Program-made: the position numbers and the translations under genes | The notes under the pieces: generated by a model | What the model was told of the DNA's origin: nothing | Database searches by the model: none | What the model saw: only the letters and a program-made list of their open reading frames with translations | Shown here: positions 1 to 64,000 of the stretch, in pieces | Numbering within the stretch: the first letter of the stretch is position 1 | How the letters are laid out: every line of letters begins with the position of its first letter | Source of the DNA: Nitrospirota bacterium | Lineage (GTDB): Bacteria > Nitrospirota > Nitrospiria > Nitrospirales > Nitrospiraceae | DNA length: 64,000 bases | NCBI GenBank assembly: GCA_026387665.1 | Contig: JAPLLG010000005.1 | Span: 62,001 to 126,000, forward strand | Reading direction: 5' to 3'

Positions 1-339
1 GTCGCCAGGAGCCAGGTTGGCCGCTTCCAGAAACTGCTGGCGCGCTTGCTCCGTGTCGCCCAGGACATTCAACACCAAGGCGTAGTTATAATGCGCCGGC
101 CCCGATTGAGGCGCCGCAGCGATCGCTTGAAAGAAATACTTCTTTGCATCCTCGAACTGGCTCGCTTGATAAGCCTGCGTCCCCTGTTCCGTCAGCGTCA
201 CGGCTTGCGGCTTCACCCCTGACTCGAGCGCCAGCGGGGCCAACGGCTTCACCTTGGGCTTGGCGCAGGCCACAGCCCCGACGAGTAAGAAGACCACGCC
301 CAACAGGGACAGGAATTTCATCGCGCCTCGACGGTCCAT
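1..339 (-). CDS. TPR-type lipoprotein, 5' part only (runs off the window)
   Basis: The reading frame is open to the window edge, so only the N-terminal ~113 residues are present. It begins MDRRGAMKFLSLLGVVF and has a hydrophobic signal segment ending in AVAC, a plausible lipobox, so it is probably an outer- or inner-membrane-anchored lipoprotein. The mature part has a tetratricopeptide pattern: GTQAYQASQFEDAKKYFFQA, then PAHYNYALVLNVLGDTEQAR. TPR lipoproteins act as protein-protein scaffolds; the partner is not shown. I chose the ATG at 339 because GAGG lies 5 nt upstream and the DUF507 stop is 7 nt away; an in-frame ATG at 321 also has a GAGG and is possible. It is last in a minus-strand run of four genes. 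Confidence 0.75.
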   Translation of the reverse strand, partial: MDRRGAMKFLSLLGVVFLLVGAVACAKPKVKPLAPLALESGVKPQAVTLTEQGTQAYQASQFEDAKKYFFQAIAAAPQSGPAHYNYALVLNVLGDTEQARQQFLEAANLAPGD

Positions 340-346
340 CAACACC

Positions 347-622
347 TCACGGTTTTGCATATTTCCGCATCTCTTCTTCGAACGTTTTTCGATAGAGCAC
401 GTCCCACTCAGCACTGCCCTCGACGATCCCCCGCGAGTAGGAGGCCAGCTTGGCCTTAACCCTTCGATCAATCTCTGCCTCTTGCGCCAACTCGGAGGCC
501 AGCACCTTCTTAATCTCTTTCAGGACCCGCCCATCCTCGGTCTGAACCGTCACAAGCGGGCTTTTCTTCACCACCTGGAGAATGACGTGGGAGAGATGGC
601 TGATCTTGTCTTCGCTCAACAT
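347..622 (-). CDS. DUF507 family protein (second of a tandem pair)
   Basis: This 91-residue charged helical protein starts MLSEDKISHLSHVILQVV and ends RKTFEEEMRKYAKP. The layout matches DUF507, a small family of unknown function often found as adjacent paralogue pairs in Nitrospirota and deltaproteobacteria. The neighbour at 720-1001 is its paralogue: both open with a short 'LS..(K/R)..H(I/L)S' segment and end with a long helix carrying 'F...(F/M)...K'. No signal peptide or catalytic motif is visible. It is probably cotranscribed with its neighbours, although a 97-bp spacer with heptamer repeats separates the two DUF507 genes. The function is unknown. Confidence 0.85.
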   Translation of the reverse strand: MLSEDKISHLSHVILQVVKKSPLVTVQTEDGRVLKEIKKVLASELAQEAEIDRRVKAKLASYSRGIVEGSAEWDVLYRKTFEEEMRKYAKP

Positions 623-630
623 ACAGAACC

Positions 631-718
631 CGTGAGACGTGAGACGTGAAAGGTGAGAGGTGAATCGTACGGAGTTGGACGGCCGCGCATGTTACGTTTC
701 ACATTTTACCTTTCACGG
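631..718. repeat. Inverted arrays of degenerate 7-bp repeats between the DUF507 genes
   Basis: From 631 the plus strand reads in heptamers: cgtgaga, cgtgaga, cgtgaaa, ggtgaga, ggtgaat, cgtacgg. From about 691 to 718 the same motif returns inverted (acgtttc, acatttt, acctttc, acggc), so the spacer can fold into a hairpin. The inverted array ends next to the stop codon of the DUF507 gene at 720. Similar heptamers occur at 22884-22918 and, less clearly, at 48111-48199. Confidence 0.7.
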
Positions 719-719
719 C

Positions 720-1001
720 CTAGAGAATGATGCCCCGCTCCCGCGCCAGCTTGGTCTTGACCATCGTGAACATCCGCTGAAAATCCACTTGCCCCCGCTC
801 GATATCTTGCTCGTAGGCTTTCAACAGCTGCCGCACTTCGGCGTTCAAACGGTCTTCGACCGACAGTTCCTCGACGATGGCATGATCGATCTGCTCGACG
901 AAGGCCTTGCGATCCCCGACGATCGCCACCTGCCCCTCCTGCTGCAATCTGGTGGCCACCGATTCGGAAATGTGTCGCACCCGTTCTTTCGAAAGTCTCA
1001 T
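720..1001 (-). CDS. DUF507 family protein (first of a tandem pair)
   Basis: A 93-residue protein beginning MRLSKERVRHISESVATRL, with the FVEQIDHAIVEELSVEDRL segment and a C-terminal helix ending KTKLARERGIIL, all typical of DUF507. Its start lies 2 nt after the stop of the cyclophilin-like gene, so the two are almost certainly translated from one mRNA. The family function is unknown. It is soluble, with no signal or membrane segment. Confidence 0.85.
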   Translation of the reverse strand: MRLSKERVRHISESVATRLQQEGQVAIVGDRKAFVEQIDHAIVEELSVEDRLNAEVRQLLKAYEQDIERGQVDFQRMFTMVKTKLARERGIIL

Positions 1002-1003
1002 CG

Positions 1004-1387
1004 TTAGATCTTCTCGATCTTGATAGTCGGCACGTCCATCACCCGCCGCAGCACCGAGGCATCTCCGACAATACGACCGATCACATTGACCCGGTCGGCC
1101 GGGACCGGATCCTGCCCCATGCTCATCGGGGTGCGTCCGAAGAAAATCGCCAGGACCTGCCCCGCGCCCCAGAAGGCGACATCGCCGACTTTGACTTGAT
1201 TCGTCGCCGTCTCCCGATGGTCCTTCACCCCGGCCAATTTAAAATAGAACTCTTCGCCCCAGGTGTTGACCGGACTTTCAACCGGCAGGGCCGCATAGAC
1301 TTCCTGCGCCGTCTTCGTGGATTTCAATTCCGCATCAAGCTGCACGGAGCCGACGGTAATGCGAATTTTATTGGGAAGGTCAGCCAT
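1004..1387 (-). CDS. Cyclophilin-like fold protein (TM1367 type)
   Basis: This 127-residue cytoplasmic protein has the pattern of the small cyclophilin-like family (Pfam Cyclophil_like): an N-terminal beta strand 'KIRITVGSVQLDAEL', the helix 'STKTAQEVYAALPVESPVNTWGEEFYF', then 'VKVGDVAFWGAGQVLAIFFGRTPMS' and a late 'VIGRIVGD'. Family members share the cyclophilin barrel but lack the classical prolyl-isomerase active site, and their biochemical role is not established. It is the first gene of the minus-strand group and diverges from the exonuclease gene at 1495. Confidence 0.82.
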   Translation of the reverse strand: MADLPNKIRITVGSVQLDAELKSTKTAQEVYAALPVESPVNTWGEEFYFKLAGVKDHRETATNQVKVGDVAFWGAGQVLAIFFGRTPMSMGQDPVPADRVNVIGRIVGDASVLRRVMDVPTIKIEKI

Positions 1388-1452
1388 TAGATTCCAATCG
1401 GCGCCTCGTGGCGACCATGAGATGAAAACCCGCTCAGGCCGCGGACTTTAGC

Positions 1453-1482
1453 TTGTTTATTCGGTGAAATCAAGGCTACAAT
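1453..1482 (+). promoter_or_regulatory. Sigma70-type promoter for the exonuclease-phosphatase pair
   Basis: TTGTTT (1453-1458), an 18-bp spacer and TACAAT (1477-1482). The expected start near 1489 is only a few bases before the ATG at 1495, and no Shine-Dalgarno is visible there, so a very short or absent leader is likely. Confidence 0.45.
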
Positions 1483-1494
1483 CCATACCATCAC

Positions 1495-2301
1495 ATGCTC
1501 ACATCATCCTTCGTACTCCTCAAAGGTCTCGGCCAAAGCTCCGAACGCCGCCTCTGGCAGGAAGGCATCCTCGATTGGGGCTCCTTCCTCCGATCGCCGA
1601 CCCTCCCCGGCATCTCCTCGAGCAGAAAAGAATGGTATGACGGCGAACTCGCCGCCGCCCAAACGCGGCTGGCAGCAGGCGACGCGCAGTTTTTCGGCAC
1701 CTGTCTCAAAAGCCGGGAACACTGGCGCCTCTTCGAGACGTTTCGTCCTCGCACGCTCTATCTGGACATCGAAACGACAGGACTCTCCGCCCGCGAAGGC
1801 CATGTCACGGTAGTCGGGCTCTATCGCAACGGACAGATGGCAAGCCTGGTCCGAGGGGAAACGTTGACGGAAGAGCGGTTGCACGCAGAGCTGGAGCAGA
1901 CCGACCTGTTCGTCACATTTTTCGGCAGCGGATTCGACATTCCCTACTTGCAGGCGAAGTTCCCCCGGTTGAATTTCAAGAAACCGCACTTCGATCTCTG
2001 CTTCGCGGCGCGCAGGCTCGGCCTGCAAGGCGGACTGAAACATATCGAGCGCGAACTCCAGATTGACCGCGAGGCCGATGTGGTGGGACTCGACGGATGG
2101 GAAGCCGTTCGCCTCTGGCACCAATGGACAACTGGAAGCGAGGCCGCCCGCGATCTATTGCTGCGCTACAACGAAGCCGATACCAAAAACCTCGAGCCGC
2201 TCGCAGCCCTGCTCTACGACCAGATGGTCGCGCGATTCGGCCCCTCCTCCATAGGATTTCCTCCGGCCAGACAGCAAGAACCGATCGAGGTCGCTCCATG
2301 A
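1495..2301 (+). CDS. YprB-type RNase H-like 3'-5' exonuclease domain protein
   Basis: A 268-residue protein with a DEDD-type nuclease core. The first acidic motif is LYLDIETTGLSA (near residues 88-99); the second is FSGFD-like, 'FFGSGFDIPYL'; a conserved HFDLCFAARRLGLQGGLKHIE follows; and the last motif is YNEADTKNL, supplying the final Asp. This is the YprB ribonuclease-H-like family, predicted to cut single-stranded nucleic acid 3' to 5' with two metal ions. The physiological substrate is unknown. The N-terminal ~80 residues are not part of the nuclease fold. The stop codon overlaps the start of the phosphatase gene (ATGA), so the two are translationally coupled. Confidence 0.85.
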   Translation: MLTSSFVLLKGLGQSSERRLWQEGILDWGSFLRSPTLPGISSSRKEWYDGELAAAQTRLAAGDAQFFGTCLKSREHWRLFETFRPRTLYLDIETTGLSAREGHVTVVGLYRNGQMASLVRGETLTEERLHAELEQTDLFVTFFGSGFDIPYLQAKFPRLNFKKPHFDLCFAARRLGLQGGLKHIERELQIDREADVVGLDGWEAVRLWHQWTTGSEAARDLLLRYNEADTKNLEPLAALLYDQMVARFGPSSIGFPPARQQEPIEVAP

Positions 2302-3056
2302 TGCAGGCCCAGTCATGGACCGGAGTCGGACGAACCGAAACCGGCTATGTCCGGACGTCGAACCAGGATGCCCTCGCCCTCCTGAATGATTATGGCGTCT
2401 GGATCGTGGCAGACGGAATGGGTGGTCGCCCGGCTGGAGATCTTGCGGCCCAAAGCGCCGTGGCCATCGCCACCCAACGGGCGCGCGAACGAGCCTCCCA
2501 GCTTCGCGAACACCAGCTCGCTGCCGCCGCATTCGTCACCGATCTCGTGACGAACGCCAATCAGCATATCCATGACCTTATGCTGGCGACACCATCGCTG
2601 CAAGGGATGGGCACGACCTTCGTCGCCCTGGCCATGACGCCAGCCCCCATGCCCATCGCCCACATCGCCCACTTGGGAGATAGCCGCGCCTATCTCTATC
2701 GGACGGGACAGCTCAAGCAATTGACGCGCGACCATACCCTCGTCGAGAACCTGATGCGGGGCGGCCTGATCGATGCGGCCACAGCCCTCACCCATCCTGA
2801 GCGCCACATCTTGACCAAAGGCCTGGGAATGGACGTCGAGATGCAACCGGACCTCGCCTCCACACCGGTGACCCCGCACGACCTCCTCATCCTCTGCAGC
2901 GACGGGCTCACGAAAATGCTGGAGGACGCGGCCATCGCGTCAATACTCTCCCGTGCGGACGGCGATCCCCACAAGGCCTGCCACGACCTGATCGAGCAGG
3001 CCCTGAGCCGAGGGGGAGAGGATAATGTGACCGTGATCGTCGTGGCCTATCATTAA
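2298..3056 (+). CDS. PP2C-family serine/threonine protein phosphatase
   Basis: A 252-residue cytoplasmic phosphatase that starts MMQAQSWTG. It has the PP2C metal-binding motifs in order: TSNQDA, VADGMGG, AHLGDSRAYLYR, LTRDHTLVE, LCSDGLTKML and GGEDNVTVIV. The Asp residues of these motifs bind the two Mn/Mg ions. Such enzymes (PrpC/PstP type) remove phosphate from Ser/Thr residues, usually opposing an Hanks-type kinase; no kinase of that type is in this window. The ATG at 2298 overlaps the upstream TGA, so translation depends on the exonuclease gene. A promoter-like site for the next gene follows at 3077. Confidence 0.93.
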   Translation: MMQAQSWTGVGRTETGYVRTSNQDALALLNDYGVWIVADGMGGRPAGDLAAQSAVAIATQRARERASQLREHQLAAAAFVTDLVTNANQHIHDLMLATPSLQGMGTTFVALAMTPAPMPIAHIAHLGDSRAYLYRTGQLKQLTRDHTLVENLMRGGLIDAATALTHPERHILTKGLGMDVEMQPDLASTPVTPHDLLILCSDGLTKMLEDAAIASILSRADGDPHKACHDLIEQALSRGGEDNVTVIVVAYH

Positions 3057-3076
3057 GGTCGCTCTCACGCGCGTCG

Positions 3077-3105
3077 TTGACAAGACAAAACCGGCTGTGT
3101 AGCCT
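3077..3105 (+). promoter_or_regulatory. Sigma70-type promoter for the exported-protein genes
   Basis: A perfect TTGACA (3077-3082), a 17-bp spacer and TAGCCT (3100-3105). It lies about 60 bp before the ATG at 3165. Confidence 0.55.
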
Positions 3106-3164
3106 AAAACTTCAACTAGTATCTCCTCTCCAGCATAGAGGGGCCATCACATCAAGAGGCTCTC

Positions 3165-4046
3165 ATGTCCTGTATTGCTCGCAGTGCTGTGTTCGCCATA
3201 GCATTCTGCTTGATGACCGAATACACGCCAGTCAGTTTGGCCCATGAATCGACCGGTCCTGAGGCGGTCATCCGCACCCTAGTCCGTGCCAACGCCGAGA
3301 AGGATATGCCGACCCTCTCTCGCCTGATGGCGCATGATTCGGATATCACCAGCTACACCATCGGTGGACGGAAATATGTGGGGTGGCCGGAGTTCGAGCA
3401 TGACATGCAAGAGGAGTTTTCCTCCGTGGTCAAGCTCGAGCTTCCTATTCATGAGCTGAAAGTCTGGACGAAAGGAACGCTCGCCTGGTTTACCATGGAG
3501 CTGGACTACATCCGTTTTGTGGGAGAGGGACCGGATCAGCGGAAAACGGTGCTGCCGCTCCGGGAAAGCGGTGTCCTGGAACAGCGCAAAGGGCAATGGA
3601 TGCTCTTGTCCTGGCATGAGTCGTTCCGAACCATGCCACTGATTACCCCTGTGGCCCAGCGGCACAGTACGGCTTCACCGCAATACTTGACCAGCAACGC
3701 GCAACTGCCGTCAACGCCGGACCTGAGCGGGGAATGGGAAATTCTCGAAGTTGAGGACAACAAAACCTACAAGGCCACCCTGGATAAGGCTGGCAACGGA
3801 CCCTATACCCAGCATGGTGGCCGCTTCACCACCACGAAGTATGCCGACCGTCTCTGGCAAGGCACCTGGCAGCAACCCGCCAATGACCGTGACGGGGAAT
3901 TTGAAGTCTTGCTCTCAGAGGATGGCACTCAGGCGAAGGGCGTATGGTGGTATTCGCGGGTCGGCAGCCAGAAAAACATTCCCCCTCGTGAACACGGCGG
4001 GACCTATGTCTGGAAACGATTGACCCCACTGCCATCCACACGATGA
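3165..4046 (+). CDS. Exported two-domain protein with NTF2/SnoaL-like domain
   Basis: A 293-residue protein with an N-terminal signal peptide (MSCIARSAVFAIAFCLMTEY...SLAHE). Residues ~30-150 have the NTF2/SnoaL-like pattern: 'EAVIRTLVRANAEKDMPTLSRLMAHDSDITSY...GRKYVGWPEF', then strands ending 'GVLEQRKGQWMLLSWHESF'. A second domain (~190-285) begins SGEWEILEVEDNKTYKATL and ends with strand-rich 'GGTYVWKRL', like a small beta-barrel of lipocalin-type calculation-of-residue tests; I do not recognise it. It is probably periplasmic. It lies 77 bp upstream of another exported protein and may share its promoter. No catalytic residues can be assigned. Confidence 0.75.
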   Translation: MSCIARSAVFAIAFCLMTEYTPVSLAHESTGPEAVIRTLVRANAEKDMPTLSRLMAHDSDITSYTIGGRKYVGWPEFEHDMQEEFSSVVKLELPIHELKVWTKGTLAWFTMELDYIRFVGEGPDQRKTVLPLRESGVLEQRKGQWMLLSWHESFRTMPLITPVAQRHSTASPQYLTSNAQLPSTPDLSGEWEILEVEDNKTYKATLDKAGNGPYTQHGGRFTTTKYADRLWQGTWQQPANDRDGEFEVLLSEDGTQAKGVWWYSRVGSQKNIPPREHGGTYVWKRLTPLPSTR

Positions 4047-4123
4047 GACCTGCGCACGCCACAGGCCTAAGCGAACATCGCATCGCATATGTGCGTGATC
4101 ACTTTTCATTCATGGGAGACTGT

Positions 4124-5125
4124 ATGCGGCAGACACTCCTCACTCTGATTACCAGCATCTGCCTGGTGACCCCTGTCTTCGCAGACGGCGGGCATGCTCA
4201 CCATGCCGTCCCGACACTTAAGAATCAAACGACCACGACCGTCACGATTCAGGACAATGTCGTGACGCTCACGTTCGGTCCGATCGACCTTCCGGCCTCT
4301 CATGAGGGAGAGCTGGCATCGTCGATGCCCAAGCATAACTTTCAGCTTCCCAAGGATATGTATATGGTGGGGTATAAAACTGCGGTCTTCACCAAAGAAG
4401 GAAAGCCCCTCCCCAAGAACTATCTCCATCACGTCCTGATGCTCAATAACGACAAGCCGAGCGTCTCATGCCCGGGCGAACCGTTGTTCTTTGCTGGAGC
4501 AGGGCTGGAGATGACCGAGACGCGTTTTCCTGACGGCTACGGGGTCAAGCTCGCCAAGGGCGATCACCTCATGTCGATTGTCGCATTTTATCATGGAGCG
4601 CCGATCACCAAGGACGTGATGGCCACCTTCACCATCTATATGGCTCCCGAGGGCGCCCCCATCAAAGAAATGGACGTGTACCAGGTGGGGGTCAACATCG
4701 TATGTTTCAGTAAGTTCTCCCAGCGGGGCCCGAACCAGACGGATGAAGGGATTGAGATTCGATCCGGAGTCCGAGTCCACAGCGCGCCACTCAAGTTCTC
4801 CATGGATGGCTGTGTGAAGTTCGCCTACCCCCATGGACATGACGAACTCCTCATGATCGGGCTGGACAATACGACCAAGAAACAGACGCTGCTACGGACA
4901 GTTCCTGACGTCGCACAGGACGGGACCTTTCTCCAGTTTCAACCGCATCAAGTCTATTCGGACAGTCAGGGGTTTCCAGTCACGAAAGCTGACGACTATG
5001 AGATGGTGATGGTCCATCACCATCCCTTGCAGAAACACGAAGCGCAACATGGCATGGGAAACTATTTACTCTACATGACCCCTGGCGCCTGTCCGGCGAC
5101 ACCCAGCGCGTCTCTCGCCAAGTAG
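4124..5125 (+). CDS. Exported protein resembling Nod19 / copper type II monooxygenase-like barrels
   Basis: The ATG at 4124 is preceded by GGGAGA and opens a clear signal peptide (MRQTLLTLITSICLVTPVFADGG), so I prefer it to earlier in-frame codons; the product has 333 residues. The mature N-terminus is His-rich (HAHHAV). The middle has 'NYLHHVLMLNN', 'CPGEPLFFAGAGLEMTETRFPDGYG' and 'DHLMSIVAFYHG', an order of motifs like the plant Nod19 family and, more distantly, the PHM copper-oxygenase fold. The C-terminal part holds YPHGHDELL and MVMVHHHPLQKHEAQHG, further possible metal ligands. The match is from motif order only, so the function is unproven. A strong terminator follows at 5252. Confidence 0.7.
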   Translation: MRQTLLTLITSICLVTPVFADGGHAHHAVPTLKNQTTTTVTIQDNVVTLTFGPIDLPASHEGELASSMPKHNFQLPKDMYMVGYKTAVFTKEGKPLPKNYLHHVLMLNNDKPSVSCPGEPLFFAGAGLEMTETRFPDGYGVKLAKGDHLMSIVAFYHGAPITKDVMATFTIYMAPEGAPIKEMDVYQVGVNIVCFSKFSQRGPNQTDEGIEIRSGVRVHSAPLKFSMDGCVKFAYPHGHDELLMIGLDNTTKKQTLLRTVPDVAQDGTFLQFQPHQVYSDSQGFPVTKADDYEMVMVHHHPLQKHEAQHGMGNYLLYMTPGACPATPSASLAK

Positions 5126-5251
5126 CGGCATCGCGCGCATCCAGTCCAGCCATACGGTCTGGGTTTGGTACCGCACCGATCCCTTGCAGCACCCGCACCT
5201 CGTTTTGATCGAATCCTGCTCAATTCTATCCGTCCGTGCAGTCCATGGACC

Positions 5252-5278
5252 GCCCCCTACTAAAGAGGGGGTATTTTT
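5252..5278 (+). terminator. Rho-independent terminator after the exported-protein pair
   Basis: CCCCCT, a 6-base loop, AGGGGG, then TATTTTT. The rest of the gap 5126-5467 has no further gene; it holds only this hairpin and the leader of the large fusion gene. Confidence 0.75.
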
Positions 5279-5467
5279 CATGAATATTTACAGAGGTTTA
5301 CTCTCAACCTATGCTATTCACATCTGTGCCATTAGACGGGGGCAAGTCCTGTCCTGATAAAGAGCAGATACAAGCCGACGCAGGTCACGTGACAGCAGCC
5401 CTCTAATATCGGTATTGTCACTGCGAGGTGCGCTTACGTGGTTCCCCTAAGCAGCAGGGATATCTCG

Positions 5468-8400
5468 ATGCCTCACAGTGAACCGATCATAATCCTGCTT
5501 ATCAGCGAGCATGCTGAGGTCGTCAAAACCCTCACCCTCAACCTGCGTGGGCTTTTCGCTGGCTGCAACATCGAAGCCGTCTATTCCGCCGACGAAGCAC
5601 GAACCTGGACCTCGGCGCGCGAATGGACGTTCATCCTCATCGATGACGAATGCCTTGATAGTGCCCCCTCACTGCCAGGCGAGCTCAAAGGCCGCGCGCC
5701 CTACGCAGCCATCATCCTGTACAGCGACCGCATCGAGTCACCGTCTGCGCTACGCGCGCGTCAAGCCGGCATTGATTGTGTCCTCTCGAAACAATCGCCC
5801 GTCTTCCTCACAGAACTCCTCTCCTGCGCCACGCAAGCCATCGAAACAGGCCGCCTGCGAGCAGCCCTGGACCATGCCCAGGAGCGCCAGCGCCGACTCA
5901 TCGAATCATGCAATGACATCGTCTACGAGTTGGATCCCGCCGGCCGCTTTGTCGCGCTCAGCTCCAGCATTACGCCCCTGCTCGGCTACTCGCCTGACGA
6001 ACTCATCGGATTGCCCTACACAGCCCTTCTGCCTCCCGACCAACAGTCCGCCGCTCAGCATCATGTCAACGAACGCCGTTCCGACGCACGGAGCTCCAGC
6101 TGCACCGAATTGATCTTCAGCGCAAAATCCACGCAGAATAGCGGACCACGGCGCCTCACGGTGGAGGTCAGCGCCAAAGGCCTGTACGGCCCCCTCCACC
6201 GGTTTCTCGGCACAGTGGGATGGATCCGAGGCCGCTCTCTCTCCACACAACAAGACCGCACGATTGAGCAACTGCGCCGGCAACTCCAACAGGCAGATGA
6301 ACGGCTCGCGCTGGCCCAGCGAGTTGCGCGGCTCTCGCGCCAGCTACAGGGTCCTCTGGCCTCACTGCTGACGGAATCCCAGCGGCTGTTTGCCACCACT
6401 CGCGACACAAGCCTACAGGGCCAATTCGAAACCCTCGCAGGCCACGCAGTTCAAGCCGCGACACTTGACGCACAGTTGACCCACGCCCTTGAGGACATGG
6501 AACGGAGCGCCCCGGGACTCACGATCAACGATGTGCTTGACGACCTCCTCACCTCCGCCACTCCGCCGATCGTGGATGGGTCAGGCCTCCTACGGAAGCT
6601 CTCTCCGCACCTGACTCACCTCGTCGGCGATCGTGAGCAGATCACGACCCTCGTACGTCATCTCTTGCACTACGCGCAAACCTATCTCCTGACCGTCGGC
6701 CGCGCACATCAACTCATCCTCAGCACAAACGTAGCCGGACCTCCCGCTACCTCGGCAGATTCTCTCTCCCTCGCCCCCTCTACTGCAGTCGAGATCGAAC
6801 TGCTCGAATCAGACCTGGTGAGACCGGCAGGATCTGCGACGACATTGCCACAGCCCCTCGATCTACTCACGTTCGATCAACTCACCCGCCAACTCGGCGG
6901 CAGCTTAGATCTGTCAGCGCCGAGTGGGGGCCCCTTTCGGATGCTCCTCCGTCTGCCGGGTGCCTCTCGCCCCCCGCGTGAAATACGTCCGCTCCCAGTG
7001 GCCGTCCCTGCGACACCGCCTACTCCCGAACCCGCAACGAAAAACGAAGCGACGGCGCCAGCTCCGTCAACTGATGCCAGCAGTCCACAACAAGAGAGGC
7101 GACAAACAGCGCGAGTACCAACCACCCTACCTGCCGCAATCATCATCGGGGCTGCGACCTGGAATGGCACCCTTTCCAACATTGGCCTCGGCGGCGCCTG
7201 CGTCACGTTCCCCTGTGACGTCCCAACCCTCTCGCCGCAAGAAGCCCATGTGGCATTCAAAACGGCTGTCGGCAATCTTGCTCTGCACGGCAGAGCGCAG
7301 ATGCGCCCCCTCTCACTCCACACCGAAACAGAGGCCGCGCAACTCATCGTGACCTTTGAGCCCCCTCGACACGCAGAGGGTGCCGTCCGGGCCTTGCTCG
7401 TCCAAGCCGCTCAAAAACATACGATGCCCTTCTCCCTTGAATTGCGGCTGACAGCGGAACAGCCACCAGTCCTCCCTGCCGCCAGCCAATTGAAGACGAC
7501 AGAAGAAGGAGACTACAGCCCCCGCGAGGCCATCCGGGTGGCCGTACAACTCCCGGCCAGGCTTCACGTCAGAGACGCAAGTGGCAGAAGCCACCATCTC
7601 GACGCATGGACCACCAACCTCAGCCGAAACGGCGCCTGCCTCCATCTCAACGCCAGGCCCGAACTCCTCAGCGGTATGGCTACGCTGCATTTCGCCGCCA
7701 CACAAAGCCAGAACCACCCAGGAACCCATGACCCGAGCGCACTGGACGCGACATTACCCGCCCGATTGATCTGGTCAGCTCCGGATCCCACAACGCCGGG
7801 CGAGCTTTCACCCCCGGCGTCAGACCCCGCGCTTCAAGTCGGCGTTCAATTCCAGGACTCCACGCCCTACGCTGAGCGTGAAGTGAACCGTGTCGTCCGG
7901 CAACATTTAACGGCGCTGAGCGAGCCGGACCTCTCCTCGCAACAGACATCGATCGTCAGCCTCCCGCGCGAATGTCACAATCCGCGCAGCCAGACAATAG
8001 TGATCTCCGAGGATCATCTGCGCCCAGCACTCCCACCGGACGCACCCGTCATCGTTATCGCCCCAGGATACGGCCAGACGGCGGTGGACGCCATGATGCT
8101 GTCCTACTACCTGGCGCACCACCGTCTCCGCGTCTTGCGATACGACCACACCAACCATGTCGGGCTCAGCGACGGAGAACTGCGGCAGACAACCTTGCGG
8201 AACATGCAAGACGATCTTCTGACCGTCGTGGAGTTCGCGCGCCACATGTGGCCGAGCGCTCCACTGATTGTCATGGCGAGCGACCTGACGGCGCGAGTGG
8301 CGCTCAAGATGGCCGGGCAAAGCCGCCCTCTCGACCTGCTGCTCCTGATCAACCCGGTCGTCGATGTGCAGGCCCTGCTCGCAACCGTCTATCGCCATGA

Positions 8401-9643
8401 CCTCGTGGCCGATCACCGGAAGGGAGTCCAGCGCGGCATCGCCAATCTGCTCGGACTCAACGTCAATCTGGATCATTTCATCGACGACATTGAAGTCGGG
8501 CACTTCACCGATCAGGCCTCCACCATTGTAGACCTGCGCCTCCTTCATACTCCGTCAGCCATTCTCACGGTTCCTCATAGCCCGCTTGGGCCGTGGCCTC
8601 CTGCCAGCCTGCCTCAGGCATTTCTCGCCGAACTAGGACCCCAGATTTCTCTCGTGCCCATCTCGGCCCCGCTGATCGGCCAGGACTTCCCGCTCAATGA
8701 GCCACATTCTCCGGCCTTCCGGCAGGTCCTGGAGCAGATTGCCGCCACGATTGTGCTGCCAGCCACTCCAGCCGAACTCAACGAGCACACCAGTCACGCG
8801 CTGCGCCATCAACAGCGCATCGAGATGGAACAGGCCAGGCTCCGCCACAATCCCTCCCACCTCACACGTGAGGCCTTGTGGTTTGCGCATCTACACCAAC
8901 TGCCCCAACTTGAACACCTCCACGAATACGAGAAGCTCTTGGATGATCTCTACCAGCTCCTCAGCCCGCTCGAGCCAGGCTCCCGGCTCATGGACGTGGA
9001 AGTCGGCCTCGGCGATTTCGTCCAGGCCACGCTGATACAGGAGGCAGACCGCTCACGGCAACGCGGAGGAAGCCCGGCCCACCCTATTCACATGATCGGC
9101 GTGGGACGCTCTCTCGACTCGCTGACACAGGCCCGGCACAGTCTTCGTGCATTGCAGCGGAAACTCGATAGCGGCGTCGCAAGTCCCCTCACCAGCCCGC
9201 TCCCCCTGGCTGCCGAATGGGTGCATGCGAACTGGACAGAGAGCCTTCCCTTTAAAAACGATTCACTCCATCGCATCGCCTGCAACCTGTCACTCCCCTT
9301 TGTCCCTTCTCCCCTGGCAGCGGTTCGGGAGCTCTATCGCGTCCTCCATCCCCAGGGGCGCTTGGTCCTCACCGTCTTCCATCCTGCAACTGACCTCTCC
9401 GTCCTCTATCGCCGCCACCTGCAGCGCACGAATCAGAACGACTTTAGTCCAGAAGCCGAGATCCTCCTCCATTATCTGGGTGAACTCCGAGAGGCCATCC
9501 GGCAGGGGCTGCTGCACATATTTGACCAACAATCACTGACCTCGCTCCTCCTCCGCGCCGGCGACGTCACACCCACTATCCTTCCCACTCTTGATGGGCA
9601 GGCCCTCCTCGCGATCATCGAAAAAGATAAATCCGCTGGCTGA
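5468..9643 (+). CDS. Giant REC/PAS/kinase-like/PilZ/PilZ/LuxD-like/methyltransferase fusion protein
   Basis: This 1391-residue protein has at least six regions. Residues 1-125 resemble a response-regulator receiver (FILIDDECLDSAP). About 143-265 is a PAS domain (DIVYELDPAGRF...LLGYSPDELIG). About 280-510 looks like a histidine-kinase core without a recognisable H box or ATP-binding N and G boxes. About 545-650 is a PilZ domain with RQTAR but NIGLGG instead of NxSxxG. About 686-825 is a second PilZ with both c-di-GMP motifs, REAIR and NLSRNG. About 858-1118 resembles LuxD, the lux acyl-transferase: IAPGYGQ, VLRYDHTNHVGLSDGE, DLLTVVEF, LTARVAL, NPVVDVQALL, and a tail RIEMEQ. The end (~1165-1391) is a class I methyltransferase with a weak motif I (DVEVGLGD). 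ATG 5468 follows AGGGA; a GTG at 5438 with GAGG is possible. It is probably a cytoplasmic c-di-GMP effector. Confidence 0.85.
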   Translation: MPHSEPIIILLISEHAEVVKTLTLNLRGLFAGCNIEAVYSADEARTWTSAREWTFILIDDECLDSAPSLPGELKGRAPYAAIILYSDRIESPSALRARQAGIDCVLSKQSPVFLTELLSCATQAIETGRLRAALDHAQERQRRLIESCNDIVYELDPAGRFVALSSSITPLLGYSPDELIGLPYTALLPPDQQSAAQHHVNERRSDARSSSCTELIFSAKSTQNSGPRRLTVEVSAKGLYGPLHRFLGTVGWIRGRSLSTQQDRTIEQLRRQLQQADERLALAQRVARLSRQLQGPLASLLTESQRLFATTRDTSLQGQFETLAGHAVQAATLDAQLTHALEDMERSAPGLTINDVLDDLLTSATPPIVDGSGLLRKLSPHLTHLVGDREQITTLVRHLLHYAQTYLLTVGRAHQLILSTNVAGPPATSADSLSLAPSTAVEIELLESDLVRPAGSATTLPQPLDLLTFDQLTRQLGGSLDLSAPSGGPFRMLLRLPGASRPPREIRPLPVAVPATPPTPEPATKNEATAPAPSTDASSPQQERRQTARVPTTLPAAIIIGAATWNGTLSNIGLGGACVTFPCDVPTLSPQEAHVAFKTAVGNLALHGRAQMRPLSLHTETEAAQLIVTFEPPRHAEGAVRALLVQAAQKHTMPFSLELRLTAEQPPVLPAASQLKTTEEGDYSPREAIRVAVQLPARLHVRDASGRSHHLDAWTTNLSRNGACLHLNARPELLSGMATLHFAATQSQNHPGTHDPSALDATLPARLIWSAPDPTTPGELSPPASDPALQVGVQFQDSTPYAEREVNRVVRQHLTALSEPDLSSQQTSIVSLPRECHNPRSQTIVISEDHLRPALPPDAPVIVIAPGYGQTAVDAMMLSYYLAHHRLRVLRYDHTNHVGLSDGELRQTTLRNMQDDLLTVVEFARHMWPSAPLIVMASDLTARVALKMAGQSRPLDLLLLINPVVDVQALLATVYRHDLVADHRKGVQRGIANLLGLNVNLDHFIDDIEVGHFTDQASTIVDLRLLHTPSAILTVPHSPLGPWPPASLPQAFLAELGPQISLVPISAPLIGQDFPLNEPHSPAFRQVLEQIAATIVLPATPAELNEHTSHALRHQQRIEMEQARLRHNPSHLTREALWFAHLHQLPQLEHLHEYEKLLDDLYQLLSPLEPGSRLMDVEVGLGDFVQATLIQEADRSRQRGGSPAHPIHMIGVGRSLDSLTQARHSLRALQRKLDSGVASPLTSPLPLAAEWVHANWTESLPFKNDSLHRIACNLSLPFVPSPLAAVRELYRVLHPQGRLVLTVFHPATDLSVLYRRHLQRTNQNDFSPEAEILLHYLGELREAIRQGLLHIFDQQSLTSLLLRAGDVTPTILPTLDGQALLAIIEKDKSAG

Positions 9644-9755
9644 ACCTGCCATTGCCATGTATACTCTGCGTACATCTTTGAACACATAGACGCGTCATGG
9701 CCCGTCGGCCCTTCACGTGGCAGGACAAAAAAGGCCAGCGCGCACATAGCTCGTC

Positions 9756-11027
9756 ATGACACCACAGCCCTCACAGACAAAAACTTTACCGTCTGACTCC
9801 AGTGAGTCCCTGAAGATCGTCACGCAATTTGCAGCCGATCTGGGCCCCATGACAGATTTGAACATACTCGGGGATCGCATCATCCACGCGCTCTCCCACG
9901 CCATCGCTACCGCACAGGGGGCGCTCTTCATTCTGGATCGCGAACATGCCTGTTACCGCCGCGCCAACATGATCGGCGCGGACGCAGCCACGCTGGGTCC
10001 TGCCACCCTCGCAGGGGACCATCCCCTGCCCCGCCACCTGCTCGCAGCCAATCGGATCATGGCAAGGACCGATGCGCAAGAAGACCCCCAGGAAACCAGC
10101 ACCGATGCGCACGCAGCCCTGGAATCCCTGCATGGAGCCTACGCGGTGCCCCACCTCAGCAAAGGCCGGCTCATCGGCTTCTCCCTTCTTGGAGCGGCAG
10201 CGGCTTCGCCCGAAGCGCCAGCCCAGACACAGCCCTTACTCGCCGCATTGGCACAGATCGCCACGAATGCGCTCGACACCCTGATCTTGTCCCAAGACCT
10301 CCATCGCTCACTGGGGCTCATCAAACGCACGGACAGGATGAAATCTCTTGAGACCATTGCCGGCGGCTTCGCCCATGAAATCAGAAACCCCCTCACCTCG
10401 ATTAAGACCTTCATCCAATTGGCGCCTGAACGAAAAGACGACCCGGACTTCATTCAGGAATTCAGTAAAATCGTCCTGGGCGACGTCTACCGCATCGAAC
10501 ATCTCATCCAGAAAATCCTCGACTACTCCCGCTATATGGAGCCCACGCTGGCGGACGAGGACGTCAACGACCTTGTGGCCTCCTGCGTGCATTTCATCGA
10601 TGTCAAAGCCGACAGCCGCAAAATTACGATTGAGAAAATACTGGCGCCGGACCTGCCGCGCGTCATGCTGGACCGGCAGCAAATCAAACAAGTCCTGATC
10701 AATCTCTTGATCAATGCCGTCGACGCAATCGGAACCCAGGGGGGACGATTACGCGTCCAGACCAGCAAGCTCGTGAAGCCGACAGGAAAAGTCTGGGTCC
10801 AGATCGATATCGAAGATACCGGTGAGGGGATCCAGGAAGACAACCTTGAACATATTTTCGACCCGTTTTTCACGACGAAGCCCGAGACGGGAGAACACGA
10901 AGGAACGGGACTGGGCCTAACGATCGTCCATCAAATTATTCAAGAACATCACGGCGAGATCCGGGTCAAGAGTTCAGTCGGTGTCGGCACCACGTTCTCC
11001 GTGTGCCTACCCGTGCTACCCGCATAG
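9756..11027 (+). CDS. GAF-domain sensor histidine kinase
   Basis: A 423-residue cytoplasmic kinase with no membrane segment. Residues ~20-185 form a GAF sensor domain (FAADLGPMTDLNILGDRII...GALFILD...). The dimerisation/phosphoacceptor domain has GGFAHEIRNPLTSIKTF, with the phosphorylated His near residue 206. The catalytic domain carries the N box (LINLLINAVDAI), G1 (DIEDTGEGI), F box (FDPFFTTKP) and G2 (GTGLGL). Hybrid signalling is excluded because there is no receiver domain. The gene ends 12 nt before the NtrC-type regulator, its obvious cognate partner. The ligand of the GAF domain is unknown. It lies 112 bp after the large fusion gene. Confidence 0.94.
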   Translation: MTPQPSQTKTLPSDSSESLKIVTQFAADLGPMTDLNILGDRIIHALSHAIATAQGALFILDREHACYRRANMIGADAATLGPATLAGDHPLPRHLLAANRIMARTDAQEDPQETSTDAHAALESLHGAYAVPHLSKGRLIGFSLLGAAAASPEAPAQTQPLLAALAQIATNALDTLILSQDLHRSLGLIKRTDRMKSLETIAGGFAHEIRNPLTSIKTFIQLAPERKDDPDFIQEFSKIVLGDVYRIEHLIQKILDYSRYMEPTLADEDVNDLVASCVHFIDVKADSRKITIEKILAPDLPRVMLDRQQIKQVLINLLINAVDAIGTQGGRLRVQTSKLVKPTGKVWVQIDIEDTGEGIQEDNLEHIFDPFFTTKPETGEHEGTGLGLTIVHQIIQEHHGEIRVKSSVGVGTTFSVCLPVLPA

Positions 11028-11039
11028 CCGCCAACCCCT

Positions 11040-12467
11040 ATGGACACCAGCATGAAAAAACGAATCTTGTTGATCGACGATGAGTCCCGAGTCCGGGCCT
11101 CCCTGAAAGCGGTCCTGGAGCCGACCTACGAGACGATCCAAGCCGCCGATGCCCAGGAGGGACTGGAGCTGTTTCGCAAGGAAGCCCCCCATCTGGTCCT
11201 GCTGGACGTAATCCTGCCTGGCACCGACGGGCTGGCGCTGCTCCAAACCCTCCGCGCCGAGGACCGTACGGCCCCAGTCATCATGCTGACTGGCACGAAA
11301 TCCGTCAAAACCGCTGTCGATGCGATGAAGTTCGGCGCGGCCGACTACCTCTCGAAACCCTTCGACGTGGAAGAGCTCCGCATCATCGTCGAGCGCGCGC
11401 TCACGGGCCAGGAGCTCCAGCGGGAAGTCACGCAACTCCGGGCGCAAGTCGTTCGGCGCTATGCCTTTCACAACCTGATCGGCAAGAGCCAGCCAATGCA
11501 GGACATCTACACGAAAATCGAACAAGTCGCCGATAGCCGCACGACCGTCCTGATCACCGGCGAGAGCGGCACGGGCAAGGAACTGGTCGCCAAGGCGCTG
11601 CACTACAACAGCGCCAGACGCGAGCGCCCCTTCATCGCGCTGAACTGCGCTGCCCTGCCTGAAACGCTCATCGAGAGCGAGCTATTCGGCCATGAAAAGG
11701 GTTCGTTCACCGATGCCACGGCTCGTCGGGTCGGGCAATTCGAGCTCGCCAATACTGGGACGCTCTTTCTCGACGAGATCGGGGATCTGAGCCCCATGAC
11801 CCAAGCCAAGCTGCTGCGCGTCTTGCAAGAACGGGAATTCACCAGAGTCGGCGGCGTACAGTCGATCAAGGTGGATGTGCGTATCGTGGCGGCCACGAAC
11901 AAGAATCTTGAAGAGCTCGTCCGCAAAGGGCAATTCCGCGAGGACCTCTACTACCGCATCAACGTCATTGCGCTCTATCTGCCCCCGCTTCGCGAGCGAG
12001 GCGAAGACGTCCCCCTCCTCGCCAAGCATTTTCTGTCGAAACGGATCGAGGAAGAAAACCGCCCGCCCCAAGAGTTCTCCAAGGATGCCATCGACCTCTT
12101 AAGCCGCTATCCCTGGCCCGGCAATGTGCGGGAGATGGAAAACATCATCGAGCAAGCCTTCATTTGGTCCAAGGGATCGGACAGCATCACCCCCGAACAT
12201 CTCCCGACCATTCTCAAAAACGGCACCAGCACCACGTCGCTCCGCGACGACACCCTGGCAGGCCGGCTGTCGCTCGAAAAAGCCGTCATGGAATTCGAGC
12301 GGGAAATTATCCTGGATGCCCTCAAACGCACGCACTATGTCCAAACCCATGCCGCCAATCTTTTGGGCATCAGCCGACGGATGCTTAAATACCGTATGGA
12401 TACATTGAAAATCGGCCGACCCGACAGCGAAGCCGGCGCCGAACCTCAGGCGGTAATAGAGGAATAG
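11040..12467 (+). CDS. NtrC-family sigma54-dependent response regulator
   Basis: This 475-residue protein has the full three-domain plan. The receiver holds LLIDDE, the phosphoacceptor Asp in LVLLDVILPG (near residue 56), MLTGT and the Lys in LSKPF. The AAA+ domain has Walker A GESGTGKE (near 174), Walker B GTLFLDEIGDLS and an arginine-finger region. The Fis-type helix-turn-helix is AANLLGISRRMLKYRMDTL. The loop that contacts sigma54, usually GAFTGA, reads GSFTDA here. It is probably phosphorylated by the kinase 12 nt upstream and activates sigma54 promoters. Translation may start at ATG 11040 or at the in-frame ATG 11052. No -24/-12 promoter was found nearby by eye. Confidence 0.94.
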   Translation: MDTSMKKRILLIDDESRVRASLKAVLEPTYETIQAADAQEGLELFRKEAPHLVLLDVILPGTDGLALLQTLRAEDRTAPVIMLTGTKSVKTAVDAMKFGAADYLSKPFDVEELRIIVERALTGQELQREVTQLRAQVVRRYAFHNLIGKSQPMQDIYTKIEQVADSRTTVLITGESGTGKELVAKALHYNSARRERPFIALNCAALPETLIESELFGHEKGSFTDATARRVGQFELANTGTLFLDEIGDLSPMTQAKLLRVLQEREFTRVGGVQSIKVDVRIVAATNKNLEELVRKGQFREDLYYRINVIALYLPPLRERGEDVPLLAKHFLSKRIEEENRPPQEFSKDAIDLLSRYPWPGNVREMENIIEQAFIWSKGSDSITPEHLPTILKNGTSTTSLRDDTLAGRLSLEKAVMEFEREIILDALKRTHYVQTHAANLLGISRRMLKYRMDTLKIGRPDSEAGAEPQAVIEE

Positions 12468-12518
12468 CACGGCACGTAGTGCTGTTTCTCACATAGGGGA
12501 ATCGTAACTAGGCAGCTA

Positions 12519-12547
12519 TTGTACGTAGTATTTCTTTCAGGTACACT
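12519..12547 (+). promoter_or_regulatory. Sigma70-type promoter for the HD-GYP-like response regulator
   Basis: TTGTAC (12519-12524), a 17-bp spacer and TACACT (12542-12547), giving a leader of about 110 nt before the ATG at 12663. Confidence 0.45.
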
Positions 12548-12662
12548 CCGCAGGGCCTCAAGCATGAGCCCATCACACTCCATTTAAATCAGGGATCCTA
12601 GCGCGCGAAAACAACACGACGGTTGCCAGCCATACGACGCAGTGCACGGTAGAGGACAGACG

Positions 12663-13814
12663 ATGGACCTACCAGCGACTCCTGCCCCGGAGGCCCAAAA
12701 ACCGAGCTTGCTCATTATCGACGACGAGCGAGGGCCCCGCGACGCGCTGACGATGATCCTCCGCCACCGTTTCACGATCCTCACAGCGGAATCAGCCAGT
12801 GCCGCCCTGGCCGTCCTCAAGTCCCAACCGATCGACCTCATCACGCTCGATCAAAAACTTCCGGATCGTCAGGGCCTCGACCTCCTCCAGGAAATCAAAC
12901 AACACTATGCCACTGTTGAGGTCATCATCATCACCGGATATGGAAGCCTGACCTCTGCCATGGAAGGGAGCCGGCATGGAGCCTCCGGCTACCTGCTCAA
13001 ACCCTTCAACGTCACGGAAGTCCTGTCCCTCGCCAACCAAACGATCAACAAGAAACAGCGGCTCGATTTTCTCAGGAATTTCCTCAAGACCTCGACCGGT
13101 CTCTGGGGATCAGAGATGGAATGTGCGCTGGGCTGGAAAACCTTACTCGCGGGATACCAGGCAATCGGAACAACGGTGCTGAACCAGCCCTCCCACACGG
13201 ACGAGAGGCCCAACATTCTCCCGATCCTCTCCGACCTGCTAGAGGCTAAGGATCGCCAGCTGCTCCTCCACTCCAGCCGAGTCAGTGCCTACGCCACACT
13301 CGTGGGCCACCGCCTCGATCTGACGCGTACCGAGCAGCAATCGTTGGCGTGGGGGGCCTTTCTTCACGACATCGGCAAGATTTCGCCTGAGACCGCTCAC
13401 CCTACTGACGAGGCCATCGCTGTGGCAGGAGAGGCACTGGGGGATCCGCAACATTCAGAACGGGGAGCGAAACTGATGTTAGCCTTGGGGTTTGCCGCCG
13501 AGGTGGGACAGATCATTGCCTATCACCATGAACGATGGGATGGCTCAGGCCATCCCTATGGATTGAAGGAAGACGGCATTCCGAAACTCGCCCGCATCGT
13601 CTGTCTGGCCCAAGCGTTCGACCATCTGACTGCGGAGCACCCGGGACGAACGCCCCTCTCGCTTGATGAAGCCTGCCAACGGCTGCGCGCACATGCAGGG
13701 ACCCACTTCGAACCAACGCTGACAGAGCTCTTTGTGCAGACAGTCCAGGAAGGCAAGGGCTCCCTTCCTGCCATGGCGATTACCGCCACTTCAGCCCTCC
13801 GCGCCAGCCCCTAA
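12663..13814 (+). CDS. Response regulator with degenerate HD-GYP output domain
   Basis: ATG 12663 follows AGAGGA with 6-nt spacing; the product has 383 residues. The receiver domain has LLIIDDE, the phosphoacceptor in ITLDQKLPD, IITGYG and LLKPF. The output domain (~190-345) has HD-GYP features: LLHSSRVSAYA, HDIGK, QHSERGAKLM, HHERWDGSGHP and ARIVCLAQAFDHL. HD-GYP enzymes hydrolyse c-di-GMP using a bi- or tri-metal site. Two conserved positions differ: GYP is GHP, and the metal-binding Asp of the usual 'ADxFDAL' is Gln (AQAFDHL). Activity may therefore be lost or changed. It is separated from the NtrC-type gene by about 195 bp with its own promoter. Confidence 0.88.
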   Translation: MDLPATPAPEAQKPSLLIIDDERGPRDALTMILRHRFTILTAESASAALAVLKSQPIDLITLDQKLPDRQGLDLLQEIKQHYATVEVIIITGYGSLTSAMEGSRHGASGYLLKPFNVTEVLSLANQTINKKQRLDFLRNFLKTSTGLWGSEMECALGWKTLLAGYQAIGTTVLNQPSHTDERPNILPILSDLLEAKDRQLLLHSSRVSAYATLVGHRLDLTRTEQQSLAWGAFLHDIGKISPETAHPTDEAIAVAGEALGDPQHSERGAKLMLALGFAAEVGQIIAYHHERWDGSGHPYGLKEDGIPKLARIVCLAQAFDHLTAEHPGRTPLSLDEACQRLRAHAGTHFEPTLTELFVQTVQEGKGSLPAMAITATSALRASP

Positions 13815-13850
13815 ACAGACTGCGCAGTTCCGACATGAAGAGAGCGCCCT

Positions 13851-13977
13851 GCAGGATGCTCAAAAAGTTCGTCCAGCAAGGCCGCAGCCGACGAACACAC
13901 CGGAGGCGTAGCCTCTGGCTACGTTGAGGATGCGTTCAAAGCGAGAACGAAGCTGGCGGACTGTTTCAGCATCCTGC
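13851..13977. repeat. 126-bp inverted-repeat element, copy A
   Basis: Starts GCAGGATGCTCAAAAAG and ends CTGTTTCAGCATCCTGC; the two ends are about 26-bp imperfect inverted repeats. The inside contains CCAGCAAGGCCGCAG, TACGTTGAGGAT and GAGAACGA, shared with copies at 23420, 38786 (inverted) and 58028. Its right end is 3 nt from the recN stop codon. Confidence 0.88.
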
Positions 13978-13980
13978 AAT

Positions 13981-15672
13981 TCATTTGGGCCGTTTCGCCT
14001 TCGCCCCTGCAATCAGCTCCGCCGCCGTTTCACGCACCTTCTTGGTAATGGTCAGCCCGCCCAACATTCTGGCGATTTCCTCTTCCTGCCCCATCCCTGT
14101 CAGCACTCTGACCGACGTGGAGGTCCGTTGACTCTCCTGCCCCTTTTCCACCAACAGATGATGTTCCGCCTGGGAGGCGACCTGAGGCAGATGGGTGATG
14201 CAAAACACTTGATGAAACGAGCCGAGCTTCCGCAATCTCGTCCCCATGGCCGCGGCCACAGCTCCACCCACGCCTGTATCGACTTCGTCAAAAACCAGAA
14301 CCGGAACTTGGTCCATCTCGGCCAGCACAGTTTTCAGTGCCAGCATGATGCGCGAGAGTTCTCCGCCGGAGGCCACGCGCCCCAAGGGTCTCGGCGGTTC
14401 ACCGAGATTGCTGGAGAGGAGGAACTCCACGCGATCCCGACCGACCGGCCCCAGCCCCTCTTCCGACTCATCGCTCGAGACCGTGATCTGAAATACCGCC
14501 TGCTCCATCTTCAGCGCCGCAAGCTCCGCGCCCACGAGCGTCGTCATGCGCTTAGCCGCGTCCATTCGCTTCTTGGACAGCTGCTGTGCCAGCGTACGGA
14601 GGCGCCGCGCCTCCTCCTCCAGCCGCGCGGCCAATTCAGCGGTTCGCTCCTCACGGCTGTCCAAGAGCTGCAGCTCCTCCTGCACCCGCCTGCCCATCGC
14701 GAGGACCGCCTCGATCGATTCCCCATACTTTTTCTTCAACCGCTGAATCAGCTCCAACCGGTCCTCGACGAGTGCCTGTCTGTCCGGATCTGCCTCGAGC
14801 TGTTGCGCATAGTCGCGCAGCCGCCCGGCCAGGTCTTTCAGTTGAATCGCGGACTCCGTCGCGGCCTGCTCACAATCGCCCATCGCCGGATCGGTCTGGG
14901 CCAACTCGGCCAGCGCCCGGCCGATCCGCCCCAGCCTGGTGAGCACCGCCTGTTCATCCTCTTGCAGCTCGCCATGGACCTCATGGGCCAATTCTCTGAG
15001 CCGATGCGCATGGACCAACCGCTGCCGCTCGTGTCGAAGCTGTTCCTCTTCATCGGGCAGCAGGCAGGCCTGTTCAATCTCCTGAGACTGAAATCGCAAC
15101 ATATCTTCAATTCTCGCCCGATCGACGACTTCGCTCTGCAGCTCAGCCAACTGCGTGCGGAGATCCTTCCAGCTCTGGTAGGCCTGTTCATACCGTCCTC
15201 GCAGCTCATAGAGACGCCCGAACGCATCCAGGGCATCGACCTGTTTGGCCGAGACCAGCAAGGATTGCTGCTCATGCTGTCCATGAATATCGATGAGCGT
15301 GCCCCCGAGCTCTTCAAGCACACGCAGGGGGCAGAGGCTGCCGTTGACGTAGACCCGGTGGCGGCCCGATCGTGACAGCACACGCCGAAGGATCAACTCC
15401 GACTCATGCTGACCGATGAGATCTTGCGACCGAAGACGCCGAATGAGCGGATGGGTATCAGGGAGATGGAAGGAGGCTTCGAGCTGCGCCTCCTCTTCGC
15501 CGGAACGGATCTGGTCGGTCGAGGCGCGCCCGCCAACCAGCAGGGCGATGGCATCAATGAGGAGAGACTTGCCGGCTCCGGTCTCCCCCGTCAAGACCGT
15601 AAAGCCGGACTGGAATTGGAGATTCAGCTGCTCAATGAGCGCGAAATTGACAATGCGCAACTCGGAGAGCAT
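13981..15672 (-). CDS. recN: DNA repair protein RecN
   Basis: A 563-residue SMC-like ATPase. The N-terminus has MLSELRIVNFALIEQLNL and Walker A GETGAGKSLLIDA; IDIHGQHEQQSLL is the conserved RecN-specific segment. Two coiled-coil arms occupy about 160-340. The C-terminal lobe has the signature RVASGGELSRIMLALK and Walker B VLVFDEVDTGVGG. RecN acts early in double-strand-break repair, tethering DNA ends. It is last in a minus-strand run after trxA, 21 bp away. The stop codon is followed after 3 nt by repeat copy A, which may serve as part of its 3' end. Confidence 0.97.
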   Translation of the reverse strand: MLSELRIVNFALIEQLNLQFQSGFTVLTGETGAGKSLLIDAIALLVGGRASTDQIRSGEEEAQLEASFHLPDTHPLIRRLRSQDLIGQHESELILRRVLSRSGRHRVYVNGSLCPLRVLEELGGTLIDIHGQHEQQSLLVSAKQVDALDAFGRLYELRGRYEQAYQSWKDLRTQLAELQSEVVDRARIEDMLRFQSQEIEQACLLPDEEEQLRHERQRLVHAHRLRELAHEVHGELQEDEQAVLTRLGRIGRALAELAQTDPAMGDCEQAATESAIQLKDLAGRLRDYAQQLEADPDRQALVEDRLELIQRLKKKYGESIEAVLAMGRRVQEELQLLDSREERTAELAARLEEEARRLRTLAQQLSKKRMDAAKRMTTLVGAELAALKMEQAVFQITVSSDESEEGLGPVGRDRVEFLLSSNLGEPPRPLGRVASGGELSRIMLALKTVLAEMDQVPVLVFDEVDTGVGGAVAAAMGTRLRKLGSFHQVFCITHLPQVASQAEHHLLVEKGQESQRTSTSVRVLTGMGQEEEIARMLGGLTITKKVRETAAELIAGAKAKRPK

Positions 15673-15693
15673 TGCGGGGGGTGACTACATTCT

Positions 15694-16041
15694 TTAGGCT
15701 GAGCCGGCTGGTTGCGCCAGCAGGGAATCGATCATTTCCTTGAACTGCCGCTTCGGCCGCGCGCCGACGAGCTTTTCCACGACCTGGCCATTCTTGAAAA
15801 ATAAAATCGTCGGGATGCTCATGACCTGATAGCGCCCGGCCACTTCCGGATTTTCATCGGTGTTGAGCTTCCGCACTTTCAACTTGCCTGCATATTCTTT
15901 GGCCAATTCTTCGATAATCGGAGCGACCATTTGGCAAGGCCCGCACCAGACGGCCCAGAAGTCGACCATCACCAGTTCAGCGGATTTCATGACGTCTGCG
16001 TCCCACGTTGCGTCTTCAACTTTCAGTGCATCACCAGCCAC
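15694..16041 (-). CDS. trxA: Thioredoxin
   Basis: A 115-residue cytoplasmic thioredoxin with the redox motif WCGPC in VDFWAVWCGPCQMVAP, the cis-proline loop SIPTILFFKNG, and the conserved 'KLNTDENPEVAGRYQV'. It reduces protein disulfides using thioredoxin reductase. I chose the GTG at 16041 because GGAGG lies 9 nt upstream and the product then has the family length; the frame stays open further upstream, but that stretch (to 16194) has no homology-like character. The ~180 bp between lptD and trxA holds nothing else I recognise. Confidence 0.95.
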   Translation of the reverse strand: MAGDALKVEDATWDADVMKSAELVMVDFWAVWCGPCQMVAPIIEELAKEYAGKLKVRKLNTDENPEVAGRYQVMSIPTILFFKNGQVVEKLVGARPKRQFKEMIDSLLAQPAGSA

Positions 16042-16224
16042 GTCGCATGCCTCCTTGCTGAGTAGAGAAAACCATCCAGAATCGATAGGGCATCGTATAC
16101 CAGCCCTCTTTGAGGAGTCAAACCCTGGAGCCTGCATGGCCAGGACGCTGCAGCGCACCATCAGGGATGCAGCAAAGAGCATCCCCCGCGACAAGCACCC
16201 GTGAACCGCCAGTCAGACAACCGG

Positions 16225-18690
16225 TCAGAATCCGCTCCCGGCCATCCCAGGCTGAGGCATGGCCGATTGGGCGCGCCCATAAGGGCCTCCCGGCGCAGCC
16301 CAGGGCAGACCTTTCTCCCCGGTAAGCAGGGGGCTGAGAATACTGCGGAGCACCGCCGTACCGTAGTTCTCCGTCCAGCCAATCCCGGTCAGGCTCAACA
16401 TAAAATTGTACTGGGCGCGATCCGGGAACTGCAGATAAAAGAGCCCCAGAGACCAACACTTGCAGGGATTCTGATAGAGGGCGACGACATCATACTCAGG
16501 ACTCTTGCCGTGCTTCACATCGTAATAGCCCTTGGTCCCGATCGTCCAACCCCAGGGGGTGCGAAAGCCGCCGCCCGCCGTCACAAACTGGATCTCTTCC
16601 GTCGGCGCATAGACCTCATTAAACGAGATCGGGTTCCAGACGTCGCCTCGGCGCGCACGGTTTCCGTCCCGGGAATAACGCTGTCCAACCTCCGCATACC
16701 AATAGTTGGACTGCTGAAGCCGGAAGTCCGTGTTGAATTGGCTCATCGTGGACCGGTAGGGATCGAAGAACGTATCGACGGTCAGGTACTGATTGAGGGC
16801 GGGCAGCTGACCCGCTCCAGCCCCTGCGCCCCGGCCAAACGCGGCCCCGGCCAACTGAGCCGGCGAGGCCTGAGGAGTGGTGTTGCCGATCACCGCCCGC
16901 ATCCAGAGATCGGAAAATTTCTTTCCCTCAATCGCCACCGTGGCTGGCTGGAGCGGTTGCGTCAGCGATCCGAGCATCGGGGCAGCGCCGGGCGTGAAGT
17001 CACGGGCTCTCGTTTGCGCGGCGCCCACGTGATAACTCTGGGCCATCGTGAAATCCAGCCAATTGAAACTGCTGCGACCCTCTTGTTCCAACAGCCGACT
17101 GCGAACCGCATAGGTCATCAAGCTTTTCTTCGGCAGATCGTCCACCTGATCGATCTGCGTAATCTTCGACTGGTCGGTGGGAGGCACATATTCATAGACC
17201 AGGCTCGGCTCAATCGTATGCAGGAAGGATCCACCGTCTCCCACACCGAACCGGCGGCTGAGCTTAGACGTCGCATCGATACTCGCCCAAAAGGTTTCCC
17301 GATGCTGGCTACTATCCGAATTGATGCCTCGCGAGTAATAGGACTCCCGGACCTTGGCTTGCGGCGTCAGGCCGACGACATGTCCGAGGTCGATCACATC
17401 GGTTGATATACCCGGCAACAGGTCCACCCGATTTACCTTGAAACCTTCATCGCGATAGAAGTTCACATAATTGGTGTCCAGCCCGAACAGGACGGGCGAA
17501 CTGAGGAGCGGCGTGTTCGAAAGGCTATAGCCCACTTCCGGCATGCGCTGAAAGGTATCGTTACCACCGGATTGAAGAGGCTGCAGGTACTGGCTGAGAA
17601 AATAGAGATTCCCATGGGACAACCGCTGCGTGGCCAAGAGGTTATTTTCGCTGCTGGGGAGCGCCCGCTGGGTACCGGAGTTACTGAGCTGCGACATATA
17701 GTTTGGATCGGTCACCAAGCTCACTTGGGCGCGCAGCAACAAATCAGGGTTGAACTGTTGGGTATGGGTTCCGCTGATAAACGCACGGAACTGCGTCGCC
17801 TTGCCCCCGACCTCGCTCACACCGGAAACCTGCGGCAATTGGGTCTGTTGCAAGGCACTGACCAGCCATTGCCCCTTGGATTTCGGGTCCAGCACATAGC
17901 GATACTCCAGATCGCTCCCGTAACCAAGGCTACTGTAATAGGAGGGCGAGATCGTCAGATCCTGGCTCGGATTGATGGCCCAGTAGAAGCTTTCTTGCAA
18001 ATGCATGCCAAATCGATTGTCGTAGGTGACATTCGGAATGAGGAGCCCGGTCTGCCGGCTAGAGAGGGGATAGGTCAAGGTGGGAATGGGAAGCACCGGC
18101 ACATCGTTCACATCGAGCCATCCATCGCTAAAGGCCACGTGATCGCCGGTGACCAGGTCCAGATCCTTGAACCGAAACCGCCAAGCGGGAGTTTGGCCAT
18201 CCAGGGCATCGCAATTCGTGAACCGGCCTTCCTTCACCCGATAATGGTCCTCTGAAAACCGCTGGAGGAGGCGCCCCTCCACCAAGGTGTTCGTGGACTT
18301 GAGATAGATCTGCCCATGCGTCAGGACTCCGGCCTCCGTATTGACATTGAGTTCAAGCCGTTCCGTCACCACGTCGGCCTTCGGATCGGTAAGCCGAACG
18401 TGGCCCGTGGCAATCACGACGCCTGGCAAGGCGTGAATGGTCATGTGATCGGCCGTCAGATGCACCGCACCCTGATCGACCACCACCGAGCCATCGGCTT
18501 CGTAGACCTCTTGGTCTTGCAGATAATCGATTCGTTCGGCCGTGATGTCGAGCGGAAGCGCACCGGACGTGGTCGCCGTGGAGACGGGAGCGCCACCATT
18601 CTCTGCGGCAATCCCGGCAAGCGGAACGAGCAGTCCCAGGATCAACCAACCGACCAGGCATCGACACAACTGCATCACGTTCCTTACCAT
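16225..18690 (-). CDS. lptD: LPS-assembly protein LptD
   Basis: About 821 residues. A signal peptide (VMQLCRCLVGWLILGLLVPLAGIAA) is followed by an OstA/LptA-like beta-jellyroll (LPLDITAERIDYLQDQEVYEADGSVVV...VIATGHVRLTDPKADVVTERLELN) and a long beta-barrel region with the LptD-type segments 'LPIPTLTYPLSSRQTGLLIPNVTYDNRFGMHLQESFYWAINPSQDLTISPSYYSSLGYGSDLEYRY' read in short strands. LptD inserts lipopolysaccharide into the outer leaflet with LptE, so the host is a diderm that makes LPS or an LPS-like glycolipid. ATG 18690 is 1 nt after the folC stop; a second ATG at 18675 with AAGGA is also plausible. Confidence 0.93.
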   Translation of the reverse strand: MVRNVMQLCRCLVGWLILGLLVPLAGIAAENGGAPVSTATTSGALPLDITAERIDYLQDQEVYEADGSVVVDQGAVHLTADHMTIHALPGVVIATGHVRLTDPKADVVTERLELNVNTEAGVLTHGQIYLKSTNTLVEGRLLQRFSEDHYRVKEGRFTNCDALDGQTPAWRFRFKDLDLVTGDHVAFSDGWLDVNDVPVLPIPTLTYPLSSRQTGLLIPNVTYDNRFGMHLQESFYWAINPSQDLTISPSYYSSLGYGSDLEYRYVLDPKSKGQWLVSALQQTQLPQVSGVSEVGGKATQFRAFISGTHTQQFNPDLLLRAQVSLVTDPNYMSQLSNSGTQRALPSSENNLLATQRLSHGNLYFLSQYLQPLQSGGNDTFQRMPEVGYSLSNTPLLSSPVLFGLDTNYVNFYRDEGFKVNRVDLLPGISTDVIDLGHVVGLTPQAKVRESYYSRGINSDSSQHRETFWASIDATSKLSRRFGVGDGGSFLHTIEPSLVYEYVPPTDQSKITQIDQVDDLPKKSLMTYAVRSRLLEQEGRSSFNWLDFTMAQSYHVGAAQTRARDFTPGAAPMLGSLTQPLQPATVAIEGKKFSDLWMRAVIGNTTPQASPAQLAGAAFGRGAGAGAGQLPALNQYLTVDTFFDPYRSTMSQFNTDFRLQQSNYWYAEVGQRYSRDGNRARRGDVWNPISFNEVYAPTEEIQFVTAGGGFRTPWGWTIGTKGYYDVKHGKSPEYDVVALYQNPCKCWSLGLFYLQFPDRAQYNFMLSLTGIGWTENYGTAVLRSILSPLLTGEKGLPWAAPGGPYGRAQSAMPQPGMAGSGF

Positions 18691-18691
18691 G

Positions 18692-19987
18692 TCATCCCCG
18701 AAGAGGCGAGAGACCGCAGCCACGGAACCATGCCTGACATTCCCCTACAAGCATGAGCGAACCAGTCACGCAGACCAGATCCTCTGGCCCTGCCAGCTGC
18801 CTGGCCAACGCCATCGCCTCACTGAGCGACGATGCGACATGGGGAGAAGGAAACAGATCGACCAGCGCGGCTCGGAGCTCCTGCACAGTCGCAGAGCGAG
18901 GAAGATCCGCTTGCGTCAAGACAACCTCAGCGACAAGCCCCCTGAGCGGTTCAACAAAACCTCGATGGTCCTTATCGCGCATCATGCCCAGGACCAGAAC
19001 GACACGGCGAGAGGGATGGGATCGAACAGAATGGGTGAGGTAGTCGGCCAAGACCACGGCAGCAGCGGGATTATGCGCGCCATCCAATAGGATGGTCGGA
19101 TGGTGATCGACCACTTCCAATCGCCCGGCCCAGTTGACCGCACGGAGTCCTTCACGCACCGATTCGGCCGTGACCGCAATCCCTTCAGGGACCGCAGCCT
19201 CCAGAAGCGCCAAGGCACAGGCGGCGTTATCCAATTGATGACGGCCCTCCAGGGCGCAGGTCAGCCCGTCATATTGCAGGCCCAACCCGTGATAGGAGAA
19301 TTGCGAGGGCGACTCCCCCTCGGTGCGGAAGTCCTCATCCATACGAAACATTGGGGCCTGCCGTTCCTGCGCCACCTGTTCGATCGTCTGCCGGGCCTCC
19401 TCGTCGAGCCGCCCCAACACGACCGGCACCCCCTGCTTGATAATGCCGGCCTTCTCGAACGCGATCGACGAGAGCGTCGTCCCCAAATAGTCCTGATGAT
19501 CGAGCGCAATCGTCGTCACCGCGCAGGCCATAGGCATGACGACATTGGTAGCGTCGAACCGGCCGCCCAATCCCACCTCCAGCACGGCCACCTCGACCCC
19601 CGTCTCGGCAAAGTGCTGAAAGGCCATCGCCGTCGTATATTCAAAAAATGTGGGGGAGAGATCCGGTTGGCAGAGAGCCTGCAGTTGTTCGGTCAATTGC
19701 GCCACCTGCGATTCCGCGATCATCTCGCCGTTCACGCGGATCCGCTCCCGGAACTCCACGAGATGGGGCGAGGTGTAGAGCCCCACCCGATAACCGGCCG
19801 ACTGCAACACAGCGGCGGCCATGGCTGCAGTGGATCCTTTGCCATTCGTGCCGGCGATATGGAGCGTCCGGTATCGGGATTGCGGCACCCCGAGTCGTCC
19901 CATCAATGCCGTCATCGTCTCAAGCCCCAGCTTGATGCCGTGTTTTTGCAGACGATACAAATAGGCCACGGCAGAAACATAGGTCAT
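18692..19987 (-). CDS. folC: Bifunctional folylpolyglutamate / dihydrofolate synthase
   Basis: This 431-residue Mur-ligase-fold enzyme has the ATP loop GTNGKGSTAAM, the TSPHLVEFRERIRVNG segment, VLEVGLGGRFDATNV, ALDHQDYLG and the KAGIIKQGVPVV motif, all characteristic of FolC. It adds glutamate to dihydropteroate and to tetrahydrofolates. The late LDGAHNPAAAVVLADYL and VLGMMRDKDH segments complete the C-terminal domain. It lies between accD and lptD on the minus strand, with the lptD start 1 nt after its stop. A second folate gene, folB, lies 7 kb away. Confidence 0.95.
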   Translation of the reverse strand: MTYVSAVAYLYRLQKHGIKLGLETMTALMGRLGVPQSRYRTLHIAGTNGKGSTAAMAAAVLQSAGYRVGLYTSPHLVEFRERIRVNGEMIAESQVAQLTEQLQALCQPDLSPTFFEYTTAMAFQHFAETGVEVAVLEVGLGGRFDATNVVMPMACAVTTIALDHQDYLGTTLSSIAFEKAGIIKQGVPVVLGRLDEEARQTIEQVAQERQAPMFRMDEDFRTEGESPSQFSYHGLGLQYDGLTCALEGRHQLDNAACALALLEAAVPEGIAVTAESVREGLRAVNWAGRLEVVDHHPTILLDGAHNPAAAVVLADYLTHSVRSHPSRRVVLVLGMMRDKDHRGFVEPLRGLVAEVVLTQADLPRSATVQELRAALVDLFPSPHVASSLSEAMALARQLAGPEDLVCVTGSLMLVGECQAWFRGCGLSPLRG

Positions 19988-20086
19988 GCTGTAACCAGGA
20001 CGGATGGAAGATTAGCCAAGATGCTTCATGAGCCTCAAGACCGGGAAGTGAACAGCCAAGCCCTAAACCCACCGAGGAACTTCAGC

Positions 20087-20923
20087 TTAAAAATGCGCCA
20101 CGAGCGTGCTCAACGTCTCTTTCAGTTGCTTGCGTTCCACGATCATATCGATCATGCCGTGCTCCAAGAGAAACTCCGCCCGCTGGAACTGATCCGGCAG
20201 CTGCTGTTTAATCGTCTGCTCGATCACGCGGGGACCGGCAAAGCCGATCAAGGCCTTCGGTTCGGCAATGATCACATCACCCAGCATGGCGACGCTCGCC
20301 GTCACGCCCCCGAACGTGGGATCGGCTAACAGACAGATGAAGGGAAGCTTGGCCTCGCCCAACTTGGCGACAGCAGCCGAAGTCTTGGCCATCTGCATCA
20401 GGGAGAGAATCCCCTCCTGCATCCTGGCTCCTCCGGAGGTCGTGACCAAAATGACCGGCAACTTCGTCTCCAGCGCGCGGTCGATCGCCCGGCAGATCTT
20501 CTCCCCGACGACTGACCCCATGCTGCCACCCATGAAACTGAAGTCGAACACGCAGAACACCACGCGGCGGCCGTTCATCTTTCCTTCGCCGATCACCATG
20601 GCATCTTTACGGCCGGTCTTCTCCTGGTGCGCCTTCACCCGGTCCTTGTAGGATTTCGTGTCCTGAAAACTCAGCGGGTCCTGGGGGGCGAGTTCCGCAT
20701 CCCACTCTTTGAACGTCCCGAGGTCGGCCAACAGCGCAATCCGCTCCAGGACGGAGATCGGGAAATGGTAGTCGCACTTCGGACAGACCTTATTGTTCCG
20801 CTCGACTTCTTTACGGTAGATGATCTCCCGGCAGTGGTTACACTTGAGCCACATCCCTTCCGACAGCTTGGATCGCTTCGAAGGTTCCGTCTCAGTCGTT
20901 TTTTGCTTTTTAAACCAAGCCAT
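20087..20923 (-). CDS. accD: Acetyl-CoA carboxylase carboxyltransferase, beta subunit
   Basis: A 278-residue protein with the N-terminal zinc ribbon CNHC...CPKC (residues ~28-52) followed by the carboxyltransferase crotonase-like core: [56 protein letters not shown] and [17 protein letters not shown]. It transfers the carboxyl group from biotin to acetyl-CoA together with AccA, the first step of fatty acid synthesis. An AAAGGAG stands 5 nt before the ATG. It heads the run accD-folC-lptD-trxA-recN. Confidence 0.97.
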
Positions 20924-21006
20924 TGGGGCTCCTTTCAGTCCGATGCGGGACTGCCCTTCTCATGAGGCGGCAGAATACCATAGCCGTCAGCATGACGCAC
21001 GTAGAT

Positions 21007-21020
21007 TTCCCATATGGGAA
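21007..21020. promoter_or_regulatory. Perfect 14-bp palindrome upstream of accD
   Basis: TTCCCATATGGGAA, about 85 bp before the accD start (minus strand), just upstream of a weak -10-like TATGGT. It could be an operator for a dimeric regulator; no matching site was seen elsewhere in the window. Confidence 0.4.
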
Positions 21021-21036
21021 GATGACGATGTGGGGG

Positions 21037-21744
21037 TTAAAACAGCTGCCCACCGAAGGCGATCTGCAGCATGATGGTGAGTCCGACTGCCACACTTCCA
21101 AGGCTGGCCAGCCCCTGCACCGCGAGAAACACAGGACGCCCAAGATTCAACGACCACAGGACCGGAAGACTCACCACCATGCCGACCAGCATCATGCCCA
21201 GAATCGAACCGGCCCCGAACACAGCAATGTAGATGAGGCCCTCCGACACCGATCGGGCGGACGACAACACGATCAACAAAAGCGCCGCCGATCCGGCCAG
21301 GCCATGGGCCATGCCGATGCAGAAGGGGCGGACGGAATCGCGCCACCAATGGCCATGCCCGTGATCTTCGGCCAGCGCATGACTGTGCAAATGCAGATGC
21401 TGCGTCCCGTCATGCTCATGCCGGTGCACATGCCAGCGCTCCCGGACTAAACGCAGCCCGAGCATACAGCCCAGAAGCACGAGCATCGCGCCGACGCCAA
21501 ACTCGGCCGCCAAGGCAATCGGCTCCGAGACCGGCACCCGAAACACCAGCACCACCGCCCCGACCAGCAACAAGATCGCCGTATGGCCCAGCCCCCAGCT
21601 GAAGCCGATCATGCCGGAGGCGCGAAACGAAGGCCGCTGCGCCAAGACCGTGGAGACGGCAGCCAGATGGTCCGTGTCCAGGGCATGACGAAGCCCCAGC
21701 ACAAACCCGAGACCGACAATGGTGAGGAATTCAGTATCCAACAT
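21037..21744 (-). CDS. NiCoT/UreH-type nickel or cobalt permease
   Basis: A 235-residue membrane protein with about six transmembrane segments. The first contains the NiCoT signature in the form RHALDTDHLAAVST (HX4DH), which binds the metal. A His-rich cytoplasmic loop (HVHRHEHDGTQHLHLHSHALAEDHGHGHWW) and the second conserved GMAHGLAGSAALLL follow. It is the short UreH-like form. It imports Ni2+ or Co2+. It follows moaA by about 50 bp on the same strand, so it may be the last gene of the molybdopterin operon. Cobalt for the B12-dependent RNR or nickel for an enzyme elsewhere would both be plausible uses. Confidence 0.85.
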   Translation of the reverse strand: MLDTEFLTIVGLGFVLGLRHALDTDHLAAVSTVLAQRPSFRASGMIGFSWGLGHTAILLLVGAVVLVFRVPVSEPIALAAEFGVGAMLVLLGCMLGLRLVRERWHVHRHEHDGTQHLHLHSHALAEDHGHGHWWRDSVRPFCIGMAHGLAGSAALLLIVLSSARSVSEGLIYIAVFGAGSILGMMLVGMVVSLPVLWSLNLGRPVFLAVQGLASLGSVAVGLTIMLQIAFGGQLF

Positions 21745-21793
21745 GGGGCATCAACAGGGAGCAGCACAACGGCGCAAGCGGCAAGGTGGGACG

Positions 21794-22861
21794 TCAGCCG
21801 CCTCGGGCATGCATTTCGAGATGGGGGTCTTCGCGCAGTTTCTCAATCCCGATCAATCCTCCGACACGCAATCCGTCCCGCTCAAGCGCCTTCCGCTCTT
21901 CTGCGCCCCGGTCGCGGCGGCCTTCCCAGCCGGCGCGGATGAAGGCCCGCATCGCGTCGGCAGACGCGCCGGCGCGAAGGGACTTGCGCAGATCCGTGCC
22001 CTGCGTCGCATACAGACAGCGGTACCACATCCCGTCGGCGGTCACCCGGCTGCGATCGCAGGTCGCGCAGAACGGCGTGGTCGTCGAAGGAATAATCCCA
22101 AAGGTCGTCCCATCCGGCAACACAAATCGTTGTGCCGGCGCAGTCCCCCGCTCAGCCATCGGCTCGATCGTCCCATACCGCTCGCCCAGGATTGTGAGCA
22201 TCGCTTCCCGGGACAGCACTTTCTGCTGCGACCATTCGTTCGCGCCACCGACGTCCATATATTCAATGAACCGGACTTCCGCCTGCACCTGCTTGCCAAA
22301 CTCGATCAGCGCCACCAGCTCATCGTCGTTGAAGCCGCGGATCGCCACCGTATCGAGCTTCAAGCCGGTGAAACCCGCGCGCGCCACCGACGCAATGCCT
22401 TCCATCACACGCGCATATTCGTCGCGGCGGGTCAGCTGGCGAAACCGCTCCGGCCTCAGTGTATCGAGGCTGACGGTCACGCGGTGCAGTCCGGCGTCAA
22501 ACAGCGCCTCAGCCTGGTCCGCCAGGAGAATCCCATTCGTCGTGAGGGCGATATCCGTGATCTGCCGGTTCTGGACCAACAGGCGAATCAACCTGGGCAA
22601 ATCTCGCCGCAGCAGCGGCTCTCCGCCCGTCAACCTCACACGGTCCACGCCCAGATCGGTGAAATAGCCGGTCAGCGTCGCCATTTCCTCAAGGGTCAGC
22701 ACATCCTCGCGCGGCAGCCAGACATAGTCTTCCTCCGGCATGCAGTACTTGCAGCGAAGATTGCACCGGTCCGTCACGGACAGGCGCAAACTGCGCAGCG
22801 GCCGGCCAAAGGCATCGGCAGCGGGAAGAGGAGCAGCACTTGTTGGTAACTGGTTAGCCAC
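21794..22861 (-). CDS. moaA: GTP 3',8-cyclase MoaA
   Basis: This 355-residue radical-SAM enzyme has the N-terminal cluster motif CNLRCKYC and the glycine-rich VRLTGGEPLLRRDL. The C-terminal second 4Fe-4S site is FCATCDR...WYRCLYA, which binds GTP. The chain ends RGG, the conserved C-terminal GlyGly needed by MoaA. It converts GTP to 3',8-cyclo-7,8-dihydro-GTP, the first step of molybdenum cofactor synthesis; MoaC, encoded upstream, carries out the next. It lies after moaE in the minus-strand operon. Confidence 0.97.
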   Translation of the reverse strand: MANQLPTSAAPLPAADAFGRPLRSLRLSVTDRCNLRCKYCMPEEDYVWLPREDVLTLEEMATLTGYFTDLGVDRVRLTGGEPLLRRDLPRLIRLLVQNRQITDIALTTNGILLADQAEALFDAGLHRVTVSLDTLRPERFRQLTRRDEYARVMEGIASVARAGFTGLKLDTVAIRGFNDDELVALIEFGKQVQAEVRFIEYMDVGGANEWSQQKVLSREAMLTILGERYGTIEPMAERGTAPAQRFVLPDGTTFGIIPSTTTPFCATCDRSRVTADGMWYRCLYATQGTDLRKSLRAGASADAMRAFIRAGWEGRRDRGAEERKALERDGLRVGGLIGIEKLREDPHLEMHARGG

Positions 22862-22883
22862 GGCTTTCTCGATGTACCTGAAA

Positions 22884-22918
22884 ACGTTTCACGTCGTACG
22901 TTTTACGTCTCACGCCTC
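22884..22918. repeat. Five degenerate 7-bp repeats between moaE and moaA
   Basis: acgtttc, acgtcgt, acgtttt, acgtctc, acgcctc in exact 7-bp register. The inverse matches the array at 631-718. The array ends at the moaE stop codon. Confidence 0.7.
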
Positions 22919-23370
22919 TAGGGGTGTTCCTCCACCCAGACTTCGCCTTCCGGCGTATGCTCGAGTTTCCAGATCGGCGTGATCTGTTTCAATTCGTCGA
23001 TCGCCCACTTGCAGGCTTGAAAGGCCGACGCCCGGTGCTCAGCCCCCACCACGATCAGCACGATATTTTCACCGATGCCGATTTCGCCATAGCGGTGCAA
23101 GATTGCGACTTCGATGATGTCGAAATCCTTCAGCGCCCGCTCACGGATCTCGCGGAGCTTCTTCTGCGCCATGCCTTCGTAATGTTCGAAGGTGATGCTG
23201 TCCACATCCCGCCCCTTGGAGCGGTCACGCGCCGTCCCCAGGAAAATCGAAATCCCGCCGATGCGCTTTGAACTCCCCCGCACCCGGTTGATCTCCGCAT
23301 CCACGGAAAAATCTTCCCGCTGCACACGGACAAACTGGGTATCGTCACTGAGAGGCTGCTGTGCGCTCAT
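22918..23370 (-). CDS. moaE: Molybdopterin synthase catalytic subunit
   Basis: A 150-residue MoaE with the conserved GGISIFLGTARDRSKG, HYEGMAQKKLREI, ILHRYGEIGIGE, HRASAFQACKWAIDELKQITPIWK motifs; the Lys of the last segments is catalytic. MoaE forms a heterotetramer with MoaD and transfers sulfur from the MoaD thiocarboxylate to precursor Z to make molybdopterin. It is separated from moaD by a 126-bp-family repeat (copy B), unusual for two genes whose products work in 1:1 ratio. Confidence 0.95.
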   Translation of the reverse strand: MSAQQPLSDDTQFVRVQREDFSVDAEINRVRGSSKRIGGISIFLGTARDRSKGRDVDSITFEHYEGMAQKKLREIRERALKDFDIIEVAILHRYGEIGIGENIVLIVVGAEHRASAFQACKWAIDELKQITPIWKLEHTPEGEVWVEEHP

Positions 23371-23419
23371 CCTTATTCCTCTTACCTAACGTAGTCCACT
23401 ACCACTGAGTACGTGCTCA

Positions 23420-23587
23420 GCAGGATGTTCAAACAGGCCAGCTTCTCACCCTCCCAACCCTGGCGCGCCGAGACGCGCCTTGTCCCCAGCAAGGCCGCAG
23501 CTAGCGAAGAGGCGAGGCGTACGTTTCGGTACGTTGAGCCTCTGAGCGACGCGAGAACGATGCTGGCGGACTGTTTCAACATCCTGC
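23420..23587. repeat. 126-bp-family inverted-repeat element, copy B (with ~40 bp extra)
   Basis: Starts GCAGGATGTTCAAACAG and ends CTGTTTCAACATCCTGC. Between them lie CCAGCAAGGCCGCAG, TACGTTGAG and CGAGAACGATGCTGGCGG, as in copy A, plus about 40 bp extra near the left end. Its right end covers the moaD stop codon and the last four codons. Confidence 0.88.
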
Positions 23588-23842
23588 CGGAGCTCCCCCT
23601 GCAAACGGTGGCAACAATGCAATCTCGTCACCATCCTGAATCGTCGTCTCTTCGTGGGCGATGTCATGATTGACCGATACGAGGACCTTCTTCTTCTGAA
23701 TCAACTCGCCGATCTGCGGATATTGAGCCGTCAACAGCGCCACCAGATCCTTCACCTGCCGCGCCCCGTTCAGTTCCAGCGACAGTTCGCTGAGATTCTT
23801 GGCAAGCGACTTGGTCATGCCGAAGAGGCGAACGGTAATCAT
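23576..23842 (-). CDS. moaD: Molybdopterin synthase sulfur carrier subunit, C-terminally extended
   Basis: An 88-residue beta-grasp protein: MITVRLFGMTKSLA, QVKDLVALLTAQYPQIGEL, VSVNHDIAHEETTIQDGDEIALLPPFAGG. MoaD is adenylated and thiocarboxylated on its C-terminal Gly-Gly, so the GG must be the last residues. Here five residues, APAGC, follow the GG. The codons GCA GGA TGT TGA are the terminal bases of repeat copy B, so the repeat apparently replaced the native stop. The protein may need trimming by a protease, or it may be inactive with a second copy elsewhere. It follows moaC by 6 nt. Confidence 0.92.
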   Translation of the reverse strand: MITVRLFGMTKSLAKNLSELSLELNGARQVKDLVALLTAQYPQIGELIQKKKVLVSVNHDIAHEETTIQDGDEIALLPPFAGGAPAGC

Positions 23843-23848
23843 AGATGG

Positions 23849-24340
23849 CTAGGCCTTAGTAAAGGTGCCGGACTTGCCGCCCGACTTGGCCAGCAAGCAA
23901 ATATCGCCAAAGCTCATCCCGCGATCGATGGCCTTGCACATATCGTAGATGGTCAGGGCCGCCACGGTGGCAGCGGTCATCGCTTCCATCTCAACCCCGG
24001 TTTGCCCGGTCGTCTTGGCCGTGGCCAGAATGGTGATCGAACAGAGACCGTCGTGATTCGGCTGGGATTCTTCTCTGAAGGAGATATCGACGCTGGTGAT
24101 CAGCAGCGGATGGCACATGGGAATGAGATCCGGGGTCCTCTTGGCCCCCATCACGCCCGCGACCTGCGCGACGGACAAGACGTCGCCCTTGGCGATCTTG
24201 CCCTGCTGAATCTTTTCGAGGGTTTCGGGAAGGAGAAAGACAGTGGCTTGAGCCGTGGCAGCCCGTTCGGTCGAAGCTTTCGCTCCGACATCGACCATGC
24301 GCGCCCGGCCTGATTCATTGAAATGCGTAAATTCTGCCAT
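23849..24340 (-). CDS. moaC: Cyclic pyranopterin monophosphate synthase
   Basis: This 163-residue MoaC has MVDVGAKASTERAATA, GAKRTPDLIPMCHPLLIT, TTGQTGVEMEAMTAATVAALTIYDMCKAID and the catalytic-lysine segment LLAKSGGKSG. It converts the MoaA product to cyclic pyranopterin monophosphate. It is the first gene of the moaC-moaD-moaE-moaA run. No good Shine-Dalgarno precedes the ATG (CTGACAAA), and its upstream region holds two long palindromes (24422 and 24565). Confidence 0.96.
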   Translation of the reverse strand: MAEFTHFNESGRARMVDVGAKASTERAATAQATVFLLPETLEKIQQGKIAKGDVLSVAQVAGVMGAKRTPDLIPMCHPLLITSVDISFREESQPNHDGLCSITILATAKTTGQTGVEMEAMTAATVAALTIYDMCKAIDRGMSFGDICLLAKSGGKSGTFTKA

Positions 24341-24421
24341 TTTGTCAGCTGAATCAGCGCGTTAAGGCTCAACCCCAGGCGGGGATTATAGGGGCCGGTG
24401 GAAAGGGCAGTCAATAGAGGC

Positions 24422-24520
24422 GCAGGGCGGCCTGGATGGTCCCTTTCGCTCGCTGAACGCGCACGATAAAACCGTGCTCGTTCAATGCGCGCGGTGAGGG
24501 ACCAATCCAGGCCGCCCTGC
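24422..24520. repeat. 99-bp near-perfect palindrome (first of a pair)
   Basis: Arms GCAGGGCGGCCTGGAT... and ...ATCCAGGCCGCCCTGC pair over about 22 bp, and the centre has a second stem GAACGCGCACG / CGTGCTCGTTC around a 7-base loop. It lies in the 431-bp divergent gap between moaC (minus) and the protease gene (plus). It is not the Moco riboswitch pattern as far as I can tell. Confidence 0.85.
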
Positions 24521-24564
24521 TGAGGGGAAAGGGGGGGGAGGCTCGAACACATGGGAATGAAAAA

Positions 24565-24665
24565 GGAAGGGCGGCTCCAGTAATCCTCTGTGCTCGCGGA
24601 ACGCGCACGCTCGGAAGGTGCTCATCCGACGCGCGCAATGGAGGATCACTGGAAGCCGCCCTTCC
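24565..24665. repeat. 101-bp palindrome (second of a pair)
   Basis: Outer arms GGAAGGGCGGCTCCAGT... / ...ACTGGAAGCCGCCCTTCC. The centre shares GCTCGC.GAACGCGCACG with the first palindrome, while the outer arms differ, so the two are related elements. On the minus strand the hairpin is followed by CCTTTTTC, so it could stop transcription toward moaC. Confidence 0.85.
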
Positions 24666-24771
24666 GAGAGAGGAGTAGCGAAGCCTTCACCTTTGCAGTA
24701 GACTTGCCTACAACTGATTGCTGAGTCCGCCTTGCCGTGCTACACGGGAAGACTGCAGCGAACCTACTTAG

Positions 24772-25566
24772 ATGATTAGTTCGCACAAAAACATGTCCTC
24801 CCAACCCTCACAGCGTCAAATAGCAATTGCGGAACCATCCGTAAAATCGCTCTTAATCCAGATGAGATTCAACGGACAGCCCCTCAGTACAGGAACCGGC
24901 TTCGTTGCAAACGCTCCTCGAGGACCAGTCCTAATTACAAACCGGCACAATCTAACAGGGAGGCATCAAGAAACAGGGCAACCGCTATCATCGACAGGCG
25001 GGATACCCAACGAGGTTGTAATTTTCCACAACCGAGCAAATCTCCTTGGACAGTGGATATCCAAAATTGAGTCCTTGCGTAATAGCAACGATCAACCTTT
25101 GTGGATCGAACATCCGGATTTGGGCGGACGTGCAGACTTTGTTGCCCTTCCCCTCACCCAAACCGATGGCATACAGCTTTATCCATACACGCTGGGTGTT
25201 GGAGATCCTGCAATCTTGATCGCTCCGGCAGAAGTAGTGAGTGTCGTTGGTTTTCCTTTTGCACTCACCGCGGGTGGTTATCTCGCTGTTTGGGCAACCG
25301 GCTTTGTCGCAACCGACCATGATATCAACTACAACGGCCTGCCAGTATTTCTAATCGACTGCCGAAGTAGACAGGGCCAATCAGGTTCTGCTGTCATTGC
25401 TCATCGACCGGGAGGGGCAGTGGCCACTGAGCAAGGCGTAACAGTCGGTGGCGGTGCAATGACGCGATTTCTAGGTATCTACAGCGGGCGCGTAAACGCT
25501 GAATCGGACCTCGGGTTCGTTTGGAAGGCTACAGCGATTCGACAATTGATAGATACCATTGTGTAA
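24772..25566 (+). CDS. Trypsin-like (chymotrypsin-fold) serine protease, possible transfer
   Basis: A 264-residue protein with a chymotrypsin-fold triad: His in VLITNRHNLTG (near residue 62), Asp in GRADFVALPL, and Ser in RQGQSGSAVIAH (near residue 204). No signal peptide, so it may act in the cytoplasm. No PDZ domain follows, unlike DegP/HtrA. The base composition and codon use (many AAA, CAA, ATT, CTA) are more AT-rich than the surroundings, which suggests recent acquisition. Start at 24772 or the in-frame ATG at 24793. It stands alone. The substrate is unknown; phage defence or stress roles are possible but not shown. Confidence 0.8.
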   Translation: MISSHKNMSSQPSQRQIAIAEPSVKSLLIQMRFNGQPLSTGTGFVANAPRGPVLITNRHNLTGRHQETGQPLSSTGGIPNEVVIFHNRANLLGQWISKIESLRNSNDQPLWIEHPDLGGRADFVALPLTQTDGIQLYPYTLGVGDPAILIAPAEVVSVVGFPFALTAGGYLAVWATGFVATDHDINYNGLPVFLIDCRSRQGQSGSAVIAHRPGGAVATEQGVTVGGGAMTRFLGIYSGRVNAESDLGFVWKATAIRQLIDTIV

Positions 25567-25726
25567 CGAGGCTCGCAAAGGAGCGGGGGTCTTAATTACC
25601 CCATTGAGCTGTCAGGCGAAGACTCCCGAGCCCTTCATTCCCCGACTTCGCAGACGATCGTGTTTGCTGCCTTGCGAGATACGCTTCACGAACGACGGTC
25701 ATTACTGAGACACAGAGGAGATGTCC

Positions 25727-26461
25727 ATGAAGAAAATTCTATTTGGAATCGTCTTGCTGGTGCTGGTCGGGATTGCTGGCGGAATCTGGTGGGTCTACCG
25801 GTCGCTGGATTCGCAGGTGGCTTCGGCGATCCGCACCTACGGGCCTGAGATTGCCGGGGTGCCGGTCTCCCTCTCAAGCGTGAAGATCGGGCTGGCCGAT
25901 GGCTCCGTGGCATTGCGCGGCTTGGTGGTGGGCAACCCCAAGGGCTTCAAAACCGAGCACGCGCTGTCGCTCGGCGAAATCAGCATGAGGCTCGACATCG
26001 GCTCGCTCACCACAGGCGTGATCCAGATCAAGGAGATCTCGATCGTCAAGCCAGACGTTACCTATGAATATGCATCGGGCGGGAGCAATCTCGATGTGAT
26101 CCAGCGCAACATCAAACGTTACGTCGCCAAGCATCTCGACGGCACAAGCGGATCGAAGAGCACGGAGCCGGGCAAGAAATTCATCATCGAACATATCGAC
26201 ATGACGAACGGCACCGCCAACGCCAGCGCGGCGATTCTCAGCGGCAAGACGATATCGGTGTCATTGCCGGATCTGCACCTGAAAGATATCGGCAAAAAAT
26301 CGAACGGCGCAACGGCGGGCGAAGCGGCACAGCAGATCATGGACGAACTCACTGATAGCGTGAAAAAATCTGTGCTCCCGCTCAATCTCGGCGACGTCAC
26401 CGACAGCATCAAGAAAGGCGCAGAGACGGCGGTTGATGCGATCAAGGGTCTCTTCAAATAG
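25727..26461 (+). CDS. AsmA-like membrane-anchored protein
   Basis: ATG 25727 has GAGGAG 6 nt upstream, better than the ATG at 25721. The 244-residue product begins with one membrane helix (ILFGIVLLVLVGIAGGIWWVY) and continues in the periplasm with an AsmA/DUF748-like pattern: VSLSSVKIGLADGSVALRGLVVGNPKGFKTEHALSLGEISMRLDIGSL. These proteins are linked to lipid transport or outer-membrane homeostasis. The C-terminal ~80 residues have an amphipathic helix (LTDSVKKSVLPL...). It lies between the protease and a hypothetical gene, with no clear operon partner. Confidence 0.72.
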   Translation: MKKILFGIVLLVLVGIAGGIWWVYRSLDSQVASAIRTYGPEIAGVPVSLSSVKIGLADGSVALRGLVVGNPKGFKTEHALSLGEISMRLDIGSLTTGVIQIKEISIVKPDVTYEYASGGSNLDVIQRNIKRYVAKHLDGTSGSKSTEPGKKFIIEHIDMTNGTANASAAILSGKTISVSLPDLHLKDIGKKSNGATAGEAAQQIMDELTDSVKKSVLPLNLGDVTDSIKKGAETAVDAIKGLFK

Positions 26462-26499
26462 TCCTGTTGGCGGGCCTTTTCAGCCGCCGCTATGGCCTC

Positions 26500-26529
26500 C
26501 TGACTTTAGGAAGATCACGAGCGTATAAT
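26500..26529 (+). promoter_or_regulatory. Sigma70-type promoter upstream of the hypothetical-folB-PHP genes
   Basis: CTGACT (26500-26505), an 18-bp spacer and a perfect TATAAT (26524-26529), about 95 bp before the GTG at 26626. Confidence 0.5.
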
Positions 26530-26573
26530 GCCGCAGGCTTCGTCGTGAGCGATGAAGCGAAAGTTCGCGCGAG

Positions 26574-26598
26574 AAGGATGCTTAAAAAGTCCGTCAGC
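26574..26598. repeat. Fragment of the 126-bp repeat family, copy C
   Basis: AAGGATGCTTAAAAAGTCC GTCAGC matches one terminal arm of the family; the other arm is not present. Unlike the full copies, it is not next to a stop codon. Confidence 0.55.
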
Positions 26599-26625
26599 GC
26601 TCTGTGAGACGTAGAAGGGAAGATC

Positions 26626-26931
26626 GTGAGCAATCTAGCTAAATTCGATGTGATCCGCCTCTACCTGCGTCAGCAGTTTCCCAAGCATCATATCTCTGAC
26701 TTCGAAGAAGGCACCAGCCGCGCCCAGGTCTTCCGGATCGACGGGCCTCATGGCCATCCCCTCCATTACGCGGTCCTCGGGCTGGACTTTCTCCTCGGTC
26801 AGACTGCCGAAGGTCTGCAACAGACGCTCGTCTCATCCGGGCTGGGAGACAAGCTGAAGGAAGCAGGCGCCTCCCCTGTGACGGTCTCGAAAACTGGCTT
26901 CAGCATTCAAGGCGCTATCGCCATCGCATAG
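26626..26931 (+). CDS. Conserved-looking hypothetical protein
   Basis: A 101-residue soluble protein starting with GTG (GAAGGGAAG upstream). It has 'KFDVIRLYLRQQFPKHHISDFEEG', then two strands and 'LHYAVLGLDFLLGQTAEGLQQTLVSSGLGDKLKEAG...TVSKTGFSI'. I do not recognise the family. It is 2 nt upstream of the folB fusion and is probably cotranscribed. Confidence 0.7.
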   Translation: MSNLAKFDVIRLYLRQQFPKHHISDFEEGTSRAQVFRIDGPHGHPLHYAVLGLDFLLGQTAEGLQQTLVSSGLGDKLKEAGASPVTVSKTGFSIQGAIAIA

Positions 26932-26933
26932 TC

Positions 26934-27884
26934 ATGGCCGGAACCATCATCATCGAACGGCTGGAGTTTCAGGGGCGCTGCGGCGTGACGCAGGAAGAGC
27001 GCCGGAAGCCTCAGCCTTTGGCTGTGGACCTGGAACTGACTTGCCAGACTGAACCGGCTACCGCGTCGGACGACATCCAGCACACAGTCGACTATGCGCA
27101 GGTCACCAATCGGATTATCGAGCTCGCCGCGACGCAGGACTTCTCGCTGCTGGAAACCTTCGCAGAACGAATCCTCTCCATGCTCTTTGCAGAATTTCCC
27201 GTCGATCGCGCCAAGATCTGGCTGCGGAAGCTGTCGCCGCCGCTGAAGCCCGTCACCAGGTCGGTGGGAGTGCAACTCGAACGGTCGCGTCTGGCTCACC
27301 AGATTCAAGGTGGAGAACCAACCCCTGCCCGCTTTCTGACTCAGCAACTCCACCGACTGCCGAAGGGCAAGGCGCTCGACCTCGCATCGGGCTCCGGACG
27401 CAATGCCCTCTATCTCGCCTCGCAGGGCTTTCAGGTCGAGGCCATCGACCGGGATGAACAGGCCCTGGCAGAGCTTGCAGCCACGGCAAAGCAGCGGAAC
27501 CTTCCGAACCTCCACGTCCACACAGTAGATCTCGAACGAATAACCACTGAGTGGCCGGAGTTGCCGAAGCAGACCTACGATGTGATCGTGGTGTTCTTCT
27601 ATCTCCATCGCCCGCTCTTTCCCGCCCTCATCGAATCGCTGAAACCGAATGGGGCCTTGCTCTACGAAACCTTCACCATCGACAATCATCTGCGGCACAA
27701 ACATCCGCGCCGATCTGAATTTTGCCTCGCGCACAACGAATTGCTCCGGCTCACCTCCGGTCTCCGCGTCCTGTCCTACGACGAAGGCGAACATGATGGC
27801 AGCCAGGGACCAAGCTCGGTCTTCACGGCGCAACTCGTCGCCCAGCGAGTAGGCCCCGGCGACCTGCCAGAGGCATCGGCATGA
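26934..27884 (+). CDS. folB: Dihydroneopterin aldolase fused to a SAM-dependent methyltransferase
   Basis: A 316-residue two-domain protein. Residues ~1-118 are FolB: TIIIERLEFQGRCGVTQEERRKPQP, VDYAQV, FSLLETFAERIL and VGVQLERSR, with the catalytic Lys in RKLSPPLKP less certain. FolB converts dihydroneopterin to hydroxymethyl-dihydropterin in folate synthesis. Residues ~130-300 are a class I methyltransferase (TehB-like): ALDLASGSGRNALYLASQGFQV, motif II VEAIDRD, and DVIVVFFYLHRPLF. The methyltransferase substrate is unknown. The stop overlaps the next start (ATGA). No frame break is seen at the junction, so this looks like a true fusion. Confidence 0.85.
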   Translation: MAGTIIIERLEFQGRCGVTQEERRKPQPLAVDLELTCQTEPATASDDIQHTVDYAQVTNRIIELAATQDFSLLETFAERILSMLFAEFPVDRAKIWLRKLSPPLKPVTRSVGVQLERSRLAHQIQGGEPTPARFLTQQLHRLPKGKALDLASGSGRNALYLASQGFQVEAIDRDEQALAELAATAKQRNLPNLHVHTVDLERITTEWPELPKQTYDVIVVFFYLHRPLFPALIESLKPNGALLYETFTIDNHLRHKHPRRSEFCLAHNELLRLTSGLRVLSYDEGEHDGSQGPSSVFTAQLVAQRVGPGDLPEASA

Positions 27885-28729
27885 GCCGCATCGATCTCCA
27901 CCTCCATACGACCCACTCGGATGGAAGCTTCTCGGCGTCTGAAGTGGTCCGGCTCGCCCACCAGGCGAAGGTGACCACGCTGGCCATCACGGACCATGAC
28001 ATCGTGTCCGGCATTCCCGAAGCCATCGCGACTGGAGCGGAGTTGGGCATTGAAATCATTCCCGGCGTGGAGATCAGCTCCCGCGTAGGCGAGAACGAGC
28101 TCCATATGCTGGGTTATTTCTTAAACTGGCAGGATCCAGAGCTGAGCCAACGGCTGGCCACCTTGCGCGAAAGCCGGCATAGCCGCAATCCGCAGATCAT
28201 CGAACGGCTGCGCGCATTGGGGCTGGACGTGACCTATGACGAAGTGAAGGCGCTGGCCGGGACGGACGCGGTCGGCCGTCCGCATATTGCGCGGCTCTTG
28301 ATGGAGAAGAACTATGTCACGTCCGCCAAAGATGCCTTCGATCGGTACCTGGCGAACGGGCGCCCGGCCTATGTCGCGCGGGAACTGCCCCCGCCGGCAG
28401 ATGCCATTGCCTGGATCAAGGCCGCAGGCGGCGTAGCGGTGTTGGCCCATCCAACCTGGGCCACATCGGTAGGAGAAGAACTGGAGCCACTCTTAGCGAC
28501 CCTGAAAGCCGCGGGGCTCGGCGGCATCGAAGTCCATTACAGCACCCACACGAAACGGCAGACAGCGAAATATCTCGGCCTGGCCAAGAAGCTGGATTTG
28601 TTGATAACCGGCGGGAGCGACTTCCACGGCATCACCAAACCGGATATCGAAGTGGGAATTGGGCGAGGAGGCCTGAAGGTTTCCGAAAAGCTCTTAGACC
28701 CGCTCAGGAAAGCCGCTTCCATCCAGTAA
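27881..28729 (+). CDS. PHP-domain phosphoesterase (TrpH / RNase AM type)
   Basis: This 282-residue enzyme begins MSRIDLHLHTTHSDGSFSASE, the PHP metal-binding motif HxHxxxSDG, and has LAITDHDIVSGIPEA, IIPGVEISS, VAVLAHPTWA and ITGGSDFHG. This is the TrpH/YciV family, which removes phosphate from 3',5'-nucleoside bisphosphates and trims short RNA 5' to 3'. It is translationally coupled to the folB fusion (4-nt overlap). Confidence 0.9.
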   Translation: MSRIDLHLHTTHSDGSFSASEVVRLAHQAKVTTLAITDHDIVSGIPEAIATGAELGIEIIPGVEISSRVGENELHMLGYFLNWQDPELSQRLATLRESRHSRNPQIIERLRALGLDVTYDEVKALAGTDAVGRPHIARLLMEKNYVTSAKDAFDRYLANGRPAYVARELPPPADAIAWIKAAGGVAVLAHPTWATSVGEELEPLLATLKAAGLGGIEVHYSTHTKRQTAKYLGLAKKLDLLITGGSDFHGITKPDIEVGIGRGGLKVSEKLLDPLRKAASIQ

Positions 28730-28810
28730 CCAACCCCCCTCACAACGAAGAAGCCCTCTTCCCTCTTGAGACACTTCACGGACGGGAAACGGCAGGCTGT
28801 GAACCGGCCA

Positions 28811-31078
28811 CTATGCGGCGGGGAACGGCTCAGCCTTTTCCTGATGCCTGTTCAGCGCCGCCTCCCGCAAAAGATCATCGGGAGTCTCAGGCGGCGTGTG
28901 GCTCACAGCGACACCGATGCGGCACTCGATCTTCATCGGGATACTAATCCTGGATTCCACCTGAGCGAGCTTGTTCTTCACTCGATCTATTATCACAGCC
29001 ACCTGCTCCACCCCGGCATCCACCAGCAGCACCGCAAACTCATCGCCCCCATAGCGGGCCACGAGATCAGTCCCTCTGGTTGACTCGACAAGCACATCCG
29101 CAACTGCGCGGAGCACTTCATCCCCGATGCTATAGCCGAAGAGATCATTGATATTCTTCAAATGAACGATGTCGGTCACCAACACAATGACGCGGCTTCC
29201 GCGCCGGCGTATTCCCGCAACCAACCGTTGATACTGCTCGCGAAACGCTCGCCGCCCCATCAGCGCCGTCAGGGAATCCGGGGCCGTGAGTGCCAGGAGG
29301 CGGGTCGCGCTGCCCAGCCTGGACGCCATCGCCCTGAGCATGGCCAGGGCCAGCCCCGGCGATTCTTGCAACGTGCGCAGGAACGGCTGTGGCGGGAACA
29401 ACAGGCAACGGGTCTTTCCCATGGTGATCACCGTCGTCGGCCGCATCTCTCCCAAGAAGGCCCCGACCTCACCGAACAGCTCCCCCTGCCCCAACTCCGC
29501 AACAAACCGATAAGCCGATGGCGCATCAAGCGATGCTTCCACCACCCGCACATTGCCCGAAAGGATAAGGAAGATCCGGTCCGTCGGTTCACCTTGCCGG
29601 ACCAAGACAGTCCCGGACTGGTAGACCTCCTCAGTCGCTTGCGCAAACAAATATCCCATCTGCTCCCGGCTCAGAGCGTGAAACAGCGGGACCGCCGCCA
29701 GTATCTCCTCATAGGTTCCAGCAAACCGATGCCCCGCCACTGGAACCTCTCCCGCTGACAATGCTTGGCCTGGCAGAGTCTTTCGAAAGGCAGCAAGCGA
29801 ACGAGAGAGCTGGGCCCTCACACGAGCGCGCAACATCGAAGGGTTGAACGGCTTGGCCACATAGTCGGGATGGAAAACCGCGCCCAGCTGCATGGCACGA
29901 TCCTGCTTGCTCCCCTCCGTCAGGACCAGGGCCGGCAGGCCCGGTTCATTGAACCTGCCACGCAGTTCCTGGATCAGCCAGTCCCAGTCACCGTCCGGTG
30001 CGCAGGCATCGATGATCACCAGATCGGGAGGCAGGCTTGCCGCACAAGCCAATGCGCTGTGGCTATCGGGCGCCGTCAATAGGACCAGTCCGTCTTCCGC
30101 AAGCATTTGGGTCATGCGGCCAATTTCCGTCTCATCAATACTCACCATGAGCACCCGTGCGCCAGCGATAGGCCGCCGCTGCAGCGCGGACACTGTGCTG
30201 ACCTCGTGCCCAACCTGTCCACCCTGCACCTCCAGGTCAAAGCCCTCGGCTGCGGCAAACACGTCGAGCGAAGCCTGACGTTCGGTGACCAACGCGCGCG
30301 CCGCCAGCGCGAGGCGCTCGACCTCGTCATCGTCATGCAGGGGATCATGGTGAAATAGCGCCAGGCGCCCCACTTCGGCCGCCAGCGCGACCTCTGTCGC
30401 ATAGCTCGCGGGGCTATGGCCCCATCCAATCCGGCCCTGATATTCCACATCACTGTATTGCGCATCGTGGATGAGCAGATCCACTCCCTTTAAGAAAGTA
30501 ATGTGCCGTTGGTCTCCTGGATGAACGAGACCTGATCGTGCGGGATCAGCAAAGGGTTCATGGTTCGACACATAGGCCACCGTGGCGCCTCCGTCAGAGA
30601 TACGAAACGCGAACGCGGATGCCGGATGATTCAGATATTGGGTTTCGATCACAGCCTTCCCCAACCGGAAGAATCCTTCTCCCAGTTCGAAGTAACGGAT
30701 CCGCCCCATCAGATCGCAGAGCGTGGGAGAGAAGTTGGTGCGGCACATTTGGCTGGCGAGGGCCGCTTCCAGCCCACGTTGAAATCCGGCTGGAGCATAC
30801 ATGCTCACGTCAGTATCAGGCCAGAGTGACTGGAGGAAAAACGGAAGCCCCTGAATATCATCCCAGTGCGTATGTCCGATAAGCAGATTGAGTTTCAATG
30901 GCCGAGGCGAACGATGGAGCTCCAGGCTCAAGGCCTGGGCGCCGGTCCCGCAATCCAGAATAATGATGGTGCCGTCAGCGGTCCGAAGCTCCACACAGGG
31001 TGTGTTGCCACCGAACCGTATCGTGTGCCGCCCCGGCGTCGGAATGCACCCGCGAGTACCCCAGAAACGGACTCTCAT
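28811..31078 (-). CDS. MBL-fold / receiver / cyclic-nucleotide-binding / GGDEF fusion protein
   Basis: A 755-residue cytoplasmic protein. Residues 1-270 are a metallo-beta-lactamase-fold domain of the RNase Z/lactonase type: GGNTPCVEL, LDCGTGA, the metal motif HTHWDD instead of HxHxDH, YVSNHEPF and LLIHDAQYSDVEY...GWGHS. About 300-425 is a receiver-like domain (ARVLMVSIDETEI...LVIIDACAPDGD...VAKPF). About 455-575 is a cyclic-nucleotide-binding fold (FLILSGNVRVVE...GELFGEVGAFLGE). About 585-745 is a GGDEF domain with an intact YGGDEF and the I-site RGTD five residues before it, so it should make c-di-GMP with product inhibition. GGAGG precedes the ATG. It stands alone on the minus strand. Confidence 0.88.
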   Translation of the reverse strand: MRVRFWGTRGCIPTPGRHTIRFGGNTPCVELRTADGTIIILDCGTGAQALSLELHRSPRPLKLNLLIGHTHWDDIQGLPFFLQSLWPDTDVSMYAPAGFQRGLEAALASQMCRTNFSPTLCDLMGRIRYFELGEGFFRLGKAVIETQYLNHPASAFAFRISDGGATVAYVSNHEPFADPARSGLVHPGDQRHITFLKGVDLLIHDAQYSDVEYQGRIGWGHSPASYATEVALAAEVGRLALFHHDPLHDDDEVERLALAARALVTERQASLDVFAAAEGFDLEVQGGQVGHEVSTVSALQRRPIAGARVLMVSIDETEIGRMTQMLAEDGLVLLTAPDSHSALACAASLPPDLVIIDACAPDGDWDWLIQELRGRFNEPGLPALVLTEGSKQDRAMQLGAVFHPDYVAKPFNPSMLRARVRAQLSRSLAAFRKTLPGQALSAGEVPVAGHRFAGTYEEILAAVPLFHALSREQMGYLFAQATEEVYQSGTVLVRQGEPTDRIFLILSGNVRVVEASLDAPSAYRFVAELGQGELFGEVGAFLGEMRPTTVITMGKTRCLLFPPQPFLRTLQESPGLALAMLRAMASRLGSATRLLALTAPDSLTALMGRRAFREQYQRLVAGIRRRGSRVIVLVTDIVHLKNINDLFGYSIGDEVLRAVADVLVESTRGTDLVARYGGDEFAVLLVDAGVEQVAVIIDRVKNKLAQVESRISIPMKIECRIGVAVSHTPPETPDDLLREAALNRHQEKAEPFPAA

Positions 31079-31308
31079 GGCGCACCTCCCCTCATTCAGT
31101 TACGTTTCCACTTTGTGGAGATAATCATGCATCGCCCTTCTCCTAGCGACGCCATGACTTCCCGGCCCACATAACCAACGTTGCACCAGGCGTCCATCAC
31201 TCTCACAGAACGACCACCGCCTCGACGTAATCGCGTCACCAGATCACACGAAAAATAAAAAACCCCCTCGCGACATCTTTTACATTTAACGCAGTGAGTA
31301 GGTCCCTC

Positions 31309-31349
31309 TATACCTAGAGACACTAATGAAGCTTTTATACCTAGACACA
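31309..31349. repeat. Direct repeat tatacctaga.aca in an intergenic region
   Basis: tatacctagagaca (31309-31322) recurs with one mismatch at 31336-31349, 27 bp apart. The rest of the 449-bp gap 31079-31527 holds no gene I trust; a 98-codon frame at 31326-31622 has no Shine-Dalgarno and overlaps the next gene in antisense. Confidence 0.45.
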
Positions 31350-31527
31350 GGCGAACTCTATCTACCCATCCCTACGAAATCAAGCACGCAGATTGGCGGC
31401 GAGGCAGCCAGGGCAGCACAGCACGACCCGTGCCATCCAATGGCTAAGGTGAAGCAGGAGCTAGGGATCCTGATTACTTTTATGGAGCTATTAGGGGAAC
31501 AAGTACCGGTGGAGGACGAGAAAGACC

Positions 31528-32541
31528 TTAATTTTCTGGCGCTTCGACGATATGGTTTTCAAACCTGGTGCAACCCTCGGCGAGGAGCCGGTTGGTCAGC
31601 ATTTCTCCAGGCCATTCAATAGGCAAGTCAGCCGTGAAGACCCACACATCGGGAGAGGTCCAGACGGGACCATGGTCTTCGGGCAACTCGGGATCGAACA
31701 GATCGGTCCAGACCGGCATGTAGACGCCGTTCCCACATTGGGTATGGAGATGGACGATCGTACGGGCACGGACGAGGGGGTCCAGATCGCGCCAGACTGC
31801 GGCCGTCTCATCCGCCAGCCGATGGAGGCGGACAGCGTTTTGCGCGTCGAACATGGCATAGGCGGCGTAGACCGGCGCTTCAAGCATATCGGGAGCCAGA
31901 GCCAGCTCGGGACATTGCTCCACGAGGCCTTCGAGGAGGGCCCGGCGATGCCGATCCTCCAGCGCATCCGGCAATCCGGAATCCGGTACACCGATCAACT
32001 CAAAGAACAGAAACGCGGTGCTCTCGACCGGCGGATAGAGCCGGGCTGCAATGGACGTGGTCCGCTGGGAATCCGCCACCGAACTCAAGTGATCGTTCAA
32101 ACCCTGAAGGCTGAGAGGCTCCAAGGTCGAGTCGGTGAGTAACCGGGACTCCACCCGCACCACGGTCCCGGCGGAGAGACGCAGATGGCGATGCAGAAGA
32201 TCTGCCGTCGCAACCGGATCGATCTTGAGCTTGAGCGGATGGGACAGGTTGGCTTGAAGAGGCAGTTCCAAGGCCGCCATGATGGCATAGGACAGTTTTT
32301 CATCGGTCGGCCCATCGAGAATCACGGAACAGGAGGCCTCCGCGAGCAGGTCGAAGAGCCATTCCGCCATGTCTTCATCCAGCGCCGCCAGCACTGTGAG
32401 GAGATCGTACTCCCGTCCCTGCTCCAAGAAGGCTTGCAGCGTATCGATCGCCGCATCGGTATCGCCATGGTCATGGCGCCGGGCATTGATCAAATGGACG
32501 AGATCGCGCGTGAGGGGGTCAGGACGAGACCAACTCAACAT
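31528..32541 (-). CDS. Hypothetical protein, 337 residues
   Basis: An unrecognised soluble protein, MLSWSRPDPLTRDLVHLINARRHDHGD. It is Leu-, Glu- and Asp-rich with helical repeats 'DLLTVLAALDEDMAEWLFDLLAEA' and 'SYAIMAALELPLQANL', then a mixed segment with VHLHTQCGNGVYMPVWTDLFDPELPEDHGPVW and ends NHIVEAPEN. The 'HLHTQCGNG...P' region might bind a metal or nucleotide, but no known motif fits. No signal or membrane segment is visible. The next gene on this strand, yjbQ, is 128 bp upstream. Confidence 0.65.
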   Translation of the reverse strand: MLSWSRPDPLTRDLVHLINARRHDHGDTDAAIDTLQAFLEQGREYDLLTVLAALDEDMAEWLFDLLAEASCSVILDGPTDEKLSYAIMAALELPLQANLSHPLKLKIDPVATADLLHRHLRLSAGTVVRVESRLLTDSTLEPLSLQGLNDHLSSVADSQRTTSIAARLYPPVESTAFLFFELIGVPDSGLPDALEDRHRRALLEGLVEQCPELALAPDMLEAPVYAAYAMFDAQNAVRLHRLADETAAVWRDLDPLVRARTIVHLHTQCGNGVYMPVWTDLFDPELPEDHGPVWTSPDVWVFTADLPIEWPGEMLTNRLLAEGCTRFENHIVEAPEN

Positions 32542-32669
32542 ATAAACACACTCCTCACCATATAACCGTGCATCACTGCTCTCATGTTGCCAAACTTTCC
32601 CCTATGGTAGCAAGCAATTCACTAGTTTATTCCGACAGGGTCCAGACCAGCGATCACATAACCGAAGGC

Positions 32670-33107
32670 TCACGCGCCAATCACCTTCACCAACACGCGT
32701 TTTCGCCTCATCCCGTCAAACTCCCCGTAGAAAATTTGTTCCCAGGGGCCGAAGTCCAAGCGGCCTCCGGTAATCGCCACAACGACTTCCCGACCCATCA
32801 GCTGACGCTTAATATGGGCATCGCCGTTATCTTCGCCCGCTTCATTGTGCCGGTAGGTCGCGCCCTGAGGAACCAGCTCTTCCAGGAATCGGTCATAGTC
32901 CTTGAGCAAGCCCGATTCGTCGTCATTGATATAGACGCTCGCGGTGATGTGCATGGCGTTGACCAGCACGAGCCCCTCTTGGACGCCGCTCTTCCTGACC
33001 GCCGCCTCAACCTGCTGCGTGATGTTGAGATAGGCGCGCCGCGTCTTCGTTTCAAACCAGAGCTCTTCGCGATAGGATTTCATCATCGTCGGCCAGTGGG
33101 TGCTCAT
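32670..33107 (-). CDS. YjbQ-family protein (secondary thiamine-phosphate synthase)
   Basis: About 145 residues, with the YjbQ/UPF0047 pattern: [86 protein letters not shown] and [16 protein letters not shown]. coli YjbQ has thiamine phosphate synthase side activity; its main role is unknown. The conserved His residues (HITAS, YRHNE, DAHIKR) probably bind metal. The start is uncertain: ATG 33107 or ATGs at 33086/33083; none has a strong Shine-Dalgarno. It diverges from the RNR gene. Confidence 0.85.
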
Positions 33108-33161
33108 TCTGCCGAACCGGACGAGCAAGATGCAAGCAGGACACAATCACGGGGCCCCTCG

Positions 33162-33189
33162 TTCAATCAGGCCGATACCTGTATATAAT
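33162..33189 (+). promoter_or_regulatory. Sigma70-type promoter for the RNR gene, possibly leaderless
   Basis: TTCAAT (33162-33167), a 16-bp spacer and TATAAT (33184-33189). The expected start site is at or next to the ATG at 33196, and no Shine-Dalgarno is present. Confidence 0.5.
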
Positions 33190-33195
33190 GGCGGC

Positions 33196-34965
33196 ATGGC
33201 CGTAAAGAAGACGACACCCTCACGCCCGCCGCGCACGCCGCGATTGCAACTGTCCGACCATGCCACGACCGTCCTCCATGGACGTTACCTGGCCAAGAAT
33301 AATGTAGGAAGGATCATCGAGACCCCGGCGCAGCTCTTCTGGCGTGTGGCCACCGACATTGCCCAGGCGGAGCGACTCTACCCCCAGGCCAGCCGGCTGC
33401 CCCAGGCGGCCCAGCGCTGGTACGATTGCATGGCCCGGCGCGACTTTCTTCCTAATTCCCCCACGCTGATGAACGCGGGACGACGGCTCCAGCAACTCTC
33501 CGCCTGTTTCGTCCTCCCGGTCGAAGACTCCCTCCTCTCCATTTATGACAGCCTCAAACATCAAGCCCTTATTCACCAATCAGGCGGCGGGACAGGATTC
33601 TCCTTTAGCCGCGTACGTCCGCACAACGACTTGGTCGCCTCGTCGAGCGGCGTGGCCTCCGGGCCCATTTCCTTCATGCGCCTCTTCAACCTCTCGACGG
33701 ACGTCATCAAGCAAGGCGGAACCAGACGCGGCGCCAATATGGGCATCCTCCGGATCGACCATCCGGACATCCTCGACTTCATCTCGCTCAAACAGACGCC
33801 GGAGGAAATGACGAATTTCAATCTCTCCGTCGGCATGACCGACTCGTTCATGCAGGCGCTCGCACGCCAGCGCACCTTTGCCCTGATCAATCCCCGCACC
33901 CATAAACCGACCAAGCGGTTCCCGGCCCAGCTCCTGTTCGATCGGCTCGTGGAAGCGGCCTGGGCCAGCGGTGAGCCGGGACTGATTTTCCTCGACACCA
34001 TCAATCGCGCCAATCCGACCCCGCATCTGGGCGCCATCGAGTCGACCAATCCCTGTGGCGAGCAGCCGCTACTGCCCTATGAGTCCTGTACCCTCGGCTC
34101 CATCAATGTCGCGAACTTCGTCACGCGCACATCTGCACAACCAGCCATCGACTTCGCCAGATTGGCCGAAACCATTCCCCTCGCCGTGCGCTTCCTCGAC
34201 AGCGCCATCGATCGCAACCGTTTCCCCCTTCCCGACATCGACCGCATGACGAAACGCACGAGAAAAATCGGGCTGGGCATCATGGGTTTTGCGGACCTCC
34301 TGATCGCGTTGAACATCCCCTATAACTCCGACGCCGCGATCCAGACCGCTACGGCACTGATGAAGTTCTTTCAGGAACAGGCCCATCGCGCCTCCGCAGA
34401 CCTCGCCAGGGCGCGCGGAGTCTTTCCCGCCTATCGGGGCAGCCAACTCCAGATCCGGCACCAGCGGCAGCGCAACGCGACCGTCACCACGATCGCACCG
34501 ACCGGCAGCATCAGTCTCCTCGCCGACTGCTCGCCCGGCATTGAACCGATCTACGGAGTCCAGGTCTCCCGCCGCGTCATGGACGGAGTGGTCCTCACTT
34601 CGCAACATTCAGCCTTCATCCGCCGCGCGCAGGCACTCGGACTCGACCTCGACCGGCTCCAATCCGACTTGGCGGCTCAGCCCTCCATTCAACAGCTCAC
34701 GTCGATTCCGGAAGAGCTCCGACGGCTCTTTGTCACGGCGCATGACGTCTCGCCCGAACAGCATGTGCGGATGCAAGCGGTGTTTCAGCGGTACAGCGAC
34801 AGCGGCGTCTCGAAAACCATCAATCTGCCGGCTACGGCGACCAGGTCCCAGGTGGCGGAGGCCTTTCTCCTCGCCTACCGACTCGGATGCAAAGGCCTCA
34901 CCGTCTTCCGGTCCGGCAGCCGGGAACAACAAGTTCTCTCGTGCCATCCTTCGCAACCCTGCTAG
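33196..34965 (+). CDS. nrdJ: Adenosylcobalamin-dependent (class II) ribonucleotide reductase
   Basis: A 589-residue RNR. It has the ten-stranded barrel landmarks: PNSPTLMNAG, SACFVLPVEDSL, SGGGTGFSFSRVRP, KQGGTRRGANMGIL, the finger-loop NPCGEQPLLPYESCTLGSINV with the radical Cys, and TTIAPTGSISLLADCSPGIEP. Class II enzymes generate the thiyl radical from B12 and need no oxygen and no NrdB; none is present nearby. The C-terminus ends SCHPSQPC, a plausible Cys pair for re-reduction; it lacks the zinc-ribbon tail of longer NrdJ forms. The frame stays open upstream of 33196, but that ATG gives a sensible start. Confidence 0.94.
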   Translation: MAVKKTTPSRPPRTPRLQLSDHATTVLHGRYLAKNNVGRIIETPAQLFWRVATDIAQAERLYPQASRLPQAAQRWYDCMARRDFLPNSPTLMNAGRRLQQLSACFVLPVEDSLLSIYDSLKHQALIHQSGGGTGFSFSRVRPHNDLVASSSGVASGPISFMRLFNLSTDVIKQGGTRRGANMGILRIDHPDILDFISLKQTPEEMTNFNLSVGMTDSFMQALARQRTFALINPRTHKPTKRFPAQLLFDRLVEAAWASGEPGLIFLDTINRANPTPHLGAIESTNPCGEQPLLPYESCTLGSINVANFVTRTSAQPAIDFARLAETIPLAVRFLDSAIDRNRFPLPDIDRMTKRTRKIGLGIMGFADLLIALNIPYNSDAAIQTATALMKFFQEQAHRASADLARARGVFPAYRGSQLQIRHQRQRNATVTTIAPTGSISLLADCSPGIEPIYGVQVSRRVMDGVVLTSQHSAFIRRAQALGLDLDRLQSDLAAQPSIQQLTSIPEELRRLFVTAHDVSPEQHVRMQAVFQRYSDSGVSKTINLPATATRSQVAEAFLLAYRLGCKGLTVFRSGSREQQVLSCHPSQPC

Positions 34966-35085
34966 CCAGCGGCTTCCTACGGGCACAAGCCCTCGCAAAA
35001 TTGACAGCACTGGGTGATGATGATAAGTATTTTCGAAGCTTAATTGACCGACGCGTAATTGGATCGCTCAGCAGGGAGGTGCTCG

Positions 35086-35835
35086 ATGGCTACGCTCGTT
35101 GGGAACCTGACCTCAGTCGGGAATCCTTTTCATTGGACCCTCCTCTTTGCCCGCCAACCGGACCCGGACTTGGAGTTTACGGAAGAGGAGCTCGATCAGA
35201 CGACCGCCACGAGAGCAACCGGCCCACTGCCTCCCCACAAGAAATCAGGAGGCAGCCGCCCGATCCTCTGGATCTTGCTATTGCTCCTCGTCGGCATGGC
35301 CTACCTGGCCGTCATGAAGCCGGAGATGCTGGCAGCCTGGTTGAACCCCTACCTGGGCGAACATGCGCCACAGCCGACAGTGGCCATGCAGCCGAAACCG
35401 GTGCCTCCGGCGCTCGTGATTCCAGCTCCGCCAGAGGCTGCACCAGAGCCCCCAACAACGCCAAGCCCGAATGACGAAGTCTCTGCCCCCGCGGCCCAGA
35501 CGAGCACTCCCGCCACAACTGTGGCCCCTACAGCCCCGACAGCCGTTCTCCCCCCAGTCGCAGCAAAATCAGCTACGCCGGCCGAGCCCCTCCCTGCCCC
35601 TCTGTTCGGCGAAGGACAGAAAGTGACCGTCACAGCAAATCCGAATACGCCAGGCGGAAGCATTCTGCTATACGAAGATGCCTCCGGCACCAAGCCAGGG
35701 CCACTCGTTCGCGCGGGAGTGGCCATGACCGTCCTGGACGGCGACCTCCAACCAAGCGGCTGGATGTACTGGGTGCGCACCGACGAGGGAATCAAAGGCT
35801 GGGTATCGGAGAAACGTCTTCGAGTGAAACGCTAA
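35086..35835 (+). CDS. Single-pass membrane protein with C-terminal SH3 domain
   Basis: ATG 35086 follows AGGGAGG; the product has 249 residues. After ~50 cytoplasmic residues comes a transmembrane helix (ILWILLLLLVGMAYLAVM), then a long Pro/Ala/Thr-rich linker (about residues 90-180), and an SH3b-type domain at the end (VTVTANPNTPGGSILLYEDASG...WMYWVRTDEGIKGWVSEKRLRV). Bacterial SH3 domains often bind cell-wall peptides, so a periplasmic envelope role is likely. The function is not otherwise known. A perfect TTGACA at 35001 could be its -35 box, but the -10 is weak. Confidence 0.75.
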   Translation: MATLVGNLTSVGNPFHWTLLFARQPDPDLEFTEEELDQTTATRATGPLPPHKKSGGSRPILWILLLLLVGMAYLAVMKPEMLAAWLNPYLGEHAPQPTVAMQPKPVPPALVIPAPPEAAPEPPTTPSPNDEVSAPAAQTSTPATTVAPTAPTAVLPPVAAKSATPAEPLPAPLFGEGQKVTVTANPNTPGGSILLYEDASGTKPGPLVRAGVAMTVLDGDLQPSGWMYWVRTDEGIKGWVSEKRLRVKR

Positions 35836-35886
35836 GCCTCACATGTTTGCTCGCGCAGACCGGCCCACATTATCGATACAAGCCTC

Positions 35887-36582
35887 ATGAACACACTCTC
35901 AGCAATCATCTTTGACTTCGACGGAGTCATCGCGGACAGCGAGCCCCTCCATTTCGCCGGCTTTCGCCTGACGCTGGCGGAAATCGGCATCAGCCTGACC
36001 GAATCGGACTACTACGCCAACTATCTAGGCTATGACGATCGCGGCTGCTTTATCGCAGCGCTGACGGCCCACCAACGTCCTGCCGACCCCTCGGTCCTCG
36101 CGCCGCTGATGCAACGGAAAGCACAGGCCTACCTGGAATCGGTCAAGGACCATCTGGTCATTTTCCCCGGTGTGCGCGAGTTTGTGTCCGAAGCCGCCGC
36201 CACCTATCCCTTGGCCATTGCGTCCGGCGCGCTCCGCCATGAAATCGAGTTCATCCTTGAACAGGCGGGGCTCCGAAAAGCCTTCCTCCACATCACCGGC
36301 GCGGAGGACGTCACCAAGGGGAAACCGGACCCGGAGCCTTTTCTCCATGCCCTGGCTGCCCTGAATCGACAACGCCCGAATCAGACCATTGCCCCGGACT
36401 CCTGTTTGGTCATCGAGGATTCCATCCCGGGCCTGCGCGGCGCAAAGGCCGCAGGCATGAAAGTCCTCGCCGTCGCGAACACCCACACCATCCAAGATCT
36501 GCATGAAGCCCATGCAGTCGCCCAGAGCCTTTCACAGATTCGCCTCAGCGAACTCCGTGAACGCTTGTGGCCACAGACATAA
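35887..36582 (+). CDS. HAD-superfamily hydrolase (beta-phosphoglucomutase-like)
   Basis: A 231-residue HAD protein: motif I IIFDFDGVIADSE (nucleophile and acid Asp), the alpha-helical cap with YYANYLGYDDRG, motif II ASGALR, motif III Lys in TKGKPDP, and motif IV VIEDSIPG. The set fits the phosphatase/phosphoglucomutase subfamily; the substrate cannot be told from sequence. It lies 12 bp before hpnD and may be the source of a phosphatase step, but this is not shown. Confidence 0.9.
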   Translation: MNTLSAIIFDFDGVIADSEPLHFAGFRLTLAEIGISLTESDYYANYLGYDDRGCFIAALTAHQRPADPSVLAPLMQRKAQAYLESVKDHLVIFPGVREFVSEAAATYPLAIASGALRHEIEFILEQAGLRKAFLHITGAEDVTKGKPDPEPFLHALAALNRQRPNQTIAPDSCLVIEDSIPGLRGAKAAGMKVLAVANTHTIQDLHEAHAVAQSLSQIRLSELRERLWPQT

Positions 36583-36594
36583 GAACTGAGCACT

Positions 36595-37464
36595 ATGACC
36601 TTACTCTCCGCGGCGAAAGCGCAAACCTACTGCACGACCCTCACCAAAAAGAGCGGGAGCAATTTCTATTACTCCTTCCTCTTCCTCCCCAAAAAACGGC
36701 GCGCCGCCATGTATACGATCTACGCGTTCTGCAAGGAGGTCGACAATGCCGTCGACGATCCTCCGGCGGGCAGCAATCCCTCCAAGGAACTGCAGCGATG
36801 GTGGGATGAACTTCAAGCCGCCTATGAAGGGACGCCGACCTTCCCTGTGACCATCAGTCTGGCGCACCATGTCAAAGAGCTGTCCATCCCGCGAGCCTAC
36901 TTCGAAGAACTGATCAAGGGCGTGGGCATGGATCTCTCGGCGGCGCGCTACGCCTCGATGCAAGACCTCTCGCTCTATTGCTATCGCGTCGCGTCGGTCG
37001 TGGGCCTGATCTGCCTCCATATCTTCGGGCCGACATCGCCCAGGGCGCAAGACTACGCCGTCAGTCTCGGCATGGCCTTCCAACTGACGAACATTCTGCG
37101 GGACATCGGGACAGACGCGGCCCAGGGCCGCATCTATCTGCCGCAGGAAGACCTCCAACAATTCGGCTGCACCGAGAAGATGATTCTCCAGCAACAAGAG
37201 AATGAGGCGCTCCATACGTTGCTCCGCTTCGAAGCGGCCAAGGCCCATGAGTACTATGCTAAAGCGCAGGCGGCGTTCAAGGCCCTACCGGCGCAAGACC
37301 GGCGAGCGCTGACCGTTTCGGAAATTATGCGGGCAGTGTATTTTCGCATCCTGAAAAAAATCGAGAAACCGGAGCATCGGATATTCGGCCCGCGCGTCCG
37401 GCTCTCCACAACCTATCGGCTGGCCCTGGCTGCCGGAGTCTGGCTCCGCTCACGATTCTCGTGA
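36595..37464 (+). CDS. hpnD: Presqualene diphosphate synthase HpnD
   Basis: This 289-residue trans-prenyltransferase has both Asp-rich motifs, YAFCKEVDNAVDD and GMAFQLTNILRDIGTDAAQGRIYLPQEDL, plus YCYRVASVVGLIC. HpnD condenses two farnesyl diphosphates to presqualene diphosphate; with HpnE it makes squalene for hopanoids. Its stop overlaps the hpnE start by 4 nt (GTGA). No HpnC is next to it. Confidence 0.93.
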   Translation: MTLLSAAKAQTYCTTLTKKSGSNFYYSFLFLPKKRRAAMYTIYAFCKEVDNAVDDPPAGSNPSKELQRWWDELQAAYEGTPTFPVTISLAHHVKELSIPRAYFEELIKGVGMDLSAARYASMQDLSLYCYRVASVVGLICLHIFGPTSPRAQDYAVSLGMAFQLTNILRDIGTDAAQGRIYLPQEDLQQFGCTEKMILQQQENEALHTLLRFEAAKAHEYYAKAQAAFKALPAQDRRALTVSEIMRAVYFRILKKIEKPEHRIFGPRVRLSTTYRLALAAGVWLRSRFS

Positions 37465-38786
37465 CAGCCCCACACGCTCAGTCCGTTGTGATTCTTGGTG
37501 GAGGCCTAGCCGGCCTCACCGCCGCCCACCGCCTCGCCAGTCAAGGGCATCGAGTCACCGTCGTCGATCAGCCCACTCCCCTGGAAGGCACCACCACCGG
37601 CGGACAGCCTCACGACGAACCTGAATCTTTCACCCTCCTTGGCTGCCATCATGACACGCAAGCCTTACTGCGCTCCCTCCAGGCCAATTCGCCGCAGCCT
37701 GTCCCCATCGACATCCCGCTAGAATTTCGTCTCCCCGATCACGCGCTCATCCGTTACCCCAGGACCAGACTCCCTGCTCCCCTTCATACCTGGGTGAGCC
37801 TCCTGAGATTTACCGGCCTCCCCTGGAACGAACGATGGCAATTGGCATCCTGGCTGGAACGGCTGTGGGAGGGCGACGAGCTGCTGTCTGCCGACCTGGA
37901 GCAACGCACCGCCGACGAATGGCTCGCGACGCTCGGGCAAAGTACACAGACATGTCGTGTGGTCTGGAATCCTCTCGCGCAATGGCTGACCGGCAACGAC
38001 CTCTGCACTCTGTCCGCCGAGGCCTTCGTAAATTCCGTGCGACCCCTGTTCCTGAACACTCGTTCCGATAGCCGTATTTTGATCCTGCAGAATTCTCCGC
38101 AAACCTGCCTCGTGCACCCGATCATCCAGGCTCTGACCAAGGCCGGCGCCACCATCCTGCGCAAGACTGAAGCCATCGAGCTTCGTCATGAACGAGATCG
38201 CATCTCCGGCGTCCTGCTGAAGGATGGCTCCCTGCTCCAGGCTGATTGGTACATCACAGCCCTATCCCCGCAGCAACTGACGCCCTTAATTCCGGAACGA
38301 TGGCTGACCCGCTACGCCTATTTCCAGCAACTCACACTATTGCAGTCATCCGACAGCACCACCATCCTGGCGGAGACGGAACAACCCTGTGCCTCCCCTC
38401 GTCTTATTTTATTAGGCGACACGGTCTTTCACTCGGTACTCGCCACAAGAAGCGGACCAGATCGCACCAGCTTCTCTCTTGTCACGACCGACAGCCGGTT
38501 CGCACAGGCTCAACTGAGCCAAGACCTTGAATCGCTGATTCCTGACCTGCTCAGATCCTTGGGACTCCTCCGTCCCGGAAGCAGGATCGCGACAACTCGC
38601 CGACGAACGATTCCCCATGCCGTCCTCTCGCTCCGGCCAGGCACCAAACCCCACCGGCCCATCCAGCGCAGCCCGATCGCCAACTTGCTCGTGGCCGGTG
38701 CCTGGACCGATACAGGATGGCCGCCCAACCTTGAAAGCGCCATTGTCAGCGGCAATCGTTCTGCCGATGCCATCGGCCTCCGCTAG
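37461..38786 (+). CDS. hpnE: Hydroxysqualene dehydroxylase HpnE
   Basis: A 441-residue FAD-dependent amine-oxidase-fold enzyme that starts with GTG. The Rossmann motif VVILGGGLAGLTAAHRLASQGHRVTVVD binds FAD, and the C-terminal 'NLLVAGAWTDTGWPPNLESAIVSGNRSAD' is the second FAD motif. It reduces hydroxysqualene to squalene after HpnC/HpnD. Translation is coupled to hpnD. Its stop codon shares a base with repeat copy D, which follows at once. Confidence 0.92.
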   Translation: MTAPHAQSVVILGGGLAGLTAAHRLASQGHRVTVVDQPTPLEGTTTGGQPHDEPESFTLLGCHHDTQALLRSLQANSPQPVPIDIPLEFRLPDHALIRYPRTRLPAPLHTWVSLLRFTGLPWNERWQLASWLERLWEGDELLSADLEQRTADEWLATLGQSTQTCRVVWNPLAQWLTGNDLCTLSAEAFVNSVRPLFLNTRSDSRILILQNSPQTCLVHPIIQALTKAGATILRKTEAIELRHERDRISGVLLKDGSLLQADWYITALSPQQLTPLIPERWLTRYAYFQQLTLLQSSDSTTILAETEQPCASPRLILLGDTVFHSVLATRSGPDRTSFSLVTTDSRFAQAQLSQDLESLIPDLLRSLGLLRPGSRIATTRRRTIPHAVLSLRPGTKPHRPIQRSPIANLLVAGAWTDTGWPPNLESAIVSGNRSADAIGLR

Positions 38787-38911
38787 CAGGATGCTGAAAA
38801 AGTCCGCCAGCGTCGTTCTCGGCTTATCGAAATCCTCAACGTACCCCTGAGGTACGCCTCCGAGTTCGACTCGCCTGCGGCCTTGCTGGCCATACTTTTT
38901 GAGCATCCTGC
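38786..38911. repeat. 126-bp inverted-repeat element, copy D (opposite orientation)
   Basis: Starts GCAGGATGCTGAAAAAG and ends TTTTTGAGCATCCTGC. Read on the minus strand it matches copies A and E almost base for base: CCAGCAAGGCCGCAGGCGAG, TACGTTGAGGATT, CGAGAACGACGCTGGCGG. It begins on the last base of the hpnE stop codon. Confidence 0.9.
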
Positions 38912-38996
38912 GTTTTCGACCCCTACCTAGGCCGCGATTGACAAGCGTTCAGAAGCCTTCATAAAATAATTCCACATTATTATCGTGAGGCAAGCC

Positions 38997-39635
38997 ATGA
39001 CGCTCCAAGACCTCGCCACATCGCTGCACAACTGCCAACGGTGCAAACTCGCGCAGCAAGGCCGCACCCAAGTGGTATTCGGCGTGGGAAACCAACAAGC
39101 GAGCGTGATGTTCGTGGGGGAAGCACCGGGCTTTCACGAAGACCGGCAGGGGGAGCCGTTCGTGGGGGCGGCGGGCAAACTCTTGAACGACCTGCTGCAA
39201 TCGGCAGGACTGTCACGCAGCGACATCTACATCGCGAACGTCATCAAATGCCGCCCGCCGAACAATCGAGATCCGGAACCGGATGAAGTCGAGACTTGCA
39301 AGCCGTTCTTGATGCAACAGATCGCCATGATCCGCCCGAAACTGGTCTGCACCTTGGGGAATTGGGCAACGCAAACCCTGCTGGAGCGGAAGGTGGGAAT
39401 TACGAAGGTGCGGGGCCAGGCGTTCTATTTGAAAGACTTCGTCCTCTTTCCCCTGCTGCATCCCGCCGCAGCCTTGCACCAGGGCAGCATGCTCGAGCCG
39501 CTTCGTGAGGACTTCAAAAAACTACGGGAACTTCTCGACCGCCAGGTAAAGCAGGGCAAGCCCCAGGCCACTCAGACCGCAGCTCCCAACCGGGACATCG
39601 CGCTATCGCGTCCGGACCAAATGGAGCTGTTCTAA
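38997..39635 (+). CDS. Type-4 uracil-DNA glycosylase
   Basis: A 212-residue iron-sulfur UDG. Its four cluster cysteines are in CQRCKLA (near 14 and 17) and in IKCRPP...VETCKPF (near 83 and 100). The active-site loop is GEAPGFHEDRQGEPFVG and the second loop is HPAAALHQG. It removes uracil from DNA formed by cytosine deamination. ATG 38997 follows GTGAGG; a GTG at 38985 is possible. It converges with the next gene. Confidence 0.92.
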   Translation: MTLQDLATSLHNCQRCKLAQQGRTQVVFGVGNQQASVMFVGEAPGFHEDRQGEPFVGAAGKLLNDLLQSAGLSRSDIYIANVIKCRPPNNRDPEPDEVETCKPFLMQQIAMIRPKLVCTLGNWATQTLLERKVGITKVRGQAFYLKDFVLFPLLHPAAALHQGSMLEPLREDFKKLRELLDRQVKQGKPQATQTAAPNRDIALSRPDQMELF

Positions 39636-39660
39636 CAGACTCGGATCATGGCCTAAATGA

Positions 39661-40110
39661 TTATACGTTCTCTGCCTTGGCAGAAGAAGCTGACTCGGAG
39701 TCCGCCTCTGACTCCTCTGCTGGCTGTTCCTCTTCCGGCACATCGAACCAGGACACCAGCATCTCGTCCCACCAGGCTTCGTCGATCTCTTTCCCCGGAT
39801 CGATGCCGAGAAACGCCACCTCGTCCTTCGTGATGTCGGGACCGACCACCTGGGGCTGAAACTTCGCCCGCTCGACGATTTCCTTCGTGGCATAGCCTCC
39901 GACAATCCAGGAGTCCGGATCGGCACGGCGGGATTTATAGGCCTTGAGCCCGAGTTTGAGATACATGAAAATCTGCTGTTGCGAAGGATCCCCGACGCCG
40001 GATTGCGGCAACCCCAGGGTCTTCTCGATCTTCTTGCGCCAATGTCGGTCGTCGTATCGCGACGTAATCAACTGGAGCATGGTCTTTCCAAGTTCGACAT
40101 CAAGCGGCAT
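39661..40110 (-). CDS. Hypothetical protein, 149 residues
   Basis: An unrecognised soluble protein: MPLDVELGKTMLQLITSRYDDRHWRKKIEKTLGL. It has SWIVGGYATKEIVERAKFQPQVVGPDITKDEVAFLGIDPGKEIDEAWWDEMLVSWFDVPEEE and an acidic, Ser/Ala-rich tail. Nothing points to an enzyme. It is the last gene after tldD-tldE and the dienelactone hydrolase, 16 bp away, so is probably cotranscribed. Confidence 0.7.
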   Translation of the reverse strand: MPLDVELGKTMLQLITSRYDDRHWRKKIEKTLGLPQSGVGDPSQQQIFMYLKLGLKAYKSRRADPDSWIVGGYATKEIVERAKFQPQVVGPDITKDEVAFLGIDPGKEIDEAWWDEMLVSWFDVPEEEQPAEESEADSESASSAKAENV

Positions 40111-40126
40111 GGTGCTGGTGACTCCT

Positions 40127-40834
40127 CTACGATCTCAAATACTGGTTGAAAAATGTTGTGGCGCGAATCCAAGCGTCTTGAGCCGCCTCAGGCCGATACA
40201 CGGTCTTATCCGTATCCCGAAAAAACGCATGGGGCGCGCCGGGATAGGCCTTGATCTCACCGGACTTATGATACTTCTTGAGGCCTGCCGCGAGTCGCTG
40301 GACATCCGCCTTGGTAATCCAGCCGTCTTCCTCTCCATAGAAATACAGCACAGGAGCCGACAGCTGTTGCAGGGGCGCATCGGGATTCGGCACCTGCCCA
40401 TAGAACGGCGCAGCGGCCTTGATGTCCCTATTCACACAAGCCAGCATGAGGGCATAGCCCCCTCCCATGCAAAACCCTGTGACACCGATCTTAGCGGCAT
40501 CGACTTCAGGAACAGACTTCAAATAGGCGACGGTGGCATTTAAATCTTTCAAGCCGTCTTCCTGCTGCAGCGTCCCCATCAGCTTGCCTGCCTCGCCCGG
40601 ATCGGTCGTGAGGGCATAACCCAGCCGCGAGTAGAGATCCGGAGCGATCGCCACATAGCCCTCAGCGGCATAGCGGCGCGCTACGTCCTTGATATGGTCG
40701 GTCAGCCCCCACCATTCCTGAATCACGATGATCGCAGGGCGTCGTTCCTTCGTCTGCGGGGCCGCCACATAGGCCCGCATCGTCACCTGGTCACTGGAAT
40801 ACTGGACCAGCGATTCTCTGATCGACTCGGCCAT
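40127..40834 (-). CDS. Dienelactone hydrolase family protein
   Basis: GGAGGAGCT directly precedes ATG 40834; the product has 235 residues. It has the DLH core: VIQEWWGLTDHIKDVARRYAAEGYVAIAPDLY, the nucleophile Cys in VTGFCMGGGYAL, Asp in FYGEEDGWIT and His in GAPHAFF. The DLH family hydrolyses dienelactones and related esters; the substrate here is unknown. A second paralogue lies at 60028. It is 8 bp after tldE. Confidence 0.9.
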   Translation of the reverse strand: MAESIRESLVQYSSDQVTMRAYVAAPQTKERRPAIIVIQEWWGLTDHIKDVARRYAAEGYVAIAPDLYSRLGYALTTDPGEAGKLMGTLQQEDGLKDLNATVAYLKSVPEVDAAKIGVTGFCMGGGYALMLACVNRDIKAAAPFYGQVPNPDAPLQQLSAPVLYFYGEEDGWITKADVQRLAAGLKKYHKSGEIKAYPGAPHAFFRDTDKTVYRPEAAQDAWIRATTFFNQYLRS

Positions 40835-40842
40835 AGCTCCTC

Positions 40843-42210
40843 CTAGCTCCCCGCGACCATCATCTCGGCAATCTTGACCGTCGGGCTGGCAATGCGTCCG
40901 CGAAACACGAGGTCGCTGCCGACCATCTCGATCCCCGCGAACATGTCTTTCAGATTGCCCGCGATCGTAATCTCTTCGACGGGATAGGCCAGCTCGCCAC
41001 CTTCGATCCAAAAGCCGGAGGCCCCACGGGAATAGTCGCCGGTCACCATATTGATGCCGAACCCGATCAGGTCCGTGACATAGAGGCCCTGCTTCACCGT
41101 CTGGATGATCTCTTGCGCCGTCTTCGTCCCCGGCGCGAGATAAAAGTTCGTAGGCCCAACCGATGGATTCTCACCGACGCTGCGCGAGGCGTTCCCGGTC
41201 GAGGCCATCCCGAGCTTTCTCCCGGAATAGGTATCGAGCAGGTAGCTCTTCAGGACGCCCCGCTCCACCACGGTCGTCTTTCTGGTCGGCAGCCCTTCTC
41301 CGTCGAATGGCCGGGAGCCCAAGCCTCCGACGATTCGTCCATCGTCATAGACTGTCACATAGTCAGGAGCCAGCGATTTATCTAATTGGCCTGCCAGGAA
41401 CGAGGCGCCTTTGTAGAGGGAATAGCCAGACACGGCGCCACAGAGATTCCCCATCAGACTTCCCGCCATTTCAGCATCGAAGACGACCGGCACTCGCTGG
41501 GTGGCCACTTTCCTCGCGCCCAGCTTGCGGACCGTCCGCCTGGCTGCTTCCAGTCCCACAGCCTCAGGAGAATTCAACTTGGAAAATTTCCGTTGCACAT
41601 CGTACCAGGAGTCCCGCTGCATGGCCCCGGTTTCCGGATCGGTCGCAACAGGCGAAGCCGACATGGAGAAACTGGAACTTTGGTACTCACCCAGAAATCC
41701 GTGACTATTACCCAGTACGACACGCCCGGAGGAGGAGTCGAAATCGCCCCCTTCGGAATTCGTCACTCGCTCGTCTGTCGACATGGCCGCAGCCTCGACC
41801 CGTTTGGCCAAATCGATCTGCTGCTCCGTATTCAGTCTGGTCGGATCGTAGAGGTCCAGATCCGGTCTCTCCCCCGCCATCTGATCCACTTCAGGCAAAC
41901 CAGAGACAGGATCTTCCACGACGGCCTTCGCCAAGGTACAGGTCTCGGCGACGAGGGCGTTCAAGGAATCCGCCGAAAAATCTGACGTGGAGGTGCTGGC
42001 AGAACGTTTCCCGACGAAGACCCTCAAGCCAAGATGCTTTTCCCTCGCCTTGGTGAGCCGATCGACAGCGCCCAACCGGACTTGCACCGAAAAGGTGTCG
42101 CCCTCGGCAATAATGATGTCCGCTTCCGTCGCCCCACTCCGCTTCGCCTTGGCCAATAGATCCAAGGCCAGCTGGCTATAGCCGTCGCGCTGTTGTAGTT
42201 GCTGGTTCAT
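40843..42210 (-). CDS. pmbA: TldE/PmbA-type metalloprotease subunit
   Basis: This 455-residue protein is the non-catalytic partner of the TldD/TldE heterodimer: DIIIAEGDTFSVQVRLGAVDRLTKAREKHLGLRVFVG, NSEGGDFDSSSGRVVLGNSHGFLGEY, SRPFDGEGLPTRKT, and MVTGDYSRGASGFWIEGGELAYPVEEITIAGN. TldE lacks the HExxxH site carried by TldD. The pair makes a chamber that degrades unfolded peptides. Its start overlaps the tldD stop by 4 nt. Confidence 0.93.
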   Translation of the reverse strand: MNQQLQQRDGYSQLALDLLAKAKRSGATEADIIIAEGDTFSVQVRLGAVDRLTKAREKHLGLRVFVGKRSASTSTSDFSADSLNALVAETCTLAKAVVEDPVSGLPEVDQMAGERPDLDLYDPTRLNTEQQIDLAKRVEAAAMSTDERVTNSEGGDFDSSSGRVVLGNSHGFLGEYQSSSFSMSASPVATDPETGAMQRDSWYDVQRKFSKLNSPEAVGLEAARRTVRKLGARKVATQRVPVVFDAEMAGSLMGNLCGAVSGYSLYKGASFLAGQLDKSLAPDYVTVYDDGRIVGGLGSRPFDGEGLPTRKTTVVERGVLKSYLLDTYSGRKLGMASTGNASRSVGENPSVGPTNFYLAPGTKTAQEIIQTVKQGLYVTDLIGFGINMVTGDYSRGASGFWIEGGELAYPVEEITIAGNLKDMFAGIEMVGSDLVFRGRIASPTVKIAEMMVAGS

Positions 42211-43637
42211 CGCTGTGTCCCGCCCACGGTAATTTCATCGATACGAATGGTCGGCAGACCGACGCCCACCGGGACAGATTGCCCGTCCTTGCCGCAGGTC
42301 CCGATCCCCTCGTCGAGCTTGAGATCATGCCCGACCATGGAAACCTTGGTGAGGATCTCCGGGCCGCTGCCGATCAAGGTCGCGCCCTTGACCGGCCTCG
42401 TCACCTTCCCCCCCTCGATCAAGTAGGCCTCGCTGGCGGAAAACACGAACTTGCCGTTGGTAATGTCCACCTGACCGCCGCCGAACGACACGGCATACAA
42501 GCCACGATCGACCGAACGGATAATCTCCTCGGGATCCGAGGTCCCAGCCAACATAAAGGTATTCGTCATGCGCGGCAGCACCACGCTTTGGTAACTTTCC
42601 CGCCGCCCGTTGCCGGTTACGGGAATGCCCATGAGTCGCGCATTCAATTTATCGGTAATGTAGCCGCGCAGAATCCCGTTCTCGATGAGCGTGGTGCGAC
42701 CGGTCGGAGTCCCTTCATCATCCATATTGAGCGAGCCCCTCCGCCCCGGCAGAGTCCCATCATCGACGATCGTACAGACATCGGACGCCACCCGTTTGCC
42801 GAGGAGGTTCGAAAATGCCGAGGTTTTCTTGCGGTTGAAGTCTGCTTCCAATCCATGACCAATGGCTTCATGCAACAAAATCCCTGGCCAGCCTCCGCCT
42901 AGTACGACCGGCATGACACCGGCCGGCGCGTCGACAGCAGAAAGGTTGAGGATCGCTTCACGGGCCGCTTCCCGCGCAAATCGTAAATGCCGGTCGCCCT
43001 CATGATAAAACTCAAACCCGACACGACCGCCCCCGCCGAATGAACCGGACTGGCGTTGCCCCTTCTCTTCGGCAATACAGGTGACTTGCAGCCGCGATAG
43101 CGGCTGGACATCCCCGATCAAGGTGCCGTCCGAGGTGGCGACCACCACCACTTTATATTCCGTGTTAAACGAGGCCATGACATTCTTGATGCGCGGATCA
43201 TACCGGCGCGCCTCGGCATCGATCGCGTTCAATAGGGCCACGCGATCCGCCGTGGCGACTTCAACCTGTACCCGTTCAACCGGATAGAGATCGCGCGTCG
43301 GACGTTGACGGACCGGCGCAGGAACGGCCTGAGCCCCACTCGGCGAATTGGCAATGTAGCGGGCCGTATCGGCCGCCAGCTCAAGATCCTTTTTCGTCAG
43401 CTCGTCGGAATAGGCAAAGCCAGTTTTCTCACCCGCCGTCGCCCGCACCCCCACACCCTGCGACACACTCTTCGTGGCACGTTTGACGAGCGACTCCTCC
43501 ATCGAAACGGACTCGGACACACAAGACTCAAAATACAGGTCGGCATAATCGACATCACGGACCTTGACCCGACCAAGCGCCGAGAGCACTTCGCCTTCGG
43601 TCAGGCCAAAAGATGCGAGCTGAACAAGTTCACCCAT
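42207..43637 (-). CDS. tldD: TldD-type metalloprotease catalytic subunit
   Basis: A 476-residue protease with the catalytic HEAIGHGLEAD (HExxxH) motif near residue 264, plus VVLGGGWPGILLHEA, MDDEGTPTGRTTLIENGILRGYITDKLNARLMG and FVFSASEAYLIEGGKVTRPVKGATLIG. It works with the TldE protein encoded next. It heads the operon tldD-tldE-DLH-hypothetical and diverges from uppS. Confidence 0.95.
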   Translation of the reverse strand: MGELVQLASFGLTEGEVLSALGRVKVRDVDYADLYFESCVSESVSMEESLVKRATKSVSQGVGVRATAGEKTGFAYSDELTKKDLELAADTARYIANSPSGAQAVPAPVRQRPTRDLYPVERVQVEVATADRVALLNAIDAEARRYDPRIKNVMASFNTEYKVVVVATSDGTLIGDVQPLSRLQVTCIAEEKGQRQSGSFGGGGRVGFEFYHEGDRHLRFAREAAREAILNLSAVDAPAGVMPVVLGGGWPGILLHEAIGHGLEADFNRKKTSAFSNLLGKRVASDVCTIVDDGTLPGRRGSLNMDDEGTPTGRTTLIENGILRGYITDKLNARLMGIPVTGNGRRESYQSVVLPRMTNTFMLAGTSDPEEIIRSVDRGLYAVSFGGGQVDITNGKFVFSASEAYLIEGGKVTRPVKGATLIGSGPEILTKVSMVGHDLKLDEGIGTCGKDGQSVPVGVGLPTIRIDEITVGGTQR

Positions 43638-43751
43638 GGTTCGAGAATCCCTACTCGGTTGGCATGCAGATAGACGACGAAGTATAGCCGATCCCTTTCC
43701 GCAGGCGCAATGCGAACCTGCTCAACTTGTCGCTTTTACAGGACTTTTCGT

Positions 43752-43780
43752 TTGACTTTCCCTCTGCTCACCAGTAAACT
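43752..43780 (+). promoter_or_regulatory. Sigma70-type promoter for the envelope operon
   Basis: TTGACT (43752-43757), a 17-bp spacer and TAAACT (43775-43780), placing the transcription start near 43787, just before the uppS start. Confidence 0.6.
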
Positions 43781-43808
43781 TTGCTCGCCTACCGTAAGAC
43801 TTTCCAAG

Positions 43809-44624
43809 ATGAAGGATCGTGACCAGCAACACCCTATGAGTACAAACGAATCATCGGCCATGGACCAGCTGTCAGCCGAAGAGCTGGCCTCCAAGCTCGA
43901 CCCAGCCCTCCTGCCGAAACACGTGGCGATCATCATGGACGGCAACGGTCGTTGGGCAGAATCACGGCACCTCCCCCGCATTGCCGGTCATCGGGAAGGG
44001 ATCAAATCCGTTCGTGAAATGGTCCAGGCCTGCTCAGACCTTGGCATCCAAGCCCTGACCATTTACGCGTTTTCTCAGGAAAACTGGAACCGCCCCGCTC
44101 AAGAAATATCCTCGCTCATGGGCTTGCTCGAATACTTCCTGGCGGAGGAACGGACGAAACTCATCGAACAGGGTGTCAGGTTTCGCACGATCGGACGGCT
44201 CGAAGACCTCCCTGCCTCCGCCATCCAATGGGTCCGTGGCACGGAACAGGCGACCGCTCACCTCGACAAACTCCACCTCACAGTCGCCCTCAGCTACGGT
44301 GGCCGCACAGAAATCGTCGATGCGGTGCGGGAAATCCTGCGTGACGCGCAAGAGGGGAAACTGCAACCGGGCGAGGTGGATGAGGCACTGATCCAGCAAC
44401 ACCTCTATACCCAGGGGCTGCCGGATCCCGATCTCCTGATTCGCACCAGCGGCGAAACCCGCATCAGCAATTTCCTCCTCTGGCAACTGGCCTATACCGA
44501 ACTCTATTTCACGACAACCCTCTGGCCCGATTTCCGTCGCCGCGAGTTCTTGCTGGCTCTCTTGGAATACCAGCGCCGCGAGCGGCGATTCGGTCGCGTC
44601 CTCAGCAGCACGATTTCCTCATAG
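43809..44624 (+). CDS. uppS: Isoprenyl transferase (undecaprenyl diphosphate synthase)
   Basis: About 271 residues. It has the cis-prenyltransferase motifs HVAIIMDGNGRWAESRHLPRIAGHREG, TIYAFSQENWNRP, ALSYGGRTEIVDAVREI and DLLIRTSGETRISNFLLWQLAYTELYF. It makes the C55 lipid carrier for peptidoglycan and O-antigen. The start is uncertain: ATG 43809, 43836 or 43860 are in frame and none has a clear Shine-Dalgarno. It is the first gene of the classic uppS-cdsA-dxr-rseP-proS order. Confidence 0.94.
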   Translation: MKDRDQQHPMSTNESSAMDQLSAEELASKLDPALLPKHVAIIMDGNGRWAESRHLPRIAGHREGIKSVREMVQACSDLGIQALTIYAFSQENWNRPAQEISSLMGLLEYFLAEERTKLIEQGVRFRTIGRLEDLPASAIQWVRGTEQATAHLDKLHLTVALSYGGRTEIVDAVREILRDAQEGKLQPGEVDEALIQQHLYTQGLPDPDLLIRTSGETRISNFLLWQLAYTELYFTTTLWPDFRRREFLLALLEYQRRERRFGRVLSSTISS

Positions 44625-45517
44625 TGGTCGATCTGAACCTCCAGATGCAAACAACGAACACCGGCCAACAGCCGACTCACCCAACGCCGGTTGCGGCAGC
44701 CCGGTTCGACCCCCGTCGGATCTATACAGTCCTGGTCCTGGCTCCCCTGCTGTATGCCGTCATTCGCTACCTCCCGCCCCTCGTGTTTTCAGGCGTCGTG
44801 GTGCTGGCGGGAGCGCTCGCCCTCTTCGAATTCTACCGATTGTGTTTCAGCGACCGCAGCCAGTCCTGGCTGATCGGAATCGGCCTGGCAGGATTCGCAG
44901 CCGTGATTCTCGGCGCTCATTGGCCGAACATCATCCTGCCGAGCCTCCTTGCCACATTGATCGGCATCATTTCCGTCCCCCTCTTCAGCCGCGCACCCCT
45001 CGAGCAGAGCTTGAGGGATGGGGCCATGACCCTGTTCGGCGTGCTCTACCTGGGACTCACGCTTGGCCCGCTCTCAATGACGAGACAGCTCCCTCAGGGT
45101 GAATGGCTCATTTTCTTTCTCCTGCTCGTGACCTGGGCCTCCGATACCGGCGCCTACTATGTCGGCACCCTCTACGGACGACACCGCTTGGCTCCCACGA
45201 TCAGTCCGAAGAAATCCTACGAAGGCTTGGTGGGAGGCTTGATCGGTGCGATAATCGCCGCGTACATCATTCGCTGGTGGTTTCTCCAGGAGCTGTCCGC
45301 GCTTGACTGTCTGGTCCTGGGCACCCTCCTGACCATCACAGGTCTTTGGGGCGATCTGACCGAATCGGCCATGAAGCGTAGCGTCGGCATCAAAGATTCC
45401 GGCGGAATCCTGCCAGGCCATGGCGGCATGCTCGACCGGTTGGATAGTCTCTTGTTCACAGCCCCTGCCTTCTACTACTATGTAACGATGGTGAGCCGGC
45501 TACGGATCATCGAATGA
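44624..45517 (+). CDS. cdsA: Phosphatidate cytidylyltransferase
   Basis: A 297-residue membrane protein with about eight transmembrane helices. The C-terminal signature is SAMKRSVGIKDSGGILPGHGGMLDRLDS, preceded by ASDTGAYYVGTLYGRHRLAPTISPKKSYEGLVGG. It makes CDP-diacylglycerol from phosphatidate and CTP. The GTG start shares one base with the uppS stop (TAGTG), so the two are coupled. Confidence 0.94.
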   Translation: MVDLNLQMQTTNTGQQPTHPTPVAAARFDPRRIYTVLVLAPLLYAVIRYLPPLVFSGVVVLAGALALFEFYRLCFSDRSQSWLIGIGLAGFAAVILGAHWPNIILPSLLATLIGIISVPLFSRAPLEQSLRDGAMTLFGVLYLGLTLGPLSMTRQLPQGEWLIFFLLLVTWASDTGAYYVGTLYGRHRLAPTISPKKSYEGLVGGLIGAIIAAYIIRWWFLQELSALDCLVLGTLLTITGLWGDLTESAMKRSVGIKDSGGILPGHGGMLDRLDSLLFTAPAFYYYVTMVSRLRIIE

Positions 45518-45527
45518 GGACGCCGCT

Positions 45528-46688
45528 ATGAAAACGATCGTGATCCTTGGATCGACCGGGTCGATCGGCACCAGCACCTTGGATATCGTGGACCGGTTCC
45601 CCGGAGAATTCCGCGTGGCGGGGCTGACCGCCGGCAGCAATGACGAAAAGCTCGAAGAGCAAATCCGCAAGTTCAAGCCCCGCATCGTGGCCCTCTCGGA
45701 TGCCTCCGCTGCCGCCAGACTCAGGCAACGTTGCGCCGGACTGTCCGTCGAAATCCTGGATGGACCGGAAGGCCTGAGTCAGGTCGCCTCTGCGCCAGAA
45801 GCCGACCTGGTCATCTCCGCGATCGTCGGCGGCGCCGGCCTCGTGCCCACGCTGGCGGCCATCCGAAGCGGCAAGCAAATCGCCCTGGCCAATAAAGAAC
45901 CAATGGTCATGGCGGGAAAACTGATGCAGGAGGAAGCGCGCAAACATCACGTGCGCATCTTCCCGGTCGACAGCGAACATAGTGCGATTTTCCAATCGCT
46001 GGAAGGCCATCGCAAAGAAGATGTCCGCCGCCTGATCCTCACGGCCTCCGGCGGAGCCCTCTGGCCCCTGACGAAAGAGGAGCTCCGCGACGTCACAGCC
46101 GAGCGGGCACTTCAGCACCCCAATTGGAAGATGGGCGCCAAAATCACGATCGACTCCGCCACCCTCATGAACAAGGGGCTCGAAGTCGTCGAAGCCCGCT
46201 GGCTCTTCGATATTCCGGAGTCTCAGATCGAAGTGATGATCCATCGGGAAAGCATCATCCATTCTCTGGTAGAGTATCAGGATCGTTCGATGATCGCGCA
46301 GTTGGGACTGCCGGATATGCGCACCCCGATTTCCTATGCGATGCAATACCCGGGGCGCCTGCCGCTCGATCTTCCCTCGCTGGAGTTGACCGAGATCGCG
46401 AAGTTGACGTTCTGCAAGCCGGATCACGATCGGTTCCCCTGCCTGGGACTCGGCTATGAGTCTCTGCGGATCGGCGGGACGATGCCGGCCACGATGAATG
46501 CCGCGAACGAAATCGCCGTCGATGCGTTCCTCAAGGGTGGCATCCGATTTACCGATATCGTGGAGATTATCCGCAGCACGATGGACGCTCACAGCCTTAA
46601 AGACGTGGATACGTTGGAAGAGGCGTTAGAGGCGGATCGTTGGGCTCGTGAGAAAGCCGAATCGTTAGTCTCGGCGTTGGCCCGCTAG
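45528..46688 (+). CDS. dxr: 1-deoxy-D-xylulose 5-phosphate reductoisomerase
   Basis: This 386-residue enzyme has the NADPH motif GSTGSIGTSTLDIVD, ALANKEPMVMAG, the substrate-binding SGGALWP and IDSATLMNKGLEVVEA, and the C-terminal GTMPATMNAANEIAV. It converts DXP to MEP with NADPH and Mn2+, so the host uses the MEP isoprenoid pathway that feeds UppS and HpnD. It is 10 nt after cdsA. Confidence 0.96.
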   Translation: MKTIVILGSTGSIGTSTLDIVDRFPGEFRVAGLTAGSNDEKLEEQIRKFKPRIVALSDASAAARLRQRCAGLSVEILDGPEGLSQVASAPEADLVISAIVGGAGLVPTLAAIRSGKQIALANKEPMVMAGKLMQEEARKHHVRIFPVDSEHSAIFQSLEGHRKEDVRRLILTASGGALWPLTKEELRDVTAERALQHPNWKMGAKITIDSATLMNKGLEVVEARWLFDIPESQIEVMIHRESIIHSLVEYQDRSMIAQLGLPDMRTPISYAMQYPGRLPLDLPSLELTEIAKLTFCKPDHDRFPCLGLGYESLRIGGTMPATMNAANEIAVDAFLKGGIRFTDIVEIIRSTMDAHSLKDVDTLEEALEADRWAREKAESLVSALAR

Positions 46689-46707
46689 TTTTAAAGGAGC
46701 ATACACC

Positions 46708-48099
46708 TTGTTCATGGCATTCATCTGGTCCCCCGATACGCTCTGGTTGCTCTTGCAGAAAGCCTGGTGGTTCCTGGTCGTCCTGGGCGTGCTCGTCGCC
46801 TTCCATGAGCTCGGGCATTTCCTGGCCGCTCGCTGGGTCGGCGTCAAGGTCCTCAAGTTCTCGCTGGGCTTCGGCCCGAAGCTCTTCGGCCGCCAACTGG
46901 GCGAAACCGAATATCTCCTCTCCGCCATTCCGCTCGGCGGCTACGTGAAACTGTTCGGTGAAGACGAAACCGAGGCGACCACAGAGGCGGATCGCGCGCG
47001 GTCGTTTGCGCACCAACGCCTAGGGGGCAAAGTCCTGATCGTCGCAGCGGGGCCAGGATTTAACTTCATCCTGGCCTATGTCATTTTCTCCGCATGGCTC
47101 GCAACCGGCGCGCCGCTCTTCGTCCCCACGTTCCAAGACCTGACCCCCGATATCGAAGCGATGGTCCCAGGCTCTCCGGCCGATACGGCAGGCCTCCAGA
47201 TCGGCGATCGCGTCAGCCGAGTCAACGGACAGGAGATTTCGACCAGGACTGAGCTGCTCGACGCCGTGGCGAAGAGCAAGGGCCAGGCATTGGCCCTTGA
47301 GGTCAAACGGGACGGACAGGTCAAAACGATGACGGTCACGCCCACCACCGCCCCGGGACCGCAGGCCTCGGCGCAGGAGCCAAGCTATTACCTGGGCGTC
47401 GAGGAGACACCGCCGCTGGTCACATCGGTCGTGCAGGGTTCTCCGGCAGCCAAAGCCGGCCTTCAAGCCGGGGACCATGTGGTCTCCATCGAGGGCCAAG
47501 CCATCCATACCTGGTCGCAGATGACCGGGATCGTGAAAGAACATCCAGGCCAACAGCTGAACGTCGAGGTCTTGCGGGAGGGGCACCGCGTGCCACTGAC
47601 CATGACGCCCTCTACAGAGAAGGCGACGGTCAATGGTCAATCGGTCGAGGTCGGCAAGATCGGCATTTCAGGACCGGGCCGCTCGATCATGCGCTCCAGC
47701 ACCCCGCTTCTCTCTCTCTATGACGGATTGAAAGCGACGTGGGGCTGGACCGAGCTGACCGCCATCGGCCTCTACAAGATGATCGTGGGGGACATCTCCA
47801 GCAAGAATATCGGCGGCCCGCTGACAATCGCTAATATTTCAGGAGAAGCCGCATCGCAAGGGGCCTCCAGCGTGATCTTTCTCATCGCCATCCTGAGCAT
47901 CAACCTGGGCGTCCTCAACTTGCTCCCCATTCCCATTCTGGACGGAGGCCATCTGTTGTTTTTCCTGATCGAGGCCATCCTCCGGAAACCCCTCGGTGAG
48001 CGCCAGAGAGAAGTAGCGCAACAGGCAGGCCTCGTGCTATTAGTGGGCGTCATGATCTTTGCGTTCTGGAACGACCTTGAACGGATCTTCTCCCACTAG
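46708..48099 (+). CDS. rseP: RIP metalloprotease RseP
   Basis: A 463-residue site-2 protease. The zinc motif is FHELGHFLAARWVG in the first transmembrane segment, and the second ligand is in LLPIPILDGGHLLFF. Two PDZ domains (about 140-225 and 230-310) lie between; each has an 'AGL..GD.V..(V/I)' core. It releases anti-sigma factors or signal peptides within the membrane. I chose TTG 46708, because AAAGGAG is 8 nt upstream; ATG 46714 would give a spacing of 14. Confidence 0.94.
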   Translation: MFMAFIWSPDTLWLLLQKAWWFLVVLGVLVAFHELGHFLAARWVGVKVLKFSLGFGPKLFGRQLGETEYLLSAIPLGGYVKLFGEDETEATTEADRARSFAHQRLGGKVLIVAAGPGFNFILAYVIFSAWLATGAPLFVPTFQDLTPDIEAMVPGSPADTAGLQIGDRVSRVNGQEISTRTELLDAVAKSKGQALALEVKRDGQVKTMTVTPTTAPGPQASAQEPSYYLGVEETPPLVTSVVQGSPAAKAGLQAGDHVVSIEGQAIHTWSQMTGIVKEHPGQQLNVEVLREGHRVPLTMTPSTEKATVNGQSVEVGKIGISGPGRSIMRSSTPLLSLYDGLKATWGWTELTAIGLYKMIVGDISSKNIGGPLTIANISGEAASQGASSVIFLIAILSINLGVLNLLPIPILDGGHLLFFLIEAILRKPLGERQREVAQQAGLVLLVGVMIFAFWNDLERIFSH

Positions 48100-48110
48100 G
48101 CCATGAGCCG

Positions 48111-48199
48111 GAAAGTCTGAAGGTCGAACGTCGTCATGTCGGCACAACCAGTCCTCTCTTGCAGACGTTCGGACTTGATGACGTTCTGACCTTTCTCAC
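48111..48199. repeat. Inverted heptamer-like repeats between rseP and proS
   Basis: GAAAGTCTGAAGGTCGAACGTC (read as gaaagtc tgaaggt cgaacgt, 48111 on) faces a partly inverted copy with AAGGTCAGAACGTCATCA on the other strand, ending near 48199. It resembles the arrays at 631 and 22884, but less regularly. Confidence 0.5.
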
Positions 48200-48205
48200 A
48201 CAACC

Positions 48206-49906
48206 ATGCGAACCTCTCAAGTCTTAATCCCCACATTGCGGGAAGAACCGGGCGAAGCCGAAACTGCCAGCCATAAGCTCATGCTTCGGGCCGGGCTGAT
48301 CCGCAAGGTGGCAGCCGGCATCTACACCTACCTCCCGCTCGGCCTCCGGGTCATCCGAAAGGTCGAACAGATCATTCGTGAGGAGATGAACCGGGCCGGC
48401 GCCCAAGAACTGCTCATGCCGATCGCCTCCCCCGCCGAGCTCTGGCAGGAAACAGGCCGATGGAATTTCTACGGCAAGGAGTTGATCCGCTTTAAGGATC
48501 GCCACGATCGCGAGTTCTGTTTGGGGCCGACCCATGAAGAAGTCATCACCGACCTCTTCCGGCGCGAAGTCCGCTCCTATCGGCAGATGCCGCTGAACTT
48601 CTATCAAATCCAAACGAAATTTCGCGACGAAATCCGCCCCCGCTTCGGTCTCATGCGGGGACGCGAGTTCATCATGAAAGACGCCTACAGCTTCGACCAG
48701 GACCCCGCGAGCGCCATGGTTAGCTACCAGAAGATGTACGATGCCTACCAGCGGATCTTCACGCGCTGCGGTCTCACTTTCCGCGCCGTGGAAGCCGACA
48801 CAGGCCTGATCGGCGGCAGCTCCTCGCACGAGTTCATGGTGCTGGCCGAGACCGGCGAGAACACCATCGTCTACAGCGATACCGGCACCTATGCCGCCAA
48901 CGTCGAGCAAGCGGAAGTGCTCCCCCCGACCGAGGTGGACACCGAAGCCCAACGCCCCCTGCAGACCGTGCAGACGCCACGCTGCCGGACCGTCGAAGAA
49001 GTCACGAAGTTTTTGAACGTCTCCCCTTCGCACCTCATCAAGACGCTCCTCTATTCGACGGAAAAAGAGACGGTGGCCGTGCTGGTGCGAGGCGACCATG
49101 AGGTCAATGAGATCAAAGTTCAGCGGCTCCTGCGCGTCACGGAGCTTGCGCTCGCGACGCCCGCCGTCGTCGAGCAAGTTACCGGCGCCCCGGTCGGGTT
49201 TGCCGGTCCCGTCGGGTTGAAAAACATTCGGATTATTGCCGATCACGCGATCAAAGCCTTGCGCAACGTCGTCGTCGGCGGCAACCAGCTCGACACGCAC
49301 TATATCGATGCGAACTGGGAACGCGATTTTCAGGTCGAGCAGTTTGCCGATCTGCGCAGCGCCCGCGAGGGAGACCCCTCACCGAGGAAAGACGGGACGC
49401 TCAAAGCCACGAAAGGCATCGAGGTCGGGCATGTCTTTATGCTCGGCACCAAGTACAGCGAAGCCATGAAGGCCTCCTACCTGGACGCGCAGGGCAAAGA
49501 ATGCCTGGCCGTCATGGGCTGCTACGGCATCGGCGTCGGACGCACCGCCGCCTCGGCAATCGAGCAGAACCACGACGCAAAAGGCATTATCTGGCCCTTC
49601 CCGATCGCGCCTTTCCATGTGCATCTCCTCCCGCTGACCCAATCGGCCCAGACTGCCCAAGTCACTGAACAACTCTACGCGGAACTGCAGGCGGCAGGAC
49701 TGGAAGTGCTCTGGGACGATCGGGATGAACGGGCTGGCGTGAAGTTCAACGATGCGGACCTGATGGGAGCCCCCTTCCAAGTCGTCGTCGGAGACAAGGG
49801 CCTCGCCGAAGGAGTCGTGGAGGTCAAGACCAGAAAAGACGGCGTCAAGATCAAGTTGCCGCCAGCCCAAGTCGTAGCCCATCTCACTCGCGCTCAAACG
49901 AGCTAA
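48206..49906 (+). CDS. proS: Proline--tRNA ligase
   Basis: A 566-residue bacterial-type ProRS with the class II motifs: motif 1 around [32 protein letters not shown]..., motif 2 [14 protein letters not shown], and motif 3 [16 protein letters not shown]. The inserted YbaK-like editing domain (about 225-385) follows. The C-terminal anticodon-binding domain starts HVHLLPLTQ. It charges tRNA-Pro and may hydrolyse Ala-tRNA-Pro through the insert. It is the last gene of the envelope operon. Confidence 0.97.
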
Positions 49907-50112
49907 CAGCCAGACCGCCCTCCCATTCCGTCTCCCTGCCGTTGCGCAGGAAGCCCTAGGCTTAAAACTGCCTTTCCCTTGCCTTCCCTTCGCGATCAGC
50001 TAGACTGGCATTTGACCTCCACAGTAAAACCAATGTGGTCGCGAACGCTGCGCCCATTCACGCGCTCGAATCGGGCCCTAACCATTGTGTGTGAGCTGCG
50101 GGAATTCGCCGA

Positions 50113-52440
50113 ATGCAGACCAAGCCCGTCACCCAAAACCTTCAAGGGCTGCAACAGGAAGTGGCATTCGCCGAGAATGTCAAACGCATCACAGACCAAA
50201 TCCTGGCGACCAGCGATCTTGACCATATCCTCCTCGACCTGCGTAAAGAAATACTCGGCCTCCTCGACGCCGAAGACCTGACGATCTTCGCCTTCGATTC
50301 GGACAAAAAAGAAATTTTCTCCAAGGTCCCGCACCTCGACAGCGTCGAGGAAATCCGTCTTCCCATCACGGAACAAAGCCTGGCCGGGCTCTGTGCAAAA
50401 TATCTCCGCCCGGTAAACATCGCCGATGCCTATGATCTCGCGGAGCTGCAAGGCGTCCATCCCTCCCTCCTCCACGACACCTCCTATGACAAGCGAACCG
50501 GATTCAAAACGACGCAGGTCCTGACCTACCCGATTGTGGCGGAAAATAAGTATTTAATGGGCGTCCTCCAACTGCTCAACAAAAAGAGCGGCGCACGTTT
50601 CACCAGAAAAGACGAAGAATCCGTCGCGGAAATCTCGAAGGCCCTCGGCATCGCCCTCTTCAATCTCCGCAAGACCACAAAAAAGAACCCGACAAAATTC
50701 GATCTGCTGCTCACAAACAACCGCATCACCCAACAAGAATTGGACAACGCGCTGGCTGAAGCCAAAAAGGGCGGCTCAGACTTCGACAGCATCCTGATTG
50801 AGAAACATAAAATCCCAAAGCTGGAGATCGGCAAATCGCTCGCCCAGTTCTACAAATGTCCCTACATCGAGTACAGCGATCGCACGATCGTGGACATCGA
50901 ACTCCTGAAAAATCTGAATGTCGACTATCTCAAGAAGAACCACTGGATGCCCCTCAAGCGGGACCGCACCTCCATCGAGATTTTAACGGATGACCCGGGC
51001 GATCTCGATCGCGTGGCCGACATTAAGCGGACCTTCCCCGGCCTCACCATTCGCTTTGCCATCAGCCTCCGTCGTGACATCGCTCAATTCCTCGCCGCCG
51101 CCACAGGACAGGGACCAGGACCGGGAGATCCCAACAGCACCAGAAAGCTGGATGAAAATGTTTCTGACATCCTCGGCGAACTAGCCAACGAGGCCCAAGA
51201 GGAGGCGTCGGAGGATGCCGGAGGCGGACTCGACGAAAACGACAATGCCATCGTGCGACTAGCCAACCAGATCATCGCCGATGCCTACCGACAGGGCGCC
51301 TCCGATATCCACGTCGAACCCTACGGTGAAAAGCGCGAGACCATCGTCCGGTTCCGGGTCGACGGCGACTGTTTCGAATACATGAAGATCCCCCCCAGCT
51401 ATCGGCGCGCCATCGTCTCGCGTCTGAAAATTATGGCCAGCCTCGACATTGCCGAGCGCCGCAAACCTCAGGACGGCAAGATCAAATTCAAGATGTCGGA
51501 AAACAAAGATATTGAGTTGCGTGTCGCCACGATTCCGACCGCGGGATTTAACGAGGACGTGGTCATGCGTCTGCTCGCCGCCAGTGAGCCCTTGCCACTC
51601 GATAAAATGGAGTTTTCCGCACGGAATCTCGCCGCGATCAAGGAGATTGCGGCACGACCCTATGGCATCATTCTCTGCGTCGGGCCAACCGGATCGGGAA
51701 AAACCACGACGTTGCACTCCGTCCTCGGCTTCATTAATACGCCGGACCTTAAAATTTGGACAGCGGAAGATCCGGTCGAAATCACCCAGTACGGACTCCG
51801 CCAGGTTCAAGTGCAGCCGAAGATCGGCTTCACATTTGCCGCAGCCATGCGTGCGTTCCTACGAGCCGACCCCGACGTCATCATGGTCGGTGAAATGCGC
51901 GATAAAGAAACGGCTGAAATCGGCATCGAAGCCTCACTGACCGGCCACCTCGTCATGAGCACCCTCCACACTAATAGCGCCGTGGAAACCGTGACCCGGC
52001 TCCTCGACATGGGCTGCGACTCGTTTAGCTTTGCCGATGCCATGTTGGGAGTCCTGGCCCAGCGCCTCACTCGCCGAATCTGCAAAGACTGTAAGGAGCA
52101 GTATGTCGGGACACCGGAAGAATATGAAGAAATCCGCCAGGGCTATGGGCCGGAACATTGGGACAAACTCGGCATCCCTCAGGACAAGACCTTCCTCCTG
52201 GCTCGCGGAAAAGGATGCGAAACCTGCAATCGCTCTGGCTTTAAGGGGCGGGTCGCGCTGCACGAGCTGCTGCTGGGATCAGACGGAATCAAACGTTTAA
52301 TTCAGACAAAAGCCCGCACGGAAGAGATGGTGAAAGCGGCTATTGAGGACGGCATGACGACCCTCCTGCAGGACGGAGTGCAAAAAACCCTCCTGGGTTA
52401 TACCACACTCAAAGAAGTCAAAGCCGTGGCCATCAAATAA
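50113..52440 (+). CDS. GAF-domain type II secretion / type IV pilus assembly ATPase
   Basis: A 775-residue protein. Residues ~10-195 are a GAF domain (HILLDLRKEILGLLDAEDLTIFAFD...). About 200-330 is a GspE N-domain-like region (FDLLLTNNRITQQELDNALAEA...). The ATPase follows with Walker A CVGPTGSGKTTTLHSVL, Asp box LKIWTAEDPVEI, Walker B LRADPDVIMVGEMRD and His box VMSTLHTNSAVETVTRL. The CxxC pair CKDC...CETC binds zinc. PilB/GspE drives pilin or secretion; an N-terminal GAF sensor is unusual. No other pilus gene is next to it. Intervening gap 49907-50112 holds no gene I trust. Confidence 0.9.
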   Translation: MQTKPVTQNLQGLQQEVAFAENVKRITDQILATSDLDHILLDLRKEILGLLDAEDLTIFAFDSDKKEIFSKVPHLDSVEEIRLPITEQSLAGLCAKYLRPVNIADAYDLAELQGVHPSLLHDTSYDKRTGFKTTQVLTYPIVAENKYLMGVLQLLNKKSGARFTRKDEESVAEISKALGIALFNLRKTTKKNPTKFDLLLTNNRITQQELDNALAEAKKGGSDFDSILIEKHKIPKLEIGKSLAQFYKCPYIEYSDRTIVDIELLKNLNVDYLKKNHWMPLKRDRTSIEILTDDPGDLDRVADIKRTFPGLTIRFAISLRRDIAQFLAAATGQGPGPGDPNSTRKLDENVSDILGELANEAQEEASEDAGGGLDENDNAIVRLANQIIADAYRQGASDIHVEPYGEKRETIVRFRVDGDCFEYMKIPPSYRRAIVSRLKIMASLDIAERRKPQDGKIKFKMSENKDIELRVATIPTAGFNEDVVMRLLAASEPLPLDKMEFSARNLAAIKEIAARPYGIILCVGPTGSGKTTTLHSVLGFINTPDLKIWTAEDPVEITQYGLRQVQVQPKIGFTFAAAMRAFLRADPDVIMVGEMRDKETAEIGIEASLTGHLVMSTLHTNSAVETVTRLLDMGCDSFSFADAMLGVLAQRLTRRICKDCKEQYVGTPEEYEEIRQGYGPEHWDKLGIPQDKTFLLARGKGCETCNRSGFKGRVALHELLLGSDGIKRLIQTKARTEEMVKAAIEDGMTTLLQDGVQKTLLGYTTLKEVKAVAIK

Positions 52441-52888
52441 TCGGCTTCACGGTACCTACGAAAACCTTCGTTTCGATCGATCACACCGGCCCTCAACAAA
52501 CTGCCCTGAGCTCCCCCTTTCGCCCAAGTCACGAGCAGACAAAAGCCGGACGTCACTGCCCCCACACTCACTCGAACGGCCAGGAAGACATGGAAAGAAT
52601 GTCATGCTACGTGCCTAGCTAAATACCCTACTTTGACTACAGATTGCCCTCATGGTAATCTGTTCAATCGTACGAGTCAGCACTAGGTCATCGCGCAGCC
52701 CCATCTCACTCGCTTATCTCAGCGCGATTGCATCATCAGGACGTGCGGCTCCTACGTTCCATCATATTCTGTGCTCGGATGCCTGGCAGACAGATGGACG
52801 GAATGATTTCGGCATTTCTATCCGACCCCCTCATCTCCATCACACGTTTTCCCACGGTGGAGATGCCTGGTTCTACAAAGGAGCACTG
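52441..52888. other. 448-bp gap between the ATPase gene and the small basic gene
   Basis: Nothing convincing here. An in-frame extension of the next gene runs up to 52652, but its residues lack coding character and the good Shine-Dalgarno is at 52878. No repeat, terminator or promoter stood out. Confidence 0.4.
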
Positions 52889-53173
52889 ATGAAGCTATCC
52901 ACTGGGTGGCGAGCCGACAAGACGAGGAAGAACCGAGCGCGGGCGACGCGGAAGCCAAAAATCCGATGGGAAGTGCTCGGCCTCCCAATGCCGCTTGATA
53001 CCAGCCTGACGACCTCGATGGAGGACATCCGCAAACAAGTATCAAATATGGCCAGCCGAGGGTTCGGTCAGGGCACTCGCTCCCGCACGGCTGAGCGAGA
53101 AGCAAAGACCACCGTGCATGCTCCAGAATCAACGACCAAGCGACGTCGTGGAGCGACGGAACCGTCGTCATAG
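52889..53173 (+). CDS. Small basic hypothetical protein
   Basis: ATG 52889 follows AAAGGAG at the right spacing. The 94-residue protein (MKLSTGWRADKTRKNRARATRK) is rich in Arg, Lys, Ser and Thr, and has LGLPMPLDTSLTTSMEDIRKQVSNMASRGFG in the middle. It might bind nucleic acid; nothing more can be said. It is 66 bp upstream of another small charged gene. Confidence 0.6.
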   Translation: MKLSTGWRADKTRKNRARATRKPKIRWEVLGLPMPLDTSLTTSMEDIRKQVSNMASRGFGQGTRSRTAEREAKTTVHAPESTTKRRRGATEPSS

Positions 53174-53239
53174 TCTGGATAAAATCTAACGGCACGCGAG
53201 AGGCGCCTCACAACGAGTCGCCACGCAAAGGAGGGCACC

Positions 53240-53431
53240 ATCGGACGAGCAGGAAAAACAACCATCGCAAAACGAGACCGCGAGAAAGCGAAACAGATTC
53301 AGCGGCGCGATAAAGACGCGAAGCGGGAACAGCGCAAGACCGAGAAGCCAGATCGCCCCTCGAACACCGAGGGAGGAGAAGATCCGGATTTGGCAGGGCT
53401 TCAGTGGGGCCCACAAGAACCGCTCTACTAA
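53240..53431 (+). CDS. Small charged protein, apparent ATC start codon
   Basis: A perfect AAAGGAGG lies 5 nt before an ATC at 53240. The frame then runs 63 codons to TAA at 53429 and encodes (M/I)GRAGKTTIAKRDREKAKQ..., a Lys/Arg/Glu-rich protein ending LQWGPQEPLY. There is no ATG, GTG or TTG in the first 50 codons, and upstream the same frame reaches a stop at 53180 without a start codon. The codon use looks real and the Shine-Dalgarno is exceptional. So either ATC is used as the start (as AUU is in E. coli infC) or a mutation has removed the start. Confidence 0.6.
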   Translation: MGRAGKTTIAKRDREKAKQIQRRDKDAKREQRKTEKPDRPSNTEGGEDPDLAGLQWGPQEPLY

Positions 53432-53516
53432 GGATGATGTGAGGGCAGGCCCCGCGCATCACATCACGCCCAACCGACGCCGCCCTCACAAATCGTTCGA
53501 CGGGAAACCAGGCCAG

Positions 53517-53539
53517 CCGCGTGGAGGGCAACCACGCGG
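53517..53539. other. Perfect 8-bp hairpin
   Basis: CCGCGTGG, a 7-base loop AGGGCAA, then CCACGCGG. It lies in the gap 53432-53658. No T tract follows, so it is not a classical terminator; its role is unknown. Confidence 0.55.
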
Positions 53540-53658
53540 CGATACAACCATCAGCCTCACGAGGGCACCAGGCCCTCTGCCTCTACCGAGACCAGCAAAT
53601 CATTTTCAATCGTCGGCATCAGACACCTGAGTCCTGGCACCCCTCTCGCCTGAGAAGC

Positions 53659-54912
53659 CTACGCTCCCTCAGGCACGGCGGGGCCAGACTGTTGCTGGCG
53701 TCGGTCCTCGCCTGGACGGCCCCACCGCTGACGATCGCCCCTGGAACGATCAGCCCCTCCCCTCGAAGGGGAACGATCACCGGGGCACGGGCTTCCCTCT
53801 GCCAACGGCACAGCATGCCCCAACAGGGTCTCGATCGCACGCAGCTGATCATGATCCTCAGCCGTCACGAAACTGGTGGCTCGCCCGGTCATCTTCATCC
53901 GGGCTGTCCGTCCAATACGATGGATATAGTCCTCCGGAGAGTTCGGCAAGTCGTAATTCACCACATGGCCGATATTCGCCACGTCAATTCCGCGGGCTGC
54001 GACGTCCGTTGCGACGAGAATCCTCACTTGCCCGCGCTTAAATCCGTCGAGCGCGCGGAGGCGCTGCGGCAACGTTCGATCGCCGTGGATGACCGCAACG
54101 CGGTGACCGGCCTGCTCCAACGTCTGACCGAGTCGATCGACCCGGCTCTTGGTCCGAGCGAACACGAGAACCGTTCCTCGCTCCACCCCCAGCAACGACA
54201 CCAATAGATTCGTCTTTTCATGGAACGTCGTATAGTGCACCGCCTGCGTGACACCTTCCGCCGTCGTCGAATGAGGCGTCACCATCACACGAACCGCATC
54301 CTTCAAGCTCGCCTGAACCAAACGGGTCACATCGGTCGGAAGGGTGGCAGAAAAAAGCAACGTCTGTCGCTCCAGCGGCAAGGCGTCAAGGATCTGATTG
54401 ATCTGTGGCGCAAAGCCCATATCGAGCATACGGTCAGCTTCGTCCAGCACCAGAATCTTGATGGGAAGCATATTGACCGTCCCGTTCCACATATGGTCCA
54501 GCAAGCGCCCCGGCGTGGCGACCAGGATGTCGGGCCGCTGACGCAACCCCCTGATCTGCGCCTGCATATCGCTCCCCCCGACAATGACCGTCGCGGAGAT
54601 ATTGTGGCTCCGGCCCAGCTTCTCGATCGAATCGAAAATCTGCAAGGCCAATTCCCGGGTCGGCGCAAGAATCAACGCCTGCGGATGCCCTTTCGGCAGG
54701 GCCGACAGCCGTTCGATCATGGGCACCACAAACGCCGCGGTCTTCCCGGTGCCGGTTTGCGCGCAACCAATGACGTCCCGGCCCTCAAGAGCTGGGGGAA
54801 TGGCCTGCGCTTGAATGGGAGTCGGAACCAGTAAACCCGCTGCCGTCAAATCCCGCAACAGCGGCTCAGACAAACCAAGGGTGTGAAAACTCGTGTGAAC
54901 AGAGGTATCCAC
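53659..54912 (-). CDS. DEAD-box ATP-dependent RNA helicase
   Basis: A 417-residue helicase with the complete motif set: Q motif (FHTLGLSEPLLRDLTAAGLLVPTPIQ), I AQTGTGKT, Ia PTRELALQ, GG, Ib TPGRLLDH, II DEAD, III SAT, IV VLVFARTKS, V ATDVAARGID and VI HRIGRTAR. A basic, Arg/Gly/Ser-rich tail (GDRSPSRGGADRSRGDRQRWG) gives extra RNA binding, as in RhlE/CsdA-type enzymes. It remodels structured RNA, typically in the cold or during ribosome assembly. A 7-bp inverted repeat (GCCTGAG/CTCAGGC) overlaps its stop codon. Confidence 0.95.
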   Translation of the reverse strand: MDTSVHTSFHTLGLSEPLLRDLTAAGLLVPTPIQAQAIPPALEGRDVIGCAQTGTGKTAAFVVPMIERLSALPKGHPQALILAPTRELALQIFDSIEKLGRSHNISATVIVGGSDMQAQIRGLRQRPDILVATPGRLLDHMWNGTVNMLPIKILVLDEADRMLDMGFAPQINQILDALPLERQTLLFSATLPTDVTRLVQASLKDAVRVMVTPHSTTAEGVTQAVHYTTFHEKTNLLVSLLGVERGTVLVFARTKSRVDRLGQTLEQAGHRVAVIHGDRTLPQRLRALDGFKRGQVRILVATDVAARGIDVANIGHVVNYDLPNSPEDYIHRIGRTARMKMTGRATSFVTAEDHDQLRAIETLLGHAVPLAEGSPCPGDRSPSRGGADRSRGDRQRWGRPGEDRRQQQSGPAVPEGA

Positions 54913-55434
54913 TGCACTATCCTTTCAGTGTGATCGCATTAAGACGGGATCAGAGAGCCGAGGGGAGAGAAACCAGGAAGGCATCCACTCCAATAGGACC
55001 TGGTCGCGATGCGATCGCGAAGTCCGTTATGGTGTATACAGCCGCGCCGCCGGACTACTGCGACTACGATGTAAAAATCATCGTACAGCATGCCTCCCCT
55101 GGCGTCAACTTTCATGAAAAAAGAGCGCCGCTCGATGCACTTAAGCAAAAACACTCTCAGTTGTGATTGTGATCTGGACCAGATGCGGCCATAAAAGACG
55201 CGTAGCTTCGCTATCCCAACGAAACTATGCTATGGTGAGGGCGGATGAAGGCCGGTCGCTATTCTATCCCTCGCGCCTCGCTTCCCTCCCTCTAGATCCT
55301 GCGCGACCGATGCTCTAGTTTCCGCCCTGCTCGGCACAGAGGCCTCTCGGGGCAAGCGCCAAGCTGCGCAGGCTATCCCGCGCAGGACCTTGTCCGGTCT
55401 CACGAGCGGCACATCCGGCGCAACAGTGCAGACC
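54913..55434. other. 522-bp divergent gap between the helicase and desaturase genes
   Basis: No gene is supported here. The 5' part may hold a long leader for the helicase (minus strand), which cold-shock helicases often have. A small frame at 54930-55166 lacks a Shine-Dalgarno. No riboswitch or tRNA was recognised. Confidence 0.4.
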
Positions 55435-55462
55435 TTGATCAAATCGACATGCAGCGTATAAT
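55435..55462 (+). promoter_or_regulatory. Sigma70-type promoter for the desaturase
   Basis: TTGATC (55435-55440), a 16-bp spacer and a perfect TATAAT (55457-55462), about 48 bp before the ATG at 55510. Confidence 0.6.
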
Positions 55463-55509
55463 GGCGACTACGGCCACAATACGAACCTCCTCCGGGATTA
55501 CGAGGCCCT

Positions 55510-56439
55510 ATGAATCAGACGCCCCCACAACGTACGACTCCTCGCTCACCGACGATCGCCCTCACCCCGACCGGCATGCCAATCGCGATCAGCCGACGCT
55601 ACAACAAGATCTGGACCATCATCCTCTTTTGCGCCATTGCCATGGGTGCCATGATCGGGGTCCCGCTGTATGGATATCTCTATCACTATACCTGGCTAGA
55701 CTGGTCGCTCTTTGGGCTGCTCTACGTCGTCAGCGGGCTGGGTATTACCGTCGGCTACCATCGACTAATGGCCCATCGCAGCTTCGATTGTCCCAACTGG
55801 GTCAAGGGTGCGCTCCTGATCGCAGGCGCCTGGGCCCTGCAAAACTCCGCCATCAAATGGGCCTCCGACCATCTACGCCACCACGCGCATTGCGACGAGG
55901 AGAAGGACCCCTACAATGCGCAGCTGGGATTCTGGCATAGCCACTGCGGATGGCTATTCACCCCTGACAAATACGCCGATCCCAAATATGCGACGCGCGT
56001 CGCAAACGACCCCGTTGCGATCTGGCAACATCAACATTACCCCCTCCTGGTCCTCTCAGGACTGGCAGGCACGTTCCTCATCGGCTTTCTTCACAACGGC
56101 CTCATGGGTGGAGTCGGCTGCTTTCTCCTTGCCGGCCTGGGCCGCACATTTGCCGTGCTGAATTCGACGTTCTGCATCAACTCCGTCTGCCACCTGTGGG
56201 GACGACAACCGCACGGCACCTCCGACTCCAGCCGGGATAGCTGGCTGGTCTCCCTCGTGACATTTGGCGAGGGGTACCATAACTACCATCACATGTATCC
56301 GACCGACTTCCGAAACGGTCCCAACTGGTACCACTTCGATCCCTCGAAATGGCTCATCCTCGGGCTCGCCTCACTGGGGCTTGCGACATCGCTGCGGACC
56401 GGCTCGTATGTCGAAGACCCGCTCGCTCGGACGAACTAA
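55510..56439 (+). CDS. Membrane fatty-acid (acyl-CoA / acyl-lipid) desaturase
   Basis: A 309-residue membrane enzyme with several hydrophobic segments and the three His boxes of the delta-9 desaturase class: HRLMAHR, HLRHHAHCDEEKDP and EGYHNYHHMYP. These hold the di-iron centre. It inserts a double bond into acyl chains and raises membrane fluidity, commonly in the cold. It has its own promoter and precedes an RRM gene. Confidence 0.93.
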   Translation: MNQTPPQRTTPRSPTIALTPTGMPIAISRRYNKIWTIILFCAIAMGAMIGVPLYGYLYHYTWLDWSLFGLLYVVSGLGITVGYHRLMAHRSFDCPNWVKGALLIAGAWALQNSAIKWASDHLRHHAHCDEEKDPYNAQLGFWHSHCGWLFTPDKYADPKYATRVANDPVAIWQHQHYPLLVLSGLAGTFLIGFLHNGLMGGVGCFLLAGLGRTFAVLNSTFCINSVCHLWGRQPHGTSDSSRDSWLVSLVTFGEGYHNYHHMYPTDFRNGPNWYHFDPSKWLILGLASLGLATSLRTGSYVEDPLARTN

Positions 56440-56459
56440 CAGGTCACGAAGGGAAGCTG

Positions 56460-56723
56460 ATGGGGAAGCGGGTTCTATACGTGGGAGGGCTCCCGGACAA
56501 GGTTTCGGACTGTGAGCTACGCGGGCTCTTCGCCTCCTATGGCCTGGTTGCCAGAGCCTACGTCGTCCGGTTCAAACATACGGGCAAGTCAGCCGGATAC
56601 GGATTCGTCGAAATGGGATCCGGCGAACAGGCCGTAAGCGCCGTGAGCGCTCTTGAAGGCACCGAATGGGAGGGCCACCTCCTCAGGCTCTATGTGACGC
56701 CCTACGCGAACCAGCCTGCCTGA
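56460..56723 (+). CDS. RRM-domain RNA-binding protein
   Basis: ATG 56460 follows AAGGGAAG. The 87-residue product is a single RNA recognition motif: RNP2 LYVGGL and RNP1 AGYGFVEM (a variant of the usual GFGFVEM). It resembles the short Rbp proteins of cyanobacteria and other bacteria, which are often induced in the cold. It lies 20 nt after the desaturase gene. A longer paralogue is at 57406. Confidence 0.9.
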   Translation: MGKRVLYVGGLPDKVSDCELRGLFASYGLVARAYVVRFKHTGKSAGYGFVEMGSGEQAVSAVSALEGTEWEGHLLRLYVTPYANQPA

Positions 56724-56780
56724 TAGAACATCGAACAATCAGCCTGCGAACCCTACACACGTCACGGAGAAGAACTAGCT

Positions 56781-57083
56781 ATGGGCCGCACGAACCTCGA
56801 CCCGATCATGACCTTTCCCGACGGATCACACCTCTTGATCAGCACCGCCTGCTCAAAAGAAGGAAGCTTTTCCTGCGCCCTCTATATGGCAACTATCGAA
56901 GCCGATGACCGAGGGGCCTTCCGCGTCGTCTCCAACCACCTGGACGCAGCCACCTGCCTGGTGGCGCAAGAAGACGCCTACAACTACGCCCAACGCCTCT
57001 ACCCCCGCTCAGCTGAGACGATGAAAAAGCCCCCCTACCTGATCTGGCACGGCCCCGGCCCCACCGGCAATGCAGATGTCTAG
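56781..57083 (+). CDS. Hypothetical protein, 100 residues
   Basis: A soluble protein, MGRTNLDPIMTFPDGSHLLISTACSKEGSFSCALYMATIEADDRGAFRVV. Two Cys in 'STACSKEGSFSCALYM' may bind metal or form a disulfide. Its family is not recognised. It sits between the two RRM genes and may be in the same transcript as the first. Confidence 0.6.
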   Translation: MGRTNLDPIMTFPDGSHLLISTACSKEGSFSCALYMATIEADDRGAFRVVSNHLDAATCLVAQEDAYNYAQRLYPRSAETMKKPPYLIWHGPGPTGNADV

Positions 57084-57211
57084 AGCGGACGAGTAAATAC
57101 TCCAGCGCCAGCTTTCGATCTTCAACCAGCCGACTCTCACCCTGCCCTACTAGACCCCTACAATTCAGCATGACCAGGGGCTATAGCTTTTCATAGACAC
57201 CTCTGTTAGTA

Positions 57212-57250
57212 TGCTGTTGTCTCATGCGGCGGGCCTCGCATGAAACAGCA
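57212..57250 (+). promoter_or_regulatory. Stem-loop in the leader of the second RRM gene
   Basis: TGCTGTT ... CATGCG, an 8-base loop, CGCATG ... AACAGCA: two stacked stems. It lies about 155 nt upstream of the ATG at 57406, within the 322-bp gap 57084-57405, and could regulate or stabilise the transcript. Confidence 0.5.
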
Positions 57251-57405
57251 AATAGAACGGCCCATCACCGATATTGTTGTTGCCGAGAATCTGATCGGAA
57301 GTTCGACCCAAGCCGCTCCATTGTTCGCGTCTTCGGCCCGTTCCTTCCCCTCGTGTATTCGTTCTCGAGTCGCAGACAATATCAATTTCAGAAGGAGGAA
57401 CCCCC

Positions 57406-57747
57406 ATGGGTTCAAAACTTTATGTCGGCGGGTTGCCCTATGCGGCAACTGAATCACAGCTCACCACCCTCTTTGCCGCGCATGGCACCGTCGAGTCTGC
57501 GCGTGTGATCACGGATAAGTTCACCGGGCAATCACGAGGCTTCGGCTTCGTCGAGATGGCCACACAGGAAGAAGCCAAGGCCGCGATTGCGGCATTGAAC
57601 GGCTCCCAGATGGACGGCCGTCCCCTGACTGTCAATGAAGCCAAGCCCCAAGAGCCCCGCACCGGCGGCGGCGGCGGTGGCGGTGGTCGTTTTGGTAGCG
57701 GTGGCGGTGGTGGCGGTGGCGATCGCGGCGGTCGCAGCCGCTTCTAA
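57406..57747 (+). CDS. Glycine-rich RRM RNA-binding protein
   Basis: A 113-residue protein with an RRM (RNP2 LYVGGLPY, RNP1 GFGFVEM) at residues ~1-80 and a Gly/Arg-rich tail with (G)n runs and RGGRSRF. This matches bacterial Rbp proteins and plant glycine-rich RNA-binding proteins. An AGGAGG lies 8 nt before the ATG. A structured leader and a clear terminator delimit the gene. Confidence 0.94.
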   Translation: MGSKLYVGGLPYAATESQLTTLFAAHGTVESARVITDKFTGQSRGFGFVEMATQEEAKAAIAALNGSQMDGRPLTVNEAKPQEPRTGGGGGGGGRFGSGGGGGGGDRGGRSRF

Positions 57748-57776
57748 CGAAGCGCTAACCAGCACAAGCTGCAGAA

Positions 57777-57806
57777 GGGGCGCTTCATCCGAAGCGCCCC
57801 TTTTTG
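57777..57806 (+). terminator. Rho-independent terminator of the glycine-rich RRM gene
   Basis: GGGGCGCTTC, a 4-base loop, GAAGCGCCCC, then TTTTTGTT. Confidence 0.9.
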
Positions 57807-58027
57807 TTATAGCCCAGCTCCCCCTATTCAATTCGTCACAACGAACGAAATCCCGTCTAGCGGTCACACTCATACAAACATAACAAGTACCCTTCTCAAC
57901 GTGGGCACTCGATGCCTCACACGCTATAGGCAACGGCGTGAGTACTTCATGGAATTGTCTAGATTCCAAGGCAAGTACCCTAGCAGGCTGAGCCAAAGCC
58001 CTTTCAGCACAACAGAATGGCCTTCCA

Positions 58028-58153
58028 GCAGGATGCTCAATAAGGCACCCAGCAAGGCCGCAGGCGAGTCAAATCCGGAGACCTGCCCTCTGGGATGGAC
58101 CGAGGATTCCGACGAACCGAGAACGGCGCTGTGAGGGGTTTCCCTGCATCAGG
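58028..58153. repeat. 126-bp inverted-repeat element, copy E (degenerate)
   Basis: Starts GCAGGATGCTCAATAAG and has CCAGCAAGGCCGCAGGCGAG, then GAGGATTCCGA and CGAGAACGGCGCTG, but its right end is degraded (GCATCAGG). It stops next to the methyltransferase stop codon at 58154. Confidence 0.78.
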
Positions 58154-58954
58154 CTAGATCTTCCATCCGGACATGACACAGCGCTGTGCCATCAACGGCG
58201 CAAAGCTCCCCATATCTTGCGATACCTTCGTCATGACCTCATCCGCCAACCCCTGATCCCCGAAACATTCATAGGCATCATCCAGAAAACCGCCCCGGAG
58301 CAATGGGTGGTGGAGAAACACAGGACCGGCGCCAGACGCTACCTCCAACGGAGACTCGGTGACGGCAATGCGGCCAAGATGAAGCCGCTCCAGCCACCCC
58401 CGCGCCTCTGCTGCTGACGGTCGTTCAGCAAGATAGGCTTCTAGCTTGCGGCGCTCCGCAAGGAGACCACGCACAGCCATTTCCTGATCGATCCGACGCC
58501 ACAGGGAATCGAACGTGCCGAGCGAAGGGAACGTCAGCACCAGTTGGCCTCCGGGCTTGAGATGCGCCAGCAATCCTTGGATGACTTCAAAACGGTTGGG
58601 ACGGAAAAACATCACCGAGAGGTTGCCGGTGATGCGATCAAAACAGGGCAGATGCGAAGGCAAGGCCCGCATATCCAGACATTCGAACCGCAGCCAGGGA
58701 AGCGCGTCTCCCTGGATCGCTCGCGCGCGCTCGACCTGCCGCCGGCTGAGATCAAGAGCCAGAACCTGTCCCGTTGGCCCCACCTGCTCTGCCAGATAGA
58801 AGGCCGGAATCCCGTGGCCTGAGGCGATATCGAGGATGGACGCGCCAGGGGAAATATCCAGATGTTGCAGCAACGATTCAGCGAAGGGGGTGGACCAATA
58901 GTCGTGGGAGGGAAGAGGCCAGCGAGGCTTCACAGCAGTCCTGTGGTCAGTCAT
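58154..58954 (-). CDS. Class I SAM-dependent methyltransferase
   Basis: ATG 58954 follows AGGGAG. The 266-residue product has motif I ILDIASGHGIPAFYL, the acidic loop LALDLS, FECLDMR and LKPGGQLVLTF. The substrate is unknown. Its stop abuts repeat copy E. The family resembles UbiE/small-molecule methyltransferases. Confidence 0.88.
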   Translation of the reverse strand: MTDHRTAVKPRWPLPSHDYWSTPFAESLLQHLDISPGASILDIASGHGIPAFYLAEQVGPTGQVLALDLSRRQVERARAIQGDALPWLRFECLDMRALPSHLPCFDRITGNLSVMFFRPNRFEVIQGLLAHLKPGGQLVLTFPSLGTFDSLWRRIDQEMAVRGLLAERRKLEAYLAERPSAAEARGWLERLHLGRIAVTESPLEVASGAGPVFLHHPLLRGGFLDDAYECFGDQGLADEVMTKVSQDMGSFAPLMAQRCVMSGWKI

Positions 58955-59155
58955 GTCGGTCTCCCTGTCGTGGCATCGATATCGCCGCCACCGCCACCAG
59001 GCCAAGATTCACCAGCATCCTGGACGCGGATGACGCAAGGCCCGCAGCTTCGACTGGAACACTTTGCATGGTGCTTCCGGGGTCCGCAGAGAGGGGGATC
59101 AGCGTCATGCGGCTGGGCAGAAAAACCGGCGCACCTCACCCACGGCCGCTTACCG

Positions 59156-59350
59156 CTAATGTTTCGGCTGGCGTTTCGGATGAAGGCCCTTGTCGCTCTT
59201 GCTCATCGGCTTGCTGGACTCGCCCTCAGCAAAGAGATCCTCAAGCTGCGACTCACTGCATGTGAGGTCGGCATCGGCTGATTTTCGTGACGCTGCACCG
59301 ACCGGCTTGGCTACAGAATGAACCTTCTTGTTGTTGGCATCGTCCGGCAT
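59156..59350 (-). CDS. Small Ser/Lys-rich hypothetical protein
   Basis: A 64-residue protein, MPDDANNKKVHSVAKPVGAASRK, with a middle acidic part and a basic end. GAGG lies about 10 nt before the start. Small, charged and without family signature. Confidence 0.45.
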   Translation of the reverse strand: MPDDANNKKVHSVAKPVGAASRKSADADLTCSESQLEDLFAEGESSKPMSKSDKGLHPKRQPKH

Positions 59351-59530
59351 GATGGCAGTCCTCTTTCTTGGTAAGTATGGGCCGCCACAGCGGCACCTAC
59401 CCCCTAGCGCACGTTATCAGCAGCGATTGATGGAAGAGGATTCGCCCGTCGCCCGCACCGTGATGGCGCAAACGCCGGCGAGTCAATCACTCACAACCAT
59501 GATCGTGCGGCTCACTCGTTCGTACGGACC

Positions 59531-59725
59531 CTACGCCCCAACGGCCACAGCAGCCTGAGCCTGAGGAGGCTGAGCCGTTGCGGCTGGGGCTGCCTGCATG
59601 GACGCCTTCAGCTCATCCATCGCCCTCGCCACGTCGGCTTCCGTCGACCCAAAGCGATCCCCCATCACCTTCAAGGCCTGAGTGATCGCTTTCTTCATCT
59701 TCGCAATTTGTTCTTCTGGTGTCAC
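59531..59725 (-). CDS. Small helical hypothetical protein, GTG start
   Basis: GAAGGAG precedes the GTG. The 64-residue product (MTPEEQIAKMKKAITQALKVMG) has an N-terminal helix and an Ala/Gln/Pro-rich tail. No family recognised. The 302-bp gap 59726-60027 upstream holds no gene I trust. Confidence 0.5.
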   Translation of the reverse strand: MTPEEQIAKMKKAITQALKVMGDRFGSTEADVARAMDELKASMQAAPAATAQPPQAQAAVAVGA

Positions 59726-60027
59726 CGTATCACTCCTTCATCAGTTGGGGGCTATCGAGAGGAATCCGCGTATCTCCGCGAACTCCAGTGACCGCCAGGA
59801 ACCGGCTCGGCCAGATCCCGGTGATCACACCCACGAATTCATCGCAGCACTGTAGAAACACTCCGGCACAGGAGCGGCGGAGACTGGGGAATCAAACGCG
59901 CAGGGAAAAGTCGGAGGCGCGAGGGATAGAGCAGTCAGCGAGGCTCAACACAGCACACCTCTATGCTAGACGCCGTCAAGAGCCCGGTCAAGCGGTATTA
60001 ATTAATGGAAGACAGGGAACGGCCACG

Positions 60028-60813
60028 CTAATGTGTGGCCTCAGTGGACGTGGCCGCAACGCGCCGGTCGCCTTCTCCCAATTTGCGGCGAAACAATTCC
60101 ACCACCATGTCGTAACAGATCCGCGCCACAGCCGGATCGTAGCGGGGGCCTTCGTCGCGAAGAAAGGCGTGCGCCGCATTGAACTCATGCCACTGGAAAT
60201 GCGCGCCAGCATCACCCAACGCTTTGTAGATCAGCGCACGTCCCTCGCGTGGGACGTGAGGGTCCTGCCTCCCCCAGATCATCAGCAACTCGCCCATGAT
60301 CTCGCCGATCCGGTCCAGACTGTTGTCATGCATCCCCTCGCCCAGGCCTCGCTTATGGATATCCGTCGCGTAGAAACAGGCGGCGGCCAGCACATCAGGC
60401 TGCATCGCTGCGCGAAACGCCAAATGGCCCCCGATGCAGATTCCCATGACGCCCAGCTTACCGGTGCAAGAGGGTAGGGACCGGAGAAAATCCAGCGCCG
60501 CGCGCGCGTCGCTGTCGTAGTTCGCCAGCACCTTCGTGGTCTTGTGCCGATTGCCGCGCGCAGCTCCGGCTTCATCATAGGCCAGCACCGTGCCGGCCGG
60601 CTCCAGTTCGTGGTAAATTTCAGGAACCGCCACCACAAATCCATGGCTCGCGAGCAGCGCTGCGGCGCGCCGGATGGGCCCCGTCACCTGGAAAATCTCC
60701 GAAAACAACACCAGACCAGGATACCGCCCCTCAGCCACCGGCCGAAATAGATACGTCCGCATGGGCCCTGTGGGAGTGGAGATATCAGCCGATTCCGCAT
60801 CTGTGATGATCAT
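60028..60813 (-). CDS. Dienelactone hydrolase family protein (second paralogue)
   Basis: ATG 60813 follows GGAG. The 261-residue enzyme has VLFSEIFQVTGPIRRAAALLASHGFVVAVPEIYHE, the nucleophile Cys in MGICIGGHLAF, Asp in IWGRQDPHVP and His in AAHAFLRDEG. The substrate is unknown. It differs from the copy at 40127 in its motif region (CIGG against CMGG). Confidence 0.87.
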   Translation of the reverse strand: MIITDAESADISTPTGPMRTYLFRPVAEGRYPGLVLFSEIFQVTGPIRRAAALLASHGFVVAVPEIYHELEPAGTVLAYDEAGAARGNRHKTTKVLANYDSDARAALDFLRSLPSCTGKLGVMGICIGGHLAFRAAMQPDVLAAACFYATDIHKRGLGEGMHDNSLDRIGEIMGELLMIWGRQDPHVPREGRALIYKALGDAGAHFQWHEFNAAHAFLRDEGPRYDPAVARICYDMVVELFRRKLGEGDRRVAATSTEATH

Positions 60814-60920
60814 CCCGTTCTCCAATATAATGGATGGGGCGTGCACCGTAACGCCAGTCCATCAAACCCGTCAGCGTCAATCGCAACGTGAATCAGTTGC
60901 CGGCCCAAACAGAGCCCGAC

Positions 60921-61070
60921 TCACGACTCCTCCTCTTCGACCTGCTCAATCGCGGACTGAATCCCCGCGACAAATCTATCCGGCTGCGCTAACGCGTTCT
61001 CTGTCAGTTGAAACTCAGAGACCAACACACCATCTTTATCGACAATGATCAATCGATAACCCTGTTTCAT
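60921..61070 (-). CDS. Small hypothetical protein, 49 residues
   Basis: Starts MKQGYRLIIVDKDGVLVSEFQLTE and ends EQVEEEES. The product is compact; no family recognised. The start is uncertain, with the frame open to 61109. Confidence 0.4.
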   Translation of the reverse strand: MKQGYRLIIVDKDGVLVSEFQLTENALAQPDRFVAGIQSAIEQVEEEES

Positions 61071-61160
61071 CGCAGCGCCCCCGTTAACGCTCCATATGAA
61101 AAACCCCAAGAACGAACGGCCAGTCTCGCTCGTCCCGCCACGTACGCAAAGGGAGAACGA

Positions 61161-61565
61161 CTAGTACCCCCGCCCGCTGGCACCTCGTCCCATCCGATCC
61201 ATGGGGAGCGCATCGTACCGTGCCTTTAAGTCTTGATGCTCGTTGAGATAGCGCTTGACCGCCGCCTCATCGGCGAAGACCTCTGGACTCCGCTTTCTGT
61301 AGTCCTCGACCGTCAGATCATACTGCCCCAAGAGTTTGCCGAGCTTCGCGTTGATATCCGCGCCCATTTCACGCATCTGCTCAGGCGACGGCCTCTGCCC
61401 TTCCTTGAACCGCTCGCCACCCTGAAAGTAATTCGTCATCATCTCGCCAATCTCAATGCGGGCCTTCACGAACTTTTCCACCTCCGCCGGTTCTGCAGCA
61501 AAGCCGGCCCCAGCACACAAGACGATGCCCAAAGAGATGCCGATGATACGACACGTTAGATTCAT
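61161..61565 (-). CDS. Small exported protein
   Basis: A signal peptide (MNLTCRIIGISLGIVLCAGAGFA) precedes a helical, charged mature part of about 110 residues (VEKFVKARIEIGEMMTNYF... and EDYRKRSPEVFADEAAVKRYLNEHQDLKARYD). The ATG at 61565 has AGGGG 9 nt upstream. No family recognised; periplasmic. It diverges from the peptidase gene. Confidence 0.6.
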   Translation of the reverse strand: MNLTCRIIGISLGIVLCAGAGFAAEPAEVEKFVKARIEIGEMMTNYFQGGERFKEGQRPSPEQMREMGADINAKLGKLLGQYDLTVEDYRKRSPEVFADEAAVKRYLNEHQDLKARYDALPMDRMGRGASGRGY

Positions 61566-61751
61566 GGCCATGATCCCCTCTCAACAGTATGGATGAATAT
61601 TTAGCCTGCCACGCAACAGCGATCATAGCATCCTTGCCAGACAAAAATAGATGATGTCCCTCCCCCCGCTGGAAAGGACTCATCGCCAGAACATGCTCAT
61701 CCGGAGTAGAATTCCGGCTCGGACAGGATCTTGACACTGGAGCGCGCGACG

Positions 61752-62753
61752 ATGATTGTCACATCGGAAGCCAATAGCCGGAATCAACGGCAGGCCCTTG
61801 TAGCTGCCGGGCTAGTCGCCTGGGCAGCCGGCTTGCTAGGCTGGCTCTTCCCCCCTCTCTGGCTCCTGCTGGGGCTCAGTCCGCTCAGTTACTGGGGGGT
61901 ACGGCAGCGATGCCTCCGGCGAATGACGATCGTACAGCAGCCGTTTCCTGACAACTGGGAACAGATTCTTCGCACACACGTCGCATTCTTCGCGGCGCTT
62001 GATCATGTGGGGAAGGCGCGGTTCCGGCAACTGGTGCAGATCTTTCTCGACGAGGTCCGGATCACGGGCATTCGCACGGAGGTGGATGAGACCATTCGGG
62101 TGCTGGTGGCGGCGAGTGCGGCCATCCCCATCTTCGGGTTCCACGATTGGGAATACCATCGGCTCCACGAGGTACTCATCTACCCTGATGCGTTCGACGA
62201 CGCCTATCAAAGCCGTGGAGGATCCGATGAGAACATTCTCGGCATGGTAGGCCTACACCATTTGAGCGGAGTGATGATTCTGTCAAAACCGGCCCTCCTG
62301 GCTGGATTCGCCCATCAATCAGGCAAGCAGAATGTGGGGGTCCATGAGTTTGCGCACCTGGTCGAGAAGGAAGCGAGTGAGTACGGGCTCCCGCCGGAAG
62401 TACCCTGGATAGTCGTCCGACAATGGGTGCGGTATGTGGCCAGGGAACTGGCCCGTCCCCTGAAGTATCGCGCCCACGTCAGTTCCTATGCCTATACAAA
62501 CGAACATGAATTCTTCGCAGTATTGGCGGAGTATTTCTTTACCTCCCCCGAGCTCTTGAAACGTCGGGATCCCGTCTTGTACGCCATGCTCCGGGACCTG
62601 TTTCACCAAGACACAGGATCGCTGCTCCCGTTGATGCCACGACGCCGCCAAGGGATCGGCCGCAATGCACCCTGCCCCTGCGGCAGCGGCAAAAAATATA
62701 AGCACTGTTGCCTGGCGAAGGCCGGAACGACCGATCCCCAACCAGCCACATAG
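61752..62753 (+). CDS. MtfA-like (M90) zinc peptidase with C-terminal SEC-C motif
   Basis: About 333 residues. Two hydrophobic segments near the N-terminus (LVAAGLVAWAAGLLGWLFPPLWLLLG) precede the peptidase domain with the zinc motif VHEFAHLVEKE (HExxH) and AYTNEHEFFAVLAEYFFTSPELL supplying the third ligand. The tail GRNAPCPCGSGKKYKHCC is a SEC-C zinc motif. MtfA cleaves peptides and binds the Mlc repressor in E. coli; the SEC-C tail suggests a ribosome, SecB or nucleic-acid contact. ATG 61752 or TTG 61731 are possible starts. Confidence 0.88.
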   Translation: MIVTSEANSRNQRQALVAAGLVAWAAGLLGWLFPPLWLLLGLSPLSYWGVRQRCLRRMTIVQQPFPDNWEQILRTHVAFFAALDHVGKARFRQLVQIFLDEVRITGIRTEVDETIRVLVAASAAIPIFGFHDWEYHRLHEVLIYPDAFDDAYQSRGGSDENILGMVGLHHLSGVMILSKPALLAGFAHQSGKQNVGVHEFAHLVEKEASEYGLPPEVPWIVVRQWVRYVARELARPLKYRAHVSSYAYTNEHEFFAVLAEYFFTSPELLKRRDPVLYAMLRDLFHQDTGSLLPLMPRRRQGIGRNAPCPCGSGKKYKHCCLAKAGTTDPQPAT

Positions 62754-63061
62754 GACAAAAATGGCCAACCAGGGGGGTCGCCGCCCTGTTCGCTATGGCG
62801 GAGGTGCCTGTGGTACGATATTGACCATATGCTGAACCAGAAATACTATGCATTCCCTCATGGTTCCTTTCGTGACAGCAATGCCCTTAGGCGATCGTGC
62901 GTCACGTTTCCATTGTTTATCCGGCAAGAGTGCGCTGACTCATCTCGTTCTTGATTGAGGCTTTTACAAAGAAAGACGCTGCCGCCTCTCCGTCATGGCG
63001 AGGCAGGCGATACAGACCCGGCAGATATTCTTCACTCCGTATCGGATTACAGGGAGAGACC

Positions 63062-63409
63062 ATGACCATGAATACCGTGAAGCCCGTACAGACAGGAACA
63101 ACCAAGTCCTCCTGGGTCCGCATCCCTGATGGCACGAAGGTCAAGCACCGGCATGAAGGACATATCGGATTTATCGATGGGCTCACCGAGATCGTCACCG
63201 GCCCCAACAGAAATCCTGATGGGAAGACCCAATACCGCATGAATATCGGGGCGCCGGATCGGCAGCTCGTGACCGAGGACGACTTATCGATTCTGATCGA
63301 CGATGAAGAACTCGTCATTATGTTGCGACAGAAGGCGCCCTATCGCCGCGCGGTCACACAGTCGCTACAGAGCGTGTTGGCAGCAGATCGCTTTATCAAG
63401 CTGTCCTAG
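63062..63409 (+). CDS. Hypothetical protein, 115 residues
   Basis: ATG 63062 follows AGGGAGAGACC. The chain has SWVRIPDGTKVKHRHEGHIGFIDGLTEIVTGPNRNPDGKTQYRMNIG, a beta-rich part like a small SH3/KOW-type barrel, and a helical end. Family not recognised. The 308-bp gap 62754-63061 holds no gene I trust. Confidence 0.6.
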   Translation: MTMNTVKPVQTGTTKSSWVRIPDGTKVKHRHEGHIGFIDGLTEIVTGPNRNPDGKTQYRMNIGAPDRQLVTEDDLSILIDDEELVIMLRQKAPYRRAVTQSLQSVLAADRFIKLS

Positions 63410-63512
63410 CGAATCGGCGCGAGGCCTACGAAACTGGGAACCTCGCGCCAAGCGACATCAGCACCTATACGGTTTCGACATCCTGTTAGAGCTAGCTTGA
63501 GTCGGAGCACCC

Positions 63513-63761
63513 ATGACAGAAACTTGCTACTCAAAAGGCCAGAAAGTGATCTTGGTCACCAACCAGATCAAAAACGGCAAATGGCTGTGCAAGTTTACGA
63601 TTCCTGGGTCCAGCCATCTCGATGGAGGCCTTCATGGTCAAGATTCGTCGAAGGGCTACAATACGGAATGGGAAGCCAGAACCAACGCGTTTCAACGAGC
63701 AAAGTTGCTGCTGGATGGGTCACAGGACGTCGCGCAGGGGCGCCTGCCTGAGAAGGCCTAG
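63513..63761 (+). CDS. Hypothetical protein, 82 residues
   Basis: GGAG stands 5 nt before the ATG. The protein (MTETCYSKGQKVILVTNQIKNGKWLCKFTIPGSSH) is beta-rich, with 'GYNTEWEARTNAFQRAKLLLDG' at the end. Family not recognised. The last 239 bases of the window, 63762-64000, hold no gene I trust. Confidence 0.55.
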   Translation: MTETCYSKGQKVILVTNQIKNGKWLCKFTIPGSSHLDGGLHGQDSSKGYNTEWEARTNAFQRAKLLLDGSQDVAQGRLPEKA

Positions 63762-64000
63762 CAACCTATTGTGGAGTCACTCGCAGTAGTCCTGGCTGAA
63801 TTCAGCTGGAAAGTCTCACTCGGCAGGTCTCAACTCGAACCGTTCTGATCCTTACTCGCGACGGATCGAATCCATCATTCGCTTATCGGATCTTCACGAA
63901 ACGCTCAATTCACCGTGAGCAGAAACCGTCAGCACGAGGTGCCCACCCGCACTGGTCATCACCACCATGCAGGCAGGCGCTCGATCTCAGGCTGTTACGC

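Follow-up and report, generated by a model that had tools for sequence, protein, structure and literature searches.

MoaD needs a free C-terminal glycine for its adenylation and for thiocarboxylate formation, and a MoaD that is fused to MoaE must therefore be cut. A sulphur carrier with extra residues after its Gly-Gly (GG) is also known from the QbsE/QbsD system of the thioquinolobactin pathway, in which these residues are removed by a JAMM protein. Both bacteria and archaea are known to have MoaD-MoaE fusions, which one survey counted in 775 of 33,957 bacterial genomes (PMC11237513). In Mycobacterium tuberculosis, the fusion MoaX has to be cut at Gly82-Ser83 for activity (PMC4326299). In Deinococcus radiodurans, the JAMM protease DR0402 cleaves the MoaD-MoaE fusion DR2607 and exposes its terminal glycine, according to the account of Yang et al. 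2018 given in PMC8832034.

A related case is found in a 64,000-nt stretch of DNA from a Nitrospirota bacterium (here the window; host genome G000), where moaC, moaD, moaE and moaA follow one another on the minus strand. As in M. tuberculosis, a single open reading frame (ORF) in relatives of the window genome encodes MoaD, GG followed by a small residue, the linker and MoaE. Unlike MoaX, the fusion in the window genome is split by a hairpin repeat that leaves a five-residue tail on MoaD; it belongs to another phylum and is known here from sequence. QbsE/QbsD, in turn, is a system of secondary metabolism with a fixed short tail, whereas tails in this family range from 0 to 56 residues and come from linker or repeat. 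The reading favoured here, with a probability of roughly 0.78, is that a MoaX-like fused synthase was split by the repeat and that the remaining tail is cut off after GG, with a JAMM enzyme as the likeliest protease. The fission is read from sequence comparison, while we infer the cleavage and the role of JAMM. The features of the locus are:

23849-24340, minus strand: moaC, the upstream cluster gene
23576-23842, minus strand: moaD, 88 residues ending PPFAGG-APAGC-stop; Pfam ThiS, 59.5 bits (cut-off 22.5)
23594-23599, minus strand: codons of Gly82-Gly83 of MoaD, the expected thiocarboxylate end after processing
23579-23593, minus strand: MoaD tail A-P-A-G-C after GG, from codon reading and comparison with fused relatives
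23576-23578, minus strand: TGA stop of moaD, from the repeat arm GGATGTTGA
23420-23587, minus strand: hairpin repeat, 168 nt, with 20-nt inverted ends that are 90% complementary; RNA hairpin z = -5.5
23371-23419, minus strand: spacer between repeat and moaE, with a Shine-Dalgarno-like AGAGGA at 23377-23382, absent from fused relatives
22918-23370, minus strand: moaE, a separate gene of 150 residues with start MSAQQPLSDDTQFV; Pfam MoaE, 123 bits
21794-22861, minus strand: moaA, the downstream cluster gene

The tail and its repeat-derived stop are exactly as the preliminary description reported them. On the minus strand, ALLPPFAGG is followed by GCT CCG GCA GGA TGT TGA, which reads A-P-A-G-C-stop. 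That description assigned the last codons and the stop to the end of the repeat. These codons are A-G-C-stop (GCA GGA TGT TGA, the terminal bases of the repeat); A-P lies outside the repeat at the place of the first two linker residues in fused relatives. By this comparison, MoaD ends in two former linker residues and three repeat-encoded residues, and MoaE is predicted to be translated separately. A sequencing error at the junction is unlikely, since G137, another species of the genus, has the same junction at the same place (GG-ASAGC-stop); other genomes also carry the same repeat family there.

The window gene belongs with MoaD both by its ubiquitin-like ThiS family and by its operon with moaA, moaC and moaE. 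Among solved proteins it is best matched by a bacterial MoaD, 2q5w_D, which ends at the two residues aligned to the GG of this MoaD. The TIGR01682 moaD model matches at 50 bits, below its own cut-off of 66.15. As encoded, the protein has no Gly-Gly terminus.

Supporting a fused origin, the same family offers many loci for comparison. The moaD search covered 175 genomes, of which 158 had a match, and the open frame at these matches is usually about 235-270 codons long, not 88. In the full set used for counts (152 moaD loci from 150 genomes), MoaD is fused in frame to MoaE in 112 loci (about 232 residues), including those of the closest relatives, G157 and G133. A repeat of the family found at the window junction lies directly after the moaD GG in 16 loci from 16 genomes, with a repeat remnant in one more; a further 21 split loci have a MoaD tail but no repeat, and MoaD ends in GG-stop only in G091 and G092. 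Residues follow the GG in 150 of the 152 loci, and a tailed MoaD is therefore the family norm. Tails measure 1 to 56 residues in the tailed loci and 0 in the GG-stop loci. Outside the family, fusions were found in two of 19 sister-family loci; a sample of 16 other loci, taken across the order, class and phylum, had nine.

The linker between MoaD and MoaE reads GG-CPMNQVSDETQFV in G157 and GG-CPMEPVSDETQFV in G133, and fused linkers (xPMDQVSDD) are alike across genera. At the window junction, GG-AP is followed by the repeat, the spacer, AGAGGA and ATG, and then by SAQQPLSDDTQFV. The PPFAGG motif on the MoaD side of the junction is invariant in all 152 loci, and the window MoaE shares 97% identity with the MoaE portion of the fusion in G157. 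Since MoaD and MoaE are split in the window genome, the gene is best described as a derivative of the MoaX-type fusion family and not as a fused member of it.

Other junctions in the family vary in their own ways. In G120 (L026), G123 (L024) and G146 (L047), the MoaD frame reads through the repeat and acquires 55-56-residue repeat-encoded tails after GG. Two apparent single-site switches were also seen: G038 (L054), from the split genus g14, is fused and has GAG where a sister genome has a TAG stop, and G091/G092 (L042/L046) have a linker that is one base shorter (26 against 27 nt), are split and end in GG-stop.

Sequence comparison shows that the window gene goes back to a moaD-moaE fusion, the usual state in the family. 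In its linker, right behind the GG codons, there is now a copy of the genome-wide hairpin repeat, accompanied by a spacer, a ribosome-binding site and a start codon that is new. The step that cuts fusions would also remove the short tail, exposing GG for adenylation by MoeB and for sulphuration. The short tail would be tolerated because the lineage already had to cut the fused protein after GG; a lineage that does so can bear any following sequence, which fits the variable tails. The spacer and ribosome-binding site beside the repeat count against a simple repeat insertion, which does not explain them.

A JAMM-type protease, which the preliminary description proposed looking for, is present in the host as an intact gene and is the likeliest candidate for this cut, its activity being predicted. 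Other ThiS/MoaD-fold proteins also occur in the genome. The genes concerned are:

G000:C2:33840-34355 (L129:6840-7355): JAMM/MPN+ protease gene; PF14464, 66 bits (cut-off 25)
G000:C8:84667-84882 (L263): ThiS-like carrier ending GG-SPRFTSPQ
G000:C12:2464-2697 (L002): second MoaD-like protein, ending GMGG-SGLGPSM

The JAMM protein has a Prok-JAB domain and an intact motif (PYECCG ... HSHPHDPARPSVTD) that follows the pattern E...HxH-x7-S-x2-D. Its gene adjoins a MoeB/ThiF gene near a CysO-like carrier ending in GG, and is not beside moaD. The whole cluster (G000:C2:30322-34355; L129:3322-7355) comprises two MoeB/ThiF-like genes, a threonine-synthase-like gene, the CysO-like carrier ending GG-stop, a small ORF and the JAMM gene. 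Family genomes resemble D. radiodurans, as far as its DR2607/DR0402 pair is described in PMC8832034, in combining a MoaD-MoaE fusion with a JAMM protease; compared with that account, the window gene is split and the candidate JAMM lies in a CysO-like/MoeB cluster. JAMM genes are present in 172 of 175 family genomes (114 of 114 good ones) and in 283 of 296 genomes of the phylum. Because the gene is near-universal, its presence does not discriminate and was discarded as a test; the GG-stop genomes G091 and G092 keep it too.

The conserved GG, the small P1' residue and the variable tails are indirect signs of a proteolytic cut after GG. All 112 fusions have A, S, T, C, N or G directly behind GG, compared with 36% for the rest of the linkers, a contrast that is inflated by the kinship of the sequences and does not give a clean probability. 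The tails of ThiS-like carriers point the same way. Of 30 family genomes (L263, L264-L292), 22 have such carriers with 1-25 residues beyond ISGG, and 16 of these tails start with Ser.

The tail might instead be trimmed by a general exopeptidase or by some protease other than JAMM, which we consider unlikely, although it is the best of the alternatives. Short tails such as NR, SDGC and APAGC would be within the reach of exopeptidases, and the protease acting on M. tuberculosis MoaX had not been identified in 2015 (PMC4326299). However, fusions to a whole MoaE and the long repeat-encoded tails of G120, G123 and G146 need an endoproteolytic cut, which is what JAMM makes in Deinococcus in the account of PMC8832034.

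Fission of a fused gene, as favoured here, also implies a direction of change. A gene tree of 171 rows was built from moaD and moaE with the linker left out, by a quick method with SH-aLRT support only. In this tree, the split G000 groups with the fused G157 and G133, the split G137 groups with the fused G154 and G153, and the GG-stop loci G091 and G092 are placed among fused relatives. In genera g1, g15 and g16, nearly all branches are fused and have similar linkers, and fusions are met again in other phylum classes; the fused state is therefore taken as the nearer ancestor of the window genome. Elsewhere in the family, comparison of the loci indicates that the fused or split state has changed both ways.

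An improbable alternative is that the repeat-bearing split form came first and that fusions arose later by repeat loss. In its favour, the split state prevails in genus g14 and in much of the sister family f2, the repeat copies at moaDE in g1 and g16 resemble one another, and fusion by apparent stop loss is seen in G038. Against it stand the nearly uniform fused branches of g1, g15 and g16 with their matching linkers, and the recurrence of fusions in other phylum classes.

How often the fused gene was split is a separate matter. The repeat copies of G000 and G137 are closest to each other (94% identical, with a common internal segment of about 45 nt that is absent from the other listed genomic copies), and a second cluster unites the copies of G146, G120 and G123. 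Several independent insertions in g1 and g16 are not claimed on account of these resemblances. Repeat-bearing genomes are interspersed with fused ones, so the junction alleles may have moved by recombination or had few separate origins, and either seems as likely as several independent insertions.

The split synthase seems to be functional. Estimates of dN/dS are about 0.02-0.15 for both MoaD and MoaE, split-fused pairs included, which indicates that both halves are under purifying selection. Scored by a crude motif, split loci have a Shine-Dalgarno-like sequence ahead of moaE in 37 of 40 cases, and fused loci in 27 of 58. A working cofactor pathway is also to be expected from the Mo/W-oxidoreductase-type genes of the host. 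There are three of these, and a long, NxrA-like one among them has a twin-arginine-like signal.

The preliminary description had offered three ways out for the host: to trim the tail, to use another MoaD, or to lack active MoaD. It rightly held that activity requires an exposed GG, and trimming is the best supported of its three options. Selection on moaD and the host Mo-enzyme genes, including the NxrA-like one, speak against a host lacking active MoaD. A highly improbable variant is that the MoaD of the window cluster is inactive and that another MoaD-like carrier serves MoaE. Further ThiS/MoaD-fold proteins were indeed found on C12, C3, C8 and C2, but they are divergent: the C12 and C8 homologues are tailed after GG, the C3 one has no GG and the C2 one lies in the CysO-like cluster. 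The strong purifying selection on moaD and its invariant PPFAGG also argue against this variant.

Least probable of all is the view that an ordinary stand-alone MoaD lost its GG-stop to repeat insertion, with an aberrant tail peculiar to the window genome: the moaD stop and last codons are repeat bases, but GG-stop occurs in no close relative and in only two family loci, themselves among fused relatives. The claim that the repeat removed a native stop after GG must be reversed for the sampled relatives. In the nearest repeat-free ones (G157, G133, G153 and G154), the frame reads through the linker into MoaE as one ORF, so that the effect of the repeat was to place a stop within a fused gene. 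Nor are extra residues peculiar to repeat-bearing genomes, as nearly all relatives have residues after GG, with or without the repeat; in substance, this is an observation that the preliminary description had itself named as refuting its view.

MoaD-MoaE fusion and its cleavage by JAMM were already known. What is new is that nearly every locus of this family is tailed or fused, and that a repeat has recurrently split the gene at the predicted cut site. What looked like a defect becomes part of a natural series in which a single essential enzyme occurs fused, split or tailed within one family that includes nitrifiers, and this series opens the maturation of MoaD-MoaE and the specificity of the cut after GG to direct tests. 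In addition, a hairpin repeat is seen to go repeatedly with the splitting of a fused gene where a post-translational cut would make the split harmless. Annotators should not take the absence of GG-stop from a MoaD or ThiS in this group as the mark of a pseudogene. More tentatively, and at somewhat less than even odds, a GG-specific protease may free the C-termini of MoaD and ThiS-like carriers from constraint. This could let a repeat-borne "fission cassette" (repeat, spacer, ribosome-binding site and start) break up the fused synthase gene and pass from lineage to lineage by recombination, with the repeat even encoding the 55-residue MoaD tails.

The repeat itself belongs to a family with on the order of a hundred copies in the host genome. 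Its arms match 237 times (versus none for a reversed control pattern), with two arms per copy; the window has eight arm matches, against 0.09 expected, and three full copies (at 13854-13974, at 23423-23584 within the repeat of the moaD-moaE junction, and at 38789-38908). Many dispersed copies with inverted ends are typical of mobile palindromic repeats. Copies elsewhere in the genome are typically hairpins of about 118 nt with one TGA-bearing and one TCA-bearing arm. Like the REP/BIME and MITE-like palindromic repeats of bacteria, the family is short, high-copy, hairpin-forming and mostly intergenic; unlike them, it has an approximately 118-nt hairpin with asymmetric arms, and copies often abut stop codons. 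An Rfam search of the junction gave sub-threshold matches only, and comparison with fused relatives revealed no target-site duplication there. A TA target duplication was considered and set aside, since CTAG is found at the ends of some genomic copies but not at the moaDE junction.

The stop-codon context of the repeat was read at 30 loci (G000 L095-L124), with both arms found in 22. Many copies adjoin the 3' end of a gene, with the stop codon often at -5 from GGATG (TAGCAGGATG). Supplying or adjoining a stop is therefore common for this family, and the repeat may act as a gene-end or terminator element. The arms are asymmetric, and the TGA-bearing arm usually faces the 3' end of the gene. Upstream of moaC, the window also contains two long palindromic stretches (24418-24530 and 24560-24670), which by eye resemble a second hairpin repeat family.

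Follow-up and report, generated by a model that had tools for sequence, protein, structure and literature searches.

A probable diguanylate cyclase of Nitrospirota that shares a four-domain layout with its relatives and has changed two conserved metal ligands of its MBL-fold domain

Does a protein that joins an MBL-fold domain, a receiver, a cyclic-nucleotide-binding (cNMP) domain and a GGDEF domain on one chain still use all of these inputs, or has part of it been dismantled? The gene that raises this question lies in a stretch of 64,000 nucleotides (hereafter, the window) from a Nitrospirota bacterium (GenBank assembly GCA_026387665.1, contig JAPLLG010000005.1, positions 62,001 to 126,000). 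It has an ATG start and no internal stop, and the purine-rich sequence GGGGAGGTG lies immediately upstream of the ATG (Table 1). All four domains score above their Pfam cut-offs, in the order given by the initial annotation, which had also recognized the I-site: Lactamase_B_2 (PF12706; residues 39-244, 37.2 bits against a cut-off of 27), Response_reg (PF00072; 319-421, 35.0 against 30.2), cNMP_binding (PF00027; 484-572, 61.3 against 27.5) and GGDEF (PF00990; 601-749, 112.8 against 23.8). The arrangement of these domains in a model of the whole protein (pLDDT 77, pTM 0.58) is unreliable. The species is represented by this one sequence only, and its genome holds no second copy of the gene. We think it probable that the protein is a diverged member of a family of MBL-pseudoreceiver-cNMP-GGDEF cyclases, that is, a cyclase of the cyclic-nucleotide type whose hydrolase input has been dismantled. 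This reading draws on the domain order, the residue changes, an acceleration centered on the MBL domain and a locus shared with relatives.

Table 1. Window coordinates of the cyclase gene, its domains and motifs, and the flanking features
Feature	Residues	Position	Strand	Basis or remark
Complete ORF, MBL - pseudoreceiver - cNMP-binding - GGDEF	1-755	28811..31078	-	755 aa
MBL-fold domain	1-290	30209..31078	-	Pfam PF12706; AlphaFold2 model; RNase Z / YhfI-like phosphodiesterase fold
HTHWDD motif	69-74	30857..30874	-	HTHWDH in relatives; H74D in window only
Asn172 at expected metal-bridging Asp position	172	30563..30565	-	Asp in 79/79 relatives
Receiver-like domain	306-428	29795..30163	-	Acidic pair lost; D357/T387/K409 present
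cNMP-binding domain	456-573	29360..29713	-	Pfam
Phosphate-binding cassette FGEVGAFLGEMRPTTV	535-550	29429..29476	-	Glu537 and Arg546 kept, Pro547 replaces Ser/Thr
Predicted helix, cNMP domain to GGDEF, CRP C-helix-like position	574-596	29291..29359	-	Model; domain arrangement unreliable (pTM 0.58)
GGDEF domain	597-749	28832..29290	-	Pfam
I-site RGTD	668-671	29066..29077	-	Five residues upstream of GGDEF
GGDEF motif	677-681	29036..29050	-	Exact
ORF337, upstream neighbor, no Pfam family		31528..32541	-	Conserved anchor gene, 91/100 genomes searched
PHP-domain protein, convergent downstream neighbor		27881..28729	+	Pfam scan of neighbors
Stretch missing in four close relatives, ORF337 and PHP genes directly adjacent		28717..31527		Locus comparison

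The layout is no one-off. It recurs in at least 46 other full-length proteins encoded by single ORFs, counted among the 80 highest-ranking of the 150 loci confirmed in a scan of named genomes. These relatives carry metagenome-bin labels of Nitrospirota (Nitrospirae), Rokubacteria, Acidobacteria and Chloroflexi; one with a Chloroflexi label (L046) may be mis-binned, as it sits among nearly identical Nitrospirae rows. Counts over 46 rows exclude any row in which one of nine marker positions was a gap or X (from contig ends or split frames such as L083, L089 and L091), as well as L087, which has a different C-terminus; the two alignments, one of 34 relatives and the window and the other of 25 and the window, were chosen for spread. 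Scanned singly, 35 members (window included) all matched GGDEF, cNMP and Lactamase_B_2, and 34 matched Response_reg. A set of 100 genomes yielded eleven further full-length copies at 46-56% identity. In the phylum Nitrospirota, 21 of 395 genomes match at E 1e-60, MBL-only matches included, and 7 of 175 genomes of the window's family match at 1e-100. Elsewhere, the same MBL domain is joined to a receiver and nothing else (L104) or to a GAF domain (L100, L105 and L106) and, judged by length only, apparently stands alone (L111-L115, for example). In a Chloroflexi protein (L087:1266-3254), an MBL and a cNMP domain are followed by a CRP-type helix-turn-helix, with no receiver match at threshold, so that a DNA-binding output replaces GGDEF. 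One member of the same family, from a Baikal MAG (L083:6259-8266), is split over two frames, through a frameshift in the gene or a mistake in the assembly. The possibility that the architecture is common and already characterised, raised at the outset, is thus borne out as to recurrence but not as to characterisation: the parts are known, and the four-domain combination is apparently undescribed, no description of it having been found in the open-licence literature, which is weak evidence of absence.

The MBL domain resembles phosphodiesterases. Its AlphaFold2 model (pLDDT 85, pTM 0.89) is structurally closest to RNase Z (Z 25.6, rmsd 2.8, 246 aligned), followed by E. coli ZiPD and B. subtilis YhfI (the latter with Z 24.4, rmsd 2.6, 231 aligned), although families absent from this comparison are not thereby excluded. 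A profile search concurs (RNase Z 1.9e-16, YhfI 2.4e-4). Ribonuclease Z itself was rejected as an identity, the NCBIfam equivalog TIGR02651 scoring 76.6 bits against a cut-off of 292.95. The motif HTHWDD, in place of HxHxDH, is present as first reported. A second ligand change had gone unmentioned: D172N, within SNHEP (171-175), where full-length relatives read [T/S/A]DHEP. Residues H69, H71, D73, H74, H151, D172, H173, H221, H243, H244 and D245 are identical in all 79 relatives whose rows include residue 69, and the window has D74 and N172. By motif position, H74 is the counterpart of His96 in PNGM-1; the available part of PMC7404133 reports that the H96A mutant had metal occupancy among the lowest, a weakened Zn2 and no catalytic water. 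The column of D172 aligns with the Asp of VVYTGDT in 8gyg and, on that alignment, is taken as the place of the bridging Asp. We infer that D172 would be equivalent to D180 of Rv1339, for which the available part of PMC9293780 describes an inactive D180A mutant and a residue thought to bind both metals; the window has Asn172 instead. Gly68 is invariant among 12 aligned sequences, and hence full-length relatives read GHTHWDH. The window's GHTHWDD departs from the [T/S]HXHXDH signature given for atypical class-II cyclic nucleotide phosphodiesterases in the same excerpt of PMC9293780.

Change is concentrated in this domain. Of 121 MBL positions that are at least 95% conserved among the other rows, 21 are changed in the window, against 6 in the second most deviant of the 47 rows; the window's departures elsewhere (2/20 in the receiver, 1/18 in cNMP and 3/38 in GGDEF) are within the range of the other rows shown. 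Several of the MBL departures fall in conserved stretches that hold or flank the metal motifs (74-83, 109-117, 152-155 and 172-177), and none falls in 218-246 (WGHS, HHDP). The window's end branch ranks first of 47 in the MBL tree (0.81 against a median of 0.081), third in the receiver and cNMP trees and seventh in the GGDEF tree. Tajima-type relative-rate tests, which compare changes unique to the window with those unique to a sister, gave MBL counts against L042 of 60/18, 57/19, 54/16, 56/14 and 54/18 with five outgroups (p 2.6e-5 to 4.3e-7); against L038, MBL was significant with all five (p 0.005 to 5.3e-6) and, against L040, with both outgroups tried. The sequences are related and these tests are not independent of one another. 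Among the other domains tested against L042, the receiver had p values of 0.02 and 0.043 for two of the five outgroups, and cNMP and GGDEF gave none below 0.05 (GGDEF p 0.41 or more); against L038, receiver and GGDEF were significant with none of five outgroups and cNMP with one (p 0.024). From these counts, the acceleration is clear in the MBL domain, which is not the sole departure, since the receiver (L042) and cNMP (L038) fall below 0.05 with some outgroups. The proposal that the hydrolase may be altered is hence strengthened: two conserved metal ligands have changed, 0 of 79 relatives share either change, and the acceleration is centered on the same domain.

The output end looks intact by comparison with PleD. 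Beside the motifs in Table 1, the window has D636, N644 and D653, which align with PleD and which we take to be the metal Asp and the guanine-contact Asn and Asp. All 46 relatives retain the Arg and the Asp of the I-site. The GGDEF motif is exact in 31 of them, the others having GSDEF (9), SGDEF (2), GADEF (2), GTDEF (1) or GGDDF (1); because 15/46 carry such variants, output activity does not seem universally preserved in the family. Despite an atypical C-terminus (AALNRHQEKAEP), the window protein probably makes c-di-GMP. The preceding cNMP domain is less regular. The phosphate-binding cassette of CRP is marked by a Glu and an Arg-Ser/Thr pair, and the C-helix of CRP leads to the output. Relatives keep E537 (46/46), R546 (45/46) and Ser/Thr547 (45/46). 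The window lacks the Arg-Ser/Thr pair, having Pro547 followed by Thr548, and the sister L042 is the sole exception among the relatives, with Arg546 lost (PASRV); the pocket change therefore recurs in the window/L042 branch. Given Pro547 and Thr548, cyclic-nucleotide gating in the window may be lost too. The suggested link from cAMP to c-di-GMP is thus plausible for the family, in which the pocket is canonical in nearly all members, but weaker for the window protein.

The remaining parts of a c-di-GMP network are also encoded in this genome: six proteins exceed the cut-off for GGDEF, the window's among them (one matched in two pieces), and there are 18 PilZ matches, one EAL protein and a receiver-HD_5 protein that lies within the window (12642-13814). 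A source of cAMP is possible, since a search for class III cyclases only gave one match, in a CHASE2-cyclase-PilZ protein. This protein (L118:1117-3309; C11, about 68460-70660) could itself be a reverse link, from c-di-GMP to cAMP; by eye, what we take to be its transition-state Arg position reads His (NTASHLE). Next to the receiver-HD_5 gene, a histidine kinase (9756-11027) and a sigma-54 response regulator (11040-12467), the window also encodes a 1401-residue ORF (5438-9643, plus strand) with a PAS domain, two PilZ stretches, and hydrolase/acyl-transferase-like and methyltransferase-like domains. A link to defence was rejected, the only PADLOC matches being weak ones of the cNMP domain to PycTIR-type effectors (8.7e-6).

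The locus has a history of its own. ORF337 is a conserved protein (93-100% identical within the genus) with a function unassigned by Pfam; it was considered as an operon partner, lying 17 bp away in L042, and was set aside as an anchor gene on account of its presence with or without the cyclase. By neighbor clustering of related Nitrospirota loci, ORF337 is upstream in L040, L042 and L083, and the downstream PHP-domain and FolB-methyltransferase genes are common to L038, L042, L083 and L088. The latter gene (26934-27884, plus strand) fuses FolB (dihydroneopterin aldolase) to a TehB-like methyltransferase, and related ORFs of similar length occur in four related loci. The cyclase gene is found in 0 of 31 other same-genus genomes (18 of them at least 90% complete and at most 5% contaminated), 30 of which had a match in the search with ORF337. 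Eleven same-genus loci (12 returned less the window's own) could be compared. In four (L152, L158, L159 and L160, of G010, G002, G015 and G020), about 57 bases separate the equivalents of window positions 31528 and 28716, which means that the gene is precisely absent together with its intergenic DNA; in the remaining seven, the downstream stretch differs. Loss in the close relatives is likelier than gain in the window because sister genera hold the gene at the same place. The cyclase gene is at the family's ancestral locus and was probably inherited vertically. Horizontal transfer is unlikely, as the locus is shared and the GC content of the gene (0.605) is like that of its neighbors (0.603-0.607). 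The 449-bp gap upstream of the gene (31079-31527; 17 bp in L042) has a GC content of 0.519, against about 0.60 for the genes. Searches for regulatory signals returned 0 promoter-like sites (1.0 expected), 3 terminator-like sites (2.5 expected) and 0 Rfam matches at 24000-36000.

These observations bear on several alternatives. The strongest is that the gene as a whole is decaying and on its way out of the genus, with GGDEF simply not yet lost and with the loss of the MBL site and the change in the cNMP pocket as steps towards the deletion seen in close relatives. Its absence from all 31 other genomes of the genus, the precise absence between conserved neighbors at 4 of the 11 other loci and the alteration of both sites would fit such a course; however, the 755-codon frame is open, conserved positions of the GGDEF, cNMP and receiver domains are kept at ordinary levels, GGDEF and cNMP rates are like those of the sister L042, and the MBL motifs in 218-246 are untouched. 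We consider decay of the whole gene unlikely. It is also conceivable, but quite improbable, that D74 and N172 form a new metal center, perhaps mononuclear or with a different metal, so that the MBL domain was redesigned and not lost. Neither change is seen in any of the 79 relatives, and the nearby conserved positions 113, 115, 117, 152, 154, 155 and 177 have also changed, which resembles relaxed constraint; on the other side, H69, H71, D73, H151 and H244 remain, both changed residues keep metal-ligating groups, and fast evolution centered on the MBL domain fits adaptation as well as relaxation.

The initial annotation had suggested that the receiver takes input from a kinase, and a conventional response regulator, in which an orphan kinase phosphorylates the receiver and so controls GGDEF as in PleD or WspR, would be the corresponding explanation. 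PleD is indeed the best solved-structure match, and D357, T387 and K409 are present. The acidic pair at the end of strand 1 of a receiver serves Mg2+, though, and opposite the Asp-Asp of PleD the window has Ser313-Ile314; at this first position, 313, the 46 relatives carry Ser, Thr, Gly or Asn and in no case Asp. The other positions vary as well, with D at 357 in 36/46 (not Asp in 10), T at 387 in only 22/46 and K at 409 in 34/46, and there is no kinase among the eight neighbor genes scanned. As the receiver is without its acidic pair throughout the family, phosphorylation is unlikely; kinase input is poorly supported, and we regard a conventional response regulator as very improbable. An assembly or base-calling error behind the odd residues has next to no probability, in view of 21 scattered MBL departures, a clean frame and normal conservation elsewhere.

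We thus return to a diverged family member with a dismantled hydrolase input, for which the biochemical steps, judged from residues and models, would be as follows. A GGDEF dimer would synthesize c-di-GMP and be subject to feedback by its product at the I-site. Gating of this output would fall to the cNMP domain, by way of a CRP-like helix continuing directly into GGDEF, and the receiver, independent of phosphorylation, would serve as a spacer or for interactions. The MBL domain of relatives is probably catalytically active, a dinuclear phosphodiesterase by which a small-molecule signal is supplied or removed; in the window, H74D and D172N would have dismantled the metal center and left a domain that no longer hydrolyzes but binds or has a structural role, or is a relic. 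The cyclase end, meanwhile, is apparently still under constraint. A bolder idea, to which we give little weight, is that the family is a self-limiting converter between two messengers, in which a cyclic nucleotide is sensed by the cNMP domain, GGDEF responds by making c-di-GMP and the MBL phosphodiesterase destroys the same nucleotide on site. The window protein would then be a natural catalytic knock-out, its timer removed or turned into a ligand-binding sensor. If the MBL domain acts on cyclic nucleotides, the family would link two messenger systems in one protein with its own off-switch. The family offers a combination of cNMP-GGDEF and MBL in organisms with little signaling biochemistry, and the window copy and its relatives make a ready-made comparison of a dismantled and an intact hydrolase on the same chassis.

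Known systems share parts of this design, Lcd1 and Bd1971 being the nearest among characterised proteins. The enzymes named in the available text of the review PMC8846402 include a cyclase that senses cAMP through GAF and an EAL enzyme with a cNMP domain; no characterised cNMP-GGDEF cyclase appears there, nor does the word lactamase. The GAF-based cyclase is Lcd1 of Leptospira interrogans, in which a cAMP-sensing domain likewise switches GGDEF; cAMP is sensed there by GAF and not by a cNMP/CRP domain, and that text mentions no MBL or receiver. In Bd1971 of Bdellovibrio, a cNMP-EAL protein, a CRP-type cNMP domain is helix-coupled to a c-di-GMP enzyme, but the output degrades c-di-GMP, and the available part of PMC6717892 speaks of neither an MBL nor a receiver. 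YhfI, Rv1339 and Apyc1 share the fold and PF12706, a family named for the atypical class-II group in the excerpt of PMC9293780, and their two-metal HxHxDH-type ligands are found in the window protein's relatives. The accessible part of PMC9117128 gives YhfI a preference for cAMP and cGMP and Apyc1 a broad cleavage of cyclic mononucleotides. The sources, as far as available, describe no fusion of these enzymes to signaling domains, and the window differs from them in HTHWDD, in Asn172 and in a pre-motif Gly in place of Thr or Ser. PleD and WspR also combine a receiver with a GGDEF domain that has an I-site; in the window protein, by contrast, the receiver is without the acidic pair and a cNMP domain stands between receiver and GGDEF.
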